64,000 bases of DNA from Streptococcus sp. S1. Its GTDB lineage: Bacteria; Bacillota; Bacilli; Lactobacillales; Streptococcaceae. This document shows positions 1 to 64,000 of this stretch, piece after piece. The stretch spans positions 124,001-188,000 of the forward strand of contig NZ_CP139418.1 in assembly GCF_034137685.1 (NCBI RefSeq), given 5' to 3'. Each line of letters opens with the position of its first letter. Position 1 is the first letter of the stretch. The position numbers and the translations under genes are program-made. The notes under the pieces were generated by a model, which saw only the letters and a program-made list of their open reading frames with translations, searched no databases and had not been told where the DNA came from.

Positions 1-1246
1 CGTTATAGGTGATGGGCACCTTGTCCTCTACGATATTGGCTTCCATCCCATAGATCAGCTGAATTCCAGCCTTCTTGGCTGCTTTAAAGCCATGCGGGAA
101 GCTCTGCACATTGCCATGGTCGGTGATGGCCACAGCCTTATGCCCCCACTCAGCTGCCTTAGCGATCAGCTCTTCGACTTCCGGCAGAGCATCCATAGTC
201 GACATATTGGTATGCGCGTGGAACTCCACCCGGCGCTCACCTTCTGGCATCAGGTCCTTGCGGGCGTAGTGCACGACTTCCTGGATGTCTTGGACATTCA
301 TGGTTAAGTCGCGCGTGAAATTGTTCATTTCGATATTTCCCCGCACCAGGAGCCAGCTGTTTTTCTTGATCATGTCAAACTTCTGAGCTTCTTCCTCATT
401 TTTAACCCATTTCTGAAGGGAAAAACTCGAGGTATAGTCAGTCATCTTAAAGCTGATCAAGACGCGACCGGTCCGTGTCACCTTGTGCTCCACGTCAAAG
501 ACCACACCCTCAAAGACAATCCGATTCTCTTCTGTCGTAATCTCGATCATCGGAGTGATCTCGGCCTTGTCTAGCTTGGGCTTAGCCACAGCCTTCTTAG
601 CCTTGAAATCAAAGGCAGGTTTTTCTTCATCTGCTGGTGGCGGAGCCATCTGAGCCAAGGATTCCATAGCCCGCAAGGTCTCTTCATTGGCTGCTTGGAA
701 AATCTTTTCATTTTCCTCCTCAAAGCGCGCCACTTCTTGCTCTGTCAATTCCTCATCAGACTCCACCCGACAGGTGAAGTGCGGAAAACCAAAGGCTTCC
801 AACTGCTTAGCAAGGTTGGGCAAATGGTTCTTACGAAAATGCTCCGTATCAACCGAAGAAGGACCAGAGATGATCAATTCCTGTCCTTCTGCTCGCACCT
901 GCAAGTCTTGGTAAAGTCCCTTAAAGCCTTGACTAGCACAAGGTCCTTCCTCAAAGACCTCCCGGTAGTAGGCCCGCAATAAATCAGCAGAAAAATCCTG
1001 ATTGGCCACTTGGATGGTAAAGGTCGCCTGGTTTCCTGTCTTTGAAAATTCGTCCTTCAAGCGCTGGCGCAATTCCTTAAACAAAGTAATGGGCAAGATT
1101 TCCGCAAAATCAAAGCGGAACTCCCAGACCCGACTGACCTTGTGCACCACGACTTCTTGAATCTCCGCATGCAAAAAGGCACTGGAAGATCGCATTTCCA
1201 GCGGCATATCCAGCTGATCCATTAAAATTTCAAAGGTGTTGGACAT
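1..1246 (-). CDS. polC: DNA polymerase III PolC-type alpha subunit, N-terminal part (cut by window edge)
   Basis: This is the 5' portion (about 415 codons) of the Gram-positive replicative polymerase PolC; the rest lies beyond base 1. Reading the minus strand from the ATG at 1246 gives an N-terminal domain, then an OB-fold region around residues 210-320, then the start of the PHP domain with the metal-binding run EFHAHTNMS at about residue 335 and AITDHGN some 35 residues later. This order of N-domain, OB, PHP before exonuclease and polymerase modules is specific to PolC. In streptococci proS often lies near polC; here proS is about 20 kb away with the T7SS between them. Family assignment is secure; activity cannot be judged from the fragment. 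Confidence 0.93.
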
Positions 1247-1384
1247 TGTTTCTCCCTTGATCTTGATTCTTTTGCTCGCTTTTGAGTGGCCCGCTTCTAA
1301 GCAAAAACAGACCAGTCAAAAACATTCGTAACTTTTATTTTATCACAATTTAAGGATTAATTCGAGAGAGAAGTGAAGACAAAA

Positions 1385-1408
1385 AAATCACCGGACTAGA
1401 GGTGATTT
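1385..1408 (-). terminator. Intrinsic terminator
   Basis: A perfect 8-bp inverted repeat (AAATCACC / GGTGATTT, 8-nt loop) is followed on the minus strand by a run of seven T. It lies downstream of the interrupted small gene at 1507-1749 and upstream of polC, so polC must have its own promoter in 1247-1384. Confidence 0.75.
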
Positions 1409-1506
1409 CTCGATGATTGGCCAACAGCAGGCAATCCTGATCATTGTCCCGTCGTATCCGTCACTGAGCTTGAACGCGGTGTCCAAAGTAGATCCTTCAT
1501 CTGTAA

Positions 1507-1749
1507 CTAGACGGTTTCTCTCAAGCTTTGTTCTTGCTTTTGGATATCCTCCATGACAGACTGCAACTTCTGCCGGATTTCCACTTTCTCCTCTTGTTCT
1601 TTTTACGCTTGGAGGGTTGGACGGAATATGGCAAAGAAAGGCCCGATGACCACGATCAAGTAGGGAATATAACGCGATTGTTTGAGGCGCATAATGATCA
1701 ATAACACAAGACCGATCACCTTAATCCCCACATTAAAAATAAAACGCAT
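1507..1749 (-). pseudogene. Small membrane protein gene interrupted by an in-frame stop
   Basis: The minus-strand frame from the ATG at 1749 codes for two hydrophobic segments (about residues 3-20 and 28-45), then meets TAA at 1603-1605 (codon 49). It then continues open for 31 more codons, rich in K, E and Q and typical of an amphipathic helix, to TAG at 1507-1509. A single base change from a sense codon explains the TAA. Without it the product would be an 80-residue protein with two membrane segments and a cytoplasmic helix. I do not recognise the family. It may be a real 48-aa protein, but the coding character beyond the stop favours a recent nonsense mutation. Confidence 0.5.
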
Positions 1750-1800
1750 TTAAAACTCTTATTTTACTTGTAAATACGTTTCTTTAGATATCGGCTACAC

Positions 1801-2355
1801 CTAATTCATTAAAACATCTGTGATACTTAGACTCATCTTCGTTTCATCAGCCATTGTTTCTACGATCGAGCTCTGTTCACTCGTCAAAGGGAGCAGTAAA
1901 AGTGTCGCTGATTGTGTCGGTAACTTAGGGTTATTAGATAGACTATACTGGACCACTTGATCTTGATAAATAGAGTGGCCATCATAACTCCAACTAATTT
2001 TAAAGGTGGCATCACGATCAAGATTCGTTGTAGTTTTGTTGACCAACATAAAAACTGCATATTCCTGTTGTTTAAAAGTATAGGTACCACCTGTAAAATA
2101 CACAGTAATCTCTCCTTGAGCGCCGATTTCCGGATGTTCCGTAACTAACTTCTTACCCAGTTCAATCAAGTCCGATGTCTTTCCTTCATTCTGAGGTGCG
2201 ACTACAAATTTCAAGCCCTTCTCCTCTTTAGCAGATGAGGAAGCTTTTGTACTTTGCTCCGTTTTGTTTTCTGTTGATTCCTTGGCTTCTTTTTTAGGCT
2301 GAGCACAGGCTGTTAAAACAAGCACACTCACCAGCAATACCATGCTTTTTTTCAT
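1801..2355 (-). CDS. Lipoprotein of unknown function
   Basis: The 184-residue product starts at the ATG at 2355, which has AAAGGAGGG six to eight bases upstream; an upstream in-frame start lacks such a site. Residues 1-18 form a lipoprotein signal peptide ending in VLTAC, so it should be lipidated and anchored outside the membrane. A low-complexity linker rich in K, E, S and T follows (to about residue 45), then a compact domain with beta-strand character ending in SLSITDVLMN. I do not recognise the domain. It stands alone behind its own promoter (2407-2435), which has a near twin at 4422-4450 before the essC relic, so it may belong to the T7SS cargo region. An immunity role is possible but not shown. 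Confidence 0.75.
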   Translation of the reverse strand: MKKSMVLLVSVLVLTACAQPKKEAKESTENKTEQSTKASSSAKEEKGLKFVVAPQNEGKTSDLIELGKKLVTEHPEIGAQGEITVYFTGGTYTFKQQEYAVFMLVNKTTTNLDRDATFKISWSYDGHSIYQDQVVQYSLSNNPKLPTQSATLLLLPLTSEQSSIVETMADETKMSLSITDVLMN

Positions 2356-2406
2356 GTATTGTTCCCTCCTTTTATAATCGAGTAGTTTCAAAATTTATTC
2401 CTTACT

Positions 2407-2435
2407 ATCATACCGGAATTTACTATGAATAGCAA
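2407..2435 (-). promoter_or_regulatory. Promoter of the 1801-2355 lipoprotein (duplicated element copy 1)
   Basis: The minus strand reads TTGCTA (2435-2430), 17 bp, TATGAT (2412-2407). The -10 and most of the spacer (2404-2424) match positions 4419-4439 at 20 of 21 bases, where the same promoter layout occurs. The predicted start is about 45 bases upstream of the gene. Confidence 0.6.
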
Positions 2436-2469
2436 ATTAGACGCTGGGTGGAGAGAGTTGAGAAAATGA

Positions 2470-2545
2470 AAAAGAGAGAACCAGGCGATTCTCTCTAAGT
2501 TATAACTTTTCATCAACCCAATACAGTTGACAAAGAGCCATTGTT
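2470..2545 (-). terminator. Terminator and 3' trailer, repeat copy 1
   Basis: Stem AGAGAGAA/TTCTCTCT (2473-2480 with 2489-2496) runs into a T-rich stretch on the minus strand, ending the transcript of the membrane protein at 2820-3617. The adjoining 2498-2545 is clearly related to 4680-4725, with shared runs such as AACTTTT, ATCAACC, ACAGTTGA and AAAGAGC. The 3' end is therefore duplicated in this region. Confidence 0.6.
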
Positions 2546-2694
2546 TTTATTAATTAGTTACCAGATAAATAGAATTATTCAAACAACCTTAAAGAAAATA
2601 ATCAAGTACATTACAAAATCAACCATTAATCGTTGGCTATTAAGAATCGTTACCAAAACGTATATCTTAGGATATTAAATAATTTTTTCAAACA

Positions 2695-2799
2695 TTATTT
2701 CTTATCTATCCTGAATGGCATTCTATCATTATCTAAAAAGTAACGTTCAACTTTTTCTCTATTATAGCTAAATTGATATCTCAATTCATATCGTTGGCT
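2695..2799 (-). pseudogene. Possible vestigial C-terminal coding tail
   Basis: This lies in the otherwise empty 2546-2819 stretch. One minus-strand frame stays open for about 34 codons between a TAG (2800-2802) and a TAA (2695-2697). It reads like protein sequence (SQRYELRYQFSYNREK then an acidic/aromatic tail ending RIDKK), but has no start codon or ribosome binding site. It could be the tail of a lost toxin or immunity gene. The call rests on amino-acid character only. Confidence 0.3.
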
Positions 2800-2819
2800 C
2801 TATGTATGTATCTGAACGA

Positions 2820-3617
2820 TTAAATTGTTTCCTTATTCAGTGATTGTCTATATTCCTTTGACTTTTCACCATACCAAGTCTTGGACGAATAACCAAATTG
2901 CTCTCGATACTCCTCTGAGTATTTGAAGAGATAATATCCCCTTAACAAATCAATCGAAAATACATAAGTGGCAAACACAAATATTGCAGGCATTAAAGGC
3001 ATCAAAACTGCATCAATACCACCTCTCGTATTACTTCCAGTTGAGCGATCAAATAGAACTAGACCAGCTGTAATCCCTGTTCCACCTAAAAAGATCAAAC
3101 CATCTGAAATTCTATCTGTCAGTATAGATGACATCGGACTAAATTCAGTCCGATTACAAACAGCTTCTTTCATCTTACGAGGTACCGTTCGAATCAAGTA
3201 AAAAATTGCAAGACCAAACGTGACACCCGCTACTATACTAGCCATATTACGACGTGTCATCATCATAATTCCAGAACACACTGTAAACATTGAAAGCAAA
3301 ATCACCATATAAAAATAAGTACAAAATTTTAATTTCATGGGGCTATTTCTATACTTGATTGAAAAGAAAAGATATACCAAATACATGATTAGGAACAAAA
3401 AGATTGCAGGCCACTGTAGCCATCTATAATTAGGAGCTTGATCCACTGTATGCCTACTTATAAACATCGGAATAGCAACCAAAAAAAAGTAAAGAACAAC
3501 TGAGGTGATCAATAAGCCTATGTAACGTTTCCAATTCCCTTTTTGATTTAATTTGTTTACAATATCTTCATTTACAAAGGACTGACTTTGTTCAAATGAA
3601 TAATTAAATAGCTTCAT
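2820..3617 (-). CDS. Polytopic membrane protein, possible T7SS immunity protein
   Basis: The product has 265 residues; the ATG at 3617 follows GGAGAAAGGAG. Hydrophobic segments are visible near residues 34-54, 70-88, 98-118, 125-143, 172-190 and 203-225, so five or six membrane spans are likely, with a charged C-terminal tail (from about 230) facing the cytoplasm. It sits in the T7SS cargo region, preceded by coding remnants and followed by a terminator that matches the one behind the effector module. In S. aureus, polytopic membrane proteins protect against the membrane-active T7SS toxin TspA, so an orphan immunity role is a fair guess. I do not recognise its family, and transport or stress roles cannot be excluded. 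Confidence 0.7.
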   Translation of the reverse strand: MKLFNYSFEQSQSFVNEDIVNKLNQKGNWKRYIGLLITSVVLYFFLVAIPMFISRHTVDQAPNYRWLQWPAIFLFLIMYLVYLFFSIKYRNSPMKLKFCTYFYMVILLSMFTVCSGIMMMTRRNMASIVAGVTFGLAIFYLIRTVPRKMKEAVCNRTEFSPMSSILTDRISDGLIFLGGTGITAGLVLFDRSTGSNTRGGIDAVLMPLMPAIFVFATYVFSIDLLRGYYLFKYSEEYREQFGYSSKTWYGEKSKEYRQSLNKETI

Positions 3618-3620
3618 TTT

Positions 3621-3915
3621 CTAACTCCTTTCTCCAAACCATTCCAACTTAGGAACATTTGCAAATAATTTCTTAGCTAAAGGACTTTTAATCAATTTTG
3701 ACCAAAAAGTTTCATCTTCTGCAGCAACCATAGCATCTAAAAACTTTAGACTGAAGCCATTACTTTCCCTAATGCATCGAAGAACCAATCGCTATTATAC
3801 AATTTTCAGCAATTTTTGCTGGAGCTTTTTTTGCAGCTTCAGGGGAGCTTATAACAGCGAAAAAAATATCATCCATTTTTCTGTTATTATATAAAAGATT
3901 CCAAAACCATTCCTG
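3621..3915 (-). pseudogene. Frame-broken remnant of an unrecognised protein
   Basis: Two minus-strand frames carry protein-like sequence that would join after one or more indels near 3770. The upstream part (3769-3912) reads LHQEWFWNLLYNNRK and then a helical stretch with SSPEAAKKAPAKIAEN, ending at a TAG. The downstream part (3621-3775) reads SNGFSLKFLDAMVAAEDE and ends VPKLEWFGERS before TAG at 3621-3623. The start of this remnant abuts the essC relic at 3916 with no spacer, so the break is a recombination junction. The original protein was probably at least 95 residues. It is likely to be decayed T7SS cargo, and its family is unknown. Confidence 0.5.
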
Positions 3916-4410
3916 ATGAAGAGCTTGAAGAGGTCTGTCTCATAAGGCTCGTCCTTCATAGACTCATAGCTATCCATGAGGATGACCATGGTTGGCTCTT
4001 GCTTGCCGGTCACTTCACGGTAGAGGGCGATGGTGCCGACACCATGCTCGGAGAGGAGCTTCTTCCTGCGATCTAACTAGCGGTTGATGATCCGGATGAA
4101 TTTCTGGATTTTCTCCGTCTGATCCAGCAAGAGGCTATCTGCCACATGTGGCAATTGAGTTTGTTCCGAAATCCAGCAGGTATATGGTCAGATTTTCTGG
4201 ACTCTACTTGCGAGCCAGATCCATTGCGGCTGTCTGGAGGAAAGTGGTCTTTCCTGTACCTGGACTTCCGTAAAGGAGGATATTCCCATCTTTTGACAGA
4301 TCGATGGCGACAGCTTCTTGCTTTTGCGCTTGCGGGAGACAGTTTAGTGAGGCAAGGCCACGCGAGGTACTCTCCTTGTCATAGTCATCTGGAAGTGATA
4401 AAAACTCCAT
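3916..4410 (-). pseudogene. Broken duplicate of part of essC
   Basis: Bases 3916-4337 are a close copy (my estimate above 90 percent by eye) of essC bases 9705-10143, covering the second ATPase domain with its P-loop GSPGTGKTT. A further 60 bases (4350-4410) match essC near 11325-11385. Relative to the intact gene it has lost about 1.2 kb between these segments, carries a 19-bp deletion near 4160, and has a CAG-to-TAG change that closes a 68-residue frame at 4204. It starts abruptly at 3916 against an unrelated remnant. It cannot make a working ATPase. It is best read as the scar of recombination that swapped essC 3' ends and their cargo. Confidence 0.9.
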
Positions 4411-4421
4411 TAAATACTACT

Positions 4422-4450
4422 ATCATATCGGAATTTACTTTAAAGATCAA
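4422..4450 (-). promoter_or_regulatory. Promoter-like element (duplicated element copy 2)
   Basis: The minus strand reads TTGATC (4450-4445), 17 bp, TATGAT (4427-4422), with the same spacer and -10 sequence as the promoter at 2407-2435. It would now drive only the essC relic. Confidence 0.55.
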
Positions 4451-4658
4451 GTTAATCACTAATTATAAAAAACCGGAGGAGACTTCGTTTCATAACATGG
4501 TCAAAAGGCAATTTGGATAAACTAAGGTCAGTATACAGTACTTTGAAATTTATCACAGACCTTCCTTCTCATTTATAATGTTTTCTCTTAAAATACACTT
4601 TATTTTAAGGGGAAACTTGTAAGTAGGGGATAAGTTTTATTGCTTAGAATATTAAAAA

Positions 4659-4735
4659 AGAGAACCTATTTTGGTCCTCTCCAAATTGTAACTTTTATCA
4701 ACCAACACAGTTGAGAAAGAGCTTATTTCTTTTTA
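4659..4735 (-). terminator. Terminator and 3' trailer, repeat copy 2
   Basis: Stem 4659-4666 with 4673-4680 (one G-U pair on the minus strand) is followed by a T run. It ends the effector operon coming from 4812. The trailer 4680-4730 matches 2498-2545. The rest of 4411-4811 holds the promoter copy at 4422-4450 and a coding tail at 4733-4835 that belongs with the gene at 4812. Confidence 0.55.
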
Positions 4736-4811
4736 CTTCCCTTCTTTTTCAGTCAGCTCATTTAAGAGTTTAATTTGGCTAGCTATTCTTTGAGTATAGG
4801 ATGCAGTAAAA

Positions 4812-5162
4812 TTAAATCTGACCATAGAAAATATTCTTACGAACTTCGTCACTCATTTTTGACCTAAAATTTTGTCCTTCTCTATAGTCTTTTACATCAC
4901 CTTTTCCTTCAATTCTTGATGCTAAGAATGAATCTGTATCTTCAAATGCTGTAGCTACTTGATCTAAATAGTCGTTAAAACTTACAATTGTCTCTTGAAT
5001 AGTGCCAGCAGTTTCTTTAAATCCATTGAAACATTCTTCTAATTTCGCTTTAGAATCATCTTCAACAATCAGTCCAATCCCAGATCCAAAATTGATAAAT
5101 GCAGCATCAAATTTAGCCTTAACACCTTTTATATTTTCAGGTTTAATATTCTTTTTACTCAT
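4812..5162 (-). CDS. Small helical T7SS-associated protein (effector partner candidate), possibly frameshifted at its 3' end
   Basis: The product has 116 residues; the ATG at 5162 overlaps the end of the upstream gene and follows GGAGGAGGAAA. Apart from a glycine-containing bend (INFGSGIG, about residues 23-30) it looks all-helical. The helix around 45-75 (FKETAGTIQETIVSFNDYL and DQVATAFEDTD) resembles the second helix of WXG100/SACOL2603-type small T7SS proteins. It is the last gene of the LXG-like module and probably helps the 718-aa effector reach the secretion channel. Just past its stop, another frame stays open to 4733 with helix-like sequence (NFTASYTQRIASQIKLLNEL). A one-base indel near 4830 may therefore have shortened a protein that was about 140 residues long. 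Confidence 0.7.
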   Translation of the reverse strand: MSKKNIKPENIKGVKAKFDAAFINFGSGIGLIVEDDSKAKLEECFNGFKETAGTIQETIVSFNDYLDQVATAFEDTDSFLASRIEGKGDVKDYREGQNFRSKMSDEVRKNIFYGQI

Positions 5163-6120
5163 TTTCCTCCTCCTGTTTTGGATGGGCCTTTATCCAGGCT
5201 ACAAACTCATCATAAGAGTGAATTTGTGTTTTCTCTCCAGTTGTTTCGTCTGTAGCATACAGTTCCATGACTTCTTGACCTGCTGGCGCAAACCAATGAA
5301 TGATTTTATCAAACCATTCGCGCTCATTGTATTGTTTCGGACGGAAATATAATGCATTTAGATATTTTATATTTTTTTCTAATTCTGGATATAATTTAGA
5401 AAAGTTAGAACCAGAGACATTTATTTGAGACGGTTTATAATTCATTGGATAAAGTGAATTTTCGTTTCTTGAAAGATTATACTTTGCTAGATTCGCGTCG
5501 ATCTGTTCAGAGATCCCACCCCTATACCAATCATATTTGTTTTTAAAATATTGTTGTTGCTTTTGGTTGATCTTCTGCATCTCTTTTTCAGAAATGTCAT
5601 TATATCCTCCCCCATTAGCTAAAAACAGGATAGGTCTAATATTATCACCCATCAAGTCGTGATCACTTAATTTTTCCAAATTAAGTGTAAGATAATCGTC
5701 TCCGTTTTGTAAATAGGTTTGAGGAGCATTATTTGGTGCACGGTACAAATTATTTTTCCCAAGTAATTTATATAAGTCAAATTTAATAATTTTTTCTTTA
5801 TCACTTTGTATATCATAACTAATAATTTGATAATATTCTTCATTTCCAATCGGAGGAATCTTCTCCAAATTGCCTGTATAAAGTGTATGCGAAGAAACAG
5901 TTGTAACATAATTTTCTCCATATAAAACAACACCATCCAAATAATTATTTACGGCAACAAAAACAAATTTATCGTTATCAAATAATTGTATTTTTCTAAT
6001 TTTAGACGGCATATCATCTATATATATCTTCTCAGATGATTTTTTAAGTCTCATAAAAATTATACCACCAACAATAAGCATTATGATAGCTATTATTATG
6101 CTGGCCTTTTTGTTTTTCAT
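5155..6120 (-). CDS. Membrane-anchored protein, candidate immunity protein for the LXG-like effector
   Basis: The product has 321 residues; the start at 6120 has AGGAGAAAAT upstream. Residues 7-24 form one hydrophobic segment flanked by lysines, with no lipobox cysteine, so this should be a single-pass protein with a large extracytoplasmic part (about 30-321). That part is rich in N, Y, D and K and has no motif I recognise. It starts 12 bases after the effector stop and overlaps the next gene, so it is expressed with the effector. A membrane-anchored protein directly after an LXG effector is the usual place for immunity; the role is inferred from position and topology. Confidence 0.75.
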   Translation of the reverse strand: MKNKKASIIIAIIMLIVGGIIFMRLKKSSEKIYIDDMPSKIRKIQLFDNDKFVFVAVNNYLDGVVLYGENYVTTVSSHTLYTGNLEKIPPIGNEEYYQIISYDIQSDKEKIIKFDLYKLLGKNNLYRAPNNAPQTYLQNGDDYLTLNLEKLSDHDLMGDNIRPILFLANGGGYNDISEKEMQKINQKQQQYFKNKYDWYRGGISEQIDANLAKYNLSRNENSLYPMNYKPSQINVSGSNFSKLYPELEKNIKYLNALYFRPKQYNEREWFDKIIHWFAPAGQEVMELYATDETTGEKTQIHSYDEFVAWIKAHPKQEEENE

Positions 6121-6132
6121 TATTATTTTCTC

Positions 6133-8289
6133 CTATTCGGTTCCAAAATCAGAATCACTCGAGCTTAAACCAGACGGATCCCACTTGTGGTATTTTTGGC
6201 TCTGAAATATTTTAGATTTATCTCTATTTTCAAACTCTTTATCTAACTTCCTTAATCCTTGATAAATATTTGAAGAAGGAATTTCAGATACTCGTGTATC
6301 ATCTCCATTGATAAACAAATTATAAGTATTTTTAGTTAATATTCTATAATGTTTTTTATCATCTGAATTATCAATTTTATTCTCAGAAGCAATATTTTTC
6401 ATTATTTTATCATAGTTTTTTACCGAATTTATTTTAGATGAAAGTTCACCATCTGTATTGTGGTATACAAATGTTTTTAATCCATTCTTTTCTAAATCGT
6501 AAATCTTCATATTTGCTTGCAAGTCATAAGTTAGATCATATTTTACAAATTCATCTTTAGAATCACCTGATAGCCGACGTCCCCCTGTACCAAAGATACT
6601 GCCAGCTAAATATTGCTCACGTTTTGTTATTCTTTGATCATACTCATAATATTTTTCTAAATGATCTGAAAGCGTTGAAGAATCTGATATTTTTTCTCCA
6701 ACTTTTTTCTTGTAAAGATCTGAAAAAGTTACAGCTCCTGCTTTATCGCCAAAATTTAGACTTGAACTTAGATTATTATCAATTTTAACGCCGGAAGAAA
6801 TTAAATCCAGTATTTTATCCGAACCAGGAATAAAAGAACCTAAAGCCATTTTTGCTAAATCAACTGCAAATAAAGCCGCCTCTTTATCCCGTTTTTCTCT
6901 TAACTCACGAATTTCAGATATCGCTTCAGCATCTTGAACTCCATCCCCTGTATTGAAAAATTCTGTTGAATAACTTTTATCTCTACGAATCCCCACAGAA
7001 TCAGGTGCTGATACATTAAATTCAAAACCGTTTTTCCCATTAAATGTTAATCCACTTAAAACAATAGATGTATCAAGTGACATATGGCCCATATAAGGAT
7101 AAACCTTCTTTGACTTTCCAATGCCAACTGCGTACAGTGATTCAAATAAACTTGTTAAAACTCCAGCACGTTTTATGTGTTCATTAAATCCTTCAAGTTG
7201 AGGTTGGATTTTAAGTTTCTCCGCTTCATAATTCTTAAATTTACTTTCACTATCATTTGTTTTAGGAAAATCAGGAACTAGAGCCTTTGCCAATTCAGTT
7301 ATTGTTTGAGCATACCTATCTCCAGCCAAGACTAAATTCTCAAAATAGGCTTTTGCTTTTTCTTGGTCTTGATTAGAAATTGCTTGAATATAAGTACGAA
7401 GATTTTCCATTGCAGGACTCTTATCTTTTTCCACATTTGAAAATTCTTTATTAACTCGGTTATAAACAATATCCATCATCGCATGGCTAACTTTTGTCGT
7501 ATCTACACTCCCCAATGCTGTAAAAAATCCTGTTGGAGCGCTATATCCATGTTCTCCTAAAATAACCTTAAGAACTTTAGCATCCCCCTCATTTTGAATG
7601 GAATCCAGAAAATCCATATTTTGTTCGTTCAAATAACCTTTGGAGATTAAATCCATTGCTGTATTTAAACTAAAACTACTGATAAATCTTGCGTTATCTA
7701 ATGTTGCTTTCACACCAACCAAACGTTCACTTACCACAGTTAAACTACTAATAAATTGCTTTAAATTATTCTCTAATTCATCATGAGTTGTTTGACGTTC
7801 ATCTCCATGTTTTGCTAAATTCATTGCTATGGAGTGTGCACGTGCTCCCGCATCTCTTGTAAATTCAACTGCTCCTGGTTCTAGGGCTAGTGCTTTACTT
7901 GCTACTTGAATTGCAGCATCAAGATCTTCACTTTTTTCCAAAAACTCTTTACTTTTTGTTTCCCCTAACCATGTCTTAATACTTTGGATATCTGCTGCTT
8001 TTGTCTTTACCACTTCAGAAGAAAAACCAGCCGCCGTCAATCCTGTTTCATATTTAAGGACTGCCTCACTATATAATTCTAATGTTAATGGATATGAATC
8101 ATGTAATGTTTGTGATAAAGAATTCAACTTTGCTATAAAGGCTTTAATGGCATTTGCCTCTTGTCCCGTCACTTTTGCTTCAATTTTCCTCTGAACAGAT
8201 GATATCTGACTTCGGTACTCTACTGCAGCTTCTTTTGTTTTATTACCGTGATCAAGTAATCCACTTTTTGAAATAACTGTAACGGTCAT
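6133..8289 (-). CDS. LXG-like type VII secretion effector (candidate toxin)
   Basis: The product has 718 residues; the ATG at 8289 follows GTAGGAGGT. The first ~200 residues are long amphipathic helices without a signal peptide, as in LXG/WXG100-type T7SS targeting domains. The middle (about 250-450) is mixed, and a weakly hydrophobic stretch lies near residues 470-497 (FAVDLAKMALGSFIPG). The C-terminal ~200 residues are polar and rich in N, D, K and Y, where a toxic domain would be expected, and end in DSDFGTE. No catalytic motif stands out. It lies three bases after a small helical partner and before a membrane-anchored protein, the normal order partner-effector-immunity. It sits directly behind essC in AT-rich DNA, suggesting exchange as cargo. 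Effector function is inferred. Confidence 0.75.
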   Translation of the reverse strand: MTVTVISKSGLLDHGNKTKEAAVEYRSQISSVQRKIEAKVTGQEANAIKAFIAKLNSLSQTLHDSYPLTLELYSEAVLKYETGLTAAGFSSEVVKTKAADIQSIKTWLGETKSKEFLEKSEDLDAAIQVASKALALEPGAVEFTRDAGARAHSIAMNLAKHGDERQTTHDELENNLKQFISSLTVVSERLVGVKATLDNARFISSFSLNTAMDLISKGYLNEQNMDFLDSIQNEGDAKVLKVILGEHGYSAPTGFFTALGSVDTTKVSHAMMDIVYNRVNKEFSNVEKDKSPAMENLRTYIQAISNQDQEKAKAYFENLVLAGDRYAQTITELAKALVPDFPKTNDSESKFKNYEAEKLKIQPQLEGFNEHIKRAGVLTSLFESLYAVGIGKSKKVYPYMGHMSLDTSIVLSGLTFNGKNGFEFNVSAPDSVGIRRDKSYSTEFFNTGDGVQDAEAISEIRELREKRDKEAALFAVDLAKMALGSFIPGSDKILDLISSGVKIDNNLSSSLNFGDKAGAVTFSDLYKKKVGEKISDSSTLSDHLEKYYEYDQRITKREQYLAGSIFGTGGRRLSGDSKDEFVKYDLTYDLQANMKIYDLEKNGLKTFVYHNTDGELSSKINSVKNYDKIMKNIASENKIDNSDDKKHYRILTKNTYNLFINGDDTRVSEIPSSNIYQGLRKLDKEFENRDKSKIFQSQKYHKWDPSGLSSSDSDFGTE

Positions 8290-8292
8290 AAA

Positions 8293-8652
8293 TTACCTCC
8301 TACTTTTCTTCCTATCCATTTTTTCATATTCTTTTCGAGCAATTGCATCTGTAAGTTGTGTATCTAATGATCTCCTCACTGCGTCCAATCTTATAATCTC
8401 TGCATTGATAGCATCAATTGTAGCTTGTTTATATGTTTTATCAAGATCCTCTCTTCCGTCAACGATAACCTTACTTTCCTGAAGTCTTTGTTCGTCATAT
8501 TTTGTTCCAAACACATGCAACTTTTCATAGCCTTCCATTACATCATCTACGTTAAGATCCACACCTTGAACTTTAGTTAGTGCACTTCTCAAAGCTTGAA
8601 CCTTTTGATCAACCTGTGCTATCTGGCTTTTGAGATTACTTGCTTCACTCAT
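8293..8652 (-). CDS. Small helical T7SS partner protein (DUF5082-like)
   Basis: The ATG at 8652 has AAAGGAAAG seven bases upstream and gives 119 residues; an upstream TTG overlapping essC is less likely. The protein is predicted all helix with a coiled-coil character (residues 3-35 and 65-115) and a basic C-terminus ending RKKSRR. Proteins of this size and make-up (DUF5082/Lap1 type) precede LXG effectors in Firmicutes and bind their LXG domain to form the secreted complex. It starts 17 bases after essC and ends three bases before the effector gene. Family assignment is by length, helix pattern and position only. Confidence 0.7.
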   Translation of the reverse strand: MSEASNLKSQIAQVDQKVQALRSALTKVQGVDLNVDDVMEGYEKLHVFGTKYDEQRLQESKVIVDGREDLDKTYKQATIDAINAEIIRLDAVRRSLDTQLTDAIARKEYEKMDRKKSRR

Positions 8653-8668
8653 TTTCACTTTCCTTTCT

Positions 8669-11600
8669 TTAGTCAATAAATACTTTTATAGTTTGAGCTA
8701 TACCATCTACAACAAAATAATTCACTTGTTTTGGTAACACTGGCTCTCTTAAAGTTTTATTTAAAATATTGATAAGTTGTTGATCATTTTGTCTCACTGC
8801 TAAAATAGCCTGTTTATAATTTCTAATTGCTTTTGATGCTATATCAATCTTACGCACTAGAGCTGGTGTAGCTAATACTGCGGTTAGGAAACCAACCTGA
8901 TGGCCTTTTTCAAAAAGTTTAGTAAGAATTCTAATGTCCTCATCATTTAACAAATCAACAATTTCAGATAAGTTATACACAATAAAAGTTGTTGTGTAAT
9001 TTGTCTCATTTTCCGCAAATCGATCATCCATTTTAACCGAAATAGTTTGAATCATTTCATGTAATTTCTCTTTATCTGAAATTAGTGTTACAGAAGAATC
9101 AATATTATTTATTTGATGATATTCTGGTGCGAGTATAATTGTCTTTTTACCAAGTTTTACACTCATCGAAGCAAGATGTTTTGTAATTTGTGACATTTGT
9201 TCTTCTTTTTCAAGAATATAAGCCAAATGACCTCGTTTTACATTCCATCCCATTGCCTTCGCAGTTTCCATGTCTAACCCAACAGGAATTTCACCTTCCT
9301 CCAGCAAAGTTGCTACATCCTCACGTCCATAGAAGGCTGCTTCTGTCAACTCATCTGGCACCATTGGAATGCCTGCTGGGGTGTGGCCTGTCCACATCTC
9401 TTTGAGGCTTTGGACTTGGTCGCGGAGGTTGTTGATGATTTGAATATCATTATCTCCAGCGACTGGTAGGGCGAACTGGACAACATCGACTTCGTCACGT
9501 TTCATGAGTGCCCGTCCCTTGATGTCTTCCATCGTAGCTGCTAGTGGGGTTGCTCCCACGATACCGCGGACTTCAGAGATATCATTTTGTGGCAAGGTCA
9601 GCTGGTGCTTGAAGTTTGAATAGAGCTGAGCCCGTAGGTTGTTCTGACGGCTAGCTGTGATGATCAAGTGCACACCAATGCTGAGACCTTCACGAGAGAT
9701 CCGCATGAAGAGCTTGAAGAGGTCTGTTTCATAAGGCTCGTCCTTCATAGACTCATAGCTATCCATGAGGATGACCATGGTTGGCTCTTGCTTACCGGTC
9801 ACTTCACGGTAGAGAGCGATGGTGCCAACACCATGCTCAGAGAGAAGTTTCTTGCGGCGATCCAACTCGCGGTTGATGATCCGGATGAATTTCTGGATTT
9901 TCTCTGTCTGATCGAGTAGCAAGCTATCGGCCACATGTGGCAATTGAGTCAAGGGTGCCAGACCATTGGTTCCGAAATCCAGCAGGTACATGGTCAGATT
10001 TTCTGGACTCTGCTTGCGAGCTAGATCCATTGCGGCTGTCTGTAGGAAAGTGGTCTTTCCTGTACCTGGACTTCCGTAAAGGAGGATATTTCCATCTTTT
10101 GACAGATCGATGGCGACAGCTTCTTGCTTTTGCGCTTGCGGGATATCGGCGACCCCGATCAGGACGCTTGGAGCTGTCCGTTTTTGCCAAGCCTCGATCG
10201 GTACGACTTTGTCCAACTCATCCAGCGTGATCCGCTCTTTGAGCGGTGGCAACCATGGTTGGGCCACAGCTGCGATGCCTTCTTGTTGGTGCAAGTGATT
10301 GATCTCTTGTACGATCACATCTAGCTCTGTTGGCACTTCCTTGATTTCTTCTGCCATATCCAGACCAGAGAGGTCTTGGTTGAGGACTTCGTATTGGCCC
10401 AGTTCATTGATCAAGTAGATGGTATGGTCTTCGATCCCTAGCTGATCCTTCTCAGGCTGGTAGTCTGCTCCTGACCAAGCGGTTTGGAAAAGTTCATAGA
10501 CTTCGTTATTCCCGACTTGGAGGTAGGCCCGACCGGTCTGGGTGATCTCAGCCGCATCTGCTGTCCGCAGCATCTCCATCGAGTCGCCACGGTCTGCCAC
10601 CTTGAGGGCTAGCTTGAAGCGGGAGTTGGACCAGATCTGGTCATCCACGACCCCAGAAGGTTTTTGCGTTGCAAGGATCAAGTGCACCCCGAGGGAACGC
10701 CCGACACGCGCGATAGAGACCAATTCCTTGATGAAGTCTGGTTGGTTGACCTTGAGTTCGGCGAACTCATCACTGATCAAGAAGAGGTGAGGTAGCGGTT
10801 CTGTCGCTTCACCGAGTTTAAATTTCTTTTGGTATTGGTTGATATGGTTAACCCCATATTGACCAAAGAGCCGCTCCCGACGATGGATCTCCGCATTGAT
10901 AGAGGCCAAGGCCCGCATGGACTGGGCACCATCCAAGTTGGTAATGGTTCCAAGCAAGTGAGGCAGATCCTTGAAGAGGTTGGCCATTCCCCCACCCTTG
11001 TAGTCGATGAGGAGGAAAGCCACATCATGTGGGTGGAAGTTGACGGCAAGGCTCAGGATATAGGACTGAATGGTTTCAGACTTACCAGAACCAGTTGTAC
11101 CTGCGATCAAACCATGTGGCCCATGAGCTTTTTCATGGAGATTGAGGTAGACCAAATCGTCCTTCCCGCGCAGACCAATCGGCACTGCCAAACTTTGGTA
11201 AGGAGCATGGCTCTCCCAACGACTCAAGACCTTAAGATCATTGAAGGTTTCCGCTTGATACATTTCAAGGAAGGTCACCGAGTCCGGAATTGAGCTCTTG
11301 AGCTGTTGGATATGTTTCAGTGGGGCTAGGCCACGCGAGATGGCTTCCTTGTCATAACCTTCAGGGAAGTGATCCAATTGGAAGTCGAGCTCCCGAAGAA
11401 CCCCTTCTTGCAAGAGCAATTGCCCCTGGTTGCGGTCCTTGATGGAGATAACGGTTTGGATATTTTCAGAAAGAGATGAGAGTACGTCTGCCACATAGAT
11501 AATGGAGCATCCTAGCTCTGTCGGATCCTCACGGAAGAACTCCATAATGACATGGTCCAAAATCAAGGTTTCATCGGTGATGAGCACCACATAGTGAGGG

Positions 11601-13084
11601 TGGAAGATCTTGGTATCATTGGCTTTTTCTTCCTCTTTTTGCGCCTTGCGGAGCTTGAGGATTTGGTTGAGACTGTTCAAGACCTGATCGCGTGTCCGCT
11701 GATTGTAGACGAAGCTACGGACATTCATATCTTGTAGGGTCGCATGAGGCAACCAGCGCATCCAATCCCAGCTTTCTTTTTCCTCTTCTGGAATGATCGG
11801 AATAATGGTCAGATCATGGTAAGAGTGAAAGACAGCCAATTGGGCAACCAGGATTTGCAACTGCTCTAGCACGATAGGACGAGGGCCAACATACCCTACA
11901 GGTCCCCGATTGAGGCTGGCTACAATCGGAAGATTGTCGATCTTTTGATGAGCTTGGAACAGAGCATAGCCTTCTTCTTCCAAGGCATCTTTCTTCCCAC
12001 TGCGCTCTTCCTGACCATATTTGAGCTCATAGCTGGTTGGAACCTTGCCCAAGCCCAAACGATAGGCCAAAAAGTCAAAATGAAGGGGTGTTTTTTCGTA
12101 GATCCGCGAGTCATAGCGTTTGACCATCTTGGTCAAGTCCTCGATCGCTGGGAAATGGTAAAACATGCCTTCTCGCTGCTTCCGAGATAGCTGTTCCAAG
12201 TCCTTGGCCTTGTCTTTGAGATAGAGATGGTAGAGCTCCACGCGCTCTTTCTTGTCTTCTTTGTATTTTTTACGATTCTTGAAGAATCCTTGGACCGAAA
12301 AGATCACACTGACCACAGACATGGATACTGTCGCGATGATATAGAGCCCCCGCGGTTGGAAAATGGTGATCAAGAGAGTCACCCCAACCATGATGAGGGG
12401 TGGCATGATTAACTTCAAGAGTTCATCTGATGGCTTTTGAGGCTCCGCTCCCGGAGGATTGATCAAGATCTTGTCTTCCGAACTCCGGTAGATGATCCGC
12501 GGAGACCGGTGGTACTCGGGATAGTCCTTGTAGAAGTCGTAACGCGAATGCAAGCGTGGCACCAGATAAGGACTTACTTCGACAGCCCCTTCCACGCCAA
12601 ATTCTTCTGGATAGAGCTTAAAGGTCACATCTCCAATAGCCAGCTCATCCCCAAAGGCCAGTGGAAAAGTCGCTTCACTAACGAGTTTGTGGTTATGGTA
12701 GAGTTTTCCGGATAAGAGCTGACAAGTCCAAGTCTGATCTTTTTTCACAAGGAGAAAGCGTACTGGATAGTGCAAGCGCACATCCGCACCCTTTTCATCT
12801 GCTACGAGGATTTCTTCCTTGTCGAGCAGTTCATAGGTATGGACTTCCCCTGTCGCTAAGTAGCAGACCACATCCCCAAGAATCTTGCTATTTTCGAGCA
12901 CACCCTTGTCTTCACCATACTGGTAGAAGATTTCTCCTTGACTCCATTGGAAATGAAGGGGATTTTCTTGTAAAGCCAAGGTCAACTGAGCTGTTTCTTG
13001 ATTCGATACGGTGGCTGTTTTTCCCTCTTCTAGCGCTAGCTCATAGCGAAAACCTCTTTTATAGAGTATGATACGTTTTTTCAT
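8669..13084 (-). CDS. essC: Type VIIb secretion ATPase EssC
   Basis: EssC is the 1471-residue motor of the secretion system, close to the usual ~1480. Two FHA-type domains fill about residues 1-190 and two membrane spans lie at 224-243 and 247-268. The first FtsK/SpoIIIE domain has Walker A GTTGSGKS (662-669) and Walker B LFLISDEF (767-774). The second has Walker A GSPGTGKT (1004-1011) and VILMDSYE (1104-1111). A third, degenerate ATPase-like domain follows (1240-1471) without a clear P-loop. The start at 13084 has AAGGAGTAG upstream. From about codon 1275 (base ~9260) the DNA turns visibly AT-richer, like the cargo genes behind it, which fits the known variable EssC C-terminus that sets cargo choice. 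A broken duplicate lies at 3916-4410. Confidence 0.97.
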   Translation of the reverse strand: MKKRIILYKRGFRYELALEEGKTATVSNQETAQLTLALQENPLHFQWSQGEIFYQYGEDKGVLENSKILGDVVCYLATGEVHTYELLDKEEILVADEKGADVRLHYPVRFLLVKKDQTWTCQLLSGKLYHNHKLVSEATFPLAFGDELAIGDVTFKLYPEEFGVEGAVEVSPYLVPRLHSRYDFYKDYPEYHRSPRIIYRSSEDKILINPPGAEPQKPSDELLKLIMPPLIMVGVTLLITIFQPRGLYIIATVSMSVVSVIFSVQGFFKNRKKYKEDKKERVELYHLYLKDKAKDLEQLSRKQREGMFYHFPAIEDLTKMVKRYDSRIYEKTPLHFDFLAYRLGLGKVPTSYELKYGQEERSGKKDALEEEGYALFQAHQKIDNLPIVASLNRGPVGYVGPRPIVLEQLQILVAQLAVFHSYHDLTIIPIIPEEEKESWDWMRWLPHATLQDMNVRSFVYNQRTRDQVLNSLNQILKLRKAQKEEEKANDTKIFHPHYVVLITDETLILDHVIMEFFREDPTELGCSIIYVADVLSSLSENIQTVISIKDRNQGQLLLQEGVLRELDFQLDHFPEGYDKEAISRGLAPLKHIQQLKSSIPDSVTFLEMYQAETFNDLKVLSRWESHAPYQSLAVPIGLRGKDDLVYLNLHEKAHGPHGLIAGTTGSGKSETIQSYILSLAVNFHPHDVAFLLIDYKGGGMANLFKDLPHLLGTITNLDGAQSMRALASINAEIHRRERLFGQYGVNHINQYQKKFKLGEATEPLPHLFLISDEFAELKVNQPDFIKELVSIARVGRSLGVHLILATQKPSGVVDDQIWSNSRFKLALKVADRGDSMEMLRTADAAEITQTGRAYLQVGNNEVYELFQTAWSGADYQPEKDQLGIEDHTIYLINELGQYEVLNQDLSGLDMAEEIKEVPTELDVIVQEINHLHQQEGIAAVAQPWLPPLKERITLDELDKVVPIEAWQKRTAPSVLIGVADIPQAQKQEAVAIDLSKDGNILLYGSPGTGKTTFLQTAAMDLARKQSPENLTMYLLDFGTNGLAPLTQLPHVADSLLLDQTEKIQKFIRIINRELDRRKKLLSEHGVGTIALYREVTGKQEPTMVILMDSYESMKDEPYETDLFKLFMRISREGLSIGVHLIITASRQNNLRAQLYSNFKHQLTLPQNDISEVRGIVGATPLAATMEDIKGRALMKRDEVDVVQFALPVAGDNDIQIINNLRDQVQSLKEMWTGHTPAGIPMVPDELTEAAFYGREDVATLLEEGEIPVGLDMETAKAMGWNVKRGHLAYILEKEEQMSQITKHLASMSVKLGKKTIILAPEYHQINNIDSSVTLISDKEKLHEMIQTISVKMDDRFAENETNYTTTFIVYNLSEIVDLLNDEDIRILTKLFEKGHQVGFLTAVLATPALVRKIDIASKAIRNYKQAILAVRQNDQQLINILNKTLREPVLPKQVNYFVVDGIAQTIKVFID

Positions 13085-13087
13085 AGA

Positions 13088-14377
13088 CTACTCCTTGTGT
13101 TCGCTAGACTCTGTTGAGCTTGCAGCTGTAGAAGACGAGCTTTCTGTTGAGGAGCCTTTTGTAGACGAAGCCGTTGTTGAGTTGCTGGTGGATTCTTTGG
13201 TTTCATCTATCTCTGCTTCCAAGAGTTTAGAGCGAGCATCCCAGTATTTTTTGTATTCGCCCTCGAGCTCAGAAAGTTTCTTCTCGCGCTGTTCACCAGA
13301 GAGTTTTTCGCTATCACGCGTCGCCTTGATTTCTTTACGAAGGGCATAGATGATCAAGTCTGAATCGTCGATCCGCTTGGCTGTATCCAGCGCTTGGGTA
13401 AAGTCATGACGGCCGATATAGACCCAGTAGTGGAGATAGAGGCTATCTGACTTGAGCGTGACGTTGTTAAGGATGACCTTCTTTTGGTCCTCTGAGAAAT
13501 TCAAGCCTTGCAAATAAGACGTCGCCAACTCATATTTCTGTGTCATTGGAAGACTACTTGGAGCCACTCCCTCCAATTCATCGATCACACCGGTATAGTC
13601 TACCTTGAGATAGGCTGTATCCGCTTGAAGCAACTTTTCTTTAAAGGGTGCTTGGAAAAAGACCAAATAGATCAAAGGCAAGAGGAGGAAGGCCACTACA
13701 GTTGAAAGCCACACTGTTGCCAACTTAAAGATTCGGTGTTGACGGCTTGAAACCAAGGTTAAGGTCTTTTCTTCCTCTTCCTTGCGTTCCTGGTAGGCTT
13801 TCTCTAAGAGAGCTTTCATCTCTTCTAAGCTAGTAGCATCACGGATTTCTACCAAGAAATCTGGTAGATCTTCTAATTCGAGTGTACCTTGATAGAGCTC
13901 CATGAAATCCCAGTCCCCAAAAAGAGTGACAGCATAGCACTTGGCCTGACGCAAGAATTCAACCTGATCCCACTTGCGTGGCACCATCATTCCCGGAACC
14001 CCGCGATAAGCGATCTTGACTTGCGCATCCTTGGTCACAAACAAATTGATAGGATGCAACATAAAGGTCACCGGAAGCTCCAAGGCTGGCGCCAAATCCA
14101 AGACATTAATGGCTAGACGCAGACGGTCTGAAACCGGTAATGCCTGGATTTCTTCAGCACTCAAGCCTAGCGCATCTGTCTGATAGGTCAGATGAATCTG
14201 GTCTTGATCAGCTGTCATGCTCTGCTCTAAAAACAAGGGATGATGGAGATCCAAAATCCATAAATTGCGTAAATCCTGGCTATCCACTTCTGAACGCTTG
14301 AGGTCCAATCGCCAGCTCGTTTCTTCTTTTTCAAAGCGGAAGACTTGTTCTTCCAGTGTAAATTGTTCTTCTTTCAC
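13088..14377 (-). CDS. essB: Type VIIb secretion membrane protein EssB
   Basis: The most likely start is the GTG at 14377, with GAGGAG just upstream inside the end of esaB; this gives 429 residues. The soluble N-terminal part (to about 215) has the pseudokinase-like fold of EssB/YukC. One membrane span follows at about 218-242, then an extracytoplasmic helical domain, and a low-complexity tail rich in S, T and E from about 395. EssB contacts EssC and EsaA in the channel. It is three bases from essC. The Ser/Thr-rich tail is longer than I would expect but unlikely to affect function. Confidence 0.95.
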   Translation of the reverse strand: MKEEQFTLEEQVFRFEKEETSWRLDLKRSEVDSQDLRNLWILDLHHPLFLEQSMTADQDQIHLTYQTDALGLSAEEIQALPVSDRLRLAINVLDLAPALELPVTFMLHPINLFVTKDAQVKIAYRGVPGMMVPRKWDQVEFLRQAKCYAVTLFGDWDFMELYQGTLELEDLPDFLVEIRDATSLEEMKALLEKAYQERKEEEEKTLTLVSSRQHRIFKLATVWLSTVVAFLLLPLIYLVFFQAPFKEKLLQADTAYLKVDYTGVIDELEGVAPSSLPMTQKYELATSYLQGLNFSEDQKKVILNNVTLKSDSLYLHYWVYIGRHDFTQALDTAKRIDDSDLIIYALRKEIKATRDSEKLSGEQREKKLSELEGEYKKYWDARSKLLEAEIDETKESTSNSTTASSTKGSSTESSSSTAASSTESSEHKE

Positions 14378-14378
14378 C

Positions 14379-14621
14379 TTACCACTCCTCAATCTCGATC
14401 AGATCACCACTTGTGATCGGATACTCTTGTACTACCTTGCCTTCATCTAGCAAGATGCCCTTATTTACCACGCGCAACTGATACTTACTTCTAGGCTCCA
14501 TGGTAGACCCAAAGATCTGATCCAATTCCCGAATCAAGCGTCGCACCTCCATCCGCGTTGGGATTCGGAGGTCATGGCTTGCACCATTCATACGGAAGGT
14601 GACATTGATATGTTGGTCCAT
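14379..14621 (-). CDS. esaB: Ubiquitin-like T7SS protein EsaB
   Basis: The product has 80 residues, matching the EsaB/YukD family: a small beta-grasp protein in the cytoplasm that regulates or assembles the system. The pattern INVTFRMNGASHDLRIP, then a helix, then KGILLDEGKVVQEYPI and a final SGDLIEIEEW is typical. The ATG directly follows the essA stop, and the end carries the ribosome binding site for essB, so translation is probably coupled. Confidence 0.93.
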   Translation of the reverse strand: MDQHINVTFRMNGASHDLRIPTRMEVRRLIRELDQIFGSTMEPRSKYQLRVVNKGILLDEGKVVQEYPITSGDLIEIEEW

Positions 14622-15077
14622 TTAGGCCTCTTTTCTATAAATTCGATAGGAAATATAGCCAGCAATCCCAAAGAGAAGGGCACTCCAAGCCAGCATTTGC
14701 AAGGCTGGAATAAAATCCGACAAACTAGCCGAATTGTCCTCTACATTGGACTCAAATTTAGATAATTTTTGATTTTCAGGCTGGAACAGGTCCGCTTCAG
14801 GCTCTGTTTTTTTCTTTCCCTTTATAGCAGAAAACAACTGGCCGTCTGAATCGGTCAATTGTTTCTCTTGCTTGCGTTTTTCATCTATTAATTTTTTCTG
14901 ATCCTTCTCATTGAAAAGAGACTCAGTGGCATCCAATTGGCCACCAAGTGTCTTTTCCTGTTCTGTCTCAAGACGTGAGTTGTTGACCTGAAGACGATTA
15001 TCAATAAAATCATCTGCAGAAACAACAGCTACTGGCAAGAGACTAAAGACAAAGAGAAGATACATCATTTTTTTCAT
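14622..15077 (-). CDS. essA: Type VIIb secretion protein EssA
   Basis: The product has 151 residues. An N-terminal signal sequence (1-21, ending VVSADD) is followed by a charged, helical extracytoplasmic part (25-120) and a C-terminal membrane span (about 126-145, MLAWSALLFGIAGYISY). The ATG at 15077 overlaps the esaA TGA as ATGA, showing translational coupling. Length, topology and position between esaA and esaB identify it as EssA, a small integral part of the channel complex. Confidence 0.92.
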   Translation of the reverse strand: MKKMMYLLFVFSLLPVAVVSADDFIDNRLQVNNSRLETEQEKTLGGQLDATESLFNEKDQKKLIDEKRKQEKQLTDSDGQLFSAIKGKKKTEPEADLFQPENQKLSKFESNVEDNSASLSDFIPALQMLAWSALLFGIAGYISYRIYRKEA

Positions 15078-18000
15078 ATGCTTGATTCAATTTCCTTTGT
15101 TTGAGTAAACTTCTTTGGGACGAAGATATTGGCAACCGCCAAAAGACCGAAGAGAACCAACAATCCGAAGAAGACGACGATACCAGCTGTTTGTCCATCA
15201 AAGTAACCCGCAAACTGTCCTTCCAAAATAGAAAGGAGGTTGACATTTTTCACCAGTGCTGGAAGGCCTGACAAGGTTGCGGTTGTTCCGATCGCGCTAG
15301 ATAGGTAGACATAACTGATCAACATGAAGAAGGCCAGTCCCATTCCAATCACACGGAAGTGTTTCAAAAGAAGGTATTGTAGTTGTACCAAGACAAAGCT
15401 TGCTAGAACTGCTAAAAATACCCATGAAGGTATATATTCACGACCGACAGAGAGTTGAATACTTGAAATCATTCCGATCACCAGTCCAAGGATGAGAGAA
15501 AGTCCCACAAGGACACCGACAGATAAGAGATCTGATTCTTGCAAGCGATCCAATTTGAAACGATCCTTAACCTTGCGAATGATTGGTTGAGTCGCAAAGA
15601 GATAAGCTGTAAAGAGGCTCAAGACTTCCAACATAAAGATCCAAATAAATGGACGGTAGACGTTGATGGTCGCTTTCACAGAAGAAGATTTCTCTGCAAC
15701 TGGATTTGACAAGAAGTCAAGCAAGACTTCATTCGGTACCCCGTTTTCATAGGCATTGTTGAAGACCTTACGGAAGGCTTCGACAAAGTTCCCATTTTCA
15801 GACAATTCCTTGTCGAATTCACCCATCAAACTTTCCGCATTGCTAGACAATTTCTCTGTATTGCCTTGGGCTTTTTCCAATTCTTTGTTCAATTGGCTAA
15901 AGATTTCATTGGTAGAGTTAGCAGCTTCTACATTGCTACGAGATGAGTTCTTGACACTTTCTGTCGAACTCAATAATGAGGTGTATTCAGAACCAAGGGC
16001 TGACAAATCTGCATCGGTCTTAGTTTGAGCCTGTGTCACTGTTTCCTGTGTTTTTGAGATCTCTTCTAAACGTTTTTGAAGATCTGCATACTGCGTCAAT
16101 TGATCATTGATATTTTGGGTTAGATCTTTGTTAGTATTTTCAATTGCTTGAAGATTGGCCTGCAATTGTGGTCCCAAGTCTTGCAACTGTTGGAGGGTAC
16201 CATCTAACTGGGCTTTCACACCCTTCGTTGCATCCCCAGATTCATCCGTTTCAATACTCTTACGGTAGTCCTTTATGTTACTTGAAACAGCAGCCTTCAC
16301 GATATCGACCAAAGCGTTTGTCAAATCCATATCTTCAATCGGATCATAGAGCGAATGACGATCTCCCTTGTCATCTTTTGGATAGTAGGCATCGATCAAT
16401 GCTCCTGCGCGTTGATAATCCAAGGCGATTTCACTAGCTTTCGATGCATAGTTAGCGACAGCTGTTTTCAAATCTTCTGCAGATACAGTCACACTGGTTG
16501 AAGAAACTCCATTCACAAGAACTTCAACATCAATCGCACTTGGCATAGCTCCTCCATCTTCAACAAGGTGAATTTGAATTTGTTTGCCATCTTTCAGTTC
16601 GACTTCCTGTTCACCACTGCCTGCATAAGTCTGTCCATCATAGGTCCAGGTATCCACCTTGACTCCTGCAGGGACATGAATACTAACTTTCTGTTTTCCA
16701 GATTTAGCATTAAGGACATCCGCAACTGCCGTTGATTTGGCATCCACTTCTTGCGCCAATTTTTTTAATGCATCAGCATTCCCTTTTGGATGTGCCTTCG
16801 TTCCAGCAAAAGCACTATCAAAATCAATCGCTGCGTTAAGATTCCCATACTTATTCAGATCAAGACTAGCTGGATCTAAAGACGGAAGTTTTTCAATCGC
16901 TTGACGAATGTCATCATCCGCTTTATTACGTGCCTCACTTAGCGTCTTGATACTTGTCTTTCCAAGCAAGGTACGAAGAGTAACTTTTTCTCCTTCTTTT
17001 AGACCATAGTAGTCAAGGATCTTCGCTTTTACAGAAGACTCGATGTTATTTTCGTGCTCATCTAACTTGTCGCGTTCTGCCTTGATCCCTTTTTCGAGGT
17101 CTGCCACACGATCATTCACCTCTTTTGTCAAGCTAGCATAGGTCTTGGTACCTGAAGAATCCCCTGCTGTTTCAGTTGGCTGACTCAATTGTTTGGTAAT
17201 CGCTTCTTGATTTAGTTGTAGATTCTTATACAACTCTTGGGTCTTTTCACTGACAACAGACTGGTTCATGGACATCAGCTGGTTCATGAATTCTTCTTGG
17301 CTGATCTTATCCTCAGAACGTTGTTTTATCAGTAAGTCAAAGTTTTGACCGTACTGACCCTGAGATTGGGTCAATTGATCAAATGCTTGTGTATAAGACT
17401 CAAGGACTGTCTTCAAGGCGTTGTTAGACTCGACAGATGACGTAGACAAGCTATAGAGACTCGGGAAAATATTTTTCGAATCCAAGGCTGAATCCAGCAA
17501 GTTAGTTCGATAAGAACCAATGTTAGTGGATTGAATTTTGTTACTTGTTTCCACATTTTTCTGAGCTGTATAAAGGTTGCTTAGAATGCTGACCATATAC
17601 ATATCAACCAATTGGCTATTCAAGTCTGAAACGATATCTTTAGCGACTTTATTGGCCTCGTTTTCAACCTGAGAATTCCCAGCCGCATTGACTTTATACG
17701 TCACCGTAGTCTTCTCTGCATTAACCGCGTTCACTTCCAAGATCTTCTCTGAGAAGTCACTTGGAATGACGATCATCAACTGATACTTGCCATCTGCAAG
17801 CCCTGACTCAGCGGCTCCACGAGGAACTACAGACCAGTTTTGCGAATTATCCCGTTCGATATTCTTAACATAGCTAGCCCCAAGGTTGTATTCTTTATCA
17901 TTCAGCTTAACCGCTTTATCCTCATTGACAACCGCAATGTTGAGCTTGGTGTTTTCTGTCGTTTGCACGGTCTTGGCTTCGTTTTGCTTTTGGTCCTTTT

Positions 18001-18097
18001 GAACCGTGGTATAAAGACCCACTACGGACCCCATCAAAAGGAGCACAACTGCACTCTGACCAATGTATTTTAACCATTTTATATTTTTAACTTCCAT
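15074..18097 (-). CDS. esaA: Type VIIb secretion protein EsaA
   Basis: The product has 1007 residues and the start at 18097 follows AAGGAAAAGG. One membrane span at about residues 10-29 precedes a very long extracellular part dominated by coiled-coil helices (30-810), and five or so spans follow at 815-1000. This YhgE/Pip-like layout is that of EsaA, whose stalk projects through the cell wall and which served as a phage receptor in relatives (YueB). A small beta-rich insert near residues 485-550 (SIHVPAGVKVDTWTYDGQTY) breaks the helices. Two hairpins lie between it and esxA, so it may be expressed less than esxA. Confidence 0.95.
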   Translation of the reverse strand: MEVKNIKWLKYIGQSAVVLLLMGSVVGLYTTVQKDQKQNEAKTVQTTENTKLNIAVVNEDKAVKLNDKEYNLGASYVKNIERDNSQNWSVVPRGAAESGLADGKYQLMIVIPSDFSEKILEVNAVNAEKTTVTYKVNAAGNSQVENEANKVAKDIVSDLNSQLVDMYMVSILSNLYTAQKNVETSNKIQSTNIGSYRTNLLDSALDSKNIFPSLYSLSTSSVESNNALKTVLESYTQAFDQLTQSQGQYGQNFDLLIKQRSEDKISQEEFMNQLMSMNQSVVSEKTQELYKNLQLNQEAITKQLSQPTETAGDSSGTKTYASLTKEVNDRVADLEKGIKAERDKLDEHENNIESSVKAKILDYYGLKEGEKVTLRTLLGKTSIKTLSEARNKADDDIRQAIEKLPSLDPASLDLNKYGNLNAAIDFDSAFAGTKAHPKGNADALKKLAQEVDAKSTAVADVLNAKSGKQKVSIHVPAGVKVDTWTYDGQTYAGSGEQEVELKDGKQIQIHLVEDGGAMPSAIDVEVLVNGVSSTSVTVSAEDLKTAVANYASKASEIALDYQRAGALIDAYYPKDDKGDRHSLYDPIEDMDLTNALVDIVKAAVSSNIKDYRKSIETDESGDATKGVKAQLDGTLQQLQDLGPQLQANLQAIENTNKDLTQNINDQLTQYADLQKRLEEISKTQETVTQAQTKTDADLSALGSEYTSLLSSTESVKNSSRSNVEAANSTNEIFSQLNKELEKAQGNTEKLSSNAESLMGEFDKELSENGNFVEAFRKVFNNAYENGVPNEVLLDFLSNPVAEKSSSVKATINVYRPFIWIFMLEVLSLFTAYLFATQPIIRKVKDRFKLDRLQESDLLSVGVLVGLSLILGLVIGMISSIQLSVGREYIPSWVFLAVLASFVLVQLQYLLLKHFRVIGMGLAFFMLISYVYLSSAIGTTATLSGLPALVKNVNLLSILEGQFAGYFDGQTAGIVVFFGLLVLFGLLAVANIFVPKKFTQTKEIESSI

Positions 18098-18126
18098 ACC
18101 TTTTCCTTTTTCTAATTCATAGACAC

Positions 18127-18165
18127 AAAATAGGGGTTAGGGATTAAGAATCTAACCCCTATTTT
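18127..18165. terminator. Perfect hairpin between esxA and esaA
   Basis: A perfect 14-bp inverted repeat (18127-18140 with 18152-18165) has an 11-nt loop and short T runs on both sides. It lies 30 bases before esaA, so it may act as a partial terminator or mRNA stabiliser between esxA and the rest of the operon. Confidence 0.7.
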
Positions 18166-18183
18166 CTATATATCAAAAGACAA

Positions 18184-18218
18184 AAGGGTGATCTACCAAC
18201 AAGAAGTAAGATCACCTT
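18184..18218 (-). terminator. Terminator directly after esxA
   Basis: AAGGTGATCT pairs with AGATCACCCTT on the minus strand, followed by TTTTG, just 10 bases after the esxA stop. It is the first of two hairpins before esaA. Confidence 0.65.
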
Positions 18219-18228
18219 CAAGATTATC

Positions 18229-18516
18229 TTAGTGAATTTGTGCAGCGATATCTTGGTCAGTTTGTTCAACGATATCAGCAACTTTGATCAATTGACCGTT
18301 GATATCTTCCAATAATTGAGCAAATTGTTTGATTTTTGGAGACAATTCGTTGAATTGTGCTTCAAAGCTATCAAATGCAGATCCATCCCAGTTTGCATCG
18401 ATGACTTGTTGTTCATGAGTCAAAGTAGTAAGAACACGATCGATGTCTTGAGAACCTTGCGCATAGCGTTGTGCTGATTGACGTAGGTCATCTGGAGTTA
18501 ATTTAATTTGAGTCAT
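18229..18516 (-). CDS. esxA: WXG100 secreted protein EsxA
   Basis: The product has 95 residues and no signal peptide. Two amphipathic helices are joined by the WDG turn (W43-D44-G45), the defining WXG motif, and the tail carries the IVEQTDQDIA segment that fits the YxxxD/E-type export signal region. The ATG at 18516 follows AAAGGAG. EsxA forms a dimer, is secreted by the system and is needed for its activity. It is the first gene of the T7SS locus, with a near-consensus promoter at 18645-18673 and two hairpins behind it, which would give high esxA expression relative to the channel genes. Confidence 0.97.
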   Translation of the reverse strand: MTQIKLTPDDLRQSAQRYAQGSQDIDRVLTTLTHEQQVIDANWDGSAFDSFEAQFNELSPKIKQFAQLLEDINGQLIKVADIVEQTDQDIAAQIH

Positions 18517-18644
18517 ATTTTTCTCCTTTTGGGCTGATACCCTTATATTTTTTCATAAACAATACATTTAGTACGAATTAGTAAAATGCCAGATAACTGT
18601 ATATTTTACCTTTTTCTCCCTGTTTGTATTATTTACTTAAAAAT

Positions 18645-18673
18645 ATCTTAATGAAATATTGCTAGAATGTCAA
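18645..18673 (-). promoter_or_regulatory. esxA promoter
   Basis: The minus strand reads TTGACA (18673-18668), 17 bp, TAAGAT (18650-18645). The leader to esxA is about 120 bases. The rest of 18541-18900 is AT-rich and shows no other clear feature. Confidence 0.75.
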
Positions 18674-18921
18674 GTTTAGATGGCTAACTGATAAAACATT
18701 GTAACCTTGTTACGAATGTGTAACATTTTGTCATAGAATTGTAATTTATTTTCTGAATTCCTTGCCCCAGTAGTCTCCATCTAGTATTATTTTAAGAAAG
18801 AAAAGAAGACACTCTGGCTTTTCTCATTAACTCAACACATATATAAAAATTGTTGATTTTAGGCATTTTTAGATGCGGTTTTTGATAATTTTTGTATATT
18901 TTTTCATTTTTTAAGTTTTTA

Positions 18922-18930
18922 TGGTATAAT
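18922..18930 (+). promoter_or_regulatory. Extended -10 promoter of the 18993 lipoprotein
   Basis: TGGTATAAT is an extended -10 element about 60 bases before the start codon. The -35 region is only a T-rich run. It faces away from the esxA promoter. Confidence 0.65.
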
Positions 18931-18992
18931 GAGAACTGTTTAGAACTTATTTCATACAAGATCGGACACCATTAACCTATAAGGAGTTATCT

Positions 18993-19544
18993 ATGAAAAA
19001 ATTTCTACTTGCCTCTGTCTGTCTACTAGCCCTTACCGCTTGTAGCCAAGGTCAACAAGGCAAAGGAACTACTGCCGCTTCTACCAAGCAAGAGACCACT
19101 CAAACCAAAAAGGAGCAAGTCCAAACCAAGACCTTTGTTCGTGACCTTGGCGATCACCACCAAAACAAAATTCAAATTGGCTACAAGAAAGAGGAAATTG
19201 TCTCTTTTACTTTCCTTAGTTTTGAACCCATTTCCTCAGATTTGCAAGACATGGATCTTCCTGAATTAAAGGAAATCTACCAAGAAGAATTAGAACATAG
19301 CGATATCTATAAAACCTTAAATGGTAAGCCTGGACTTAGCTTCCGCATTCAAATTTCAAAAGATAAACAATCCTATGCTAAAGTCTTACAGGCTGACTTC
19401 TCAAAAATCAAGAAAGATGAGTTTGCTACCATCTACGGAGATCAAGGGGAGGAAGAAAGAGCCGAGTTCAAGAAATACCTCAATGGCAAGCCCCAAGATC
19501 TCTTTACCTATTTCAAAGATCAAGGCCTCAAAGAAGAAAAATAA
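18993..19544 (+). CDS. Lipoprotein, YehR/DUF1307-like
   Basis: The product has 183 residues; the ATG follows AAGGAG. The signal peptide ends in the lipobox LTAC (cysteine 17), then comes a Q/T/K-rich linker to about residue 48. The mature domain has alternating strands and helices, with FTFLSFEPIS and a DKQSYAKVLQADFSKIKK segment that recall the DUF1307 family of small streptococcal lipoproteins. The function of that family is unknown. It is divergent from esxA and convergent with proS, and is probably not part of the secretion system, though its position directly beside esxA leaves that open. Confidence 0.75.
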   Translation: MKKFLLASVCLLALTACSQGQQGKGTTAASTKQETTQTKKEQVQTKTFVRDLGDHHQNKIQIGYKKEEIVSFTFLSFEPISSDLQDMDLPELKEIYQEELEHSDIYKTLNGKPGLSFRIQISKDKQSYAKVLQADFSKIKKDEFATIYGDQGEEERAEFKKYLNGKPQDLFTYFKDQGLKEEK

Positions 19545-19548
19545 AAAG

Positions 19549-19597
19549 AGCTTCCTGAGTTTCATCACCACACTGGTGAGAGCTCAGAAAGCTTTTT
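19549..19597. terminator. Bidirectional terminator between the lipoprotein gene and proS
   Basis: AGCTTCCTGAG (19549-19559) pairs with CTCAGAAAGCT (19583-19593), one mismatch, with an inner CACCAC/GTGGTG-type stem. T-rich sequence follows on the plus strand and A-rich sequence precedes it, so it can serve both convergent genes. Confidence 0.75.
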
Positions 19598-19598
19598 C

Positions 19599-21464
<1,866 letters not shown>

Positions 21465-22727
21465 CTATTTCAAAAATAATTTCATAATATCATTCCAGGT
21501 GACAGCAATCATTAAAATAACCATTACAGCTACACCTGCAAGCGTCATATAGGTTTCTACTTCCTGTTTCAGTGGCTTTCTCCGGACGACCTCGATCAAA
21601 TTGATCAAGATTTTCCCACCATCCAAAGCGGGAATCGGGATTAGATTGAAGATCCCAATATTAATAGAGAGCATGGCCATAAGAGATAAGACTGCTGGAA
21701 TACCTAATTGAGCAGCTTGTGAGCTGGCATTGTAAATAGCGACCGGACCACCCAGTTTATTGAGACTAAAGTGGAAAATGATATCTTTCAAAGCTCCAAG
21801 AATCCGTGTCGCTGTATTCCAGGTATCTGTAAAACCAGACAAGAGTTTATCCACAAATCCTGTCTTGAGGCCATTTGTCACACCCAGATAGTAACGATTC
21901 CCTGACTTGGTTGGCTTCACTTTGACTTCTTTTTCTTGGCCGTCTGTTTTGACTTTCAGGGTCAATTCAGGAGCCGTCTTGCTGTCCTTGGTTGCTTTCT
22001 CGACAGCATCTGTCAGCTCATCCCAGTTGCTAACGGTATCGTTGTTGACTTGAAGGATCTGAACATTGCTTTTGACACCGACGACCTTAGCCAGCGCCCC
22101 ATCAGGTGCCACCTGAACATTGTTGCTGTAGTAGTCAATCGCACCACCACGCATAAAAGCTAAGAGTGAATAGACGACAATACTGAGGATAAAGTTGTTC
22201 ATAGGACCCGCAAAGTTGGTGATCAACCGTCCCCAAATGCTGGCATTCTGATACTGAACATCTCTCGGCGCAATCCGCACTTCTGTCCCATCTTCCTCAA
22301 CGATGGTCGCATCATGATCAACACTATAGGTCTTGGTCTCATCGAGAACCAAGCCCGTAATTTCCAGTTTGTCTTCAAAGTCAAACTGGGTAACATTCAT
22401 GGGAAGGGCTGTCTGATCCAGATTCTTTCCTGAAAGATTGATCCGGACGACCTTACCAGCCTCATTTAGCGTCAAGCTGACAGGCGTTCCGGTTTTAATC
22501 TCAGTTGTATCCTCACCCCAGCCAGCCATACGCACATAACCACCTAAAGGTAGAATGCGAATCGTATAAGCTGTTCCATCTTGACCAATATGGGCAAAGA
22601 TCTTGGGACCCATCCCGATCGAGAATTCTCGCACCAGGATGCCCGATTTTTTTGCAAAATAGAAATGACCAAACTCGTGAACGAGAACGATCACTCCAAA
22701 AATAACAATAAAGGCAATAAACTGCAT
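21465..22727 (-). CDS. rseP: Intramembrane zinc protease RseP (site-2 protease; Eep in streptococci)
   Basis: The product has 420 residues. The zinc motif HEFGH lies at residues 17-21 in the first membrane span, and the partner motif [11 protein letters not shown] is at about 355-365 near the end; a PDZ domain lies between (about 190-280). The family cuts anti-sigma factors and the signal peptides of lipoproteins; in streptococci and enterococci the orthologue Eep releases peptide pheromones and processes lipoprotein leaders. It overlaps no neighbour and lies in the standard cdsA-rseP-proS order. The ribosome binding site is weak and distant. Confidence 0.95.
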
Positions 22728-22763
22728 CGTTCTATACGTGGTTTCCTTTCTATCTCTTCTGTC

Positions 22764-23567
22764 TTAGAACAAGCCCAAGAAATGCATCAAGGGAAAGACA
22801 AAAATCAAACTATCAAAGCGGTCTAGAACACCACCATGTCCTGGGATAAATTTCCCAGAATCTTTCACACCGAAGTGGCGTTTAATCGCACTCTCTACGA
22901 GGTCGCCAAACTGACCTGCAATACTAAAGAGGATGGTAAAGAAGATCATAGCGAGAAAACCATGTCCACCCGCCACAGAACGATCCACGATCATATAGAT
23001 CACAGTTACCGCAACTGCAGACAAGATTCCCCCAAGACTGCCTTCAATCGTTTTATTAGGAGAAACCGCAGGCATGAGCTTGCGTTTCCCAAACCGACTT
23101 CCTACCAGATAAGCACCTGAATCTGTAGCCCAGACAATAAAGAGTGCCAATAAGACCTTATCAATACCAGCAATTCGCGCATCTACTAAGGAATGGAAAC
23201 CAAGTCCAACATAAAAGCTAGACGCAATGGGATAGACCACATCTTCATAATTGTAATTCTGAGCAAGAACAGTTGTTCCCATGAGAATCAAGACAACCAA
23301 ACCATAAGCAATCATATTGCCATCTGCTGGAAGGTAAGGGAGGTAGTCCTCGATCGGCAAAGTCAGGACAAAGGCCGCTAACATGGCTAGCGCTCCTTCA
23401 AAAGTAGCTGTCTCAAGCCCCTTCATCTTGAGCAATTCATGAACCCCTAGCATGGCGATCAAGCCAATAACAATCTGGAAGAACACCCCTCCAACCATTA
23501 CTGTTGGAATGAAAAAGAGCAGGGCAATTCCTCCAAAAATCACACGTTTTTGTAAATCTTTCGTCAT
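22764..23567 (-). CDS. cdsA: Phosphatidate cytidylyltransferase
   Basis: CdsA makes CDP-diacylglycerol from phosphatidate and CTP for phospholipid synthesis. About 267 residues with eight or so membrane spans; the family signature near the C-terminus is clear (SPNKTIEGSLGG, then KDSGKFIPGHGG followed by LDRFDS). Two ATGs are adjacent; the second (23567) has the better distance to AGGAG. It starts nine bases after uppS. Confidence 0.96.
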   Translation of the reverse strand: MTKDLQKRVIFGGIALLFFIPTVMVGGVFFQIVIGLIAMLGVHELLKMKGLETATFEGALAMLAAFVLTLPIEDYLPYLPADGNMIAYGLVVLILMGTTVLAQNYNYEDVVYPIASSFYVGLGFHSLVDARIAGIDKVLLALFIVWATDSGAYLVGSRFGKRKLMPAVSPNKTIEGSLGGILSAVAVTVIYMIVDRSVAGGHGFLAMIFFTILFSIAGQFGDLVESAIKRHFGVKDSGKFIPGHGGVLDRFDSLIFVFPLMHFLGLF

Positions 23568-23576
23568 CATCTTCTC

Positions 23577-24326
23577 CTAAACACCACCAAATCTCCGATG
23601 GCGATGGCTATATTCTACTATGGCACTTCGTAGTGCTTCCTCTCCAAAATCTGGCCACATCACATCTGTGAAATACAACTCACTATAAGCAGCCTGCCAA
23701 GGAAGGAAATTACTCAAACGGATCTCTCCGCTGGTACGGATAATCAAATCTGGATCCCTTAGGGCACGTGGTAAACTCTCAGTATAGAGAGAATCTGCGA
23801 TCATCTCTTCTGTGATATCTTCTGGGCTGAACTTCGCATCCAAGACTTCTTGGGCGATCCGCTTCACGGCCTGAGTGATCTCAGCACGTCCACCATAATT
23901 GAGTGCGAAATTGAGGATCAAGCCTGTATTGAGATGGGTCATCGCTTCTGCTCTTTCCAAAGCCTCCAGCGTTTCTTTTGGTAATTTCTTGGTATCACCG
24001 ATCATTTGAATCTTGACATTGTTGCGATGCAATTCGGGGACGAAACGATCATAAAACTCGACCGGCAAGTGCATGATGAACTTGACTTCATCTTCAGGGC
24101 GTGTCCAGTTTTCCGTAGAAAAGGCATAGACAGTCAAGACCTGAACCCCCATATTTTTTGCTGCAATCGTCACTTCTTGGAGAGCTTCCATCCCTGCCTT
24201 ATGACCGAAGACGCGCGGTTGCATCCGCTTTTTCGCCCAGCGACCATTGCCATCCATAATGATCCCAATGTGTTTCGGGACTTCTAAAGGTATCTCGATT
24301 TTTTCTTTTTTCTTAAAACGAAACAT
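23577..24326 (-). CDS. uppS: Undecaprenyl diphosphate synthase
   Basis: UppS makes the C55 lipid carrier for cell wall synthesis. The product has 249 residues. The phosphate-binding run MDGNGRWAKKR (about residues 24-34) and the C-terminal signature DPDLIIRTSGEIRLSNF with AYSELYF are both intact. It is the first gene of the lipid/protease/proS operon. An N-terminal K-rich lead (FRFKKKEK) precedes the core. Confidence 0.96.
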   Translation of the reverse strand: MFRFKKKEKIEIPLEVPKHIGIIMDGNGRWAKKRMQPRVFGHKAGMEALQEVTIAAKNMGVQVLTVYAFSTENWTRPEDEVKFIMHLPVEFYDRFVPELHRNNVKIQMIGDTKKLPKETLEALERAEAMTHLNTGLILNFALNYGGRAEITQAVKRIAQEVLDAKFSPEDITEEMIADSLYTESLPRALRDPDLIIRTSGEIRLSNFLPWQAAYSELYFTDVMWPDFGEEALRSAIVEYSHRHRRFGGV

Positions 24327-24449
24327 GTTTTTCTACCTATTTCAATATTTATCGCTTCATTATACCATAAATCCCCCTAAAATAGGGACTCTGGCCTCTT
24401 TTTTGAACCAGCAAGGCTTTCCTTCATCACATCGTCCTATTTGCCCACC

Positions 24450-24472
24450 AAAAAAGAGGCCCTTGCCTCTTC
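24450..24472 (-). terminator. Terminator after yajC
   Basis: AAGAGGC/GCCTCTT (24454-24460 with 24465-24471) is followed on the minus strand by six T. Confidence 0.7.
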
Positions 24473-24480
24473 CTTGATGA

Positions 24481-24807
24481 TTATTCTTCGATGGCTGAAT
24501 CAGCATCTGAGCTAGCACCTTCTGTAGCAGTGGCTGAGATTCCTTCAGATACAGGAAGAACTGTTTTGATCGCTCCCAATTCAAAGGTCAGGTAGACACC
24601 ATCAACATCCAAGACAACCGTCTTGCGGTCTGTGTCGACTTCATCGATGGTTCCGTACAAACCACCAATCGTGATGACTTCATTTCCTTTTTGAAGTTTA
24701 TTCAAACTTTCCATCCGTTTTTGGTACTGTTTCTTTTGGCTACGGCTCATGAAGTACATCAAACCGACCATAAGAACGAGCATAATTAGCAAACTTCCGC
24801 CTTGCAT
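24481..24807 (-). CDS. yajC: Sec translocon accessory protein YajC
   Basis: The product has 108 residues. One N-terminal membrane span (about 5-20, LLIMLVLMVGLMYFM) is followed by the signature SRSQKKQYQKRMESLNKL and a small beta domain with GNEVITIGGLYG, ending in an acidic, Ala/Ser-rich tail. YajC associates with SecDF/SecYEG. It has AAAGGAG before the ATG and its own terminator, so it is a single-gene unit. Confidence 0.93.
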   Translation of the reverse strand: MQGGSLLIMLVLMVGLMYFMSRSQKKQYQKRMESLNKLQKGNEVITIGGLYGTIDEVDTDRKTVVLDVDGVYLTFELGAIKTVLPVSEGISATATEGASSDADSAIEE

Positions 24808-24939
24808 ATGTTTCTCCTTTAATTTTCATATATGCTATACTATATCAAATTTCGCCCGTCTTTTCAAGTTTTCCCATCCTCTTCAAGCAAAATCAGACTC
24901 CAGTCTCAGAGAGGGGGCAAGTTTTGATGAGAAAGAAAA

Positions 24940-24957
24940 AAACCACGAAAAGTGGGC
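24940..24957 (-). terminator. Terminator after the small HTH gene
   Basis: A short CCAC/GTGG hairpin is followed by seven T on the minus strand, eight bases after the stop. Confidence 0.5.
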
Positions 24958-24963
24958 TACTGA

Positions 24964-25209
24964 CTAGTCAATCGTAATGCCATACTTTTCATGATTCTCA
25001 TCATACCAATCAATCAAGGCCAAAGCCGTTTGATAGGTAATATTTTTGATTTTACTCGTACCCTTCGTCAAAGTCGCCAAGCTCATTTTGCTGATGTTTG
25101 TTTCAGTTGCAACACGATAGCTCGTCAAGCGACCATCAACCATCAGTTGAACAACAGCTTCCACTTTTTTATATTCGGGAGTTGAGTAGATATCAATTGT
25201 ATTGCTCAT
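24964..25209 (-). CDS. Small XRE-type helix-turn-helix protein
   Basis: The ATG at 25209 gives 81 residues; an in-frame TTG upstream is less likely. Residues 18-70 look like a Cro/C1-type DNA-binding domain (helix, then LTSYRVATETNISKMSLATL as the helix-turn-helix region, then two helices with YQTALALIDWYDEN). There is no further domain, so it would act as a small repressor or as the antitoxin-like partner of something not present here. It is monocistronic with its own terminator; no toxin gene is adjacent. About 220 bases of AT-rich sequence separate it from clpL. Confidence 0.75.
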   Translation of the reverse strand: MSNTIDIYSTPEYKKVEAVVQLMVDGRLTSYRVATETNISKMSLATLTKGTSKIKNITYQTALALIDWYDENHEKYGITID

Positions 25210-25380
25210 CTTACTTCCATTCCTCAAATTTTATTCTTGTATAGATTATATACTTTTTTTCTTTATTTATTAATAAATTTGCTCAAATTGGGGTAATTTC
25301 ACTAATTATTGATGTTTTTTAGTCCAAATAGGAAGATTTTGGCCTTATACGACGAATAATTTCCCCCAGGTGGGAAGAAA

Positions 25381-25410
25381 AAATAAAGACTGCTATATGA
25401 TAGCAGCCTC
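25381..25410 (-). terminator. Terminator after clpL
   Basis: CTGCTAT/ATAGCAG (25390-25396 with 25400-25406) followed by a T-rich run on the minus strand. Confidence 0.65.
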
Positions 25411-25433
25411 TACTTTTCACAAACTCATTCGCC

Positions 25434-27563
25434 TTATTCTGCTTGTTTATCAGTATTGTCTTCATTCTTTGTGTCTTTTTCTCTGATCACAAGGACACCA
25501 TCTTCCATGTCAGCTTCCAGGTGTTTAGCATCCAAGTTATCCAAGTGGAAGTCTGTGACTTTGTCACGGATTTGTTGTTCAACTACCCGACGGAGTGGAC
25601 GAACACCCATCACTTCATCATAACCTTCTTCAGTCATATATTCTTTAGCTGCATCGCTCACTGCCAAGTCGATTTCTTTCTTAGAAAGGGTCTTATTGAC
25701 ATCTACCAACATCAAATCAACAATCTTAGAAAGATCTTCCTTGCTCAAGTGTGAGAATTCAATGACAGCGTTGAAACGGTTCAAGAATTCTGGACGGAAG
25801 TAAGGTTTCAAACGATCCATGAGTTCTGGTTTATCCGCATCTTCTGTCAAGTTGGCTTCGTAACCAAAGCCAGCGTTTGAAGTGGCGATAATTACAGTGT
25901 TCTTGAAGTTGACCGTATTCCCTTGACCATCTGTCAAACGACCATCATCCAAAACTTGGAGAAGAAGGGTGATGACTTGAGGATCCGCCTTTTCAATTTC
26001 GTCAAGAAGGACGATTGAGTAAGGGTTACGACGAACACGTTCTGTCAAAGTATTGCTATTGTCATCATAACCAACATAACCAGCTGTTGTACCAATCAAT
26101 TTAGAAACGGCTGTACGGTCGCTATATTCTGACATGTCCAAACGGATGATGGCATCTTTGGTTCCGAACATATCAAGCGCCAATTGTTTAGCTAACTCAG
26201 TTTTACCAACACCAGTAGGACCTACAAAGAGGAAGCTACCGATTGGGCGATTTCCTTCGTCAAAGCCTGCACGATTACGACGGATAGCACGTGACACTGC
26301 TTCAACAGCCTTGTCTTGACCGATAACCTTAGTTTGCAAACGGTGACCCATATCTTTCAAACGTTCGATATCAGTTGCACCCATTTGTGACACTGGAATA
26401 CCCGTCATCCGTTCTACTGATTCAGCCACATCGTTGATTGTTGCAGTTACCTTATGGTCTTCTGTATGGTTTTCAATTTTCTTTTCAAGTTCTTCGATAC
26501 GAACTTTTGCTTTCAAAGCTGCTTCGTAATCTTCTTTAGCCGCAGCTTCTTCTTGTTTGGTTTTTTCTTCTTCAATTTCATGTTCCACAGCATGAACATC
26601 TGTTACCGGATGTTGGGCTGCCAAGTGAGCAGCTGTCACATCGACCAAGTCGATGGCCTTATCAGGCAAGCTACGTTGTGGAATGTATTGAACAGAATAA
26701 TCAACTGCCGCTTTCAAGACTTCATCAGGCAAGACCACATTGTGGTGTTGTTGATACAATTCACGGATTCCTTGGAGGATCTTGAAGGTATCTTCAGCAG
26801 ATGGAGCATTAACCTTGACTTCGTTGAAACGACGTGCAAGAGCTGCATTTTTCAAGATGGTGTTGCGGTATTCATCTTGAGTGGTTGCCCCAATCACGGT
26901 CAATTCCCCACGTGAAAGAGCTGGTTTCAAGATATCCGCAAGACCTTTAGATCCTTGACCATCCCCTGTGCTACCTGCACCAAGGATTTGGTGGATTTCG
27001 TCAAAGAAGAGGATAACATTTCCCATAGCCTTGACTTCTTGGATCAGATTTTGAATATTTTCTTCAAAGCTACCACGGTATTGTGTACCAGCTTCTAGAC
27101 CAGAAATATCAATCGAGATGATTTCTTTGTTCTTGATAGCAGCTGGAACATCCCCGTTCACAATAGCTTGTGCCAAACCTTCTACAACTGCTGTTTTACC
27201 AACACCGGCATCCCCTACAAGGACAGGGTTGTTCTTGGTGCGACGAGACAAGATTTCAGCAGTTTCTTGAATTTCTTTATTACGTCCGATGACCGGATCC
27301 AATTTTCCTTCACGAGCTTCTTCGGTCAAGTTGCGACCAAGTTTTGCAAGGATCCCATCTTGTTTCATTCCTTTACCTTGATGGTGTTGCACTTGATCAC
27401 TCCCTTCATTTGGAAGTTGACCAGTTTGGCGGTAAATAGCGAATTCTTCAGGTGTCACTTCACGACCGTTGATCATGTAGCGACGGCTTTCAGAACGAAA
27501 ACCACCCATATTTCCCATTAGTTGATTGAAAAGATCATCCATATTGTTAAAGTTGTTATTCAT
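25434..27563 (-). CDS. clpL: ATP-dependent chaperone ClpL
   Basis: The product has 709 residues, the ClpL size. The N-terminus is the short N- and M-rich segment typical of ClpL ([16 protein letters not shown]), with no zinc finger. Two AAA+ modules follow, with P-loops GDAGVGKT (117-124) and GPTGVGKT (448-455), separated by a UVR-like coiled coil (about 327-366). ClpL protects and refolds proteins under heat and other stress and has no ClpP-binding partner role that can be seen here. The gene has a near-consensus promoter (27811-27839) and a leader of about 240 bases. I see no clear CtsR box or CIRCE element. Confidence 0.95.
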
Positions 27564-27578
27564 ATTGTATACCTCTAT

Positions 27579-27658
27579 TTTACATAATTTTAATTCATTC
27601 TTGAAAATTAGCAGACCAATTGGCTGCTATTTGATTGTTTACATAATTTTAATTCATT
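27579..27658. repeat. Direct repeats and hairpin in the clpL leader
   Basis: A 21-base direct repeat beginning TTTACATAATT occurs at 27579-27599 and 27638-27658. Between them lies an imperfect palindrome TAGCAG-A-CCAATTGG-CTGCTA (27609-27629). The first half of the repeat recurs near 27845. All lie in or near the clpL leader. Confidence 0.6.
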
Positions 27659-27810
27659 TATTTAATAATAGCCCTACAGGCTAACAGTTTCTATTTTTCC
27701 TTTTATCAATTAGTTGTCTTAATTCTGGAAATAGCATATTACCATCTCCTTTCCACTATTGATCTTGTAAACCACTAGGTTTCTCCAACCTCTTTTCGTT
27801 TACATAAATT

Positions 27811-27839
27811 ATTATAACGCAGACCAATTTCTTTGTCAA
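27811..27839 (-). promoter_or_regulatory. clpL promoter
   Basis: The minus strand reads TTGACA (27839-27834), 17 bp, TATAAT (27816-27811), a full consensus promoter. The leader is about 240 bases. Confidence 0.8.
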
Positions 27840-27869
27840 CACTTTTTTACATAATTTTTTAAATTTATT

Positions 27870-27897
27870 AAAAAAATCTGGACGTCACTCCAGATTC
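27870..27897 (-). terminator. Terminator of the lipase effector module
   Basis: AATCTGGA/TCCAGATT (27875-27882 with 27889-27896), a 6-nt loop and seven T on the minus strand, 24 bases after the last gene of the module. Confidence 0.8.
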
Positions 27898-27920
27898 CAT
27901 ATTTAAATGGATGTTCTTGG

Positions 27921-28220
27921 CTAGATAGATTTAAATTTCCCAGCTTTTTCTTGAATAGATATCTGTACATTTTTAGCAAATTGACCCACCATGGACTGAT
28001 CCAGTTGCTTTCCAACGACCTGGACGTCTTCTTCGGCTACTGTTGCAATCGCAGTCAAGCCATCATTGTAACGTTTCTCAACTCCTGCCTTGCAGGTCAA
28101 TAAAACGGGCGCATAGACAACCCGGATTAAATCTTTTTCAAGTTTCTTTCGGCTTTCGATGATCCTCATCTTATCTTTCATATCTAAATCAAAGAAATCT
28201 TTGACTGGACTATCACCCAT
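27921..28220 (-). CDS. Small helical T7SS partner candidate (TlaA-like)
   Basis: The product has 99 residues; the ATG at 28220 follows AGAGGAGG. It is predicted mostly helical, with a strongly charged first half (KDKMRIIESRKKLEKDLIR) and a hydrophobic turn with a cysteine (VLLTCKAGVE), and has no signal peptide. It is the last gene of the lipase module. S. aureus TslA has two small helical partners encoded beside it that bind its C-terminal domain; this gene and the one upstream fit that place and size. Sequence similarity to those proteins could not be tested. Confidence 0.6.
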   Translation of the reverse strand: MGDSPVKDFFDLDMKDKMRIIESRKKLEKDLIRVVYAPVLLTCKAGVEKRYNDGLTAIATVAEEDVQVVGKQLDQSMVGQFAKNVQISIQEKAGKFKSI

Positions 28221-28238
28221 ACTTCCTCCTCTTCTATA

Positions 28239-28619
28239 CTATGAAACTTTATCTTGTGCAAACTCCTCTTCCAGTTGGCGTCTATCTTTCCGGTAGGATT
28301 GCCATAAATTCTCTTCCTCGATTTCGATCTGTTTGAAGGCTACTTGTGCAGCTTCTCTAGCTTCGAGATCATACTCTTCTATACAGCGATGGAGGGACTC
28401 CCATCCACAACTGACATCAACCTCCTGCTTTTGTAAAAAGGAAGCTGCCATCGCATACTCTTCTTCCAGCATCTGGGTGAAGAGCTGCTGTTTTCTTTCC
28501 ACTAGGCAACGCTTTTCATCTAGCTCCAAGCGCGCTTTTCGGAACTCTATTTCCAAGTGATCTAGTTTCTTTTCCTTTTTCGAATGAGTAGATGAAATTA
28601 ATAAGCTAGTTGTTCCCAC
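28239..28619 (-). CDS. Small helical T7SS partner candidate (TlaA-like), GTG start
   Basis: The best start is the GTG at 28619, inside the end of the lipase gene, with AGGAG about ten bases upstream; this gives 126 residues. From residue 14 on it is one long charged coiled coil (EKKLDHLEIEFRKARLELDE, then EEEYAMAASFLQKQEV, then a final EEENLWQSYRKDRRQLEEEF). No signal peptide. The overlap with the lipase gene shows co-translation. It probably binds the helical tail of the lipase for export; this is inferred from the S. aureus TslA system. Confidence 0.6.
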   Translation of the reverse strand: MGTTSLLISSTHSKKEKKLDHLEIEFRKARLELDEKRCLVERKQQLFTQMLEEEYAMAASFLQKQEVDVSCGWESLHRCIEEYDLEAREAAQVAFKQIEIEEENLWQSYRKDRRQLEEEFAQDKVS

Positions 28620-30190
28620 TGGTTCATTTCTCCTGCTATTTCTTGATCTTTTGCTTTTAAGAGCTCAATTCCTGCATTCACTTGCTCGCTTAAAGCATGG
28701 AATTCATTCGATAAGGACTGATATGCAGCCAAACGATTGTCGAACCTTTCTCTTACTTCAGTGACAACTGTTTGCCTTGTTGCACCAGCCTGTGCATAGG
28801 CCTCTTCTACTTCCGCAAGATTAAGAATGAAGCCTTTCGGAACGGTCTGTAATACTTTCTCCAAAGTTTCTAAATCTGTATCCAGTTGTGCCTTAGATTT
28901 CTGAGCTTGCTCCAGCCCTTCATCCACTACTCGAATCAGCTCATCAGAAGCCAAACGAGCCTGCAAAGCATCCAGATAGATCCGTTCACTTGAGCTCAGT
29001 CCACCACCTGTTTTTTGCAATTTATCCTTTAGGCGATAGTAAACCTTCATCCGCTCTTCAATGATTTCCTTCCGAGTGATGGCTTCCGTTCCCTTTTCAA
29101 GAACCAAATTCCCATTCTTATCATAGATATAACCATGCATCATGTGCTGCAGGCCCGTATTTTTCAAATTCTTAGTTTTGAGGTGCTTGACAATCCCACT
29201 GGATTCCTTGCTTCCAGAATCCTGATAGCCCAAGCTAACCAAATCTTTATGGTCAATATGGTTGTAGATCTTGTACTTCAGCGAATCTATACGCGCTTTT
29301 TGCTCGGGTGTTAAGATGGAATAGGCATTAGGACCATTGTATAGATGGACAGTCCCAATATGAGAAGCTTCTTCTTCTGTCAAGCAGGCAAGAGCATACT
29401 GAATATCCATAGACCCCAGAGAGTGACCGTATAGGTCGATCTTAGCATTGGGGTATTTTCGGATTACCTCTTTCAAATGAGCTGCAGCATCTTTAAATTG
29501 TGGAGGCGGGAAAGTCCCGGTTAATTCATTGTATTTTTTTAAAAAAGCAGCTCCCATTAAAGTAGGAAATTTAACCTGTTCTTCGGCTGTTCTTTCTGCA
29601 AAAAAGCCGGCTACATCTGATGCTTTTTCCTGTACAAAATTGCTGACAGGATTATCCAGCGCTTTTTGTATGAACCTGCCAACGGGAGTGGCCTCCGGCG
29701 GAAGATTAACAGAAGTAGGAATAATCGCATCTTCAAAAGCTTCTACTGCATTATTAAAACTATCCTTGGCCTTATCTCGCGCATAATTCTTCGCATAATC
29801 TGTTGCATACTCGCTTGCTCCAACAGGGTTCAAAATATTGGAAGCTGCTGGCAGATCTGTCTTTACCCAATCCGTAAATGTATCATGGAGTAATTTTTGT
29901 GTACTTATTTCAGTCTCAGATCCCTTCATCAAAACTGTCACGTCATGAATTTGGGAACGATCTTCATCAGAAGCAGAATAAGGGACTGCTTTTTGTTTTT
30001 CGCCTTGGCCATTGTTAGTAATAACGAAGACCTGCTCTTCATTGCCATTTACACTATCATAGATGTGAGCGACATTGCCAATGTATTCCCCGGTTTTCAA
30101 TCGTACATCTTGATTATAGCTTTCTATCTCATACTCTTTATACGCAATTTCTTTCTTCATTTCATCTGAAAATGATTTATCAAAAGCCAT
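28598..30190 (-). CDS. Class-3 lipase with C-terminal helical domain (TslA-like reverse LXG T7SS effector)
   Basis: The product has 530 residues; the ATG at 30190 shares one base with the upstream stop and follows AGAGG. There is no signal peptide. The alpha/beta-hydrolase motif GHSLG sits at 255-259 (nucleophile Ser257). Asp313 or Asp316 in NHIDHKD and His349 or His352 in LQHMMHG could complete the triad. Residues 365-530 are long helices (two near 430-460 and 470-525), like an LXG/WXG targeting region but at the C-terminus. That reversed order, small helical partners downstream and lipoproteins upstream is the arrangement of the S. aureus T7SS lipase toxin TslA. Phospholipid targets in competing bacteria are likely but inferred. 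Confidence 0.8.
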   Translation of the reverse strand: MAFDKSFSDEMKKEIAYKEYEIESYNQDVRLKTGEYIGNVAHIYDSVNGNEEQVFVITNNGQGEKQKAVPYSASDEDRSQIHDVTVLMKGSETEISTQKLLHDTFTDWVKTDLPAASNILNPVGASEYATDYAKNYARDKAKDSFNNAVEAFEDAIIPTSVNLPPEATPVGRFIQKALDNPVSNFVQEKASDVAGFFAERTAEEQVKFPTLMGAAFLKKYNELTGTFPPPQFKDAAAHLKEVIRKYPNAKIDLYGHSLGSMDIQYALACLTEEEASHIGTVHLYNGPNAYSILTPEQKARIDSLKYKIYNHIDHKDLVSLGYQDSGSKESSGIVKHLKTKNLKNTGLQHMMHGYIYDKNGNLVLEKGTEAITRKEIIEERMKVYYRLKDKLQKTGGGLSSSERIYLDALQARLASDELIRVVDEGLEQAQKSKAQLDTDLETLEKVLQTVPKGFILNLAEVEEAYAQAGATRQTVVTEVRERFDNRLAAYQSLSNEFHALSEQVNAGIELLKAKDQEIAGEMNQWEQLAY

Positions 30191-30573
30191 TATTTACCTC
30201 TTAATTCATCTGATAATTCTCCTGAGATGACATAACCATTTTGTTCAAATTTGCCATCTGATTCCTCTGTTAAAGTTGTTGTAATTGTTAGGTTATTATC
30301 ATCATTGATTATAACTTTTATTATTAATCCTCCCATTGGATTATACTTCAATGAATTTTCATTTATCTTGTAACTTTTTATAACTCCTTTATCTGTAAAT
30401 GCGTTTGGATCTTCTTGCCTTAATAAATTTTCAATCACATCTTTAGCTTTCTTACTCTCTGCAATTTGAATCATTTCTTGTTTTTTGGCAGATTGTCCAT
30501 TAAAAAAGCTACAGCCTCCTAAGCTCAGGCTAAATACTACCATTATCAACACAATAAATTTACTTTTTTTCAT
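30190..30573 (-). CDS. Lipoprotein, TilA/DUF4467-like immunity candidate, copy 2
   Basis: The product has 127 residues; the lipobox LGGC places the lipidated cysteine at 21. The mature part fits a small cystatin-like fold: a helix rich in K and E (EMIQIAESKKAKDVIENLL), then GVIKSYKINENSLKYNPMGG and strands IKVIINDDNNLTITTTL. It is a paralogue of the protein at 30759-31157, with shared MIQIAES, SY and YNPMGG positions. It touches the lipase gene by one base. In S. aureus, DUF4467-type lipoproteins (TilA) neutralise TslA from outside the membrane, so this is a strong immunity candidate. Confidence 0.75.
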   Translation of the reverse strand: MKKSKFIVLIMVVFSLSLGGCSFFNGQSAKKQEMIQIAESKKAKDVIENLLRQEDPNAFTDKGVIKSYKINENSLKYNPMGGLIIKVIINDDNNLTITTTLTEESDGKFEQNGYVISGELSDELRGK

Positions 30574-30592
30574 CTTCTTCCCATTCTTTCTT

Positions 30593-30634
30593 CAGGTTTC
30601 TTAGAATTTATTATACAAAATTCTAAGAAACCTG
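30593..30634. repeat. Perfect 17-bp inverted repeat between the two immunity lipoprotein genes
   Basis: 30593-30609 pairs perfectly with 30618-30634 around an 8-nt loop. The minus strand of the loop reads GTATAATA, containing a consensus -10 hexamer. There is no T run after it, so it looks more like an operator or mRNA structure than a terminator. The -35 position is weak. Confidence 0.65.
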
Positions 30635-30758
30635 AAATGTTACTTTTGTTAAAAAATGTTGCCAAATCGTTACAAGCACTAGCTATTAATGTAACATATT
30701 GGTTTTGATCCAGAAATGTTTCTATTTTCCTATATTAGGGGTATTTACCTGAATGAGT

Positions 30759-31157
30759 TTATTTCCCAGTCTCTTCTGCTTTACTTAACAGATCATCTAA
30801 TTTTGCTGAAATACCATAACTACCTGCTTCGAACTGTCCTGAATCTTCCATTTGAACAGTCGTATCGATCGTTAACTTTTTATCGCCATTGATAACGAGA
30901 TAGACATTCATCCCCCCCATTGGATTGTATTCCAATTCACCTTTTATCAGGGTATAGGAGTGAATGACCCCTTCTGAAGTGAAAGCTTTAGGATCGATAC
31001 TAATTAAAAAGTGTTTTATCGCTCGCTCCATTTTCGTGCTTTCTGCAATCTGAATCATTTTCCTTCTCTCAGCAGATTGATCCGTAAAAAGGCCACAACC
31101 TCCTAGAAACAAAGTCAGTAAAAATAGTAGCATTAATCCTTGTTTTTTATCAGTCAT
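30759..31157 (-). CDS. Lipoprotein, TilA/DUF4467-like immunity candidate, copy 1
   Basis: The product has 132 residues; the lipobox is LGGC (cysteine 21). It resembles the neighbour at 30190-30573 over its whole length: MIQIAEST in the first helix, GVIHSY, YNPMGGMNVYLVINGDKKLT in the strands, then a tail ending SKAEETGK. It is the first gene of the lipase module and is separated from copy 2 by about 185 bases that hold the inverted repeat at 30593-30634. Two immunity paralogues with one effector suggest protection against variant lipases from other strains. Confidence 0.75.
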   Translation of the reverse strand: MTDKKQGLMLLFLLTLFLGGCGLFTDQSAERRKMIQIAESTKMERAIKHFLISIDPKAFTSEGVIHSYTLIKGELEYNPMGGMNVYLVINGDKKLTIDTTVQMEDSGQFEAGSYGISAKLDDLLSKAEETGK

Positions 31158-31231
31158 ATTTCCCTCTCACTTATATTATTCGTAATGATTCTTAAAAAAT
31201 GAGCCAATTTTTAAAAATTTTTTCCAGAATT

Positions 31232-31259
31232 CAAAAAAACACACCCTTACTGGGTGTGT
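31232..31259 (-). terminator. Terminator after the amino-acid ABC operon
   Basis: ACACACCC/GGGTGTGT (31239-31246 with 31252-31259) followed by seven T on the minus strand, just after the stop at 31265. Confidence 0.85.
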
Positions 31260-31264
31260 CTCTG

Positions 31265-32029
31265 TTAAATCATGTATTCGACGCTATAAGTGGCGTCGGA
31301 TAGAATCCGTGAAAGGAATTGTTTGGTTCGTTCTTCTTTTGGACTGTTGAAGAATTCATGGGGTTCGTTTTCTTCGATGATGTGTCCGCCGTCCATAAAG
31401 ATAACGTGGTTGGCCACATCACGCGCGAAGCCCATCTCATGCGTCACCACAACCATGGTTACTCCTTCTTGGGCCAATTGCTTCATGACATCTAAGACAT
31501 CACCGACCAACTCTGGGTCTAGCGCTGAAGTCGGCTCGTCCAGCAAGATCACGTCTGGTTTCACTGCGATGGCACGCGCGATTCCGATCCGTTGCTGCTG
31601 GCCCCCTGACAATTGCGAAGGATAGTAATCCTTGTAAGCGAGGAGACCAACTTTTTCAAGGGCTGATTCTGCCCGTTGGATGGCCTCTTCTTTTGGAATC
31701 TTACGAGCCACAACTAAGCCTTCTAAGATATTTTCAAGCGCTGTTTTGTTGGCAAAGAGATTGTAATGCTGGAAGACAAAGGCTGTCTTTTGGCGGATTT
31801 CTTGAATCTCTTTTTTGCTGAGATTTGAGAGGTCATACTCTTTTCCACCTAGGGTTAGGTGCCCTGTATCTGCCTTTTCCAAGTGGTTGAGGCAACGAAG
31901 GAAGGTTGTTTTTCCTGATCCAGATGGACCCAAAATAACGACCACATCCCCTTGGTTGACCTTGAGATTGACATCTACCAGGACTTGGTGGTCCTTAAAT
32001 TTTTTCGATACGTGTTCTACTTCTAACAT
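31265..32029 (-). CDS. Amino-acid ABC transporter ATP-binding protein
   Basis: The product has 254 residues of the polar amino acid (GlnQ-like) class. Walker [10 protein letters not shown] (about 34-42), Q-loop VFQHYNLF, signature LSGGQQQR (about 140-147) and Walker [14 protein letters not shown] follow in order, then the switch histidine (VVTHEMGF). It is the last gene of a five-gene operon: methyltransferase, binding protein, two permeases, ATPase. It energises uptake by the two permeases upstream. The substrate cannot be read from this subunit. Confidence 0.95.
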
Positions 32030-32048
32030 CTTCTTATTTCTCCTTCTT

Positions 32049-32735
32049 CTATGCGAGTGTCAGGCGTTTTTCTAAGCGATTGAATCCCCACTGAATCACC
32101 CCACAAATGACAATATAAAGAATAAAAATCACTAGATAGGATTCAAAATATTGATAGCCATAAGAGGCTTCTACCTTGGCAATGGCGGTGATATCCTTGA
32201 TGGTCATGACAAAGACAAGGGAAGTTCCTTTGACCAAGTTGATAACCAGGTTACACAGATTGGGCAGGGCCGCACGCAGGGCTTGTGGAAAAACAATGCG
32301 GATGTAGGCTTGGCGATTAGTCAAACCAATGGCTTGCGCTGCTTCTAGCTGGCCCTTATCCACGGTCAGAATGGCTGACCGGAGAATTTCAGCCAGACTC
32401 CCCATCGTCATCAAGCTAAAGATGATAAAGGCATAGTAAATGGGATTGATCTCAAAGACATTAAAGTGACTACCAATGCTCTTAAAAAAGCTATTTAAGA
32501 GACTAGGGAAGAGACTATAAAAGAAGAGAATCAAGAGAATCGGAGGCGTCGCGCGGATAAAGGCTAAGTAAACCACTGAGAAACTGCGAACCCCTTTGAC
32601 CTTGTAGATCTGACCGAGTGCCAAAAAGAGGGCTGGAAAGAAACTCAAAAGGATCGACACGACCATGATCAGAAGGGTCACTGGAACACCACCCAAGGTG
32701 GCTAGAAATGCTTTACTAATAAAATTGAAATCCAT
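32049..32735 (-). CDS. Amino-acid ABC transporter permease
   Basis: The product has 228 residues with about five membrane spans. The EAA loop is clear ([22 protein letters not shown], about 134-155, split here into [14 protein letters not shown] and RIVFPQA), as is the family run [18 protein letters not shown]. It pairs with the neighbouring permease three bases upstream to form the membrane channel of a polar amino acid importer. The two permeases share the fold but differ in sequence, so the channel is a heterodimer. Confidence 0.93.
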
Positions 32736-32738
32736 AAG

Positions 32739-33431
32739 CTACCTTTCTGTTACACTGAGTCGTTTCTCAAGGAGTTGAGCGGAGAAGGAGATCACAAGGG
32801 CAATTCCCCAGTAGATCACTGCGACAGCTGTATACGTTTCGAGGGAATAATTTCCAAGATTGCGGCTGATCAAGTTGTTGCCTGCTCCCATGATATCGAT
32901 AAAGCCAATGGTATAAGCCAAAGCGGCATCACGCATGAGGTTCAAGATGGCAGTCGTCATATTTGGAAGAGCCACGCGAAAGGCTTGGGGAAGGACAATC
33001 CGCCAAATGGTCTGAGCTGGTGTCAATCCGATACTCAAGCCTGCTTCCATCTGACCTTTTGGAATGGCCAAATAGGCTGCCTTGAAGACCTCAGAAATCA
33101 TCGCGGCAAAGAGAAGAAACATGGCAACCAGGACAAAGACAAACTTGGACCAGTGGTCAATATCTACTCCCAACCACCAGTTCAAAAATTGGGGCAGTCC
33201 ATAAAAGACCAAAAAGAGCAAGACAATCGGAGGGGTACAACGCAAAGTAAAGACATAGCCTTTTGCCAGACCTGCTCCTACCTTATCTTCTGATACTTGT
33301 GCCCAGGTCAAAACCAAGCCAAATGCCGAACCTAGAAGCGTCGTTAACACCATCAAAGCTAGGGTCGCTGGTAGGGCTTGGACCAAGGTTGGGAGAAAAG
33401 ACCAGACCTTGGAAGTGTCGTATGAGACCAT
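32739..33431 (-). CDS. Amino-acid ABC transporter permease
   Basis: The product has 230 residues. About five spans; the EAA loop reads EAGLSIGLTPAQTIWRIVLP and is followed by ALPNMTTAILNLMRDAALAY. It is the partner of the permease directly downstream. In HisM/GlnP-type systems such pairs import one amino acid or a small group with the help of a binding protein, here the one at 33498-34376. Confidence 0.93.
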   Translation of the reverse strand: MVSYDTSKVWSFLPTLVQALPATLALMVLTTLLGSAFGLVLTWAQVSEDKVGAGLAKGYVFTLRCTPPIVLLFLVFYGLPQFLNWWLGVDIDHWSKFVFVLVAMFLLFAAMISEVFKAAYLAIPKGQMEAGLSIGLTPAQTIWRIVLPQAFRVALPNMTTAILNLMRDAALAYTIGFIDIMGAGNNLISRNLGNYSLETYTAVAVIYWGIALVISFSAQLLEKRLSVTER

Positions 33432-33497
33432 GTTTCTTTTCCTTTCTGTATCCGTATAGAAATAAGGAAGCTGGGGCTATGCGCACCCAGTTCCATC

Positions 33498-34376
33498 TTA
33501 TTTCTCTTTATCTACATAACTGAAGACATCTTCACCGAAATATTTTTTCGACAATTTAGCAAGTGTGCCATCTTTTTCTAATTCTTTGATAGCCTTGCTG
33601 TAGGCTTCCGCAAATTTTTCGTTTTTCTTATCCTTATGGATCAATGGGTAAGTTGGAATTCCTTTGTAGGCAAACCAGCTCAGTTTGTCCGCATATTGGT
33701 GATAAGAACCATCTTTATCTGTGACAGCTTTTTCAAAGGAAAGTTTGATATCAAAGAAGGCATCGTAACGTCCTTCAAGCACCCAAGCATAGGCATCTGC
33801 GACTTTGAAAGATTCCGCAGCTGTTAATTCGATTTGCTGGTCCTTATGTTTTTCATTGTATTCTTTAATAACATTCCATTGTGCATTTTGTGGTGAAATT
33901 GGAACCAATTTTCCTTTTTCTTTGGCGAAGTCATCGATGTTCTTGTATTTATCCGCATCTTCTTTTCGTACGGTAAATCCGATGATACTTGCTCCAATTG
34001 GTTCTTTTGGAATGATAAATTTCTTGGCACGTTCTTCGGTATACCAAGCTCCTTTGGTTCCGATATCGTATTTACCAGATTCTAGACCGATCAAGAGATC
34101 GTCATCACTTGTTCCAGTGTACTCAAACTTGTAGTCCGGTAGTTTTTCATCAATGGCTTTGAGAACGGCTACTTCATAGCCATCAGATTCCCCTTTTTCA
34201 TCGACGAAATCATACGGTACATAGTTTTGAGTGTGGGCTACTTTCAAGGTTGTTACCTTGTTCGATCCTGTTGAGCCTTTGCTGTCGTTTGCATGGTTCA
34301 AGCTCCGTCCAAGAATGGTTGCACCTGCAATGGCAAGTACTGCCACCCCACCGATAATCCATGTTTTTTTACTCAT
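33498..34376 (-). CDS. Amino-acid ABC transporter substrate-binding protein without lipobox
   Basis: The product has 292 residues of the SBP_bac_3 type: LKVAHTQNYVPYDFVDEKGE at about 45-64, the GLESGKYDIG segment and a C-terminal LAKLSKKYFGED. Unlike most streptococcal binding proteins it has no cysteine in its leader. The N-terminus (KKTWIIGGVAVLAIAGATIL) looks like a signal anchor, so the protein is probably tethered by an uncleaved membrane helix or released after cleavage. It lies between the methyltransferase and the permeases. Substrate unknown; the operon partner hints at a methylated amino acid. Confidence 0.9.
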   Translation of the reverse strand: MSKKTWIIGGVAVLAIAGATILGRSLNHANDSKGSTGSNKVTTLKVAHTQNYVPYDFVDEKGESDGYEVAVLKAIDEKLPDYKFEYTGTSDDDLLIGLESGKYDIGTKGAWYTEERAKKFIIPKEPIGASIIGFTVRKEDADKYKNIDDFAKEKGKLVPISPQNAQWNVIKEYNEKHKDQQIELTAAESFKVADAYAWVLEGRYDAFFDIKLSFEKAVTDKDGSYHQYADKLSWFAYKGIPTYPLIHKDKKNEKFAEAYSKAIKELEKDGTLAKLSKKYFGEDVFSYVDKEK

Positions 34377-34403
34377 ACTCTGTTCTCCCTCTTTCTATTT
34401 TCC

Positions 34404-35405
34404 TTATTCTGCTGCAGCTTCACGAACCCATTCGATTCGTTCTTCATCAATGTCACTTGGAATGGTACAATCGGCACCAATGACCAAGCCTGTCGTTCCT
34501 GTTTCTGCGATAATGCGCTTGGTTTCTGCTTGGATCGCAGCCTTGTCTCCTGTGTAGAGAAGACCAGTTTTGCCATTTTCAAAGCCACCTAGAACAGTGC
34601 GTCCACCGAAGATTTCGCGTCCTTCTGCTAGGCTGATTCCTTCTGGTCCGACTGCCCAGTTAATGACTTGGGCTGGATAGTCTGTAAAGAGATGGATATC
34701 ATTGCGAGCTCCTTCGTAGCCACAGATATGAAGAATATTTACGCCACCGGCTTCATTGGCTGCCTCTAAGACATGGAGTTCACTCGGTGCAATAATGTTT
34801 TTATAGACTTCTTGTGTAACCCGCGCATCTTGGATGCTTTGAACACTGAGGTAGATCCCGTCTGCCCCTGCTTCTTTGATGATTCGTTGGCTCAAACTTG
34901 CAATATCTTGGCCAATCGTATCCAATACTTTTTTAAGAGTTGCTGCATCTTGATCGATGAAGTTGGCGATCAAGTCATCTCCTCCTGAAACTTCTCCGAC
35001 CAACCATTTGAAGTAGGTCACCGGAGCAAAGATATTGTAGATAGCCACAATGTCTTCTTCAAAACCAGCACGGATTTTTTTAACGAGCTCTACTTGCTCT
35101 GTGATCCATGGATGATCTGCTCCGAGTGGTTCAATCCCTGCTAAGTCAGAGATATTTTCAAGGCCTTTGTGAATGGCTGGATTTGGATAAGCAAAGTAAC
35201 CATCACTCATGAGTTTGACAAAGTCTGGTTTGACCTTGTGAAGGAAGTTTTTATGGCCATTGAGGTTTTTTTCAATAATTTCCGGATTAGAAAATCCTTT
35301 CAACCATTCTTCTTCTGTTGTAAAATGATGCCAAAATCCAACTGGCACACGGTCAACTGCTTCTCCTTTGAAAGCTTTTAAGACTAATTCTCTTTTTGAT
35401 GACAT
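34404..35405 (-). CDS. Uroporphyrinogen-decarboxylase-family methyltransferase (MtaA/CmuA-like)
   Basis: The product has 333 residues of the URO-D superfamily. True heme-pathway HemE is unlikely: streptococci lack heme synthesis, and the sequence carries the zinc-binding pattern of the methyltransferase branch, HICG (about residue 225) and GADC (about 312). Such enzymes move methyl groups between a corrinoid or small molecule and a thiol. It heads an operon with an amino-acid importer, so it may act on an imported methylated amino acid, for example giving methyl groups to homocysteine or using them. A decayed paralogue of its C-terminus lies at 35722-36087. Confidence 0.8.
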   Translation of the reverse strand: MSSKRELVLKAFKGEAVDRVPVGFWHHFTTEEEWLKGFSNPEIIEKNLNGHKNFLHKVKPDFVKLMSDGYFAYPNPAIHKGLENISDLAGIEPLGADHPWITEQVELVKKIRAGFEEDIVAIYNIFAPVTYFKWLVGEVSGGDDLIANFIDQDAATLKKVLDTIGQDIASLSQRIIKEAGADGIYLSVQSIQDARVTQEVYKNIIAPSELHVLEAANEAGGVNILHICGYEGARNDIHLFTDYPAQVINWAVGPEGISLAEGREIFGGRTVLGGFENGKTGLLYTGDKAAIQAETKRIIAETGTTGLVIGADCTIPSDIDEERIEWVREAAAE

Positions 35406-35503
35406 GTTCTTACCTCGTTCTATCTTTTCTTGTTTGTTATCTTATCACTTCAATGATGCTTTGACTAATATATATTTTTTATCAAGCTCTTCATCTTTTT
35501 TTA

Positions 35504-35704
35504 TCACTGATCTTCAAGAAGAAGAATTCCTGCTAGATCAGATGGGCGGATGAGGGAGAGGCTATGGGCTGGAATTTTCTCCAGTCTTGCCATATCTGGA
35601 TCTTTTTTTGCTTTCCCCTGACTGCTTGCTAGAGCAGCTTTACTAAGCCCTAGAAGCAAAAACAAAACGGTTACCAGGATGCACCATACATTGATCTTTT
35701 TCAT
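35504..35704 (-). CDS. Small secreted protein of unknown function
   Basis: The ATG at 35704 has AAAGGAG about ten bases upstream and gives 66 residues. Residues 1-26 are a clear signal peptide (MKK, then a Leu/Val-rich core, cleavage after ALA). The predicted mature product is about 40 residues, basic at its start (GKAKKD) and hydrophobic at its end (SDLAGILLLEDQ). It follows the decayed methyltransferase paralogue and precedes the intact methyltransferase. I recognise no family; a signalling or surface peptide is possible. There is no cysteine in the mature part and no double-glycine leader. Confidence 0.55.
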   Translation of the reverse strand: MKKINVWCILVTVLFLLLGLSKAALASSQGKAKKDPDMARLEKIPAHSLSLIRPSDLAGILLLEDQ

Positions 35705-35721
35705 CTCCCTCTCCTTTCTTC

Positions 35722-36087
35722 TTACAATACAGCTGCTTGACGTACCCAATCTAAGCGTTCCAATTGGAAATCATCTGGCACAGTACAGTCTGCTCCAAGG
35801 ATCAAACCACGACTTCCGGCTTCTGCCACCAAGCGACGAGTTTCTTGCTCGATAGCTTCTCGTTTCCCTTGGTAGAGCAAACCTTTCTTGCCATTGACAA
35901 AGCCACCCAAGACGGCACGATCGCCGAAAAGTTTACGACCTGCGGCTAGGCTAAGGCCTTCACGATGGGTCCGCCCAGTTAATGACTTGAGCTGGAAAGA
36001 TCGGCTTATTTTGAGACCAATGATCATGATTTCCCCATCCTCTAACCAATCATGGGCTGTGGATTCGGCTGTGCCCCTTAAAAGCAA
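35722..36087 (-). pseudogene. Decayed C-terminal copy of the URO-D-family methyltransferase
   Basis: The frame ending at 35722 matches the last ~75 residues of the intact gene at 34404-35405: GLSLAAGRKLFG, AVLGGFVNGKKGLLY, GLILGADCTVP and LDWVRQAAVL all align. Just upstream the similarity moves to another frame (PAQVINWA is readable near 35980), so a small insertion near 35965 broke it. The N-terminal 70 percent is missing; the seen N-terminus is unrelated filler. It still has the zinc-ligand segment GADC but lacks HICG. This is a non-functional relic of a former tandem duplicate. Confidence 0.85.
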
Positions 36088-36127
36088 ACATCCTCGCTAG
36101 GAAAAACCTAACGAGGATGTTTTTTTC
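36087..36127. terminator. Terminator between glmS and the decayed gene
   Basis: AACATCCTCG (36087-36096) pairs with CGAGGATGTT (36112-36121), extended by TAGG/CCTA. A long T run follows on the plus strand and a broken one on the minus strand; it ends glmS transcripts. Confidence 0.8.
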
Positions 36128-36140
36128 TATATAAACAAAT

Positions 36141-37949
36141 TTATTCAACTGTTACAGACTTAGCAAGGTTCCGTGGTTTATCAACATCGAGCCCACGATG
36201 AAGGGTTGCAAAGTAGGCAATCAATTGGGTCGGCACCACCATTGAGATTGGAGAGAGGTAAGGGTGAACCGCTGTCAAGACCAAATCATCTGTCTCTTTA
36301 GCGACATTTTCCTCTGCAATGGTTAAAACATGAGCCCCACGTGCTGCCACTTCTTGGATGTTCCCACGTGTGTGGCTGGCTAGGACTGGATCAGACAATA
36401 GGGCAATGACCGGTGTACCGTCTTCGATCAGAGCGATGGTCCCGTGTTTCAACTCACCCGCAGCGAAGCCTTCACATTGGATGTAAGAAATTTCTTTTAG
36501 TTTCAGACTGGCTTCCATAGCAACATAATAATCTTGGCCACGTCCGATATAGAAAGCATTGCGGGTTGTTTCCAACAAGCCACGAACTTTTTCGTCGATC
36601 ACTTCTTTTTCTGAAAGGGTTGATTCAATTGATTGGGCAACGATAGACAATTCGTGCACCAAATCAAAGGCTTTGGCCTTCTCATTACCATTGGCTTCCC
36701 CAACAGCTTTAGCAAGAAAGGCAAGAGCTGCGATTTGAGCCGTATAGGCCTTAGTAGAAGCTACCGCAATTTCAGGACCAGCATGGAGCAACATGGTCAT
36801 GTCTGCTTCACGTGAAAGAGTTGAACCTGGAACATTGGTCACTGTCAAGCTTGGAATGCCCATTTCATTGGCCTTGACCAATACTTGGCGGCTATCGGCT
36901 GTTTCACCAGATTGGCTGATAAAGATGAAGAGTGGTTTCTTGCTAAGAAGTGGCATACTATACCCCCACTCAGAGGAGATACCGAGTTCTACTGGGGTAT
37001 CTGTCAACTCTTCCAACATTTTTTTAGACGCAAATCCAGCATGATAAGAGGTACCAGCCGCAAGGATATAGATGCGGTCCGCTTCTTGAACAGCCTTGAT
37101 AATAGCTGGATCTACCACTACTTGACCAGATTCATCTGTATAGGCTTGGATCAACTTACGCATGACAGTTGGTTGCTCATCGATTTCTTTGAGCATGTAG
37201 TATGGGTAAGTCCCTTTTCCAATATCAGAAAGGTCGAGTTCAGCCGTGTAGCTATCCCGTTCTTTGACGTTTCCATCATAGTCTTGCACTTCAACGCTAT
37301 CAGCCTTGACAATCACCAACTCTTGGTCATGGATTTCCATGTATTGGTTGGTTTCACGAATCATGGCCATGGCATCAGAGCAGACCATATTGTAGCCATC
37401 GCCAAGACCGATCAAGAGTGGTGATTTATTTTTTGCCACATAGATGATGCTTGGATCTTCCGCATCCATCAAAGCAAAAGCATAAGCTCCACGGATGATG
37501 TGGAGGGCTTTTTTGAAGGCTTCGAGCGTAGATAAGCCATCTTCTTCAGCAAATTTTCCGATCAAGTGGGCTGCGATTTCTGTATCTGTTTGCCCCTTGA
37601 AATGGTGACCTGCTAGGTATTCTTCCTTGATTTCAAGGTAGTTTTCAATCACCCCATTGTGGACCAAAACAAAGCGACCTGTTTCAGAGCGGTGTGGGTG
37701 GGCATTGTCCTCAGTTGGTTTTCCATGAGTGGCCCAACGGGTATGTCCAATCCCAGCTGTCCCTTCGACACCTTCTGCCTTAGACGACAATTCTGCAATG
37801 CGGCCAACTGCCTTTACCAATTGGCTCTTGCCTTCACTAGCCAGGAAAACACCCGCAGAGTCATAGCCTCGGTATTCGAGTTTTTCAAGTCCTTGAATCA
37901 AAATATCAGTAGCATTTGTATTTCCTACAACACCAACGATTCCGCACAT
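36141..37949 (-). CDS. glmS: Glutamine-fructose-6-phosphate aminotransferase
   Basis: GlmS makes glucosamine-6-phosphate from fructose-6-phosphate and glutamine for cell wall synthesis. The product has 602 residues. The N-terminal amidotransferase starts CGIVGVVG with the catalytic Cys2; two SIS sugar-isomerase domains follow (about 285-420 and 455-590), with [18 protein letters not shown] and the end KSVTVE. Promoter and two NagR-like operators lie at 38028-38134. I see no glmS ribozyme in the ~115-base leader, as expected for streptococci, where NagR controls this gene. Confidence 0.97.
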
Positions 37950-38027
37950 AGATTTTACGATATAGCCTTGCTATACTTTCCCCTTTACTTAGTCAAACGA
38001 CCTATAGTCGATTTCTCAGTTACTTTA

Positions 38028-38047
38028 AAATTGGTCTAGTCTAATTT
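38028..38047 (-). promoter_or_regulatory. NagR-like operator, downstream copy
   Basis: AAATTGGTCTAGTCTAATTT resembles the GntR/HutC-type NagR (dre) site, about 20 bases after the predicted glmS start point. A related copy lies upstream of the promoter. Confidence 0.55.
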
Positions 38048-38071
38048 GACCAAAAAGCAACCAGCGGAGTC

Positions 38072-38100
38072 AGTATACAATGCTTCTTCTAGTTTGTCAA
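38072..38100 (-). promoter_or_regulatory. glmS promoter
   Basis: The minus strand reads TTGACA (38100-38095), 17 bp, TATACT (38077-38072). It is flanked by the two NagR-like sites. The leader is about 115 bases. Confidence 0.75.
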
Positions 38101-38117
38101 CTAGGAAATCCAAGAAA

Positions 38118-38134
38118 ATTGGTCTAGTTAAGTT
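38118..38134 (-). promoter_or_regulatory. NagR-like operator, upstream copy
   Basis: ATTGGTCTAGTTAAGTT shares the ATTGGTCTAGT core with 38030-38040 and lies 17 bases upstream of the -35 of glmS. Confidence 0.5.
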
Positions 38135-38181
38135 AGGGTTAAGATTAGAGATAAAGTCAACCAAGAAAATTTCCACTGTAA

Positions 38182-38258
38182 GAAAAATGCCTGAAACAGA
38201 ATGGTTTCAGACATTCGGAATAATTGAGAGTCAAACTGTTTGGAGAACTGTTTGACTC
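38182..38258 (-). terminator. Two hairpins ending the GH1 transcript
   Basis: Read on the minus strand, GAGTCAAAC/GTTTGACTC (38228-38258) comes first. AATGTCTGAAAC/GTTTCAGGCATT (38186-38215, one mismatch) with a following T run acts as the terminator. Confidence 0.7.
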
Positions 38259-38322
38259 CAAGCTTTAAAATGATGATGCGAGGAGGCTCAATACGAATTG
38301 AAGATGGGCTACGGATCTCGAT

Positions 38323-39708
38323 TTAGTCTTTAAATCCATTGGCTTGGCTTAGTTCTTTAAACCAATGGCCGGATTTTTTGAGGGTTCGTTTTTGACTTTC
38401 AAGCTCCAACTCAACTAAACCATAGCGGTTCTTATAGCCATTGAGCCATGACCAGCAGTCAATAAAGGTCCAGATCAAATAGCCTTTACAGTTGGCACCA
38501 TCTTGAATAGCCCGGTGGAGCTCACGAAGATGATCTTTAACAAAGTCAATCCGGTAGTCGTCTTGGATCACTCCATCTTTTCGGAATTTTTCCTCTCCTT
38601 CAACCCCCATCCCGTTTTCGGTCAGGATCCACTCGATATTGCCATAGTTTTCCTTGATATTTTGGGCAATGTCATACAGACCTTGCTCATAGATTTCCCA
38701 ACCACGGTGGGGATTGATCTTGCGCCCTGGCATAACATAAGGTTCATAAAATTGCTCAAAGAGTAGGGGAGATGCTGGATTTGGAGCATAACGAGGAGCC
38801 GCCACACGGAGTGGTTGGTAATAGTTAACCCCTAGGTAATCCACTGTATTTTCCTCAATCAAGCGCAATTCAAAGGGATCATAATCTGGTAAGAGATCAC
38901 GCTCCCGTAGGATCTCCACTAATTCTTCAGGATAATGACCAAGAACAGATGGATCTAAGAAGGATTTGGCTTGAAAGAGCTCGGCAATGCGCGCAGCTTT
39001 CACATCTGCTGGATGCTGGCTCCGAGGATAGGCTGGTGTCAAATTGAGCACAATCCCGATACGGTAATTAGGATCCACCTCGTGACAGGCCTTCACTGCT
39101 AGAGAGCTTGCTAACTGGGTGTGGTAGGCTACTTTTACTGCTGCTGCTGCGTCTACCTTATGAGGAAAATGGGCATCATAAAAATAACCAAACTCCACAG
39201 GGACAATGGGTTCATTAAAGGTGATCCACTGATCGACCAGATCCCCATAGGTCTTGAAACAAAAACGCGCATATTCCTGGTAAGCATAGGCGGTTTCTTT
39301 ATTTTCCCAACCATCCCCTTGCTCTTGAAGAGCCATCGGTAAATCAAAATGATAGAGGTTGACCAAGAGGTGAATCCCTTTTTCTTTGATCTTTTCAAAG
39401 ACACGCCGGTAGAAATCAACGCCTGCTTGATTGATCTCTCCTCGTCCTTCTGGGAAAATACGTGACCACTGAATAGAGGTCCGAAAGGCCGTGTGGCCAG
39501 TTTCTAACAAGAGGTCCAAATCTTCTTCCCAGTGTTCATAAAAAGTCGATGTTTTGTCCGGTTCTTGCCCTTGATAAAAGCGGTTGGGCTCGATCCTATA
39601 CCAGTAATCCCAGAGATTGTCTCCCTTTCCATCCTGGGCTAGACGTCCTTCCGTTTGAGGGCCCGAGGTCGAACTTCCCCATAAAAAATCCTTTGGAAAT
39701 TGATACAT
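38323..39708 (-). CDS. Glycoside hydrolase family 1, probable 6-phospho-beta-glucosidase
   Basis: The product has 461 residues of a complete GH1 barrel. The acid/base glutamate lies in TFNEP (about 165-169) and the nucleophile in LTENGMG (about 366-372). Near the end, WSWLNGYKNRYG has the Ser and Lys/Tyr pattern that binds the sugar phosphate in 6-phospho-glucosidases, where plain glucosidases have Glu, so a phosphorylated beta-glucoside from a PTS is the likely substrate. No PTS gene is adjacent. GAGGAGG precedes the ATG. Confidence is high for GH1 and moderate for the phospho-specificity. Confidence 0.9.
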   Translation of the reverse strand: MYQFPKDFLWGSSTSGPQTEGRLAQDGKGDNLWDYWYRIEPNRFYQGQEPDKTSTFYEHWEEDLDLLLETGHTAFRTSIQWSRIFPEGRGEINQAGVDFYRRVFEKIKEKGIHLLVNLYHFDLPMALQEQGDGWENKETAYAYQEYARFCFKTYGDLVDQWITFNEPIVPVEFGYFYDAHFPHKVDAAAAVKVAYHTQLASSLAVKACHEVDPNYRIGIVLNLTPAYPRSQHPADVKAARIAELFQAKSFLDPSVLGHYPEELVEILRERDLLPDYDPFELRLIEENTVDYLGVNYYQPLRVAAPRYAPNPASPLLFEQFYEPYVMPGRKINPHRGWEIYEQGLYDIAQNIKENYGNIEWILTENGMGVEGEEKFRKDGVIQDDYRIDFVKDHLRELHRAIQDGANCKGYLIWTFIDCWSWLNGYKNRYGLVELELESQKRTLKKSGHWFKELSQANGFKD

Positions 39709-39800
39709 GTCCTAATCCTCCTCATTCTACTAGCTCTATTGTAGCGAATCCTCCCCCAAAACCTAGGCACAATTTACAGTCTTTCTTACGCAGATTAAAG

Positions 39801-39831
39801 AAAAAGTCCCTTAGGAAAAATTCCTAAGGGA
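39801..39831 (-). terminator. Terminator after the glutamine-amidotransferase-like gene
   Basis: Perfect 11-bp stem (39807-39817 with 39821-39831) followed by five T on the minus strand. Confidence 0.85.
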
Positions 39832-39842
39832 GCTGGTCCTCT

Positions 39843-40550
39843 TTATAATTCATTCACGACATATTCAAAGAGTTTTCGATCTGCTGGGCTCTTATCAAAA
39901 CGCAGTTCCGGATGCCACTGAACGCCGAGGAAACGGATCTCATCTGTGGATTGAACGGCTTCTATGATGTCATCTTTCGGATCCCGCGCGATCACTTCTA
40001 AGCCATCTGCCAAGTCTTTAATACTTTGATGATGGAAAGAATTGATGCGACTGGTCTTACCATAGATCTCTTGCAGGACCGTCTGATCCTTGGTCACCAA
40101 CTCTTGGCTGGTGTACTGACCTGGATTGTCTTGCCAGTGGTGTTCAATGTCTTGATGCAGAGTTCCCCCCAGAGCGACATTATAGAGCTGGGTCCCACGA
40201 CAAACGGTAAAGATAGCTTTTTTAGCCGCACGCGCTTCTTCAATCAAGGCCAACTCAAAGAGATCGCGTTTCAAGAGGTAGTCATCACTGTCGATGGTGA
40301 TTTCTTCTCCGTAAAACTTGGGCAAGACATTTTGCCCACCGGTGATGATGAGCTTATCAATCATTGATATGTAGTCTTTGGCCAAGGCCGCATCTCCAAT
40401 TGGCAAGATCAAGGGAATCCCTCCTGCCTCTTTGACCGCTTCGACAAAACCAGTCGCCGCATAGCTCATGTTCGCGTCCGGATCATCTGGGAAGGGTCTT
40501 TCATTTCCTGTAATTCCAATCACTGGTTGCTTTTTCATACTATTTTCCAT
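39843..40550 (-). CDS. Class I glutamine amidotransferase-like protein, gamma-glutamyl hydrolase (PuuD-like)
   Basis: The product has 235 residues (231 from the second ATG at 40538, which has GGAAAA before it; the choice is open). The nucleophile elbow is VCRGTQ (Cys about 117) and the partner is WHPE (His about 213); the family end RKLFEYVV is present. PuuD-like enzymes cleave gamma-glutamyl bonds such as gamma-glutamyl-GABA. There is no polyamine or GABA pathway nearby, so the substrate here is open. It is a single-gene unit with its own terminator, between the GH1 gene and the EgtU operon. Confidence 0.88.
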   Translation of the reverse strand: MENSMKKQPVIGITGNERPFPDDPDANMSYAATGFVEAVKEAGGIPLILPIGDAALAKDYISMIDKLIITGGQNVLPKFYGEEITIDSDDYLLKRDLFELALIEEARAAKKAIFTVCRGTQLYNVALGGTLHQDIEHHWQDNPGQYTSQELVTKDQTVLQEIYGKTSRINSFHHQSIKDLADGLEVIARDPKDDIIEAVQSTDEIRFLGVQWHPELRFDKSPADRKLFEYVVNEL

Positions 40551-40679
40551 ATGCTTTCATTCATTTTCAAGGCTTATTGTAACACAATTTTAAGCCAGAC
40601 TCAATGGAGAGTTTTTGAAGGAAGGTCTCCCCTTCTACCCCAAAAGCTTGCTGAAAGGAAATAAAATTGCTTTCTATTA

Positions 40680-40709
40680 AAAAATTCTCAAGTGCAAAGA
40701 CTTGAGAAT
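40680..40709 (-). terminator. Terminator of the MarR-EgtU operon
   Basis: ATTCTCAAGT/ACTTGAGAAT (40684-40693 with 40700-40709) followed by six T on the minus strand. Confidence 0.8.
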
Positions 40710-40715
40710 GGTTTG

Positions 40716-42236
40716 TTAATTTTTTATCAACCCTTCTTTTACCAAAAAGTCACGCGCTACTTTAGCAGCAGGCTTACCTTCTACTCCGACTTGGTAGTTC
40801 ATCTGACTCATTTGGTCTGCTGTGATTTCACCCGCCAACTTATTGAGAACAGCTTCTAATTCGGGATGTTTCTTAAGAAGAGCTTCTTTCATGAGGGGCG
40901 CCCCTTGATAAGGTGGAAAAAGTTGCTTGTCATCTTCAAGGACCACCAGGTCATAACGAGCAAGTTCAGCATCTGTTGAGTAGGCATCCGTTATTTGAAT
41001 ATCCCCAGACTGGATCGCCTGGTAGCGAAGGGCTGGCTCCATGGTGGAGACTTGTAAGTTGAGACCATAGATCTTCTGCAAGCCTTTGTTTCCGTCCTCT
41101 CGGTCGTTAAACTCAAGAGTAAAGCCTGCCCTGAGTTGTCCTTCCACCTTTTTCAAATCTGAAATAGTCTTGAGTCCATACTCTTGGGCAATCTTCTTAG
41201 GCACTGCAACAGCATAGGTATTTTGATAAGCCATAGGTTTGAGCAAGGCTAGGTCGTCTTGTCGCTTGATCCCATCTCGAGCAGCTTTGTAGACTGCTTC
41301 TGGATCATGACTGACTTGTGGTGCCGGCTTGAGGAGACTTTCGGTCACCGTACCTGTAAACTCTGGATAGATAGCGATATCCCCTTTTTTTAGAGCTTCA
41401 TAGAGGAAGGTGGTCTTCCCAAAATTCGGTTTGACAGTCACTGTCATATCCGTATTTTTCTCGATCAAGATCTTATACATATTGGCGAGAATTTCAGGTT
41501 CAGGACCCAACTTCCCAGCAATGACCAGATTTTCTTTTTTCGCTTTGGGAAGAAGACTTGGCGTATAAGAAGCTCCTAATCCAATAACCATCACAGCAAA
41601 GGCTGCAAAGATGGTCCGCAATTTGGCCTTTTCCATCCATTTGAGAAGAAGGTTAAATGCGATGGCTAAGAAGGCAGAAGATAGGGCACCGATCAAAATC
41701 AGACTGGCATTATTGCGGTCAATCCCTAGGAGGATAAAGGAACCGAGTCCCCCAGCTCCAATCAAGGCAGCTAGGGTAGCTGTCCCAATAATCATCACGG
41801 CTGCCGTGCGAATCCCAGACATAATGACGGGCATGGCCAAGGGAATCTCGAACTTCTTGAGTCGCTCCCACTTGGTCATCCCAAAGGCGATTCCTGCTTC
41901 TTCAAGGCTTGGATCAATCCCCTGTAAACCGGTGATGGTATTTTGAAGGATGGGGAAAATGGCATAGATGACAAGAGCTGTTAAGGACGGAAGCGTCCCG
42001 ATTCCCATAATAGGAATGAAGAGGCCCAAAAGAGCCATGGAAGGAATGGTCTGGAAGATCCCAGCTAGCTGTAAAACCCAGTTGCTTGTTCTTTTGTGGA
42101 TACTCAAATAAATAGCTAGAGGAACAGCCAGAAAAATCGCAAGGAGCAAGGTCAGTAATGACAGTTGCAAATGTTGCCCCAGTGCAGCGAGCCAGTCCCC
42201 AAAGCGTTCTTGAAAGGTTGCAAGTAGTTTAGACAT
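40716..42236 (-). CDS. egtU: ABC transporter permease fused to substrate-binding domain (EgtU / OpuCB-CC type)
   Basis: The ATG at 42236 has GGAGG eight bases upstream and lies inside the end of the ATPase gene; this gives 506 residues. The first ~210 residues are the permease (about six spans, EAA-like loop [20 protein letters not shown]). A linker span (about 210-230) leads to an extracellular binding domain (240-506) starting [20 protein letters not shown]. This fused layout is that of S. pneumoniae EgtU, an ergothioneine importer, and of some glycine betaine/choline carriers. EgtU is favoured by the streptococcal context and a redox-type neighbour gene. Substrate is inferred. Confidence 0.8.
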
Positions 42237-42957
42237 GGTGAGCACCTCCAAATAGATCTGCGACAAAGTCGTTGGCTGGCTGGGCAAGAATAGTCTCAGA
42301 ATCCGCTACCTGTACAATCTCTCCTTCTTGCAGTACTGCAATCCGGTCGCCTAATTTCAAAGCCTCGTCTGTGTCATGGGTCACAAAAATAGTGGTCATA
42401 CCTAATTCTCTGTGCAATTCTTTGGTAAGAGTTTGCAACTGCTTACGGGAGATGGCATCCAAGGCCGAAAAAGGTTCGTCCATCAATAGAATCTTTGGTT
42501 CCCCAATGATAGCTCGCACAATGCCAATCCGTTGTTGCTCTCCACCAGATAACTCGCTTGGTAACCGATGAGCATAGTCTGCCGCAGGAAGCCCCACCTT
42601 GGCCAAGAGTTCTTCTGTTTTCGAAGCGATTTGCTCCTTGCTCCAGCCCTTCATCTCAGGAATCAGAGCTATATTTTCAGCAACGGTCAAGTTTGGAAAT
42701 AGGGCAATAGCCTGAAGGACAAAGCCAGTACTGAGACGTAACTCCCGTTCATCGTAGTCCTTAATGCGTTTTCCATCCATATAGATATTGCCATCTGTCG
42801 GCTCCAAGAGACGGTTGACCATCTTGATCATGGTGGTTTTTCCAGATCCCGAAGGACCCACTAGTACCATAAATTCTCCATTTTCAATGCGGAGATTGAC
42901 ATCTTTCAAAATGTCCTTTTCCGTGTAGCGCAAGACTACATGTTTGTATTCAATCAT
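42229..42957 (-). CDS. egtV: ABC transporter ATP-binding protein (EgtV / OpuCA type)
   Basis: The ATG at 42957 (GAGGAAAA upstream) gives 242 residues; a TTG four codons earlier is less likely. Walker [10 protein letters not shown], signature [10 protein letters not shown], Walker [13 protein letters not shown] and switch H (VTHDTDEAL) are all present. It lacks the CBS domains of long OpuCA/ProV proteins, as in EgtV. It overlaps the gene before it and the gene after it, so all are co-translated. Confidence 0.85.
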
Positions 42958-43804
42958 ATTTTTCCTCAATAAGTTTTCTGTCTCTAAGAATATCCAATAA
43001 ACTACTTGCTGGATGCCCTAGGACTTTTTCGACATCTGTAGAAACCCCAGCTTGTTCCCCAGCTTTAATCGCTGTATAGGTGCTGACCCAGGCATCGTAC
43101 TCCCAAGTTTGTGCTGGCCATTTTTTCCGTGACTCATAGGCTTCTTCTACTGATTCATCCACATACGTGATGGCGACACCCGTCTCTTTTGAGAGAAGCG
43201 CTACGATTTCTTCCATGGAAAGATCCTCTGGCCCTGTCAGATTCAAGGTTTGATTTTCCCACTCCTTAGGATTTAAAAGAATCTCTGCTGCAACCCTAGA
43301 TGTGTCCTTACGGGCAACAGCTGATACCAGGCCACTACCAGCCGGACCGCGAATTTCTCCATTTTCAAGTGCCATATCAATCAAGAAATCCAAATAAAAA
43401 TTATCTCTCAAAATAGTATAGGTGAATCCTAACTCCTTGATATAGGCTTCCGTCTGGGCATGATCTCGAGACAAAGTAAACGTTGCCTTCTCATCTGCCC
43501 CATAAAAGGAGGTATAAACAATATGCTGCACCCCCGCCAGCTTTGCAGCATCTAAAAACTCCTTGTGCTCCTTGACACGCTCTGGATTTTCTCGAGCAGA
43601 GACCATCAACAAGGTATCGATACTCTTCAAGGCCTCAACCACCTCTGGAGTATTGGTATACGACATTCTACGGATTTCCGCAGACGCATAAACTTTTGCG
43701 CGCTCTGGGCTTCTTGCCAAATGGATAGAAGCAATTCCCTTCTGATCTATGAGATCAGCTACATAAGAACCTAATTTCCCTGTTACACCTGTCATACCAA
43801 TCAT
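42950..43804 (-). CDS. NmrA-like NAD(P)-binding oxidoreductase (quinone reductase QorB-like)
   Basis: The likely start is the ATG at 43804 with AGAGGG about nine bases upstream (another ATG lies at 43810, and a GTG at 43831). The ~284-residue product opens with the dinucleotide motif GMTGVTGKLG. It continues with ARSPERAKVYA and QHIVYTSFYGAD, typical of the atypical short-chain dehydrogenases of the NmrA/QorB group, which lack the Tyr-Lys catalytic pair. They reduce quinones or sense NADPH. It is the second gene of the MarR operon, overlapping the regulator and the ATPase gene, so it probably serves in the response sensed by the MarR protein. Confidence 0.85.
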   Translation of the reverse strand: MIGMTGVTGKLGSYVADLIDQKGIASIHLARSPERAKVYASAEIRRMSYTNTPEVVEALKSIDTLLMVSARENPERVKEHKEFLDAAKLAGVQHIVYTSFYGADEKATFTLSRDHAQTEAYIKELGFTYTILRDNFYLDFLIDMALENGEIRGPAGSGLVSAVARKDTSRVAAEILLNPKEWENQTLNLTGPEDLSMEEIVALLSKETGVAITYVDESVEEAYESRKKWPAQTWEYDAWVSTYTAIKAGEQAGVSTDVEKVLGHPASSLLDILRDRKLIEEKYD

Positions 43805-43820
43805 AAGCATTTTCCCTCTA

Positions 43821-44270
43821 CTATAATTCACTCTCTTTAGCTTTTAGATTTGTGATAATACGCTCTTGATAGGCTTCAAATTCTCGGATTTCTTGATCCG
43901 AAAAGCCTTGGTAAAAAATCTCTCCCAGTTCTTTGCTGACACGGTCACCGATTTCTTTTTGCGCCCAACCAAGGTCTGTCAAAGAAATATATTTTTTCCT
44001 TTTATCCTGCGTGCAAGGTTGAATCGTAACCAAACCTTGTTCTTCCAATTTCTTAACCATACTGGTCAATGTATTATTGGCTAGACCCGTCGCAAGAGCG
44101 ATATCTGTCGCAGTAGCGCACCCCAACTCTTGCTTCCACAAAATCGTTAAAATTTTCCCCTGTTCACTTCGGTATTGGGCATCTGGTTCCTTGCTCAAGA
44201 GTTTTTGAAAAAGTCGCCCGTTCAATAAGCGTATCTGTAAAGCTTGGTATCCCCCTTGCATCTTGTCCAT
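43821..44270 (-). CDS. MarR-family transcriptional regulator
   Basis: The product has 149 residues; the ATG at 44270 follows AAAGGAG. The winged helix is clear: ATATDIALATGLANNTLTSM (about 52-71) as helix-turn-helix, then LEEQGLVTIQPCTQDKRKKY with the wing RDK-type basic turn. One cysteine in the wing (PCTQDKR) and one at LGCAT could sense oxidants or electrophiles. It heads the operon with the reductase and the EgtV/U importer, and two 16-bp operators bracket its promoter, so it probably represses itself and the whole operon. Confidence 0.93.
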   Translation of the reverse strand: MDKMQGGYQALQIRLLNGRLFQKLLSKEPDAQYRSEQGKILTILWKQELGCATATDIALATGLANNTLTSMVKKLEEQGLVTIQPCTQDKRKKYISLTDLGWAQKEIGDRVSKELGEIFYQGFSDQEIREFEAYQERIITNLKAKESEL

Positions 44271-44284
44271 TTTGTCTCCTTTTT

Positions 44285-44300
44285 ATTTCTATATCGAAAT
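44285..44300. promoter_or_regulatory. MarR operator, downstream copy
   Basis: ATTTCTATATCGAAAT, a near palindrome with half-sites ATTTC/GAAAT, covers the region just after the predicted transcription start. Confidence 0.75.
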
Positions 44301-44309
44301 ATCAAAGTA

Positions 44310-44338
44310 ATTGTACCACTGCCTGTTACATCTGTCAA
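44310..44338 (-). promoter_or_regulatory. Promoter of the MarR-reductase-EgtVU operon
   Basis: The minus strand reads TTGACA (44338-44333), 17 bp, TACAAT (44315-44310), flanked on both sides by the operator motif. Confidence 0.8.
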
Positions 44339-44340
44339 CT

Positions 44341-44356
44341 ATTTCGATATAGAAAT
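44341..44356. promoter_or_regulatory. MarR operator, upstream copy
   Basis: ATTTCGATATAGAAAT, the exact reverse complement of the copy at 44285-44300, lies two bases upstream of the -35. Confidence 0.75.
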
Positions 44357-44418
44357 AACATTTTCCTTGGAAGAAGAGAAACATTTAAACTCCTTGTAAA
44401 ACAACACTGAGTTTTACA

Positions 44419-44456
44419 TCTGTTCACTGTAATGCAGTCTGTTCACTGTAATGCAG
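44419..44456. repeat. Tandem repeat, two units of 19 bases
   Basis: TCTGTTCACTGTAATGCAG occurs twice in direct succession (44419-44437, 44438-44456) between the MarR promoter and the next terminator. No gene is affected. Confidence 0.8.
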
Positions 44457-44471
44457 AATGAAATTTGTTAA

Positions 44472-44508
44472 AAAGCTTCGGTAGGTTTCTTCCTACCGAA
44501 GCTTTTTT
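44472..44508. terminator. Strong bidirectional hairpin
   Basis: Perfect 14-bp stem (44472-44485 with 44492-44505) with A and T runs on both sides. It lies 90 bases after the leuS terminator and insulates the MarR operon. Confidence 0.75.
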
Positions 44509-44560
44509 GATATCACGCATCCAACCAACAACTATTTTCAAACCGACTCTTTGCCTTTTT

Positions 44561-44595
44561 ACAAAAATCCTCCAGAGCTGAACTCTGAAGGATTC
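44561..44595 (-). terminator. leuS terminator
   Basis: AATCCTTCAGAG/CTCTGGAGGATT type stem (44566-44577 with 44583-44594, one mismatch), followed by T on the minus strand, right after the leuS stop. Confidence 0.75.
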
Positions 44596-44600
44596 ATTTT

Positions 44601-47102
44601 TTATTTCACAACAATATTTACAAGCTTGTTAGGTACACTAATCACTTTCACGATGTCTTTGCCATCGATCTCTGCTTTGACTTTTTCATCAGCTAGAGCG
44701 ACTTCTTGCAATTCCTCGCGTGAAAGATCTTTAGCGACCATGAGTTTAGCACGGACTTTTCCTTTGATTTGAACGACGATTTCAATTTCGTCTTCAACCA
44801 ATTTGCTTTCGTCCCATGTTGGCCAAGCCACATAAGAGATAGACTCGCCTGTTGCTGCGACTGTTTGCCAGAGTTCTTCTGCCAAGTGAGGCGCAAATGG
44901 GGCAATCAATTGGATAAAGCCTTTGGCGTAGTCTACATAAAGTTTATCTTCCTTATTAGCCGCATTGACAAAGACCATGAATTGAGCAATGGCTGTGTTG
45001 AATTTCATTGACTCGATTTGCTCAGTGACAGACTTAACAGTTTCGTTGTAAACCTTGTCTAGAGCGCCATTGTTTTCCGCAACGATTTCTTTACTTGTGA
45101 TCAAACGGTAAACACGGTCAAGGAATTTACGGCTTCCTTCCAGACCTTCTTCAGACCAAGCGATAGAAGCATCGAGTGGTCCCATGAACATTTCATAGAC
45201 ACGAAGGGTATCGGCACCGTATTGTTCCACCACATCGTCTGGGTTCACCACGTTCTTGAGGGATTTAGACATCTTAGCTGGTGCTTGCTCCAACTCTTCC
45301 CCTGTTTCTACATGGAAGAAGGAACCGTCACGTTTTTCAACCTTGTCAGTTGCCACGAGAGCACCACGGTGGTCACGGTAGCTAGTTCCCAAGATCATTC
45401 CTTGGTTAAAGAGTTTTTGGAATGGCTCTTTAGTCGGTACAACACCAAGGTCATAGAGGAATTTATGCCAGAACCGAGCGTAAAGCAAGTGGAGCACGGC
45501 GTGTTCTGCACCACCCACATAGATATCGACTGGCAACCATTGTTTGAGAAGGTCCTCATCAGCCAATTTCGCTGTGTTGTGTGGATCGATATAGCGGAGG
45601 TAGTACCAGCTTGAACCGGCCCATTGTGGCATCGTATTCGTCTCACGACGACCTTTAACACCATCTTCACGAGTCACTTCCAGCCAGTCTGTCAAGTTAG
45701 CTAGTGGGCTTTCACCAGTACCTGAAGGGCGGATGTCCTTGGTGACTGGCAAGACAAGTGGGAGTTCACTTTCTGGAACAGCTGTTGAAGTACCATCTTC
45801 CCAATGAATGATTGGGATTGGTTCACCCCAATAACGTTGACGGCTAAAGAGCCAGTCGCGGAGACGGTAGGTAACCTTTTCTTGACCAAATCCTTTTTCT
45901 TCTAACCATGCTACAATTTTAGCAATCGCTTCTTCTTTGTTGAGACCGTTCAAGAAGTCTGAGTTGACGTGAAGGCCATCTTCTGTGTAGGCAGCTTCTG
46001 CTACGTTTCCACCTTCCAAGACTTCTACGATTGGAAGATCAAACTGTTTAGCAAATTCCCAGTCACGCTCATCGTGGGCAGGTACGGCCATAACAGCACC
46101 TGTTCCGTAGCTAGCAAGGACATAGTCGGCAATCCAGATTGGAATTTCTTTGCCATTGACAGGGTTAATCGCATAAGCACCAGTCCAAACTCCTGTTTTT
46201 TCCTTGGCAAGGTCTGTACGAGCTAAGTCTGACTTGAGGCTGGCTTGGTGTTTGTAGTCCGCTACAGCCTCAGCTTGTTCAGGTGTCGTGATGGCATCTA
46301 CTAGTTCATGTTCAGGCGCCAAAACAGTGAAGGTCGCACCAAAAAGGGTATCTGGACGAGTCGTAAAGACGGTGAATTCCTTATCTGTTCCCTTAACTTT
46401 AAAGGTTACATTAGCACCAGTTGATTTACCAATCCAGTTGCGTTGCATGTCCTTGATAGACTCTGGCCAATCCAGCTCATCCAAGTCAGTCAGCAAGCGC
46501 TCCGCATAGGCCGTGATTTTAAGCATCCATTGGCGCATTGGTTTACGAACAACTGGATAGCCCCCACGCTCAGATGTTCCATCTGGAAGAACTTCTTCGT
46601 TGGCGATAGCTGTTCCTAGTTCCTCAACCCAGTTTACTGGCACTTCTGCTTCATAAGCCAAGCCTTTTTCGTAAAGCTTAGTGAAGATCCATTGCGTCCA
46701 CTTGTAGTAGTTCGGATCTGTCGTATTGACTTCACGGTCCCAGTCGTAAGAGAAGCCAAGCGCATTGATTTGGCGTTTGAAGTTGGCGATGTTTTCTGCT
46801 GTAAATTCCGCTGGGTCATTCCCTGTATCCATAGCGTATTGCTCAGCAGGCAAACCAAAAGCATCCCATCCCATTGGGTGAAGGACATTGTAACCTTGCG
46901 CACGTTTGAAACGGCTAAGGATATCAGTCGCTGTGTAGCCTTCTGGGTGTCCTACGTGAAGACCCGCTCCAGATGGGTAAGGGAACATGTCCAATGCATA
47001 AAACTTAGGTTTTGAAGCATCTGTTCCTGTCTTAAAGGTGTGATGGTCAGCCCAGTATTTTTGCCACTTAGGCTCGATTTCTTTATGATTGTAAAAACTC
47101 AT
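44601..47102 (-). CDS. leuS: Leucyl-tRNA synthetase
   Basis: The product has 833 residues, normal for bacterial LeuRS. The class I HIGH motif appears as HVGHPEGYT (about 51-59) after MFPYPSGAG, and KMSKS lies in [12 protein letters not shown] (about 617). The CP1 editing domain lies between (about 225-415), with the editing-site run [12 protein letters not shown]. An extended -10 promoter is visible at 47132-47139 and there is no room for a T-box leader. Single-gene unit. Confidence 0.97.
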
Positions 47103-47131
47103 AGCGTCTCTCCAATTTTCGTGATGCTCCT

Positions 47132-47139
47132 ATTATACC
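47132..47139 (-). promoter_or_regulatory. leuS extended -10 promoter
   Basis: The minus strand reads TGGTATAAT, with the TATAAT at 47137-47132, 30 bases before the start codon. Confidence 0.6.
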
Positions 47140-47174
47140 ATTTTTAGGCGATTTTTAAAGGTTCAGACAAAGAA

Positions 47175-47202
47175 AAAGACAGGTCCCATACGGGACCTGT
47201 CT
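47175..47202 (-). terminator. Terminator after the oligopeptide-binding gene
   Basis: Perfect 11-bp stem AGACAGGTCCC/GGGACCTGTCT (47177-47187 with 47192-47202) followed by T on the minus strand. Confidence 0.85.
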
Positions 47203-47225
47203 CTCCTGTTTTCTTCAAGAAAAGT

Positions 47226-49202
47226 CTATTTCACATGCTTTTCAAGTTCTTCTTGCGCTTTTTTATTGGATTTTTCTTTTTCTTTCTTCCATTGATCACG
47301 CGCTTTGTCGTAGTCTTTAGCCGATACGACCTTGTCTTGAACTTCTAAATATTTATAGTTGAAGGATTGACCCTTGTGGCCTGTCCAAGCAAAGGCTGCA
47401 GAGTATGGTACAGTCTTACGAACGACTGGAGAAGCTCCATCTGAATGGATCGGAATCAAGAGGGCACTATCGGTCAACCAAGCTTGAGCGGCAGCATATT
47501 TTTCGTAACGCTTGTTCACATCTTTGGTTTCATTGTGCGCATCTTCGATCAATTGATCATATTCATCAAAACCAGCTGCTTTTGCGGCTGCATTATCCGT
47601 ACCAGCATCGAATCCAAAGTAAGAATTGGCGTTTTCGCCGGATTTACCACTAGTGATGTCGATGTAAGAAGATGGGTCCGTATAGTCTGGTCCCCAACCC
47701 AAGTTATTGTTCAAATCCCAGTCTTGTTGCGAAGCACTTTCAGCAAAGTAGGTAACCCGTTGCAGATCATCTTCAGAAATCATATTCAAATCGATGACAA
47801 TATTTTCTGCTCCTAGTGTAGATTCAACTGACTGTTTAAAGGATTGAGCTTGTTTGATCCCATCTGTATAAGTTGAAGAAGTTGGAAGGTCCAAATGAAT
47901 TGGGAATTCAACTCCTTGAGCTTGCAAATCTGCCTTGGCTTTGGCAAACTCTTCTTTGGCCTTGGTTGGATTGTAGAGGGTGTCTTTTCCATCTGCGACA
48001 GAGACCCCTTTCCATTCATCCCCATAAGCTTCCAAGTCTTTTTCTACTGCATCACCAAATTGTTTGCCATCGATTTGGACAAAGTTTGGTGGCGTAAAGG
48101 TATTACGGATGACCTTATTGGCACCCGCTTCCCCGTTAGTTTGCGCTACATAAGCCTTGCGGTTAAAGGCAAACATAATGGCTTGACGGAAGTCCTTATT
48201 TAAGATTGCTTTCTTAGTTGAAGTCTTTTGAGCATCAGTAGTCTTCTTTGTGATTTCATAGGCCTGACGGTCAATGTTGAAGGAAAGGTTGTAGGTTGAG
48301 GAACCTTGGTCAGTATAGACAATGTCGTCCTTATGCTTCTTCTCTACACTCTTATAGTTGGAACCATTTGGGAAGACACGAGCAACTGTATAGTCGCCGT
48401 TATCAAATCCACGGATCAGAGACTCGGAGTCTTGCCCATCATAATAGGTCAGCTTCACTTTACTGATCTTAACATTATCCGCATCCCAGTATGTTGGGTT
48501 CTTTTCCAATATCGCAGAAGATTTAGAAGTGATGGATTTGATCAAATAAGGACCGCAGTAGAGGATACTAGACGGAGAGGTCCCTTGACCATAGTTATCT
48601 CCCTTAGATTTCAGGAATTCTCCATTAACCGGCATCAAGATCCCCATCGTAGTCTTAGAATTCCAGAAACTTTCTGGTTGGCTCAGGGTATATTGAACGG
48701 TGTAATCGTCAATAGCTTTTACACCAACTGTTGAAAAATCAGTTGTCTTCCCTGAAACATAATCATCCAAGCCTTTGACAGATTTTTGGACCAAGTAAAT
48801 TGCTTGTGATTTCTTGTCTGCTGCGTGCTTGAGACCTGTGACAAAGTCTTGGGCCTTGACTTCTCCATATTCTTCCCCTTCAGAAGTCATCCATTTGACC
48901 CCTTTACGGAGTTTATAAGTATAGGTCAAGCCATCCTTGGAAACAGTCCAGTCTTTAGCAAGCGATGGGATTAAGTTCCCGTACTTGTCCACTTCCAACA
49001 AGCCATCTATCGCATTTCCTGTAAACTCGGAAGTCGATTTTTTATTAGAAATCGAATAGTCGAGGGTATCTGGATCCTGGGTATAGACATAGCTAAAAGT
49101 CTGTTCGCCAGAACTTCCAGATTTCCCTCCTGAGCAGGCTGCCAGTACACCAGCTGATAAAAGCAGAGCGCTGGTAGCTAAGAGTACCTTCCCTTTGTTC
49201 AT
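47226..49202 (-). CDS. Oligopeptide-binding lipoprotein (OppA family; AmiA/AliA/HppA-like)
   Basis: The ATG at 49202 gives 658 residues; GAGGTG lies about nine bases upstream. The signal peptide ends in the lipobox LAAC (cysteine 22). The family motif for binding proteins is seen at DGLLEVDKYGNLIPSLAKDW (about 65-84), and the body matches the AmiA/AliA/AliB group that feeds peptides to the shared AmiCDEF permease; no permease is adjacent here. In related streptococci these proteins bind nutrient and signal peptides. The promoter overlaps a cre site (49264-49280), so CcpA repression by good sugars is likely. Confidence 0.93.
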   Translation of the reverse strand: MNKGKVLLATSALLLSAGVLAACSGGKSGSSGEQTFSYVYTQDPDTLDYSISNKKSTSEFTGNAIDGLLEVDKYGNLIPSLAKDWTVSKDGLTYTYKLRKGVKWMTSEGEEYGEVKAQDFVTGLKHAADKKSQAIYLVQKSVKGLDDYVSGKTTDFSTVGVKAIDDYTVQYTLSQPESFWNSKTTMGILMPVNGEFLKSKGDNYGQGTSPSSILYCGPYLIKSITSKSSAILEKNPTYWDADNVKISKVKLTYYDGQDSESLIRGFDNGDYTVARVFPNGSNYKSVEKKHKDDIVYTDQGSSTYNLSFNIDRQAYEITKKTTDAQKTSTKKAILNKDFRQAIMFAFNRKAYVAQTNGEAGANKVIRNTFTPPNFVQIDGKQFGDAVEKDLEAYGDEWKGVSVADGKDTLYNPTKAKEEFAKAKADLQAQGVEFPIHLDLPTSSTYTDGIKQAQSFKQSVESTLGAENIVIDLNMISEDDLQRVTYFAESASQQDWDLNNNLGWGPDYTDPSSYIDITSGKSGENANSYFGFDAGTDNAAAKAAGFDEYDQLIEDAHNETKDVNKRYEKYAAAQAWLTDSALLIPIHSDGASPVVRKTVPYSAAFAWTGHKGQSFNYKYLEVQDKVVSAKDYDKARDQWKKEKEKSNKKAQEELEKHVK

Positions 49203-49242
49203 ATAAATCACCTCATTGTAAAAAATGTTATACTCAATTTAA

Positions 49243-49270
49243 ATTATAGCACTTTCTAGGGAAATGTAAA
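49243..49270 (-). promoter_or_regulatory. Promoter of the oligopeptide-binding gene
   Basis: The minus strand reads TTTACA (49270-49265), 16 bp, TGC-TATAAT (49248-49243), an extended -10 promoter whose -35 lies in the cre site. Confidence 0.7.
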
Positions 49271-49280
49271 CGCTTTTACT
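49264..49280. promoter_or_regulatory. cre site (CcpA operator)
   Basis: ATGTAAACGCTTTTACT fits the catabolite-response element consensus (WTGNNARCGNWWWCA type) and covers the -35 of the oligopeptide-binding gene. Confidence 0.7.
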
Positions 49281-49342
49281 GTGAAATTATTCTATTTTTT
49301 CTTTATTTTTTCAATTTCTTCTTTTTCTAGAATTTTTTCAAG

Positions 49343-49369
49343 TTGAATCCCTGGCCTGTATGATATAAT
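49343..49369 (+). promoter_or_regulatory. Promoter of the carboxypeptidase gene, giving a near-leaderless mRNA
   Basis: TTGAAT (49343-49348), 15 bp, TGA-TATAAT (49364-49369). Transcription should start about seven bases later, at the A of the ATG at 49377. No ribosome binding site fits between. Confidence 0.6.
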
Positions 49370-49376
49370 GGAATCT

Positions 49377-50690
49377 ATGAATTATGGGAGACATTTACAC
49401 AAACGACTTAAACGCAACCTCTTGTCCCTCCTTGTAGGAGTCTTGGCATTTGGCCCTATTTCCACTGCCTTTGCGGACGACATCTACCAGCAAGAAGATG
49501 TCATGAAAATCGCAGCCGACGCTGGACTGGTATTGGACGATTTTTACAAACCTAAGGCTGACATCGTCATCGACGCCAATACTGGAGCCATTTTGTACGG
49601 AGACAATATCGACACGGTCCGTGACTCAGGAAGCATGGCTAAGCTCATGAGTGCCTACGTGGTCTTTCGAGCCCTTAAAGAAGGCAAGATCAAGTACGAT
49701 ACCGTGATCACAGCAACAGAGGCGGACCAAGCCATCTCGGAAAACAATCTGTTAAGTAACTCACCTATTGTAGCTGGTGTTGACTACAAGGTATCTGAAT
49801 TGATCAAGATGCTCTTTGTTCCATCTTCCAGTGCGGCCGTGATTATGCTCGCCAACGCCGTCACTGACAATGATCCCGATAAGTTTTTGGACTTAATGAA
49901 TCAGTACGCACAAGAAATGGGGATGAGCCATACCAAATGGCATAATCCAAATGGGGCGATGATTTCGGTCCTTCAGGGCTACTACAATCCTCAGCGCTAC
50001 GATGTCAATGCCAATAACGAAATTACAGCGCGGGACATGTCTATTCTGGCTTATCACATCGTAAACGACCTGCCAGAAATGCTGGAATACACCAAGCAAG
50101 CTCACACTACCATCATGGAAGGAACCCCCTACGAGCAAAGCTACGATAACTACAATACTTCCCTCGAAGGTGGAAAGTTCGCCCTTAAAGGAACAGATGG
50201 ACTCAAGACCGGATCCAGCCCAACTGCTGACTACAACTACACCGCGACAACCAAGCGGGGGAAACAACGGATTATCGAAGTGATTTTGGGGGTTGGGAAC
50301 TACGATGTCGAGATCGCCGAAAGCTACCGCAATCAAATCGGGAATACCTTGGCTGAGAAAATGTTCGCAGACTACCAGTATAAAAAAATCCTTTCTGCAG
50401 GCGATCATACCATCGATGGTAAGACCATTCACTTGAAGCAAGACTTCTATGCGACCGTTAAGAAGGGAACGAAGCCAGCCCTTAAACTAGAAGACAACCG
50501 CCTAGTCGTCCAGAACGGCTTGCAACAGGTATCTCCAAGCATTAAACCGGGAGTGGCTGTCAGTGAGTCTAAAACAACGACCTCTAGCAGTAAAAGCAAG
50601 GGACTCGATGTCATGTGGCTCTTCTGCTTCCTGCCTGCCGGAATTTTATACCTGATCTTTAAACAAACCGATCCAAAAAGAAGAAAATAG
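49377..50690 (+). CDS. dacA: D-alanyl-D-alanine carboxypeptidase (low-molecular-weight PBP, S11 family)
   Basis: The protein trims the terminal D-Ala from peptidoglycan pentapeptides. From the ATG at 49377 it has 437 residues: a signal peptide (about 1-34, cleaved after TAFA), the SxxK motif in SGSMAKLM, the second motif SSS in VPSSSAAVIM, and KTG in DGLKTGSS. A beta-rich C-terminal domain and a final membrane span (about 412-430, MWLFCFLPAGILYLIF) before KRRK follow. An ATG three codons earlier overlaps the -10 element and cannot be used if that promoter is real. The family fit is good; the gene name follows general streptococcal use. Confidence 0.9.
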   Translation: MNYGRHLHKRLKRNLLSLLVGVLAFGPISTAFADDIYQQEDVMKIAADAGLVLDDFYKPKADIVIDANTGAILYGDNIDTVRDSGSMAKLMSAYVVFRALKEGKIKYDTVITATEADQAISENNLLSNSPIVAGVDYKVSELIKMLFVPSSSAAVIMLANAVTDNDPDKFLDLMNQYAQEMGMSHTKWHNPNGAMISVLQGYYNPQRYDVNANNEITARDMSILAYHIVNDLPEMLEYTKQAHTTIMEGTPYEQSYDNYNTSLEGGKFALKGTDGLKTGSSPTADYNYTATTKRGKQRIIEVILGVGNYDVEIAESYRNQIGNTLAEKMFADYQYKKILSAGDHTIDGKTIHLKQDFYATVKKGTKPALKLEDNRLVVQNGLQQVSPSIKPGVAVSESKTTTSSSKSKGLDVMWLFCFLPAGILYLIFKQTDPKRRK

Positions 50691-50693
50691 AAA

Positions 50694-50728
50694 AAGAACT
50701 CCCATTACCATAAGGTATGGGAGTTCTT
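50694..50728 (+). terminator. Terminator-like hairpin after the carboxypeptidase gene
   Basis: 12-bp perfect stem (50694-50705 with 50717-50728) starting three bases after the stop codon; the T run after it is poor (GGTTTG). Confidence 0.6.
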
Positions 50729-50747
50729 GGTTTGTCGACAAAGTCAT

Positions 50748-50893
50748 CTTAGAAACTTTCCTTAGGTGAGTACGGACGTCAGCGAACTTCGAAGAAGTTC
50801 CATGACTTAGTTTTGGACCTAAAGTTCCAAAACTCCCGAGTGCTAGAAACAATCGTGTTTCTAGCACTTTTCTCACGGCGGAAAGTTCCTAAG
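50748..50893. repeat. Cloverleaf-like structured element, three hairpins inside an outer stem
   Basis: Outer strands 50748-50761 and 50880-50893 pair at 13 of 14 positions, extended by GTGAG/CTCAC (50766-50770 with 50872-50876). Inside are three perfect hairpins: 7 bp (50784-50790 with 50794-50800), 9 bp (50809-50817 with 50826-50834) and 13 bp (50839-50851 with 50856-50868). The element is about 146 bases, lies between convergent genes and is palindromic enough to fold on either strand. An open frame on the minus strand (50646-50876) is a by-product of the palindromes. It could be a small mobile repeat or a non-coding RNA. Confidence 0.65.
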
Positions 50894-51006
50894 CATTTTT
50901 TAATGAGCCTTAAAAAGTATCTAATTTTAATTTTTTAGGCATCCATTAGTTTGTTTGATGTAAAAAATCAGTTTGTCTACATTATCTGTGAATGACAGAT
51001 ATTGAT

Positions 51007-52098
51007 TTAGTCTAAACCTTGAACGTAGGCATCTACTGCTACGATGGCTTGGGCAATATCAGAAGCCTTCACTTCAAATGGCATTTGATGGATGGTTTCT
51101 CCTTCGATGGTGGCCTGTTGGCCAACCTTGAGAAGATCTTCATAACTTGCAGTTTCAAGATGCATTTCTTTCAGAGTGGTTGGCATACCGATTTGTTGAT
51201 AGAAACGAATGTATTTATTCAATTCTTCCTTCGGACGGTTTTCCAAGAACAATTGAACTAGCGTTCCGTAGGCTACTTTTTCACCATGTGTCAAATGATG
51301 GATGTCCCCAGTAAGGGCTGTAAAGCCATTATGGATGGCATGGGCAGCTGCTAATCCCCCACTTTCAAATCCAATACCACTGAGAAGGGTATTAGCTTCA
51401 ATAATGTTTTCAAGAGCAGGGGTTACGACTTTGGCTTCACAAGCAGCCATGGCTTGGAGACCATCAGCAAATAAGGTTTTTTCACAACGTTGTGCAATGG
51501 CGACACCCGCTAAGGTTTGTCGTTGACCCAACATGGTTTTTCCATTCGCTTGCATCACTGCACGCGCTTCTACCCAAGTTGCTAGGCCATCTGCGATACC
51601 AGAAGCGAGCAAGCGTTTTGGTGCTTGAGAGATCACTTTGCTATCCACCAAGACCAATTCTGGGTTCTTAGAATAGAAGATATAGCGCTCAAAGGCACCC
51701 TCATCCGTATAGATAACCGACAAGGCTGAAACGGGAGCATCTGTAGAGGCGATGGTCGGAGCAATCACAACTGGTGATTTTAGAAGATCAGCAATAGCTT
51801 TTGCACTATCGATGGTCTTTCCTCCACCAAGTCCAATGACCAAATTACAGCCATTTTCTTCTGCCAGACTAACCACACGATTGATTTCGTTGTCAGAAGC
51901 TTCTCCATTAAAGAAGACTGGTAAAACCGTGAGCCCATTTTGACCAAGGTATTCTTCAAAACGCTTCCCTACGATATCATAGACCACTGAATCACATAGC
52001 AAAACAGGGTGAGTCCCTAATTCTGAAATAGATTGCGCATTTTCAAATAAGGCATTTTCACCTTGAATGTAACGTGACGGACTTGCAAAATTTCTCAT
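51007..52098 (-). CDS. gldA: Glycerol dehydrogenase
   Basis: The product has 363 residues of the iron-containing alcohol dehydrogenase superfamily. NAD binding is shown by GLGGGKTIDSAKA (about 93-105). The metal ligands fit D in GIADGLATW (about 171), H in AAAHAIHNGFT (about 254) and H in HLTHGEKVAYG (about 271). GldA oxidises glycerol to dihydroxyacetone or reduces the latter. AAAGGAG precedes the ATG. No dihydroxyacetone kinase or other glycerol gene is adjacent. Confidence 0.92.
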   Translation of the reverse strand: MRNFASPSRYIQGENALFENAQSISELGTHPVLLCDSVVYDIVGKRFEEYLGQNGLTVLPVFFNGEASDNEINRVVSLAEENGCNLVIGLGGGKTIDSAKAIADLLKSPVVIAPTIASTDAPVSALSVIYTDEGAFERYIFYSKNPELVLVDSKVISQAPKRLLASGIADGLATWVEARAVMQANGKTMLGQRQTLAGVAIAQRCEKTLFADGLQAMAACEAKVVTPALENIIEANTLLSGIGFESGGLAAAHAIHNGFTALTGDIHHLTHGEKVAYGTLVQLFLENRPKEELNKYIRFYQQIGMPTTLKEMHLETASYEDLLKVGQQATIEGETIHQMPFEVKASDIAQAIVAVDAYVQGLD

Positions 52099-52263
52099 AG
52101 TCTGCTCCTTTAAAATTTATTTAGTTCACACTCATAGTAGCATTTATTTCTATGAAATTCAAAGAATTATACAAGGCTCCAATCAATTAAATTTATCTGT
52201 TCACGCAGTCATTGGAAGCGTTTCATTTTTATTTGATGAATCTTATGATTTTCTAATTCGCTC

Positions 52264-52316
52264 AAAAATCCCCAAAGCTAGTTTCAGTAGGTTGAAACTT
52301 GACTTTGGGGATTTTT
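52264..52316. terminator. Long bidirectional hairpin
   Basis: AAAAATCCCCAAAG pairs perfectly with CTTTGGGGATTTTT (52264-52277 with 52303-52316), and an inner AGTTTCA/TGAAACT stem extends it. A T run follows on the plus strand. The 52099-52513 interval holds this and the pepO terminator, and otherwise shows nothing I can support. Confidence 0.7.
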
Positions 52317-52432
52317 ATTTTTTTCACGAGCGATCAAGAAAATCAATCGCCTAACTGAAGTTGAGACTACTTCCTTTGATCAACAAAACTAGTATCGCGA
52401 AATTGAACTCGCACTAAAAGCGTCGAGAAAAA

Positions 52433-52480
52433 GAGAGATTGACTGGTGGGCCTGGCCCACATGGTCAATCTCCTATTTTC
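52433..52480 (-). terminator. pepO terminator
   Basis: GAGATTGAC/GTCAATCTC (52435-52443 with 52464-52472) with an inner GTGGGCC/GGCCCAC palindrome, followed on the minus strand by a T run. Confidence 0.75.
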
Positions 52481-52513
52481 TTCTCGCTTTTTTTACGGGC
52501 TTAGTATCTTAGA

Positions 52514-54409
52514 CTACCAAATGATCACACGGTCTTCTGGTGCGCGCCACATGCCGTCGCCTTCTTTGACATCGAAAGTTTCAAAGAATTCGTCAAAATT
52601 TGGTAATTGAACATTGGTACGGAGTTTTCCTGGTGCGTGGACATCGACACTTGCGAGGAGTTGCATGTACTCTGTCCGAGCTTTCATGCGCCAGATGCGA
52701 GCAAAGTTGGTGAAGAATTCTTCTGCTGAGAAATCTTTCTCTTTCTTCGCGGCTTCAAGGGCTGCAGCGATCCCTCCGAGGTCTGCTACGTTTTCAGAAA
52801 CGGTCAATTTCCCGTTGATCTTAGCACCGTAGGAGTCTTGGCCTTCGAACTGATCGATAACTTTTTGTGTGCGAGCGGTAAAGGCTTCGTAATCTTCTGG
52901 TTTCCACCAGTCTTTCAAGCTACCATGCTCGTCAAAGGATGCTCCATTGGTGTCAAAGGCGTGGGAGATTTCATGGGCAATGACTGCACCGATTCCGCCG
53001 TAGTTGGCTGATGATGATTGGTGAAGGTCATAGAAAGGTGCTTGTAAAATCGCTGCTGGGAAGACGATTTGGTTCTGTTGCGGATCATAGTAAGCATTGA
53101 CCAGGTGGGCTGGCATGTGCCATTCGCTTCGATCAACTGGTTGGTTCCACTTGCTCCAAGTATGGGCAATGGAAATTTCATAGAGAGCTTGAGCATTTTC
53201 CACCAAGGTCTTGCTTTCGTCGATGATTTTTTTGGCGTATGTTTCTGGTAATTTTTCAGGATAGCCAATATGCGGTGTAATGACATTGAGTTTGACAATG
53301 GCTTTTTCACGAGTCTCAGGAGCGAGCCAGTCTGCTTTTTCTAAGCGCTCCTTGTAGACGTCAATCATGGTCGCGACTTTATGCTCTACGTCTGCTTTTG
53401 CTTCTGGTGAGAATTTTTCGCCCGCATACCAGAGTCCAAGTGCTTGGCTATAAGGTCCTTCTGCCAAGGCCAGAGCTGCTTTTTCTTTTGGACGAGGTTC
53501 TGGAATCCCCGTGATGATCCGTCCATATTCACCAGACAAGACACGGATTTCTTCCGTCAAGAAAGACGTCCAATCTAAAGCTGCACCGAGTTTCAATTTG
53601 GCATGAATGGTTTCCCAGTTGGCTGCCGAGTAGTATTTTGGTGCGAATTCCTTCCAGAAACGCTCTTCTGGCACGATGATTTTATCTGGTGTTTGTCCGA
53701 TCACTTCAGTAAAGAAGGCATCGAGTGGCAATTCTGGGACCAAGGCCTTGAAATCTGCCCACTCATAAGGATGATAGAGTTTGTTGTACTCGGATCTTTC
53801 TTCATTTGACAAGACATATTTGGCCAATTCTGCATCCGCCGCAATGACCTTATCCAGGATATCCTTGATTTCTTCCTCTGAGAATTCAAATTTAGGTAAG
53901 AGTTTTTCCATCATTTGGCGCCAGATAGCCAGTAATTCTGGGCCTTTTTCGTTGCCTTCTTCATAATAGGTTGTATCTGGCAAGATGAGAGCAAGGGACT
54001 CTCCCCACAAGACATTCATTTGGGCATTCATAAAGTCTGGTGACACGCTAAATGGCATGAGATTTGGTTTGCCAGCTAGTTCATAGGTGCCCAACTTGCT
54101 GGTATAGTCTTCAAAAGAAGACAAGGCCTTGATTTCATTGATCAAGGGTATGACTGGTGCCACACCAGCTGCTTCTCGCGCATCAAAATCTGCCACCATT
54201 TTGTGGTATTTGACAAAGTTTTGCAGAATGCTGTCTTCAGGCAACTCTTCTCCCCGTTGCCATTTTCCAGTGATATCCAACATCAAGTTTTCGATATCTT
54301 GGATCAAGTCCATAAAACCACCAGTTGACGGTTTGTCATCAGGAATCACAGCTGTCTCAGCCCATTCCCCATTGACATAATCATAAAAATCATCTTGTAA
54401 ACGTACCAT
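52514..54409 (-). CDS. pepO: M13-family metalloendopeptidase PepO
   Basis: The ATG at 54409 gives 631 residues, the usual PepO size; a TTG further up is less likely. The zinc motif HEISH lies in VIAHEISHAFD (about 480), with the third ligand in NVADLGG (ENVADLGGIAA, about 535) and the end motif in DRVIIW. No signal peptide, as in other streptococcal PepO proteins, which still reach the surface and cut peptides and bind host proteins. The gene is divergent from fimC, sharing an intergenic region of 150 bases with the ScaR operator, as at the S. parasanguinis and S. gordonii Mn loci. Confidence 0.95.
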   Translation of the reverse strand: MVRLQDDFYDYVNGEWAETAVIPDDKPSTGGFMDLIQDIENLMLDITGKWQRGEELPEDSILQNFVKYHKMVADFDAREAAGVAPVIPLINEIKALSSFEDYTSKLGTYELAGKPNLMPFSVSPDFMNAQMNVLWGESLALILPDTTYYEEGNEKGPELLAIWRQMMEKLLPKFEFSEEEIKDILDKVIAADAELAKYVLSNEERSEYNKLYHPYEWADFKALVPELPLDAFFTEVIGQTPDKIIVPEERFWKEFAPKYYSAANWETIHAKLKLGAALDWTSFLTEEIRVLSGEYGRIITGIPEPRPKEKAALALAEGPYSQALGLWYAGEKFSPEAKADVEHKVATMIDVYKERLEKADWLAPETREKAIVKLNVITPHIGYPEKLPETYAKKIIDESKTLVENAQALYEISIAHTWSKWNQPVDRSEWHMPAHLVNAYYDPQQNQIVFPAAILQAPFYDLHQSSSANYGGIGAVIAHEISHAFDTNGASFDEHGSLKDWWKPEDYEAFTARTQKVIDQFEGQDSYGAKINGKLTVSENVADLGGIAAALEAAKKEKDFSAEEFFTNFARIWRMKARTEYMQLLASVDVHAPGKLRTNVQLPNFDEFFETFDVKEGDGMWRAPEDRVIIW

Positions 54410-54500
54410 GATCTTCTCGCTTTCGTTCTTTTCTAATAACCTTATCAAAAATAGGAACTTTTTTCAATGATTACAAGTAAGTTAATCTAAATTATTTTAA

Positions 54501-54537
54501 AAATTAACTTGACTTAATTTTTTCATTTATGTATATT
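54501..54537 (+). promoter_or_regulatory. fimC promoter overlapped by ScaR/SloR-type operator
   Basis: The palindrome at 54501-54520 (AAATTAACTTGACTTAATTT) matches the manganese-regulator site known from S. gordonii ScaR and S. mutans SloR. It contains the -35 TTGACT (54509-54514); TATATT (54532-54537) is 17 bp further on. Mn-loaded regulator would block fimCBA transcription. Confidence 0.85.
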
Positions 54538-54557
54538 AATAGTAAAGGAGCAAACTC

Positions 54558-55280
54558 ATGATTCAAATTGAACATCTAAGTGTTGCCTACCAGCAAACAC
54601 TGGCCCTAGAGGATCTTTCCCTCACCATCCAGGGTCCAACCATCCTAGGCATTCTTGGACCCAACGGAGCAGGAAAGTCAACCCTGATCAAGGCCATGCT
54701 AGGACTTCTCCCTCATTCGGGAAAGGTCCTGCTCGATCAAAAAGATCTCGGCCAAGCTCTTCAACGAGTGGCCTACGTCGAACAGAAATCCGCTATTGAT
54801 TTCCACTTCCCCATCACGGTGCGGGAGTGTGTCTCACTGGGTCTCTATCCCCATCTTTCGATCTTCAAGCGAAAAAGCAAAGAAGATCTCCAAAAGGTGG
54901 AAAATGCAATGAAGCTTGTCAATCTTCTTGATCTAGCAGATCGCCAGATTGGTCAGCTTTCAGGAGGGCAATTCCAACGGGTCCTAATCGCCCGCTGCTT
55001 GGTCCAAGAAGCAGAGGTCATCTTTTTGGATGAGCCCTTTGCAGGGATTGACTCCGTTAGCGAAGACATCATCATGCAAACACTAAAAACCTTGAAAAAA
55101 GAAGGCAAGACCATCCTGATCGTCCATCACGACCTCAGCAAGGTCCCTGCTTACTTCGACCAGGTCCTCCTTCTCCATCGTAAGCTGATTGCTTTTGGAA
55201 AAACAGAGGAAACCTTTACCAAGGAGAATCTGCATGCAGCCTACGGTCATGAACTCTTTATAGGAGGTGAAATCAGATGA
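54558..55280 (+). CDS. fimC: Manganese ABC transporter ATP-binding protein
   Basis: The product has 240 residues; AAAGGAG precedes the ATG. Walker [10 protein letters not shown], signature LSGGQFQRV and Walker [13 protein letters not shown] are all intact. It powers Mn uptake with FimB and FimA and matches ScaC/PsaB in relatives. First gene of the operon, overlapping fimB by four bases. Confidence 0.95.
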
Positions 55281-56119
55281 TTGCAGAATTTATCGATGGA
55301 TTACAACAATTTCATTTCCTACAAAACGCTCTCATTACAGCTATTGCCATCGGGATCGTCGCTGGTGCAGTCGGATGTTTCATCATTTTGCGAGGCATGT
55401 CTCTCATGGGAGATGCTATCTCACACGCGGTCCTTCCAGGTGTGGCTCTGTCCTTTATCCTTGGCATCAACTTCTTTATTGGCGCCATTGCCTTCGGGCT
55501 TTTAGCTTCCATCCTGATCACCTATATCAAGAGCAACTCCATCATCAAGAGCGACACTGCAATTGGGATTACCTTTTCTTCTTTTCTCGCCCTAGGAGTC
55601 ATTCTGATCGGAGTCGCTAAAAGTTCCACCGACCTTTTCCACATCCTCTTTGGGAATATCTTGGCCGTGCAAGACCAGGATATGTGGATGACCATCGGTA
55701 TTGGGGTGGCGGTCTTGCTGGTGATTTGCCTGCTCTTTCGACCTTTACTGCTCACATCTTTTGATCCTGTTCTGGCTCAATCCATGGGCGTCCGGGTCAA
55801 GGTCTATCACTACCTTCTCATGGTGCTCTTGACCTTGGTTTCTGTCACTGCTATGCAGAGTGTCGGGACCATTCTCATCGTCGCCATGCTCATCACACCC
55901 GCTGCGACGGCCTATCTCTATGCCAACAGCCTCTGGTCCATGATGCTCCTTTCATCCGGATTAGGTGCTCTTGCATCCATCCTAGGACTCTTTATTGGCT
56001 ATAGCTTGAATATCGCCGTCGGGTCTTGTATTGTCCTCACTTCTGCTGTCTTCTTTCTCATCAGCTTCTTTATCGCTCCTAAGCAGAGAAAGAACAAGCA
56101 CGCTCTTTCGCCTCATTAA
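55277..56119 (+). CDS. fimB: Manganese ABC transporter permease
   Basis: The product has 280 residues with about eight to nine membrane spans of the ZnuB/ScaB/PsaC family. The ATG lies in the end of fimC behind AGGAGGTG. Visible family runs include [20 protein letters not shown] and [20 protein letters not shown]. It forms the channel for Mn delivered by FimA. Confidence 0.95.
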
Positions 56120-56130
56120 AGGAGAAACAC

Positions 56131-57063
56131 ATGAAAAAAATCGCTTCTGTCCTCGCCCTCTTTGTGGCGCTCTTATTTGGTCTGTTGGCCTGTAGCAAAG
56201 GCTCTTCTTCCAAGTCCTCATCCGATAAATTGAAGGTGGTTACCACCAACTCCATTCTCGCAGATATGACCAAAAATATCGCGGGGGATAAAATCGAGCT
56301 ACACAGTATTGTCCCTGTCGGTCAAGATCCCCACGAGTACGAACCACTCCCAGAAGATGTCAAAAAAACTTCACAAGCCGACCTGATCTTCTACAATGGG
56401 ATCAACCTCGAAACGGGTGGCAATGCTTGGTTTACTAAATTGGTCAAAAATGCCAATAAAGTAGAAAACAAGGACTATTTCGCAGCTAGCGACGGAGTCG
56501 ACGTCATCTACCTAGAAGGCCAAAACCAGGCTGGAAAAGAAGACCCTCACGCTTGGCTCAATCTCGAAAATGGAATCCTCTACGCTAAAAACATTGCCAA
56601 ACAATTAATCGCAAAAGATCCAAAAAATAAGGACTTCTACGAAAAAAATCTAGCAGCCTACACTGAAAAGCTCAGCAAGCTGGATCAAGAAGCTAAGCAA
56701 GCATTCAATAACATCCCGGCAGACAAGAAAATGATTGTAACCAGCGAAGGTTGCTTCAAGTACTTCTCCAAAGCCTATGGCGTCCCATCTGCCTATATCT
56801 GGGAAATCAATACGGAAGAAGAAGGCACACCTGACCAAATCAAAACACTGGTAGAGAAATTGCGTCAAACCAAGGTGCCGGCCCTCTTTGTTGAATCCAG
56901 TGTCGATGAACGTCCTATGAAAACTGTCTCTAAAGATACCAATATCCCGATCTATGCAAAGATCTTCACTGATTCCATTGCCAAAGAAGGAGAAAAGGGC
57001 GATAGCTACTACAGCATGATGAAGTGGAACTTAGACAAGATCGCAGAAGGATTGAGTCAGTAA
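56131..57063 (+). CDS. fimA: Manganese-binding lipoprotein adhesin FimA (LraI family)
   Basis: The product has 310 residues; AAAGGAG precedes the ATG. The leader ends in LLACSK, giving a lipobox with cysteine 21. The metal ligands of LraI proteins are visible: His in [10 protein letters not shown] (about 68), His in EDPHAWLNL (about 140), Glu in [16 protein letters not shown] (about 206) and Asp in [10 protein letters not shown] (about 281). From memory it is nearly identical to the S. parasanguinis FimA adhesin, which binds Mn and contributes to attachment in endocarditis models. This gene gives the strongest hint to the species. Confidence 0.96.
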
Positions 57064-57141
57064 CCCTTCAGATTTCTAAACAAATCAGTGGCCCCTCCTC
57101 CGGTATTGAGGTACAATAAAAACAAAAAAAGGAGTCTTTTT

Positions 57142-57636
57142 ATGGCAACATTTTTAGGAAACCCTGTTACCTTTACCGGATCTCAACTGCAAGTAGGGGA
57201 AATGGCTCATGATTTTTCATTGATCACTCCAGCTCTGGAGAAGAAATCTTTAGCTGATTTTGCTGGCAAGAAAAAAGTCCTCAGCATCATCCCATCCATC
57301 GACACAGGGATCTGTTCTATGCAAACACGTCACTTCAACAAGACCTTGTCGGACTTGGAAGACACTGTCGTCTTGACGGTCTCTGTCGACCTTCCTTTTG
57401 CTCAAGGTAAGTGGTGCGCTGCTGAAGGACTCGACAATGCCATCATGCTCTCAGACTACTACGACCATTCCTTCGGGAAAGCTTACGGCCTCTTGATCAA
57501 TGAATGGCACTTGCTGGCGCGTGCTGTCTTGGTCTTAGATGCGGATAACAAGGTCACTTACGTCGAATACCTGGACAACATCAACAGCGAACCCAATTAT
57601 GACGCTGCAATTGAAGCTGTCAAAGCACTTGATTAA
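57142..57636 (+). CDS. tpx: Thiol peroxidase Tpx
   Basis: The ATG at 57142 with AAAGGAG eight bases upstream gives 164 residues; the longer frame from 57088 has no ribosome binding site. The peroxidatic cysteine lies in [15 protein letters not shown] (about 58) and the resolving one in GKWCAAEG (about 92), with [14 protein letters not shown] further on. Tpx removes hydrogen peroxide, which this genus makes in quantity. Linkage to fimCBA is conserved in oral streptococci. A TACAAT (57112-57117) may serve as a local promoter. Confidence 0.95.
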
Positions 57637-57640
57637 AGTA

Positions 57641-57664
57641 AAAAGAGGTCTACTGCCTCTTTTT
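57641..57664. terminator. Terminator shared by tpx and the converging gene
   Basis: AAAAGAGG/CCTCTTTT hairpin with a 7-nt loop; T runs follow in both directions. Confidence 0.8.
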
Positions 57665-57669
57665 CATTG

Positions 57670-58695
57670 CTATAAAATCCGATGGAGCCCATTCTGGAGG
57701 AGAACCCGCCAGCGTAAGCGAGGGATGCCTCTGAGGAAACTTCGCACGCGTCTTGCTACTTGTTGCTTATAGCTCTTACCCCCCTGTGCAAAGACTCCTT
57801 TTCGACTCCAATAACCTTGCTCTCCGCGATCATTCTTCGGAGCTAGATAGCGAACACCTTGCTGATAGAGGACCTGCTTGCGAAAGGCTGGGTCCCACGC
57901 TTTGACGGGGTCAATATCCAAGTCCTTATGGGTCCGGCCCCTAGCCAACCCGTAGTTAAAACTTGCACCATTGACAATGCCATTTTCAGAAACTTCTACT
58001 GGATCGACTTCATTGAGGAAATGCCCAGCTTGATCGAGAATATACTCCGTATGAAAATTTAACAAGACCTTGAAATTGACTTGTTGGGAGGCCCCTGATG
58101 GATAATGAAGGTGACCATCTGGTCTTAGGGAGACCTTGTTGTGAAGGCGGGCAGCCGCATAAGCATCCACCGTGACAGCTATAGTCTCCTGTAGGTAAGC
58201 TTGTAAGGCCTCTTCGTCAGTCTGTCCAGCTCTCGCATTATGTATCCGAATCCATTGCGCCTGGTAACTTGAAAGTAGGTAGCGCAACTGGTGAACCTGG
58301 CGTTTCAAAAGCTGATCTCCCGACTGATCTGCTAAAGGATCCTTTTCAAAGGCGACCTGCACGACGCGTGAAAAAGCCTTCCAAAAGTCGGATCCTGGCG
58401 GACAATCTGGAGCCATCCTACTCAGAAGAAAGGCTGTTTCTTCACAAGTTCCAGACAAGTCACTCGGCATCAGGAGAATTTTCATGACGCCCCTCAGCAA
58501 GTCTTGGGCAGCAGTTTCCGTTAGATCCTTGATCTCTTGAAACCACATGTTTTGAAACAGAGGACTGGCAAAGAAAAAGACAGACTGGTATTGTTCTTGG
58601 TAGGCTTGTGGATCTTTGTATCCCTGCAAGTGCTTCTCTAGATAGGCTAAACTATTTTCTCTCCAGCCTAATCTCGCTAATTCCCGTCTGTTCAT
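57670..58695 (-). CDS. Conserved streptococcal protein of unknown function (DUF3114-like)
   Basis: The product has 341 residues; AGAAAGG lies before the ATG. There is no signal peptide or membrane span. The first half is helical with hydrophobic patches. The second half has a conserved-looking block NGASFNYGLARGRTHKDLDI followed by a basic C-terminus. I recall such proteins as DUF3114, a family found mainly in streptococci and lactococci with no known role; this name is from memory and unverified. It converges on tpx and is divergent from the Mn regulator, but need not be part of Mn control. Confidence 0.7.
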   Translation of the reverse strand: MNRRELARLGWRENSLAYLEKHLQGYKDPQAYQEQYQSVFFFASPLFQNMWFQEIKDLTETAAQDLLRGVMKILLMPSDLSGTCEETAFLLSRMAPDCPPGSDFWKAFSRVVQVAFEKDPLADQSGDQLLKRQVHQLRYLLSSYQAQWIRIHNARAGQTDEEALQAYLQETIAVTVDAYAAARLHNKVSLRPDGHLHYPSGASQQVNFKVLLNFHTEYILDQAGHFLNEVDPVEVSENGIVNGASFNYGLARGRTHKDLDIDPVKAWDPAFRKQVLYQQGVRYLAPKNDRGEQGYWSRKGVFAQGGKSYKQQVARRVRSFLRGIPRLRWRVLLQNGLHRIL

Positions 58696-58783
58696 AGTGC
58701 CGTCCTTTCTATGTTTCTATACTACCATCTTTTGGAGCTTGAGACAATTCTCATTACTCCACTAGCGTTTTTGAGGATTTTTT

Positions 58784-58792
58784 TGATATACT
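58784..58792 (+). promoter_or_regulatory. Promoter of the Mn regulator gene
   Basis: TGATATACT, an extended -10 element (TATACT at 58787-58792), 28 bases before the start codon; the -35 region is poor. Confidence 0.5.
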
Positions 58793-58819
58793 AGAAGTGA
58801 GCGAAGAAAAGAGGAAAGC

Positions 58820-59473
58820 ATGACACCAAACAAAGAAGATTACCTCAAGTGCATTTATGAAATTGGCACAGAAGTAGAAAAAATCAGTAATAAGGAAATC
58901 GCCAGTCGCATGCAGGTCTCTCCGCCCGCTGTGACCGAGATGATTAAGCGCATGATCTCTGAGGGCCTCTTGGTGAAAGATAAGACTCATGGCTATCTAC
59001 TAACAGATCTGGGCTCGCAATTGGTCTCTGATCTCTACCGCAAGCACCGCTTGATCGAAGTATTTCTGCTGGAAAATCTTGGCTACATAACTGAAGAAGT
59101 CCATGAAGAGGCAGAAGTTCTCGAGCATACTGTTTCTGAACATTTCATCGACCGGCTGGATCACATGCTTGGAAATCCTAAGACCTGCCCTCACGGTGGG
59201 ACAATTCCACCCAAAGGACAACTTCTCATAGAGGCTTACCAGGATCGTTTGAGCGATGTCAGCGAACCGGGAACCTATCGTTTGCGAAGAGTCCAAGATA
59301 ACTTTGAATTGCTTAATTTTTTAGACCAAATCCAGCTGACCATTGGAGATGACATTCTCTTCAAAGCCTATGACGATTACACTGGCCTCTATCATTTAGC
59401 TATCCACGGGCAAGAGATTTCTATCAATCAAGTGATCGCCCAACAACTTTACATAGAAAAACATGCCCTTTAA
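58820..59473 (+). CDS. scaR: DtxR-family manganese-dependent regulator (ScaR/SloR/FimR type)
   Basis: The product has 217 residues; AGAGGAAAG precedes the ATG. The N-terminal winged helix reads NKEIASRMQVSPPAVTEMIK (about 24-43). The dimer/metal domain follows with EAEVLEHTVSEHFIDRLDHM and the CPHGGTIP turn, whose Cys, His and Glu residues match metal ligands in the family. A C-terminal FeoA/SH3-like domain starts at about 150. The palindrome before fimC is its expected target. Its stop codon lies in the loop of its terminator. Confidence 0.93.
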   Translation: MTPNKEDYLKCIYEIGTEVEKISNKEIASRMQVSPPAVTEMIKRMISEGLLVKDKTHGYLLTDLGSQLVSDLYRKHRLIEVFLLENLGYITEEVHEEAEVLEHTVSEHFIDRLDHMLGNPKTCPHGGTIPPKGQLLIEAYQDRLSDVSEPGTYRLRRVQDNFELLNFLDQIQLTIGDDILFKAYDDYTGLYHLAIHGQEISINQVIAQQLYIEKHAL

Positions 59474-59490
59474 TCAAGGGCATGTTTTTT
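59461..59490 (+). terminator. Terminator overlapping the scaR stop codon
   Basis: ACATGCCCTT (59461-59470) pairs with AAGGGCATGT (59476-59485), then TTTTT; the TAA stop lies in the five-base loop. Confidence 0.8.
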
Positions 59491-59495
59491 ACTTT

Positions 59496-59939
59496 CTATG
59501 GATTTTTCGTATCGAGGATAATGGTCACCGGGCCATCATTGATGAGTTCGATTGCCATATCGGCTCCAAAGATCCCTCGTTTGACAGGGACTTCTTTTTC
59601 TAATTGATCATTAAAGGCATCATATAACTGACTGGCCATATCTGGCTTGGCAGCCCCTATAAAAGCAGGACGGTTGCCTTTTTTTGTCTCCGCAAAGAGG
59701 GTAAATTGAGAGATCGACAAGATTTCCCCTTGGATATCTTTGACCGAAAGATTCATCTTATCTTCCTCATCTGAGAAAATACGCATCTGCGATACCTTGC
59801 GGACCGCATAATCTAAATCTTTCTGATCGTCATCTGGACCGACACCTACTAGGAGCAGCAAACCTTGCTGGATCGCATTGTAGACTTGACCATCAATGGA
59901 AACCGAGGCACTCTTGACACGTTGAATCACTAATTTCAT
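59496..59939 (-). CDS. dtd: D-aminoacyl-tRNA deacylase
   Basis: The product has 147 residues. The DTD active-site motifs are visible: [17 protein letters not shown] (about 78-94) and [10 protein letters not shown] near the C-terminus (about 134-143). It removes D-amino acids from mischarged tRNA. It follows relA as in many Gram-positives, but here a repeat-rich gap of about 275 bases separates the two. Confidence 0.95.
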
Positions 59940-59983
59940 TTTATTATCCTATTTTATAAATCTATTGAGCATTCACTGCTAAC

Positions 59984-60210
59984 CTTCAAAGAACATCAAT
60001 CTCAGACGACAAGCTAACCAAGCAATAAAAGAGTTCTGAACATATCCTAGCTTCTTCAAAGAAAATCGACATCAGACAAGGCGGTGAGACGCAGGCATAC
60101 TATCTGAAAAGTAAAGGCTGTTCAGTTGCTTTTAGTGCGAGGCAGCGAGACAAAGACAGTACTTAAGTACGGCGAGGCGAGCTAACGAAGCAATAAAAGA
60201 TAACTGAGCA
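59984..60210. repeat. Modular repeat region, BOX-like
   Basis: A 26-base unit beginning CTTCAAAGAA occurs at 59984 and 60053 (about 21 of 26 alike). A second unit around GCTAAC-AAGCAATAAAAGA occurs at about 60013 and 60181. The second copy holds an extra core with GCGAGGCAGCGAGACAAAGA and the palindrome GTACTTAAGTAC (60158-60169). This modular build and the composition recall streptococcal BOX repeats in reverse orientation. It fills the relA-dtd gap. Confidence 0.5.
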
Positions 60211-60215
60211 GCCGA

Positions 60216-62435
60216 TTAGCCGTTGGTACGCTTAACAGAATACACCTCCGGCACACTCTTAATCTTATCCACAACTGTTGTCAACATAGACAAGTTTGGA
60301 ATCCCAAAGGAAATGTGGATATTGGCAAATTTCATATCTTTGGTTGGCTGGGCATTGACGGTTGAGACCATCTTAGCTGTATTGGAGAGGACTTGTAGTA
60401 CATCGTTCAGAAGTCCGGCACGGTTGAGTCCGTATATATCGATGTGAGCAATGTAGTCCTTGGTCGTATTGTTATCTTCCCATTCTACATCGATCAAGCG
60501 TTGCTCGTAGTTGTCTTGAGCTCGGAGGTTCATACAGTCCTGACGGTGAATGGCAACACCGCGTCCTTTGGTGATGTAGCCGACGATTTCATCACCTGGA
60601 ACTGGATTACAACACTTAGCAATCCGAATCAAGAGTCCAGAAGCACCTTGGATAACCACGCCACCTTCGTGACGGACCTTCAAGGTGTCTTTTTTATTTT
60701 CAACCTTGACCTCGCCACCTTTGACTAGCTCTTCTGCTTCTGCGCGTGCCTTAGCCCGCTCTTCTTCTCGGCGTTCATCCTCCGTCAAGCGGTTAAAGAT
60801 GGTAATAGCCCCAATCTCTCCAAAACCAATCGCCGCAAACAAGGCTTCTTCTGTCTTGTAACTTGATTTTTGTAGCACTTTGTCCATGTGCTTTTTGTCC
60901 ATGAACTTATTGGCTACCAAGTCATGCTCGTGTAATTGGGCCATCAAGAGGTCCCGACCACGGTTAATCGACAATTCCTTGTCTTGATTTTTAAAGAATT
61001 GACGGATCTTGTTGCGCGCCTTGCTAGTTTTAACAAGGGTCAGCCAGTCACGGCTCGGACCAAAGGAATTGGCATTGGTGATAATCTCCACCTGATCTCC
61101 CGTCCGAAGTTTGGTATTGAGGGGCACCATCCGGCCGTTGACCTTGGCACCAATCGCTTTTTCCCCAACCTTGGTGTGGATTTCATAGGCAAAATCGATC
61201 GGTCCGGAATCTTTCGGAAGCGAGCGCACGGTTCCATCTGGTGTGAAGACGTAAATCTCTTCTGCCAGGATGTCTTCTTTTACATTTTCAACAAATTCTT
61301 TGGCATCGCCTGACTGGTCTTGGAGTTCCATCATCTCCTTGATCCAGTTCATCCCAATAGCCGATTCCTTGCTGTTGACCTGACCCTTGATCCCTTTTTT
61401 ATAGGCCCAGTGAGCCGCAACCCCATACTCAGCAACCTCGTGCATTTCCTTGGTTCGGATCTGGAATTCAATCGGTCCTTTAGGGCCGTATACAGTCGTA
61501 TGGATGGACTGATAACCATTGGCCTTCCGGTTGGCAATATAGTCCTTAAAACGCCCCGGCATTGGCTTCCAGAGCTCATGGATGTAGCCTAGCATAGCAT
61601 AAACATCACTTGGAGTATCCAGGATGCAACGGATGGCAATCAAGTCATAGATTTCATCAAAGCGTTTCTTTTTATCCTGCATTTTGCGATAGATCGAATA
61701 GATATGCTTTGGTCGACCATAAATTTTCCCATGCAGATGGCGTTCCCCAGCATAGGTCTCAATCTTGTGGACAACCTCTTCGACCAACTCTTCTCGCTCG
61801 CGACGTTTTTCCTTCATCATATGAGAAATCTTGTAGAATTCGACTTCATTCAGATAACGGAAGGACAAATCCTCAAGCTCCCACTTGACGCTGGAAATCC
61901 CGAGACGGTGGGCTAGCGGTGCATAGATCTCCATGGTCTCACGCGAAATGCGCTCTTGTTTATCCTTGCGCAAATGCTTGAGGGTACGCATATTATGCAA
62001 GCGGTCTGCCAATTTGACCAAAATGACACGGATATCTTGAGACATGGCCATGAGCATCTTGCGATGGTTTTCCGCCAACTGCTCTTCATGGGACTTGTAC
62101 TTGACCTTCCCGAGCTTGGTCACCCCATCGACAATCACGCGCACATCATGACCAAATTCGCGCTCTAAATCATCTAAAGTCGCATCCGTATCTTCTACGA
62201 CATCATGCAAAAAGCCGCAGGCGACTGTCACAGCATCCAGTTTCAGCTTGGCAAGGATTCCTGCCACTTGAATTGGGTGGATGATATAAGGCTCGCCAGA
62301 CTGACGGAATTGCCCATTATGGCAATCAACCGCATAGACCAAAGCCTTTTGCACAAAAGCAACATCTTCAGGTGATAAATATTTTTTTGTAAGGGCAACG
62401 ACTTGGTCCCCTGTTAAATTCTCTTCTTTCGGCAT
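60216..62435 (-). CDS. relA: Bifunctional (p)ppGpp synthetase/hydrolase RelA (Rel/RSH)
   Basis: The product has 739 residues, normal for a long RSH protein. In order: HD hydrolase domain with HPIQVAGIL and FLHDVVEDTDA (about 50-85), synthetase domain with GYQSIHTTVYGP (about 305), TGS domain with VFTPDGTVRSLP (about 400), a helical/zinc-finger region with CCNPVPGD, and a C-terminal ACT domain. Both active sites look intact, so it can make and degrade the stringent-response alarmone. Confidence 0.96.
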   Translation of the reverse strand: MPKEENLTGDQVVALTKKYLSPEDVAFVQKALVYAVDCHNGQFRQSGEPYIIHPIQVAGILAKLKLDAVTVACGFLHDVVEDTDATLDDLEREFGHDVRVIVDGVTKLGKVKYKSHEEQLAENHRKMLMAMSQDIRVILVKLADRLHNMRTLKHLRKDKQERISRETMEIYAPLAHRLGISSVKWELEDLSFRYLNEVEFYKISHMMKEKRREREELVEEVVHKIETYAGERHLHGKIYGRPKHIYSIYRKMQDKKKRFDEIYDLIAIRCILDTPSDVYAMLGYIHELWKPMPGRFKDYIANRKANGYQSIHTTVYGPKGPIEFQIRTKEMHEVAEYGVAAHWAYKKGIKGQVNSKESAIGMNWIKEMMELQDQSGDAKEFVENVKEDILAEEIYVFTPDGTVRSLPKDSGPIDFAYEIHTKVGEKAIGAKVNGRMVPLNTKLRTGDQVEIITNANSFGPSRDWLTLVKTSKARNKIRQFFKNQDKELSINRGRDLLMAQLHEHDLVANKFMDKKHMDKVLQKSSYKTEEALFAAIGFGEIGAITIFNRLTEDERREEERAKARAEAEELVKGGEVKVENKKDTLKVRHEGGVVIQGASGLLIRIAKCCNPVPGDEIVGYITKGRGVAIHRQDCMNLRAQDNYEQRLIDVEWEDNNTTKDYIAHIDIYGLNRAGLLNDVLQVLSNTAKMVSTVNAQPTKDMKFANIHISFGIPNLSMLTTVVDKIKSVPEVYSVKRTNG

Positions 62436-62566
62436 GTATTTTCTCCAGTTTCTTGGATACTATTTTAACACTTTTAGAAGCAGATGGGAACCAATGAAGC
62501 TACTTTAATATACGGATACTTCTCGAAGATCATTCTGGGATCCACCTTGCTTTCATCATTCTTGTA

Positions 62567-62603
62567 AAAAAACTAACGAAGCGATTCCTTCACTTCGTTA
62601 GTT
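62567..62603 (-). terminator. rsmE terminator
   Basis: AACTAACGAAG/CTTCGTTAGTT (62571-62581 with 62593-62603) followed by seven T on the minus strand; the rsmE stop codon lies within the stem. Confidence 0.8.
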
Positions 62604-63341
62604 CATTAATTCTGTGACAACACTCACGGCGCTGAGGGCGTAGAGTGGCGCTGTTTCTGCTCGCAGGATGCGAGGACCAAGTCCTGCAAGAATGGCTCCT
62701 TTAACTGTAAAACTTTCAATTTCTGCAGGGGAGAGGCCTCCCTCTGGCCCAAAGATAAAGAGCAATTTGCTTCCAGCTTCCAATCCGGTCAGAGACTGAA
62801 GTAAAGCTGCTGCCTCTCCTTCTTTAGCCGACTCTTCATAAGCCACCACGATCCGATCAAACTGTTCTAACTGAGCCAGAAAGTCTGCCTTTTTCTCAAA
62901 AAGGGTAATGCTTGGGACCAAATTCCGCTTGCTTTGCTCGGCTGCTCCAAGGGCAATTTTTTCTAGTTTTTCGACCTTTTTACCCAACTTCTTGCCGTCC
63001 CACTTGGCAACGGACCAGTCTGCAGGAAAGGCCCAGATTTGGCTAGCACCCAGTTCTGTTACTTTCTGAGTGATGAACTCCAGCTTGTCTCCCTTGGGAA
63101 AGCCTGATGCGATGGTCACTTGGACTGGCAGTTCCACATTGTCAGCTAATTCCTCAACCAGCTCCAACTGACGGGCTTCTACATTGACCACGCGCGCCAA
63201 GCGCTTGATCCCATCATCAAAGACTAAAGTCACCTCATCATCTTCTTTTAAGCGCATGACCTGAAACATGTGCTTGCTGGTTTCCTTGTCCTCAATGGCG
63301 ACAGGTGAGCTAGCCAAACCTTTTACAAAATACTGCTGCAT
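62598..63341 (-). CDS. rsmE: 16S rRNA (uracil-1498-N3)-methyltransferase RsmE
   Basis: The ATG at 63341 follows GGAGG and gives 247 residues. An N-terminal PUA-like domain is followed by a SPOUT domain with the knot motifs FIFGPEGGLSPAEIE (about 194-208) and GPRILRAETAPLYALS near the end. It methylates U1498 of 16S rRNA. It starts one base after the prmA stop and is therefore co-translated, the usual order. Confidence 0.95.
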   Translation of the reverse strand: MQQYFVKGLASSPVAIEDKETSKHMFQVMRLKEDDEVTLVFDDGIKRLARVVNVEARQLELVEELADNVELPVQVTIASGFPKGDKLEFITQKVTELGASQIWAFPADWSVAKWDGKKLGKKVEKLEKIALGAAEQSKRNLVPSITLFEKKADFLAQLEQFDRIVVAYEESAKEGEAAALLQSLTGLEAGSKLLFIFGPEGGLSPAEIESFTVKGAILAGLGPRILRAETAPLYALSAVSVVTELMN

Positions 63342-63342
63342 G

Positions 63343-64000
63343 CTAGCCTCCAATCACACCGGAGACATCCTTGGTCTTCTTGAAGACGCAGGCATTCCAT
63401 TCCCCTTGGATCATGTGGGTTTCAAGGAAGAATCCTGCTGACTCAGCCGACTCGCGCACCATGTCCCACTTGTCCTTGATAATGCCACTCATGATGAGAT
63501 AACCTTCATCCTTGACCAAGCGATAAGCATCATCTGTCAGATGGATAAGGATATCCGCCAGGATGTTGGCCACGATGACATCTGCCTCAATCTCCACGCC
63601 TTTCAGCAAATCGCCTGGGGCTACATGGATGTTTTCCATGCCTGGGTTGAGTTCAATATTTTCCTGAGCGACGCGAACCGCTACGTCATCCAAGTCATAG
63701 GCAAAGATTTCCTTGGCACCAAGAAGGGAGCTAGCAATGGAAAGGACGCCTGATCCTGTCCCCACATCTAGCACTGTCTCCCCGCCACGAAGGACTTGCT
63801 CTAAGGCAAAGAGGCTCATCTTAGTGGTCGGGTGAGTTCCTGTTCCAAAGGCCATACCAGGATCCAGCTTGATAATCTTTTCTCCAGCAGTCGCCTCATA
63901 GTCCGTCCATGACGGCACGATGGTCAAGTCATGAGTGATGCGAGCTGGTTCATAGTATTTCTTCCAGTTGTCGGCCCAGTCTTCCTCAGCCAAGGCAGTC
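63343..64000 (-). CDS. prmA: Ribosomal protein L11 methyltransferase PrmA (5' end beyond window)
   Basis: About 219 codons of the C-terminal two thirds are present; the frame stays open to base 64000 and the start lies outside. The motif [20 protein letters not shown] binds S-adenosylmethionine, and NILADILI is the NxxA-type active-site run of Prm[10 protein letters not shown] upstream is also typical. It methylates ribosomal protein L11. Confidence 0.95.

Follow-up and report, generated by a model that had tools for sequence, protein, structure and literature searches.

A reverse-LXG lipase cassette with DUF1310 lipoproteins near a type VII secretion locus in Streptococcus

Organization of the cassette

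The window, i.e., the whole 64,000-nucleotide stretch of DNA analysed, contains on its minus strand five open reading frames, which are compiled with the further features in Table 1. The preliminary description had recognized here two lipoproteins, a lipase and two small proteins, and the ORF list contains all five frames at these places. The genes had further been called all overlapping or closely spaced. This holds from lipoprotein 2 through small gene 2: the frames of lipoprotein 2 and the lipase overlap by 1 base, those of the lipase and small gene 1 share 22 bases, and a gap of 18 bases leads to small gene 2. For the complete set the wording is slightly too strong, because 185 bases separate the two lipoprotein genes, a gap that holds a 19-bp inverted repeat. 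The single terminator placed at the end of the cassette could be located as a 10-bp hairpin followed by U (−11.8 kcal/mol, z −3.4), a stability equalled by 1 of 200 shuffled sequences. The hairpin was not among the matches of a separate pattern scan.

Table 1. Positions of the cassette, its parts and the secretion genes in the window
Feature	Position	Strand	Basis
T7SSb core (EsxA, EsaA, EssA, EsaB, EssB, EssC), presumed exporter	8669..18516	-	NCBIfam
Intrinsic terminator hairpin	27873..27898	-	fold energy vs shuffles
Small partner 2, 99 aa, TlaA2 position	27921..28220	-	partner profile
Small partner 1, 126 aa, GTG start, TlaA1 position	28239..28619	-	partner profile
Reverse-LXG lipase toxin candidate, 530 aa	28598..30190	-	ORF, alignments, structure model, lipase fold
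Reverse-LXG tail, residues 372-530, GxL at 396-398 (28997-29005), end ...DQEIAGEMNQWEQLAY	28601..29077	-	model; alignments
Lipase core, residues 227-371, Ser257 (29420-29422), Asp316, His349	29078..29512	-	alignments; fold
Helical insertion, toxin residues 119-226	29513..29836	-	comparison with relatives; model
Hypervariable toxin residues 1-35, covarying with lipoprotein 2	30086..30190	-	nine-genome comparison
Lipoprotein 2, DUF1310, 127 aa, predicted to be the cognate immunity protein	30190..30573	-	PF07006 E 2.3e-32
19-bp inverted repeat, 8-nt loop	30591..30636	.	between the two lipoprotein genes
Lipoprotein 1, DUF1310, 132 aa, candidate for a second or orphan immunity protein	30759..31157	-	PF07006 E 1.5e-24

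Both lipoproteins have a lipobox cysteine (LGGC) in their sequence and exceed the gathering score of PF07006 (DUF1310; 30.1) with 112.2 and 87.0 bits. They share the YNPMGG motif, as had been pointed out, and are 48% identical over 104 residues; lipoprotein 2 was modelled with a pLDDT of 86.5. DUF4467, which had been suggested as the immunity family, is ruled out by the Pfam assignment to DUF1310. Moreover, TilA, the lipoprotein of the Staphylococcus aureus system, belongs to DUF576, and the word DUF4467 does not occur in the respective paper (PMC10730906).

The lipase has no hydrophobic N-terminus and, as described before, no signal peptide is seen in its sequence. The elbow GHSLG begins at residue 255, which makes Ser257 the nucleophile, and this serine is invariant along with Asp316 and His349 in alignments A2, A3 and A4 (15, 33 and 10 rows). 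The predicted fold of this part is that of a class-3 lipase, so that an N-terminal domain of the class-3 type with elbow Ser, Asp and His is present as in Tsl1/TslA. Pfam Lipase_3, Cutinase and Mbeg1-like gave matches below their cut-offs only, and a Foldseek search with the lipase model, taken alone, returned nothing under E 0.001, cutinases scoring best at 0.017. The helical insertion (108 residues) is largely missing in the relatives of about 410 amino acids, and its residues 152-185 were modelled with a pLDDT under 50.

The long C-terminal helices of the preliminary description appear in the structure model as a helical tail, and GGGLSSS at residues 395-401 holds the GxL motif. This tail, LXG-like as in Tsl1/TslA, aligns with the toxin tails of DUF576-type loci. 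The protein differs from a genuine LXG toxin, which carries its LXG domain at the N-terminus: there is no Pfam LXG match and the helical domain is C-terminal. Against EsxA the tail aligns in a consistent C-terminal register at weak scores (E 7e-5 to 1e-2), and hhalign gave 57%, a weak link, and coiled coils match easily; another search placed EsxA at E 0.026, below designed bundles and one natural protein.

The two small helical proteins downstream are related to those of DUF576-type loci, again as in Tsl1/TslA. Profiles built from the partners at DUF1310 loci find partner 1 at four and partner 2 at all of five DUF576-type loci with partner ORFs (L044, L046, L047, L048 and L050). L048 was assigned to this type by genus, its upstream ORF giving no signal, and L045, L049 and L051 were left out as no partner ORF was found under the distance rule. 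At loci with other immunity families the profiles reach 43 of 62 and 38 of 59, i.e., not all.

Distribution and association with type VII secretion

We surveyed 197 loci, in which 162 ORFs of at least 320 amino acids yielded 139 distinct toxins. The remaining 37 loci lack such an ORF, some having broken or cut genes; broken genes were excluded and not read through. The lipase part alone matched at many of these 37, e.g., in Lactobacillus, Limosilactobacillus and Gemella. Clustering at 80% identity gave 86 clusters, and 81 representatives, flanked by no fewer than 350 bases upstream and 700 downstream, served as non-redundant loci. In 61 of these 81 the toxin keeps both a membrane gene before it and two small genes after it. 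The controls were 112 mechanical ORFs with a minimum length of 220 amino acids, unverified as genes; 3 of them show the full layout, 18 are preceded by a membrane ORF and 10 are followed by two small ORFs. Membrane proteins and lipoproteins were called by a simple in-house rule, and several unrelated families take the membrane position before the toxin.

The pattern [GA][HYF]Sx[GSA] occurs in 137 of the 139 N-domains (the exceptions are L045 and L144), and strict GxSxG in 114, where 13.3 are expected by shuffling. With a profile of the tail only we examined 15 further places among the matches listed in 197 Streptococcus genomes: 13 have an N-domain, each with a GHS, GFS or GYS serine elbow, and two consist of the tail only. 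Since serine elbows are seen in all these 13 and in 137 of the 139 main-set domains, a non-hydrolase warhead was not found, nor was a fusion of the reverse tail to an unrelated warhead among these matches.

The T7SSb core is backed by NCBIfam, with EsaB/YukD matching below the curated cut-off only. The distance of roughly 10 kb given earlier was measured as 9.4 kb to EsxA, and the genes in between are, as we take it from their sequences, proS, rseP, cdsA, uppS, yajC and clpE; the module is therefore near, not in, the T7SS locus. This location, together with the fact that T7SS export of the lipase is a prediction, would also suit a housekeeping lipase, Sec-independent or cytoplasmic, that has nothing to do with its neighbours and whose tail serves dimerization or membrane binding and not T7SS targeting. 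Reverse tails occur in 62 of the 197 Streptococcus genomes, and nine of these 62 have no EssC over the cut-off, which would likewise fit such an enzyme. However, EssC is found in the other 53, compared with 13 of the 135 genomes without tails, a strong co-occurrence even though Fisher values overstate independence because the genomes are related. In addition, on a Limosilactobacillus plasmid a single gene separates a relative from the essC gene ahead of it. With the conserved four-part layout and the kinship of the partner genes to those of DUF576-type loci also speaking against it, we regard the housekeeping explanation as very improbable.

Comparison with known systems and proposed function

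The preliminary description had stated that the gene order differs from that of TslA. This reading is ruled out by the published S. aureus order tilA–tslA–tlaA1–tlaA2, which is the same as here, and the S. aureus Tsl1 family also shares the upstream lipoprotein, the two small downstream partners, an N-terminal lipase of the same fold, the C-terminal helical GxL tail and a polymorphic toxin N-terminal region (PMC10730906). In contrast to S. aureus Tsl1, the upstream lipoproteins are DUF1310 and not DUF576 proteins, and the window lipase carries the 108-residue insertion; overall identity is 17-20% to the toxins of DUF576-type loci, a figure that does not refer to S. aureus TslA itself.

Four-gene cassettes have been published for Enterococcus and for Listeria grayi (PMC10730906, legend of Fig. 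1b). The locus of L. grayi DSM 20601 (L154), judging from the species presumably the published cassette, has the same order and a DUF1310 gene upstream (E 4e-39), and an L. monocytogenes locus has, again in this order, three DUF1310 genes, the toxin and two small genes. Cassettes of the Listeria/Enterococcus type are about 30-34% identical to that of the window and lack the helical insertion. As the L. grayi locus also has DUF1310, the DUF576 lipoprotein may mark TilA rather than the whole toxin family. Reverse lipases with the lipase first and the helical domain last, as here, are described for T7SSe/T7SSg loci, i.e., other T7SS types, of Neobacillus and Paenibacillus (PMC11217815). Among the matches listed, no title or abstract opening named a streptococcal reverse lipase, subscription journals and preprints lying outside the scope of this search.

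We place the cassette, as a streptococcal representative, in the reverse-LXG lipase (TslA) class, and the proposal of a TslA-like module is supported by the lipase fold, the GxL tail, the tails and partners related to DUF576 loci and the co-occurrence with EssC. Very probably it encodes an antibacterial toxin that is exported by the T7SSb and attacks phospholipids, with DUF1310 proteins as likely immunity proteins; export, phospholipase activity, antibacterial target and immunity are what we infer for it, as is recombination at the 5′ end of the toxin genes of this family. The C-terminal helical tail, bound by the two small downstream proteins, would guide the lipase through the T7SSb, the exported enzyme would attack phospholipids of neighbouring bacteria, and the DUF1310 lipoproteins, tethered to the outer side of the membrane, would likely shield the producer.

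Lipases can act on host membranes. An exported lipase aimed at the animal host, with the lipoproteins acting as export chaperones, in surface lipid binding or otherwise, would be compatible with this and with our literature search, which covered its sources in part and returned no published function for DUF1310, but we hold it to be very unlikely, given that the genes right before the toxin encode membrane-anchored proteins in variable tandem copies (in S. sanguinis SK355 about seven of DUF1310, in eight match stretches), that several unrelated membrane families share this position, that the locus is hypervariable between strains and that TslA was antibacterial and dispensable in a mouse abscess model (PMC10730906). 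Tandem copies, several families at one position and hypervariability are typical of toxin–immunity pairs.

Variation at the 5′ end of the toxin gene

At the same site in nine genomes of the S. parasanguinis group, lipoprotein 2, toxin residues 1-35 and the helical insertion are hypervariable, and the flanks are nearly invariant. Lipoprotein 1 is 91-93% identical in eight of these loci and 55% in one. Residues 1-35 are either 97% or 26-34% identical, and lipoprotein 2 follows the same division with 98-99% or 57-68% (Spearman 0.81 over 45 non-independent pairs), a covariation that can be plain linkage because the two adjoin. The insertion, which comes in two allelic types in this group, agrees poorly with lipoprotein 2 (0.41): at L124 and L127 lipoprotein 2 is 98-99% and the insertion 36% identical.

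Fragments of their own N-terminus lie upstream of 56 of the 139 toxins (36 of 86 clusters); none was found upstream in the window (best tblastn E 6.4). The family may diversify through recombination at the 5′ end of the toxin gene, blocks of immunity gene plus toxin N-terminus being swapped and displaced N-termini staying upstream among the immunity genes. This would be the mirror image of LXG loci, where orphan cassettes are found downstream. LXG loci of the S. intermedius TelA-C type likewise have a helical targeting domain, small partners, an adjoining immunity gene and a polymorphic toxin part, but their LXG domain is N-terminal, the partners come first and the immunity gene last (PMC10730906).

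If the proposed reading of the cassette holds, the reverse-LXG class would extend beyond Staphylococcus, Enterococcus and Listeria, for which it is published, and Neobacillus and Paenibacillus, where it has been seen, to a group of human oral commensals and to roughly one third of the Streptococcus genomes sampled, and DUF1310, a family of unknown function, would gain a testable role in lipase immunity. Such a natural mirror image of LXG would help to ask how the targeting domain can be read by one secretion machine whichever end of the toxin it occupies, and how polymorphic toxins with an N-terminal warhead diversify. More tentatively, and at somewhat less than even chances, we envisage that streptococci in general share a polymorphic toxin system of mirror-image design, with a fixed 3′ tail and partners, swapped 5′ blocks, an upstream archive of displaced N-termini, alpha/beta-hydrolase warheads only, DUF1310 and several further membrane families as antidotes and a C-terminal D/ExxxW-type signal mirroring YxxxD/E. 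Streptococcal tails differ from S. aureus Tsl1 in that [DE]xxx[WFY] is frequent close to their C-terminus: the motif is present in 59 of 97 streptococcal tails, compared with 21 expected, and in 3 of 42 other tails.

The lipase module and its gene order

The module consists of five minus-strand genes which encode two DUF1310 lipoproteins, a protein of 530 residues with the motif GHSLG at residues 255–259 and a pair of small proteins (126 and 99 aa), and it is closed by a hairpin terminator. Its nearest relatives are nine loci of S. parasanguinis and other Streptococcus species (77–89% identity), and the host therefore most probably belongs to this group. Among 81 non-redundant loci a membrane-anchored or lipoprotein ORF lies directly upstream of the toxin gene at 72 and two small ORFs lie directly downstream at 67; both together occur at 61 of the 81 loci versus 3 of the 112 ORFs besides the toxin that are 220 aa or longer in these loci. 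The preliminary description held that the gene order differs from that of TslA. This is wrong, since the order in the window matches the tilA-tslA-tlaA1-tlaA2 order of the TslA cassette of S. aureus.

Profiles assign the upstream gene to DUF1310 at 39, to DUF576 at 5 and to other membrane proteins at 28 of the 81 loci, and no family was found at 9/81. DUF576 was confirmed by Pfam in all four proteins of this type submitted. Partner profiles made from the partners at DUF1310 loci find small partner 1 at 4/5 and small partner 2 at 5/5 DUF576-type loci, and at 43/62 and 38/59 loci with another or no assigned upstream family. The toxin and its partners belong with the TslA class; the immunity family of the window module is different. 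The proposal of a streptococcal TslA-like reverse-LXG lipase module is supported by tail, layout and partners related to those of DUF576-type loci. To sum up, the module is such a cassette, for which export, enzymatic activity and protection are predicted.

DUF1310 is present in 49 of 197 genomes, 43 of them with a strong reverse-lipase match, versus 23 of the 148 genomes lacking it. It is also present at the locus of L. grayi, one of the species for which PMC10730906 reports a TslA cassette. A helix-plus-sheet fold is predicted, the model having weak cystatin-like or NTF2-like structural neighbours; no published function was found in the literature searched.

Positions of features in the window and at fetched loci
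Feature	Sequence	Position	Remark
Genes behind essC	window	4812-8676	127, 718, 321 and 116 aa
T7SSb core with EssC	window	8669-18516	
clpE-like gene (presumed from sequence)	window	25434-27563	borders module on one side
Sigma-70 consensus promoter, 12 of 12	window	27811-27839, minus	ahead of clpE-like gene, past module terminator
Toxin	window	28598-30190, minus	
Lipoprotein 2	window	30190-30573, minus	
ABC transporter operon (presumed from sequence)	window	from 31265 onward	borders module on other side
Second reverse lipase	L002, same genome, ~1.337 Mb	883-2649	588 aa, AHSLGT elbow
Tail-only protein	L198, same genome, ~0.357 Mb	2482-3075	197 aa
Lipase-first protein	L037, genome G181	2521-4908	795 aa
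Non-Bacillota reverse-lipase loci	L158, L162, L171-L174, L176, L186, L196		

The C-terminal tail and the link to T7SS

Toxin residues 372–530 are long helices with a GxL motif (396–398) close to their start. For 80 of the 86 representatives, a tail profile built from the fetched loci matches at most 25 residues from the C-terminal end. Against 3814 ORFs its best matches, once toxins and their pieces are set aside, are WXG100 proteins, aligned at their C-terminal helix. Among PDB entries matched by the tail, EsxA structures rank at E 0.026–0.086, behind designed bundles and one natural protein. These sequence matches suggest, but do not prove, a relationship of the tail to WXG100/EsxA.

Among 197 Streptococcus genomes, EssC exceeds the curated cut-off in 53 of the 62 with a tail match versus 13 of the 135 others (Fisher 4e-26). 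The other nine tail-bearing genomes lack EssC above this cut-off; some of them carry EssC fragments. Distances could be measured in 19 EssC-bearing genomes assembled as one contig, where 7 of the 41 tails are at most 25 kb from EssC versus 1.0 expected. All these values are inflated by kinship of the genomes. A single gene separates the toxin gene from the essC that precedes it on a plasmid of Limosilactobacillus fermentum. The genes behind essC in the window have the appearance of a forward effector cassette, with no LXG family match in Pfam or NCBIfam.

The last 20 residues contain [DE]xxx[WFY] in 59 of 97 streptococcal reverse toxins (21.4 expected by shuffling) and ExxxW in 41 (6.8 expected), compared with [DE]xxx[WFY] in 3 of 42 outside Streptococcus; the sequences are related and the split was made by locus. 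The motif may be a mirror-image counterpart of YxxxD/E, the known signal. The warhead-less tail-only protein is followed by two small partner-like genes, and is either a delivery module without toxin or a remnant; among the matches listed, frames of 193–199 aa are found in G030, G038, G086, G094, G169 and G170.

Variation at the 5′ end and upstream fragments

Nine S. parasanguinis-group genomes, in eight of which clpE was measured, were compared with the window at the same site. Flanking genes are 98–99% identical, the toxin tail 94–98%, the lipase core 95–99%, residues 36–118 82–89% and the two small partners 87–98%. Lipoprotein 2 falls into two classes (98–99% or 57–68%), and toxin residues 1–35 vary in step with it (97% or 26–34%); the lipase insertion shows 81–92% or 36%. 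Over 45 non-independent pairs lipoprotein 2 correlates with residues 1–35 (Spearman 0.81) and weakly with the insertion (0.41). Block exchange at the 5′ end would produce the paired classes, and linkage alone could also account for them.

Once artefacts at stretch ends were removed, same-strand upstream fragments resembling the own toxin were found for 56 of the 139 toxins, from 36 of the 86 clusters, with 101 matching stretches altogether, and none on the opposite strand for the 139 toxins. The one fragment found downstream, at L110, sits in the gap separating two toxins, upstream of the second. Fragments start within the first 15 toxin residues in 89/101 and end before residue 230 in 100/101; the tail is reached only at L108, where the whole toxin is matched. 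A membrane-protein ORF flanks the fragment on both sides in 77/101. The window contains no upstream toxin fragment. LXG loci carry orphan cassettes downstream. PMC10730906 describes partners first and immunity last in these loci; the upstream fragment archive is the mirror image of such an arrangement.

Relatives elsewhere

The second, very different reverse lipase of the genome is preceded by a membrane-protein gene and followed by small genes, which the partner profiles missed; G032, G060 and G116 have relatives of this lipase some 7 kb away from essC. A four-gene cassette resembling the module (22.8% identity) adjoins the terminase genes in the record of Streptococcus suis phage phi-SsuFJNP8_rum (MN270261.1), and the module may therefore travel on mobile elements. 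The Enterococcus sp. PLM3 conjugative plasmid (AP025691.1) carries a tandem-type lipoprotein, a reverse toxin and two small genes. Outside Bacillota, relatives were found in Scardovia, Alloscardovia and Bifidobacterium commune. The lipase-first protein, without a recognised reverse tail, is encoded behind two lipoproteins a few kb from essC and is possibly another T7SS lipase architecture.
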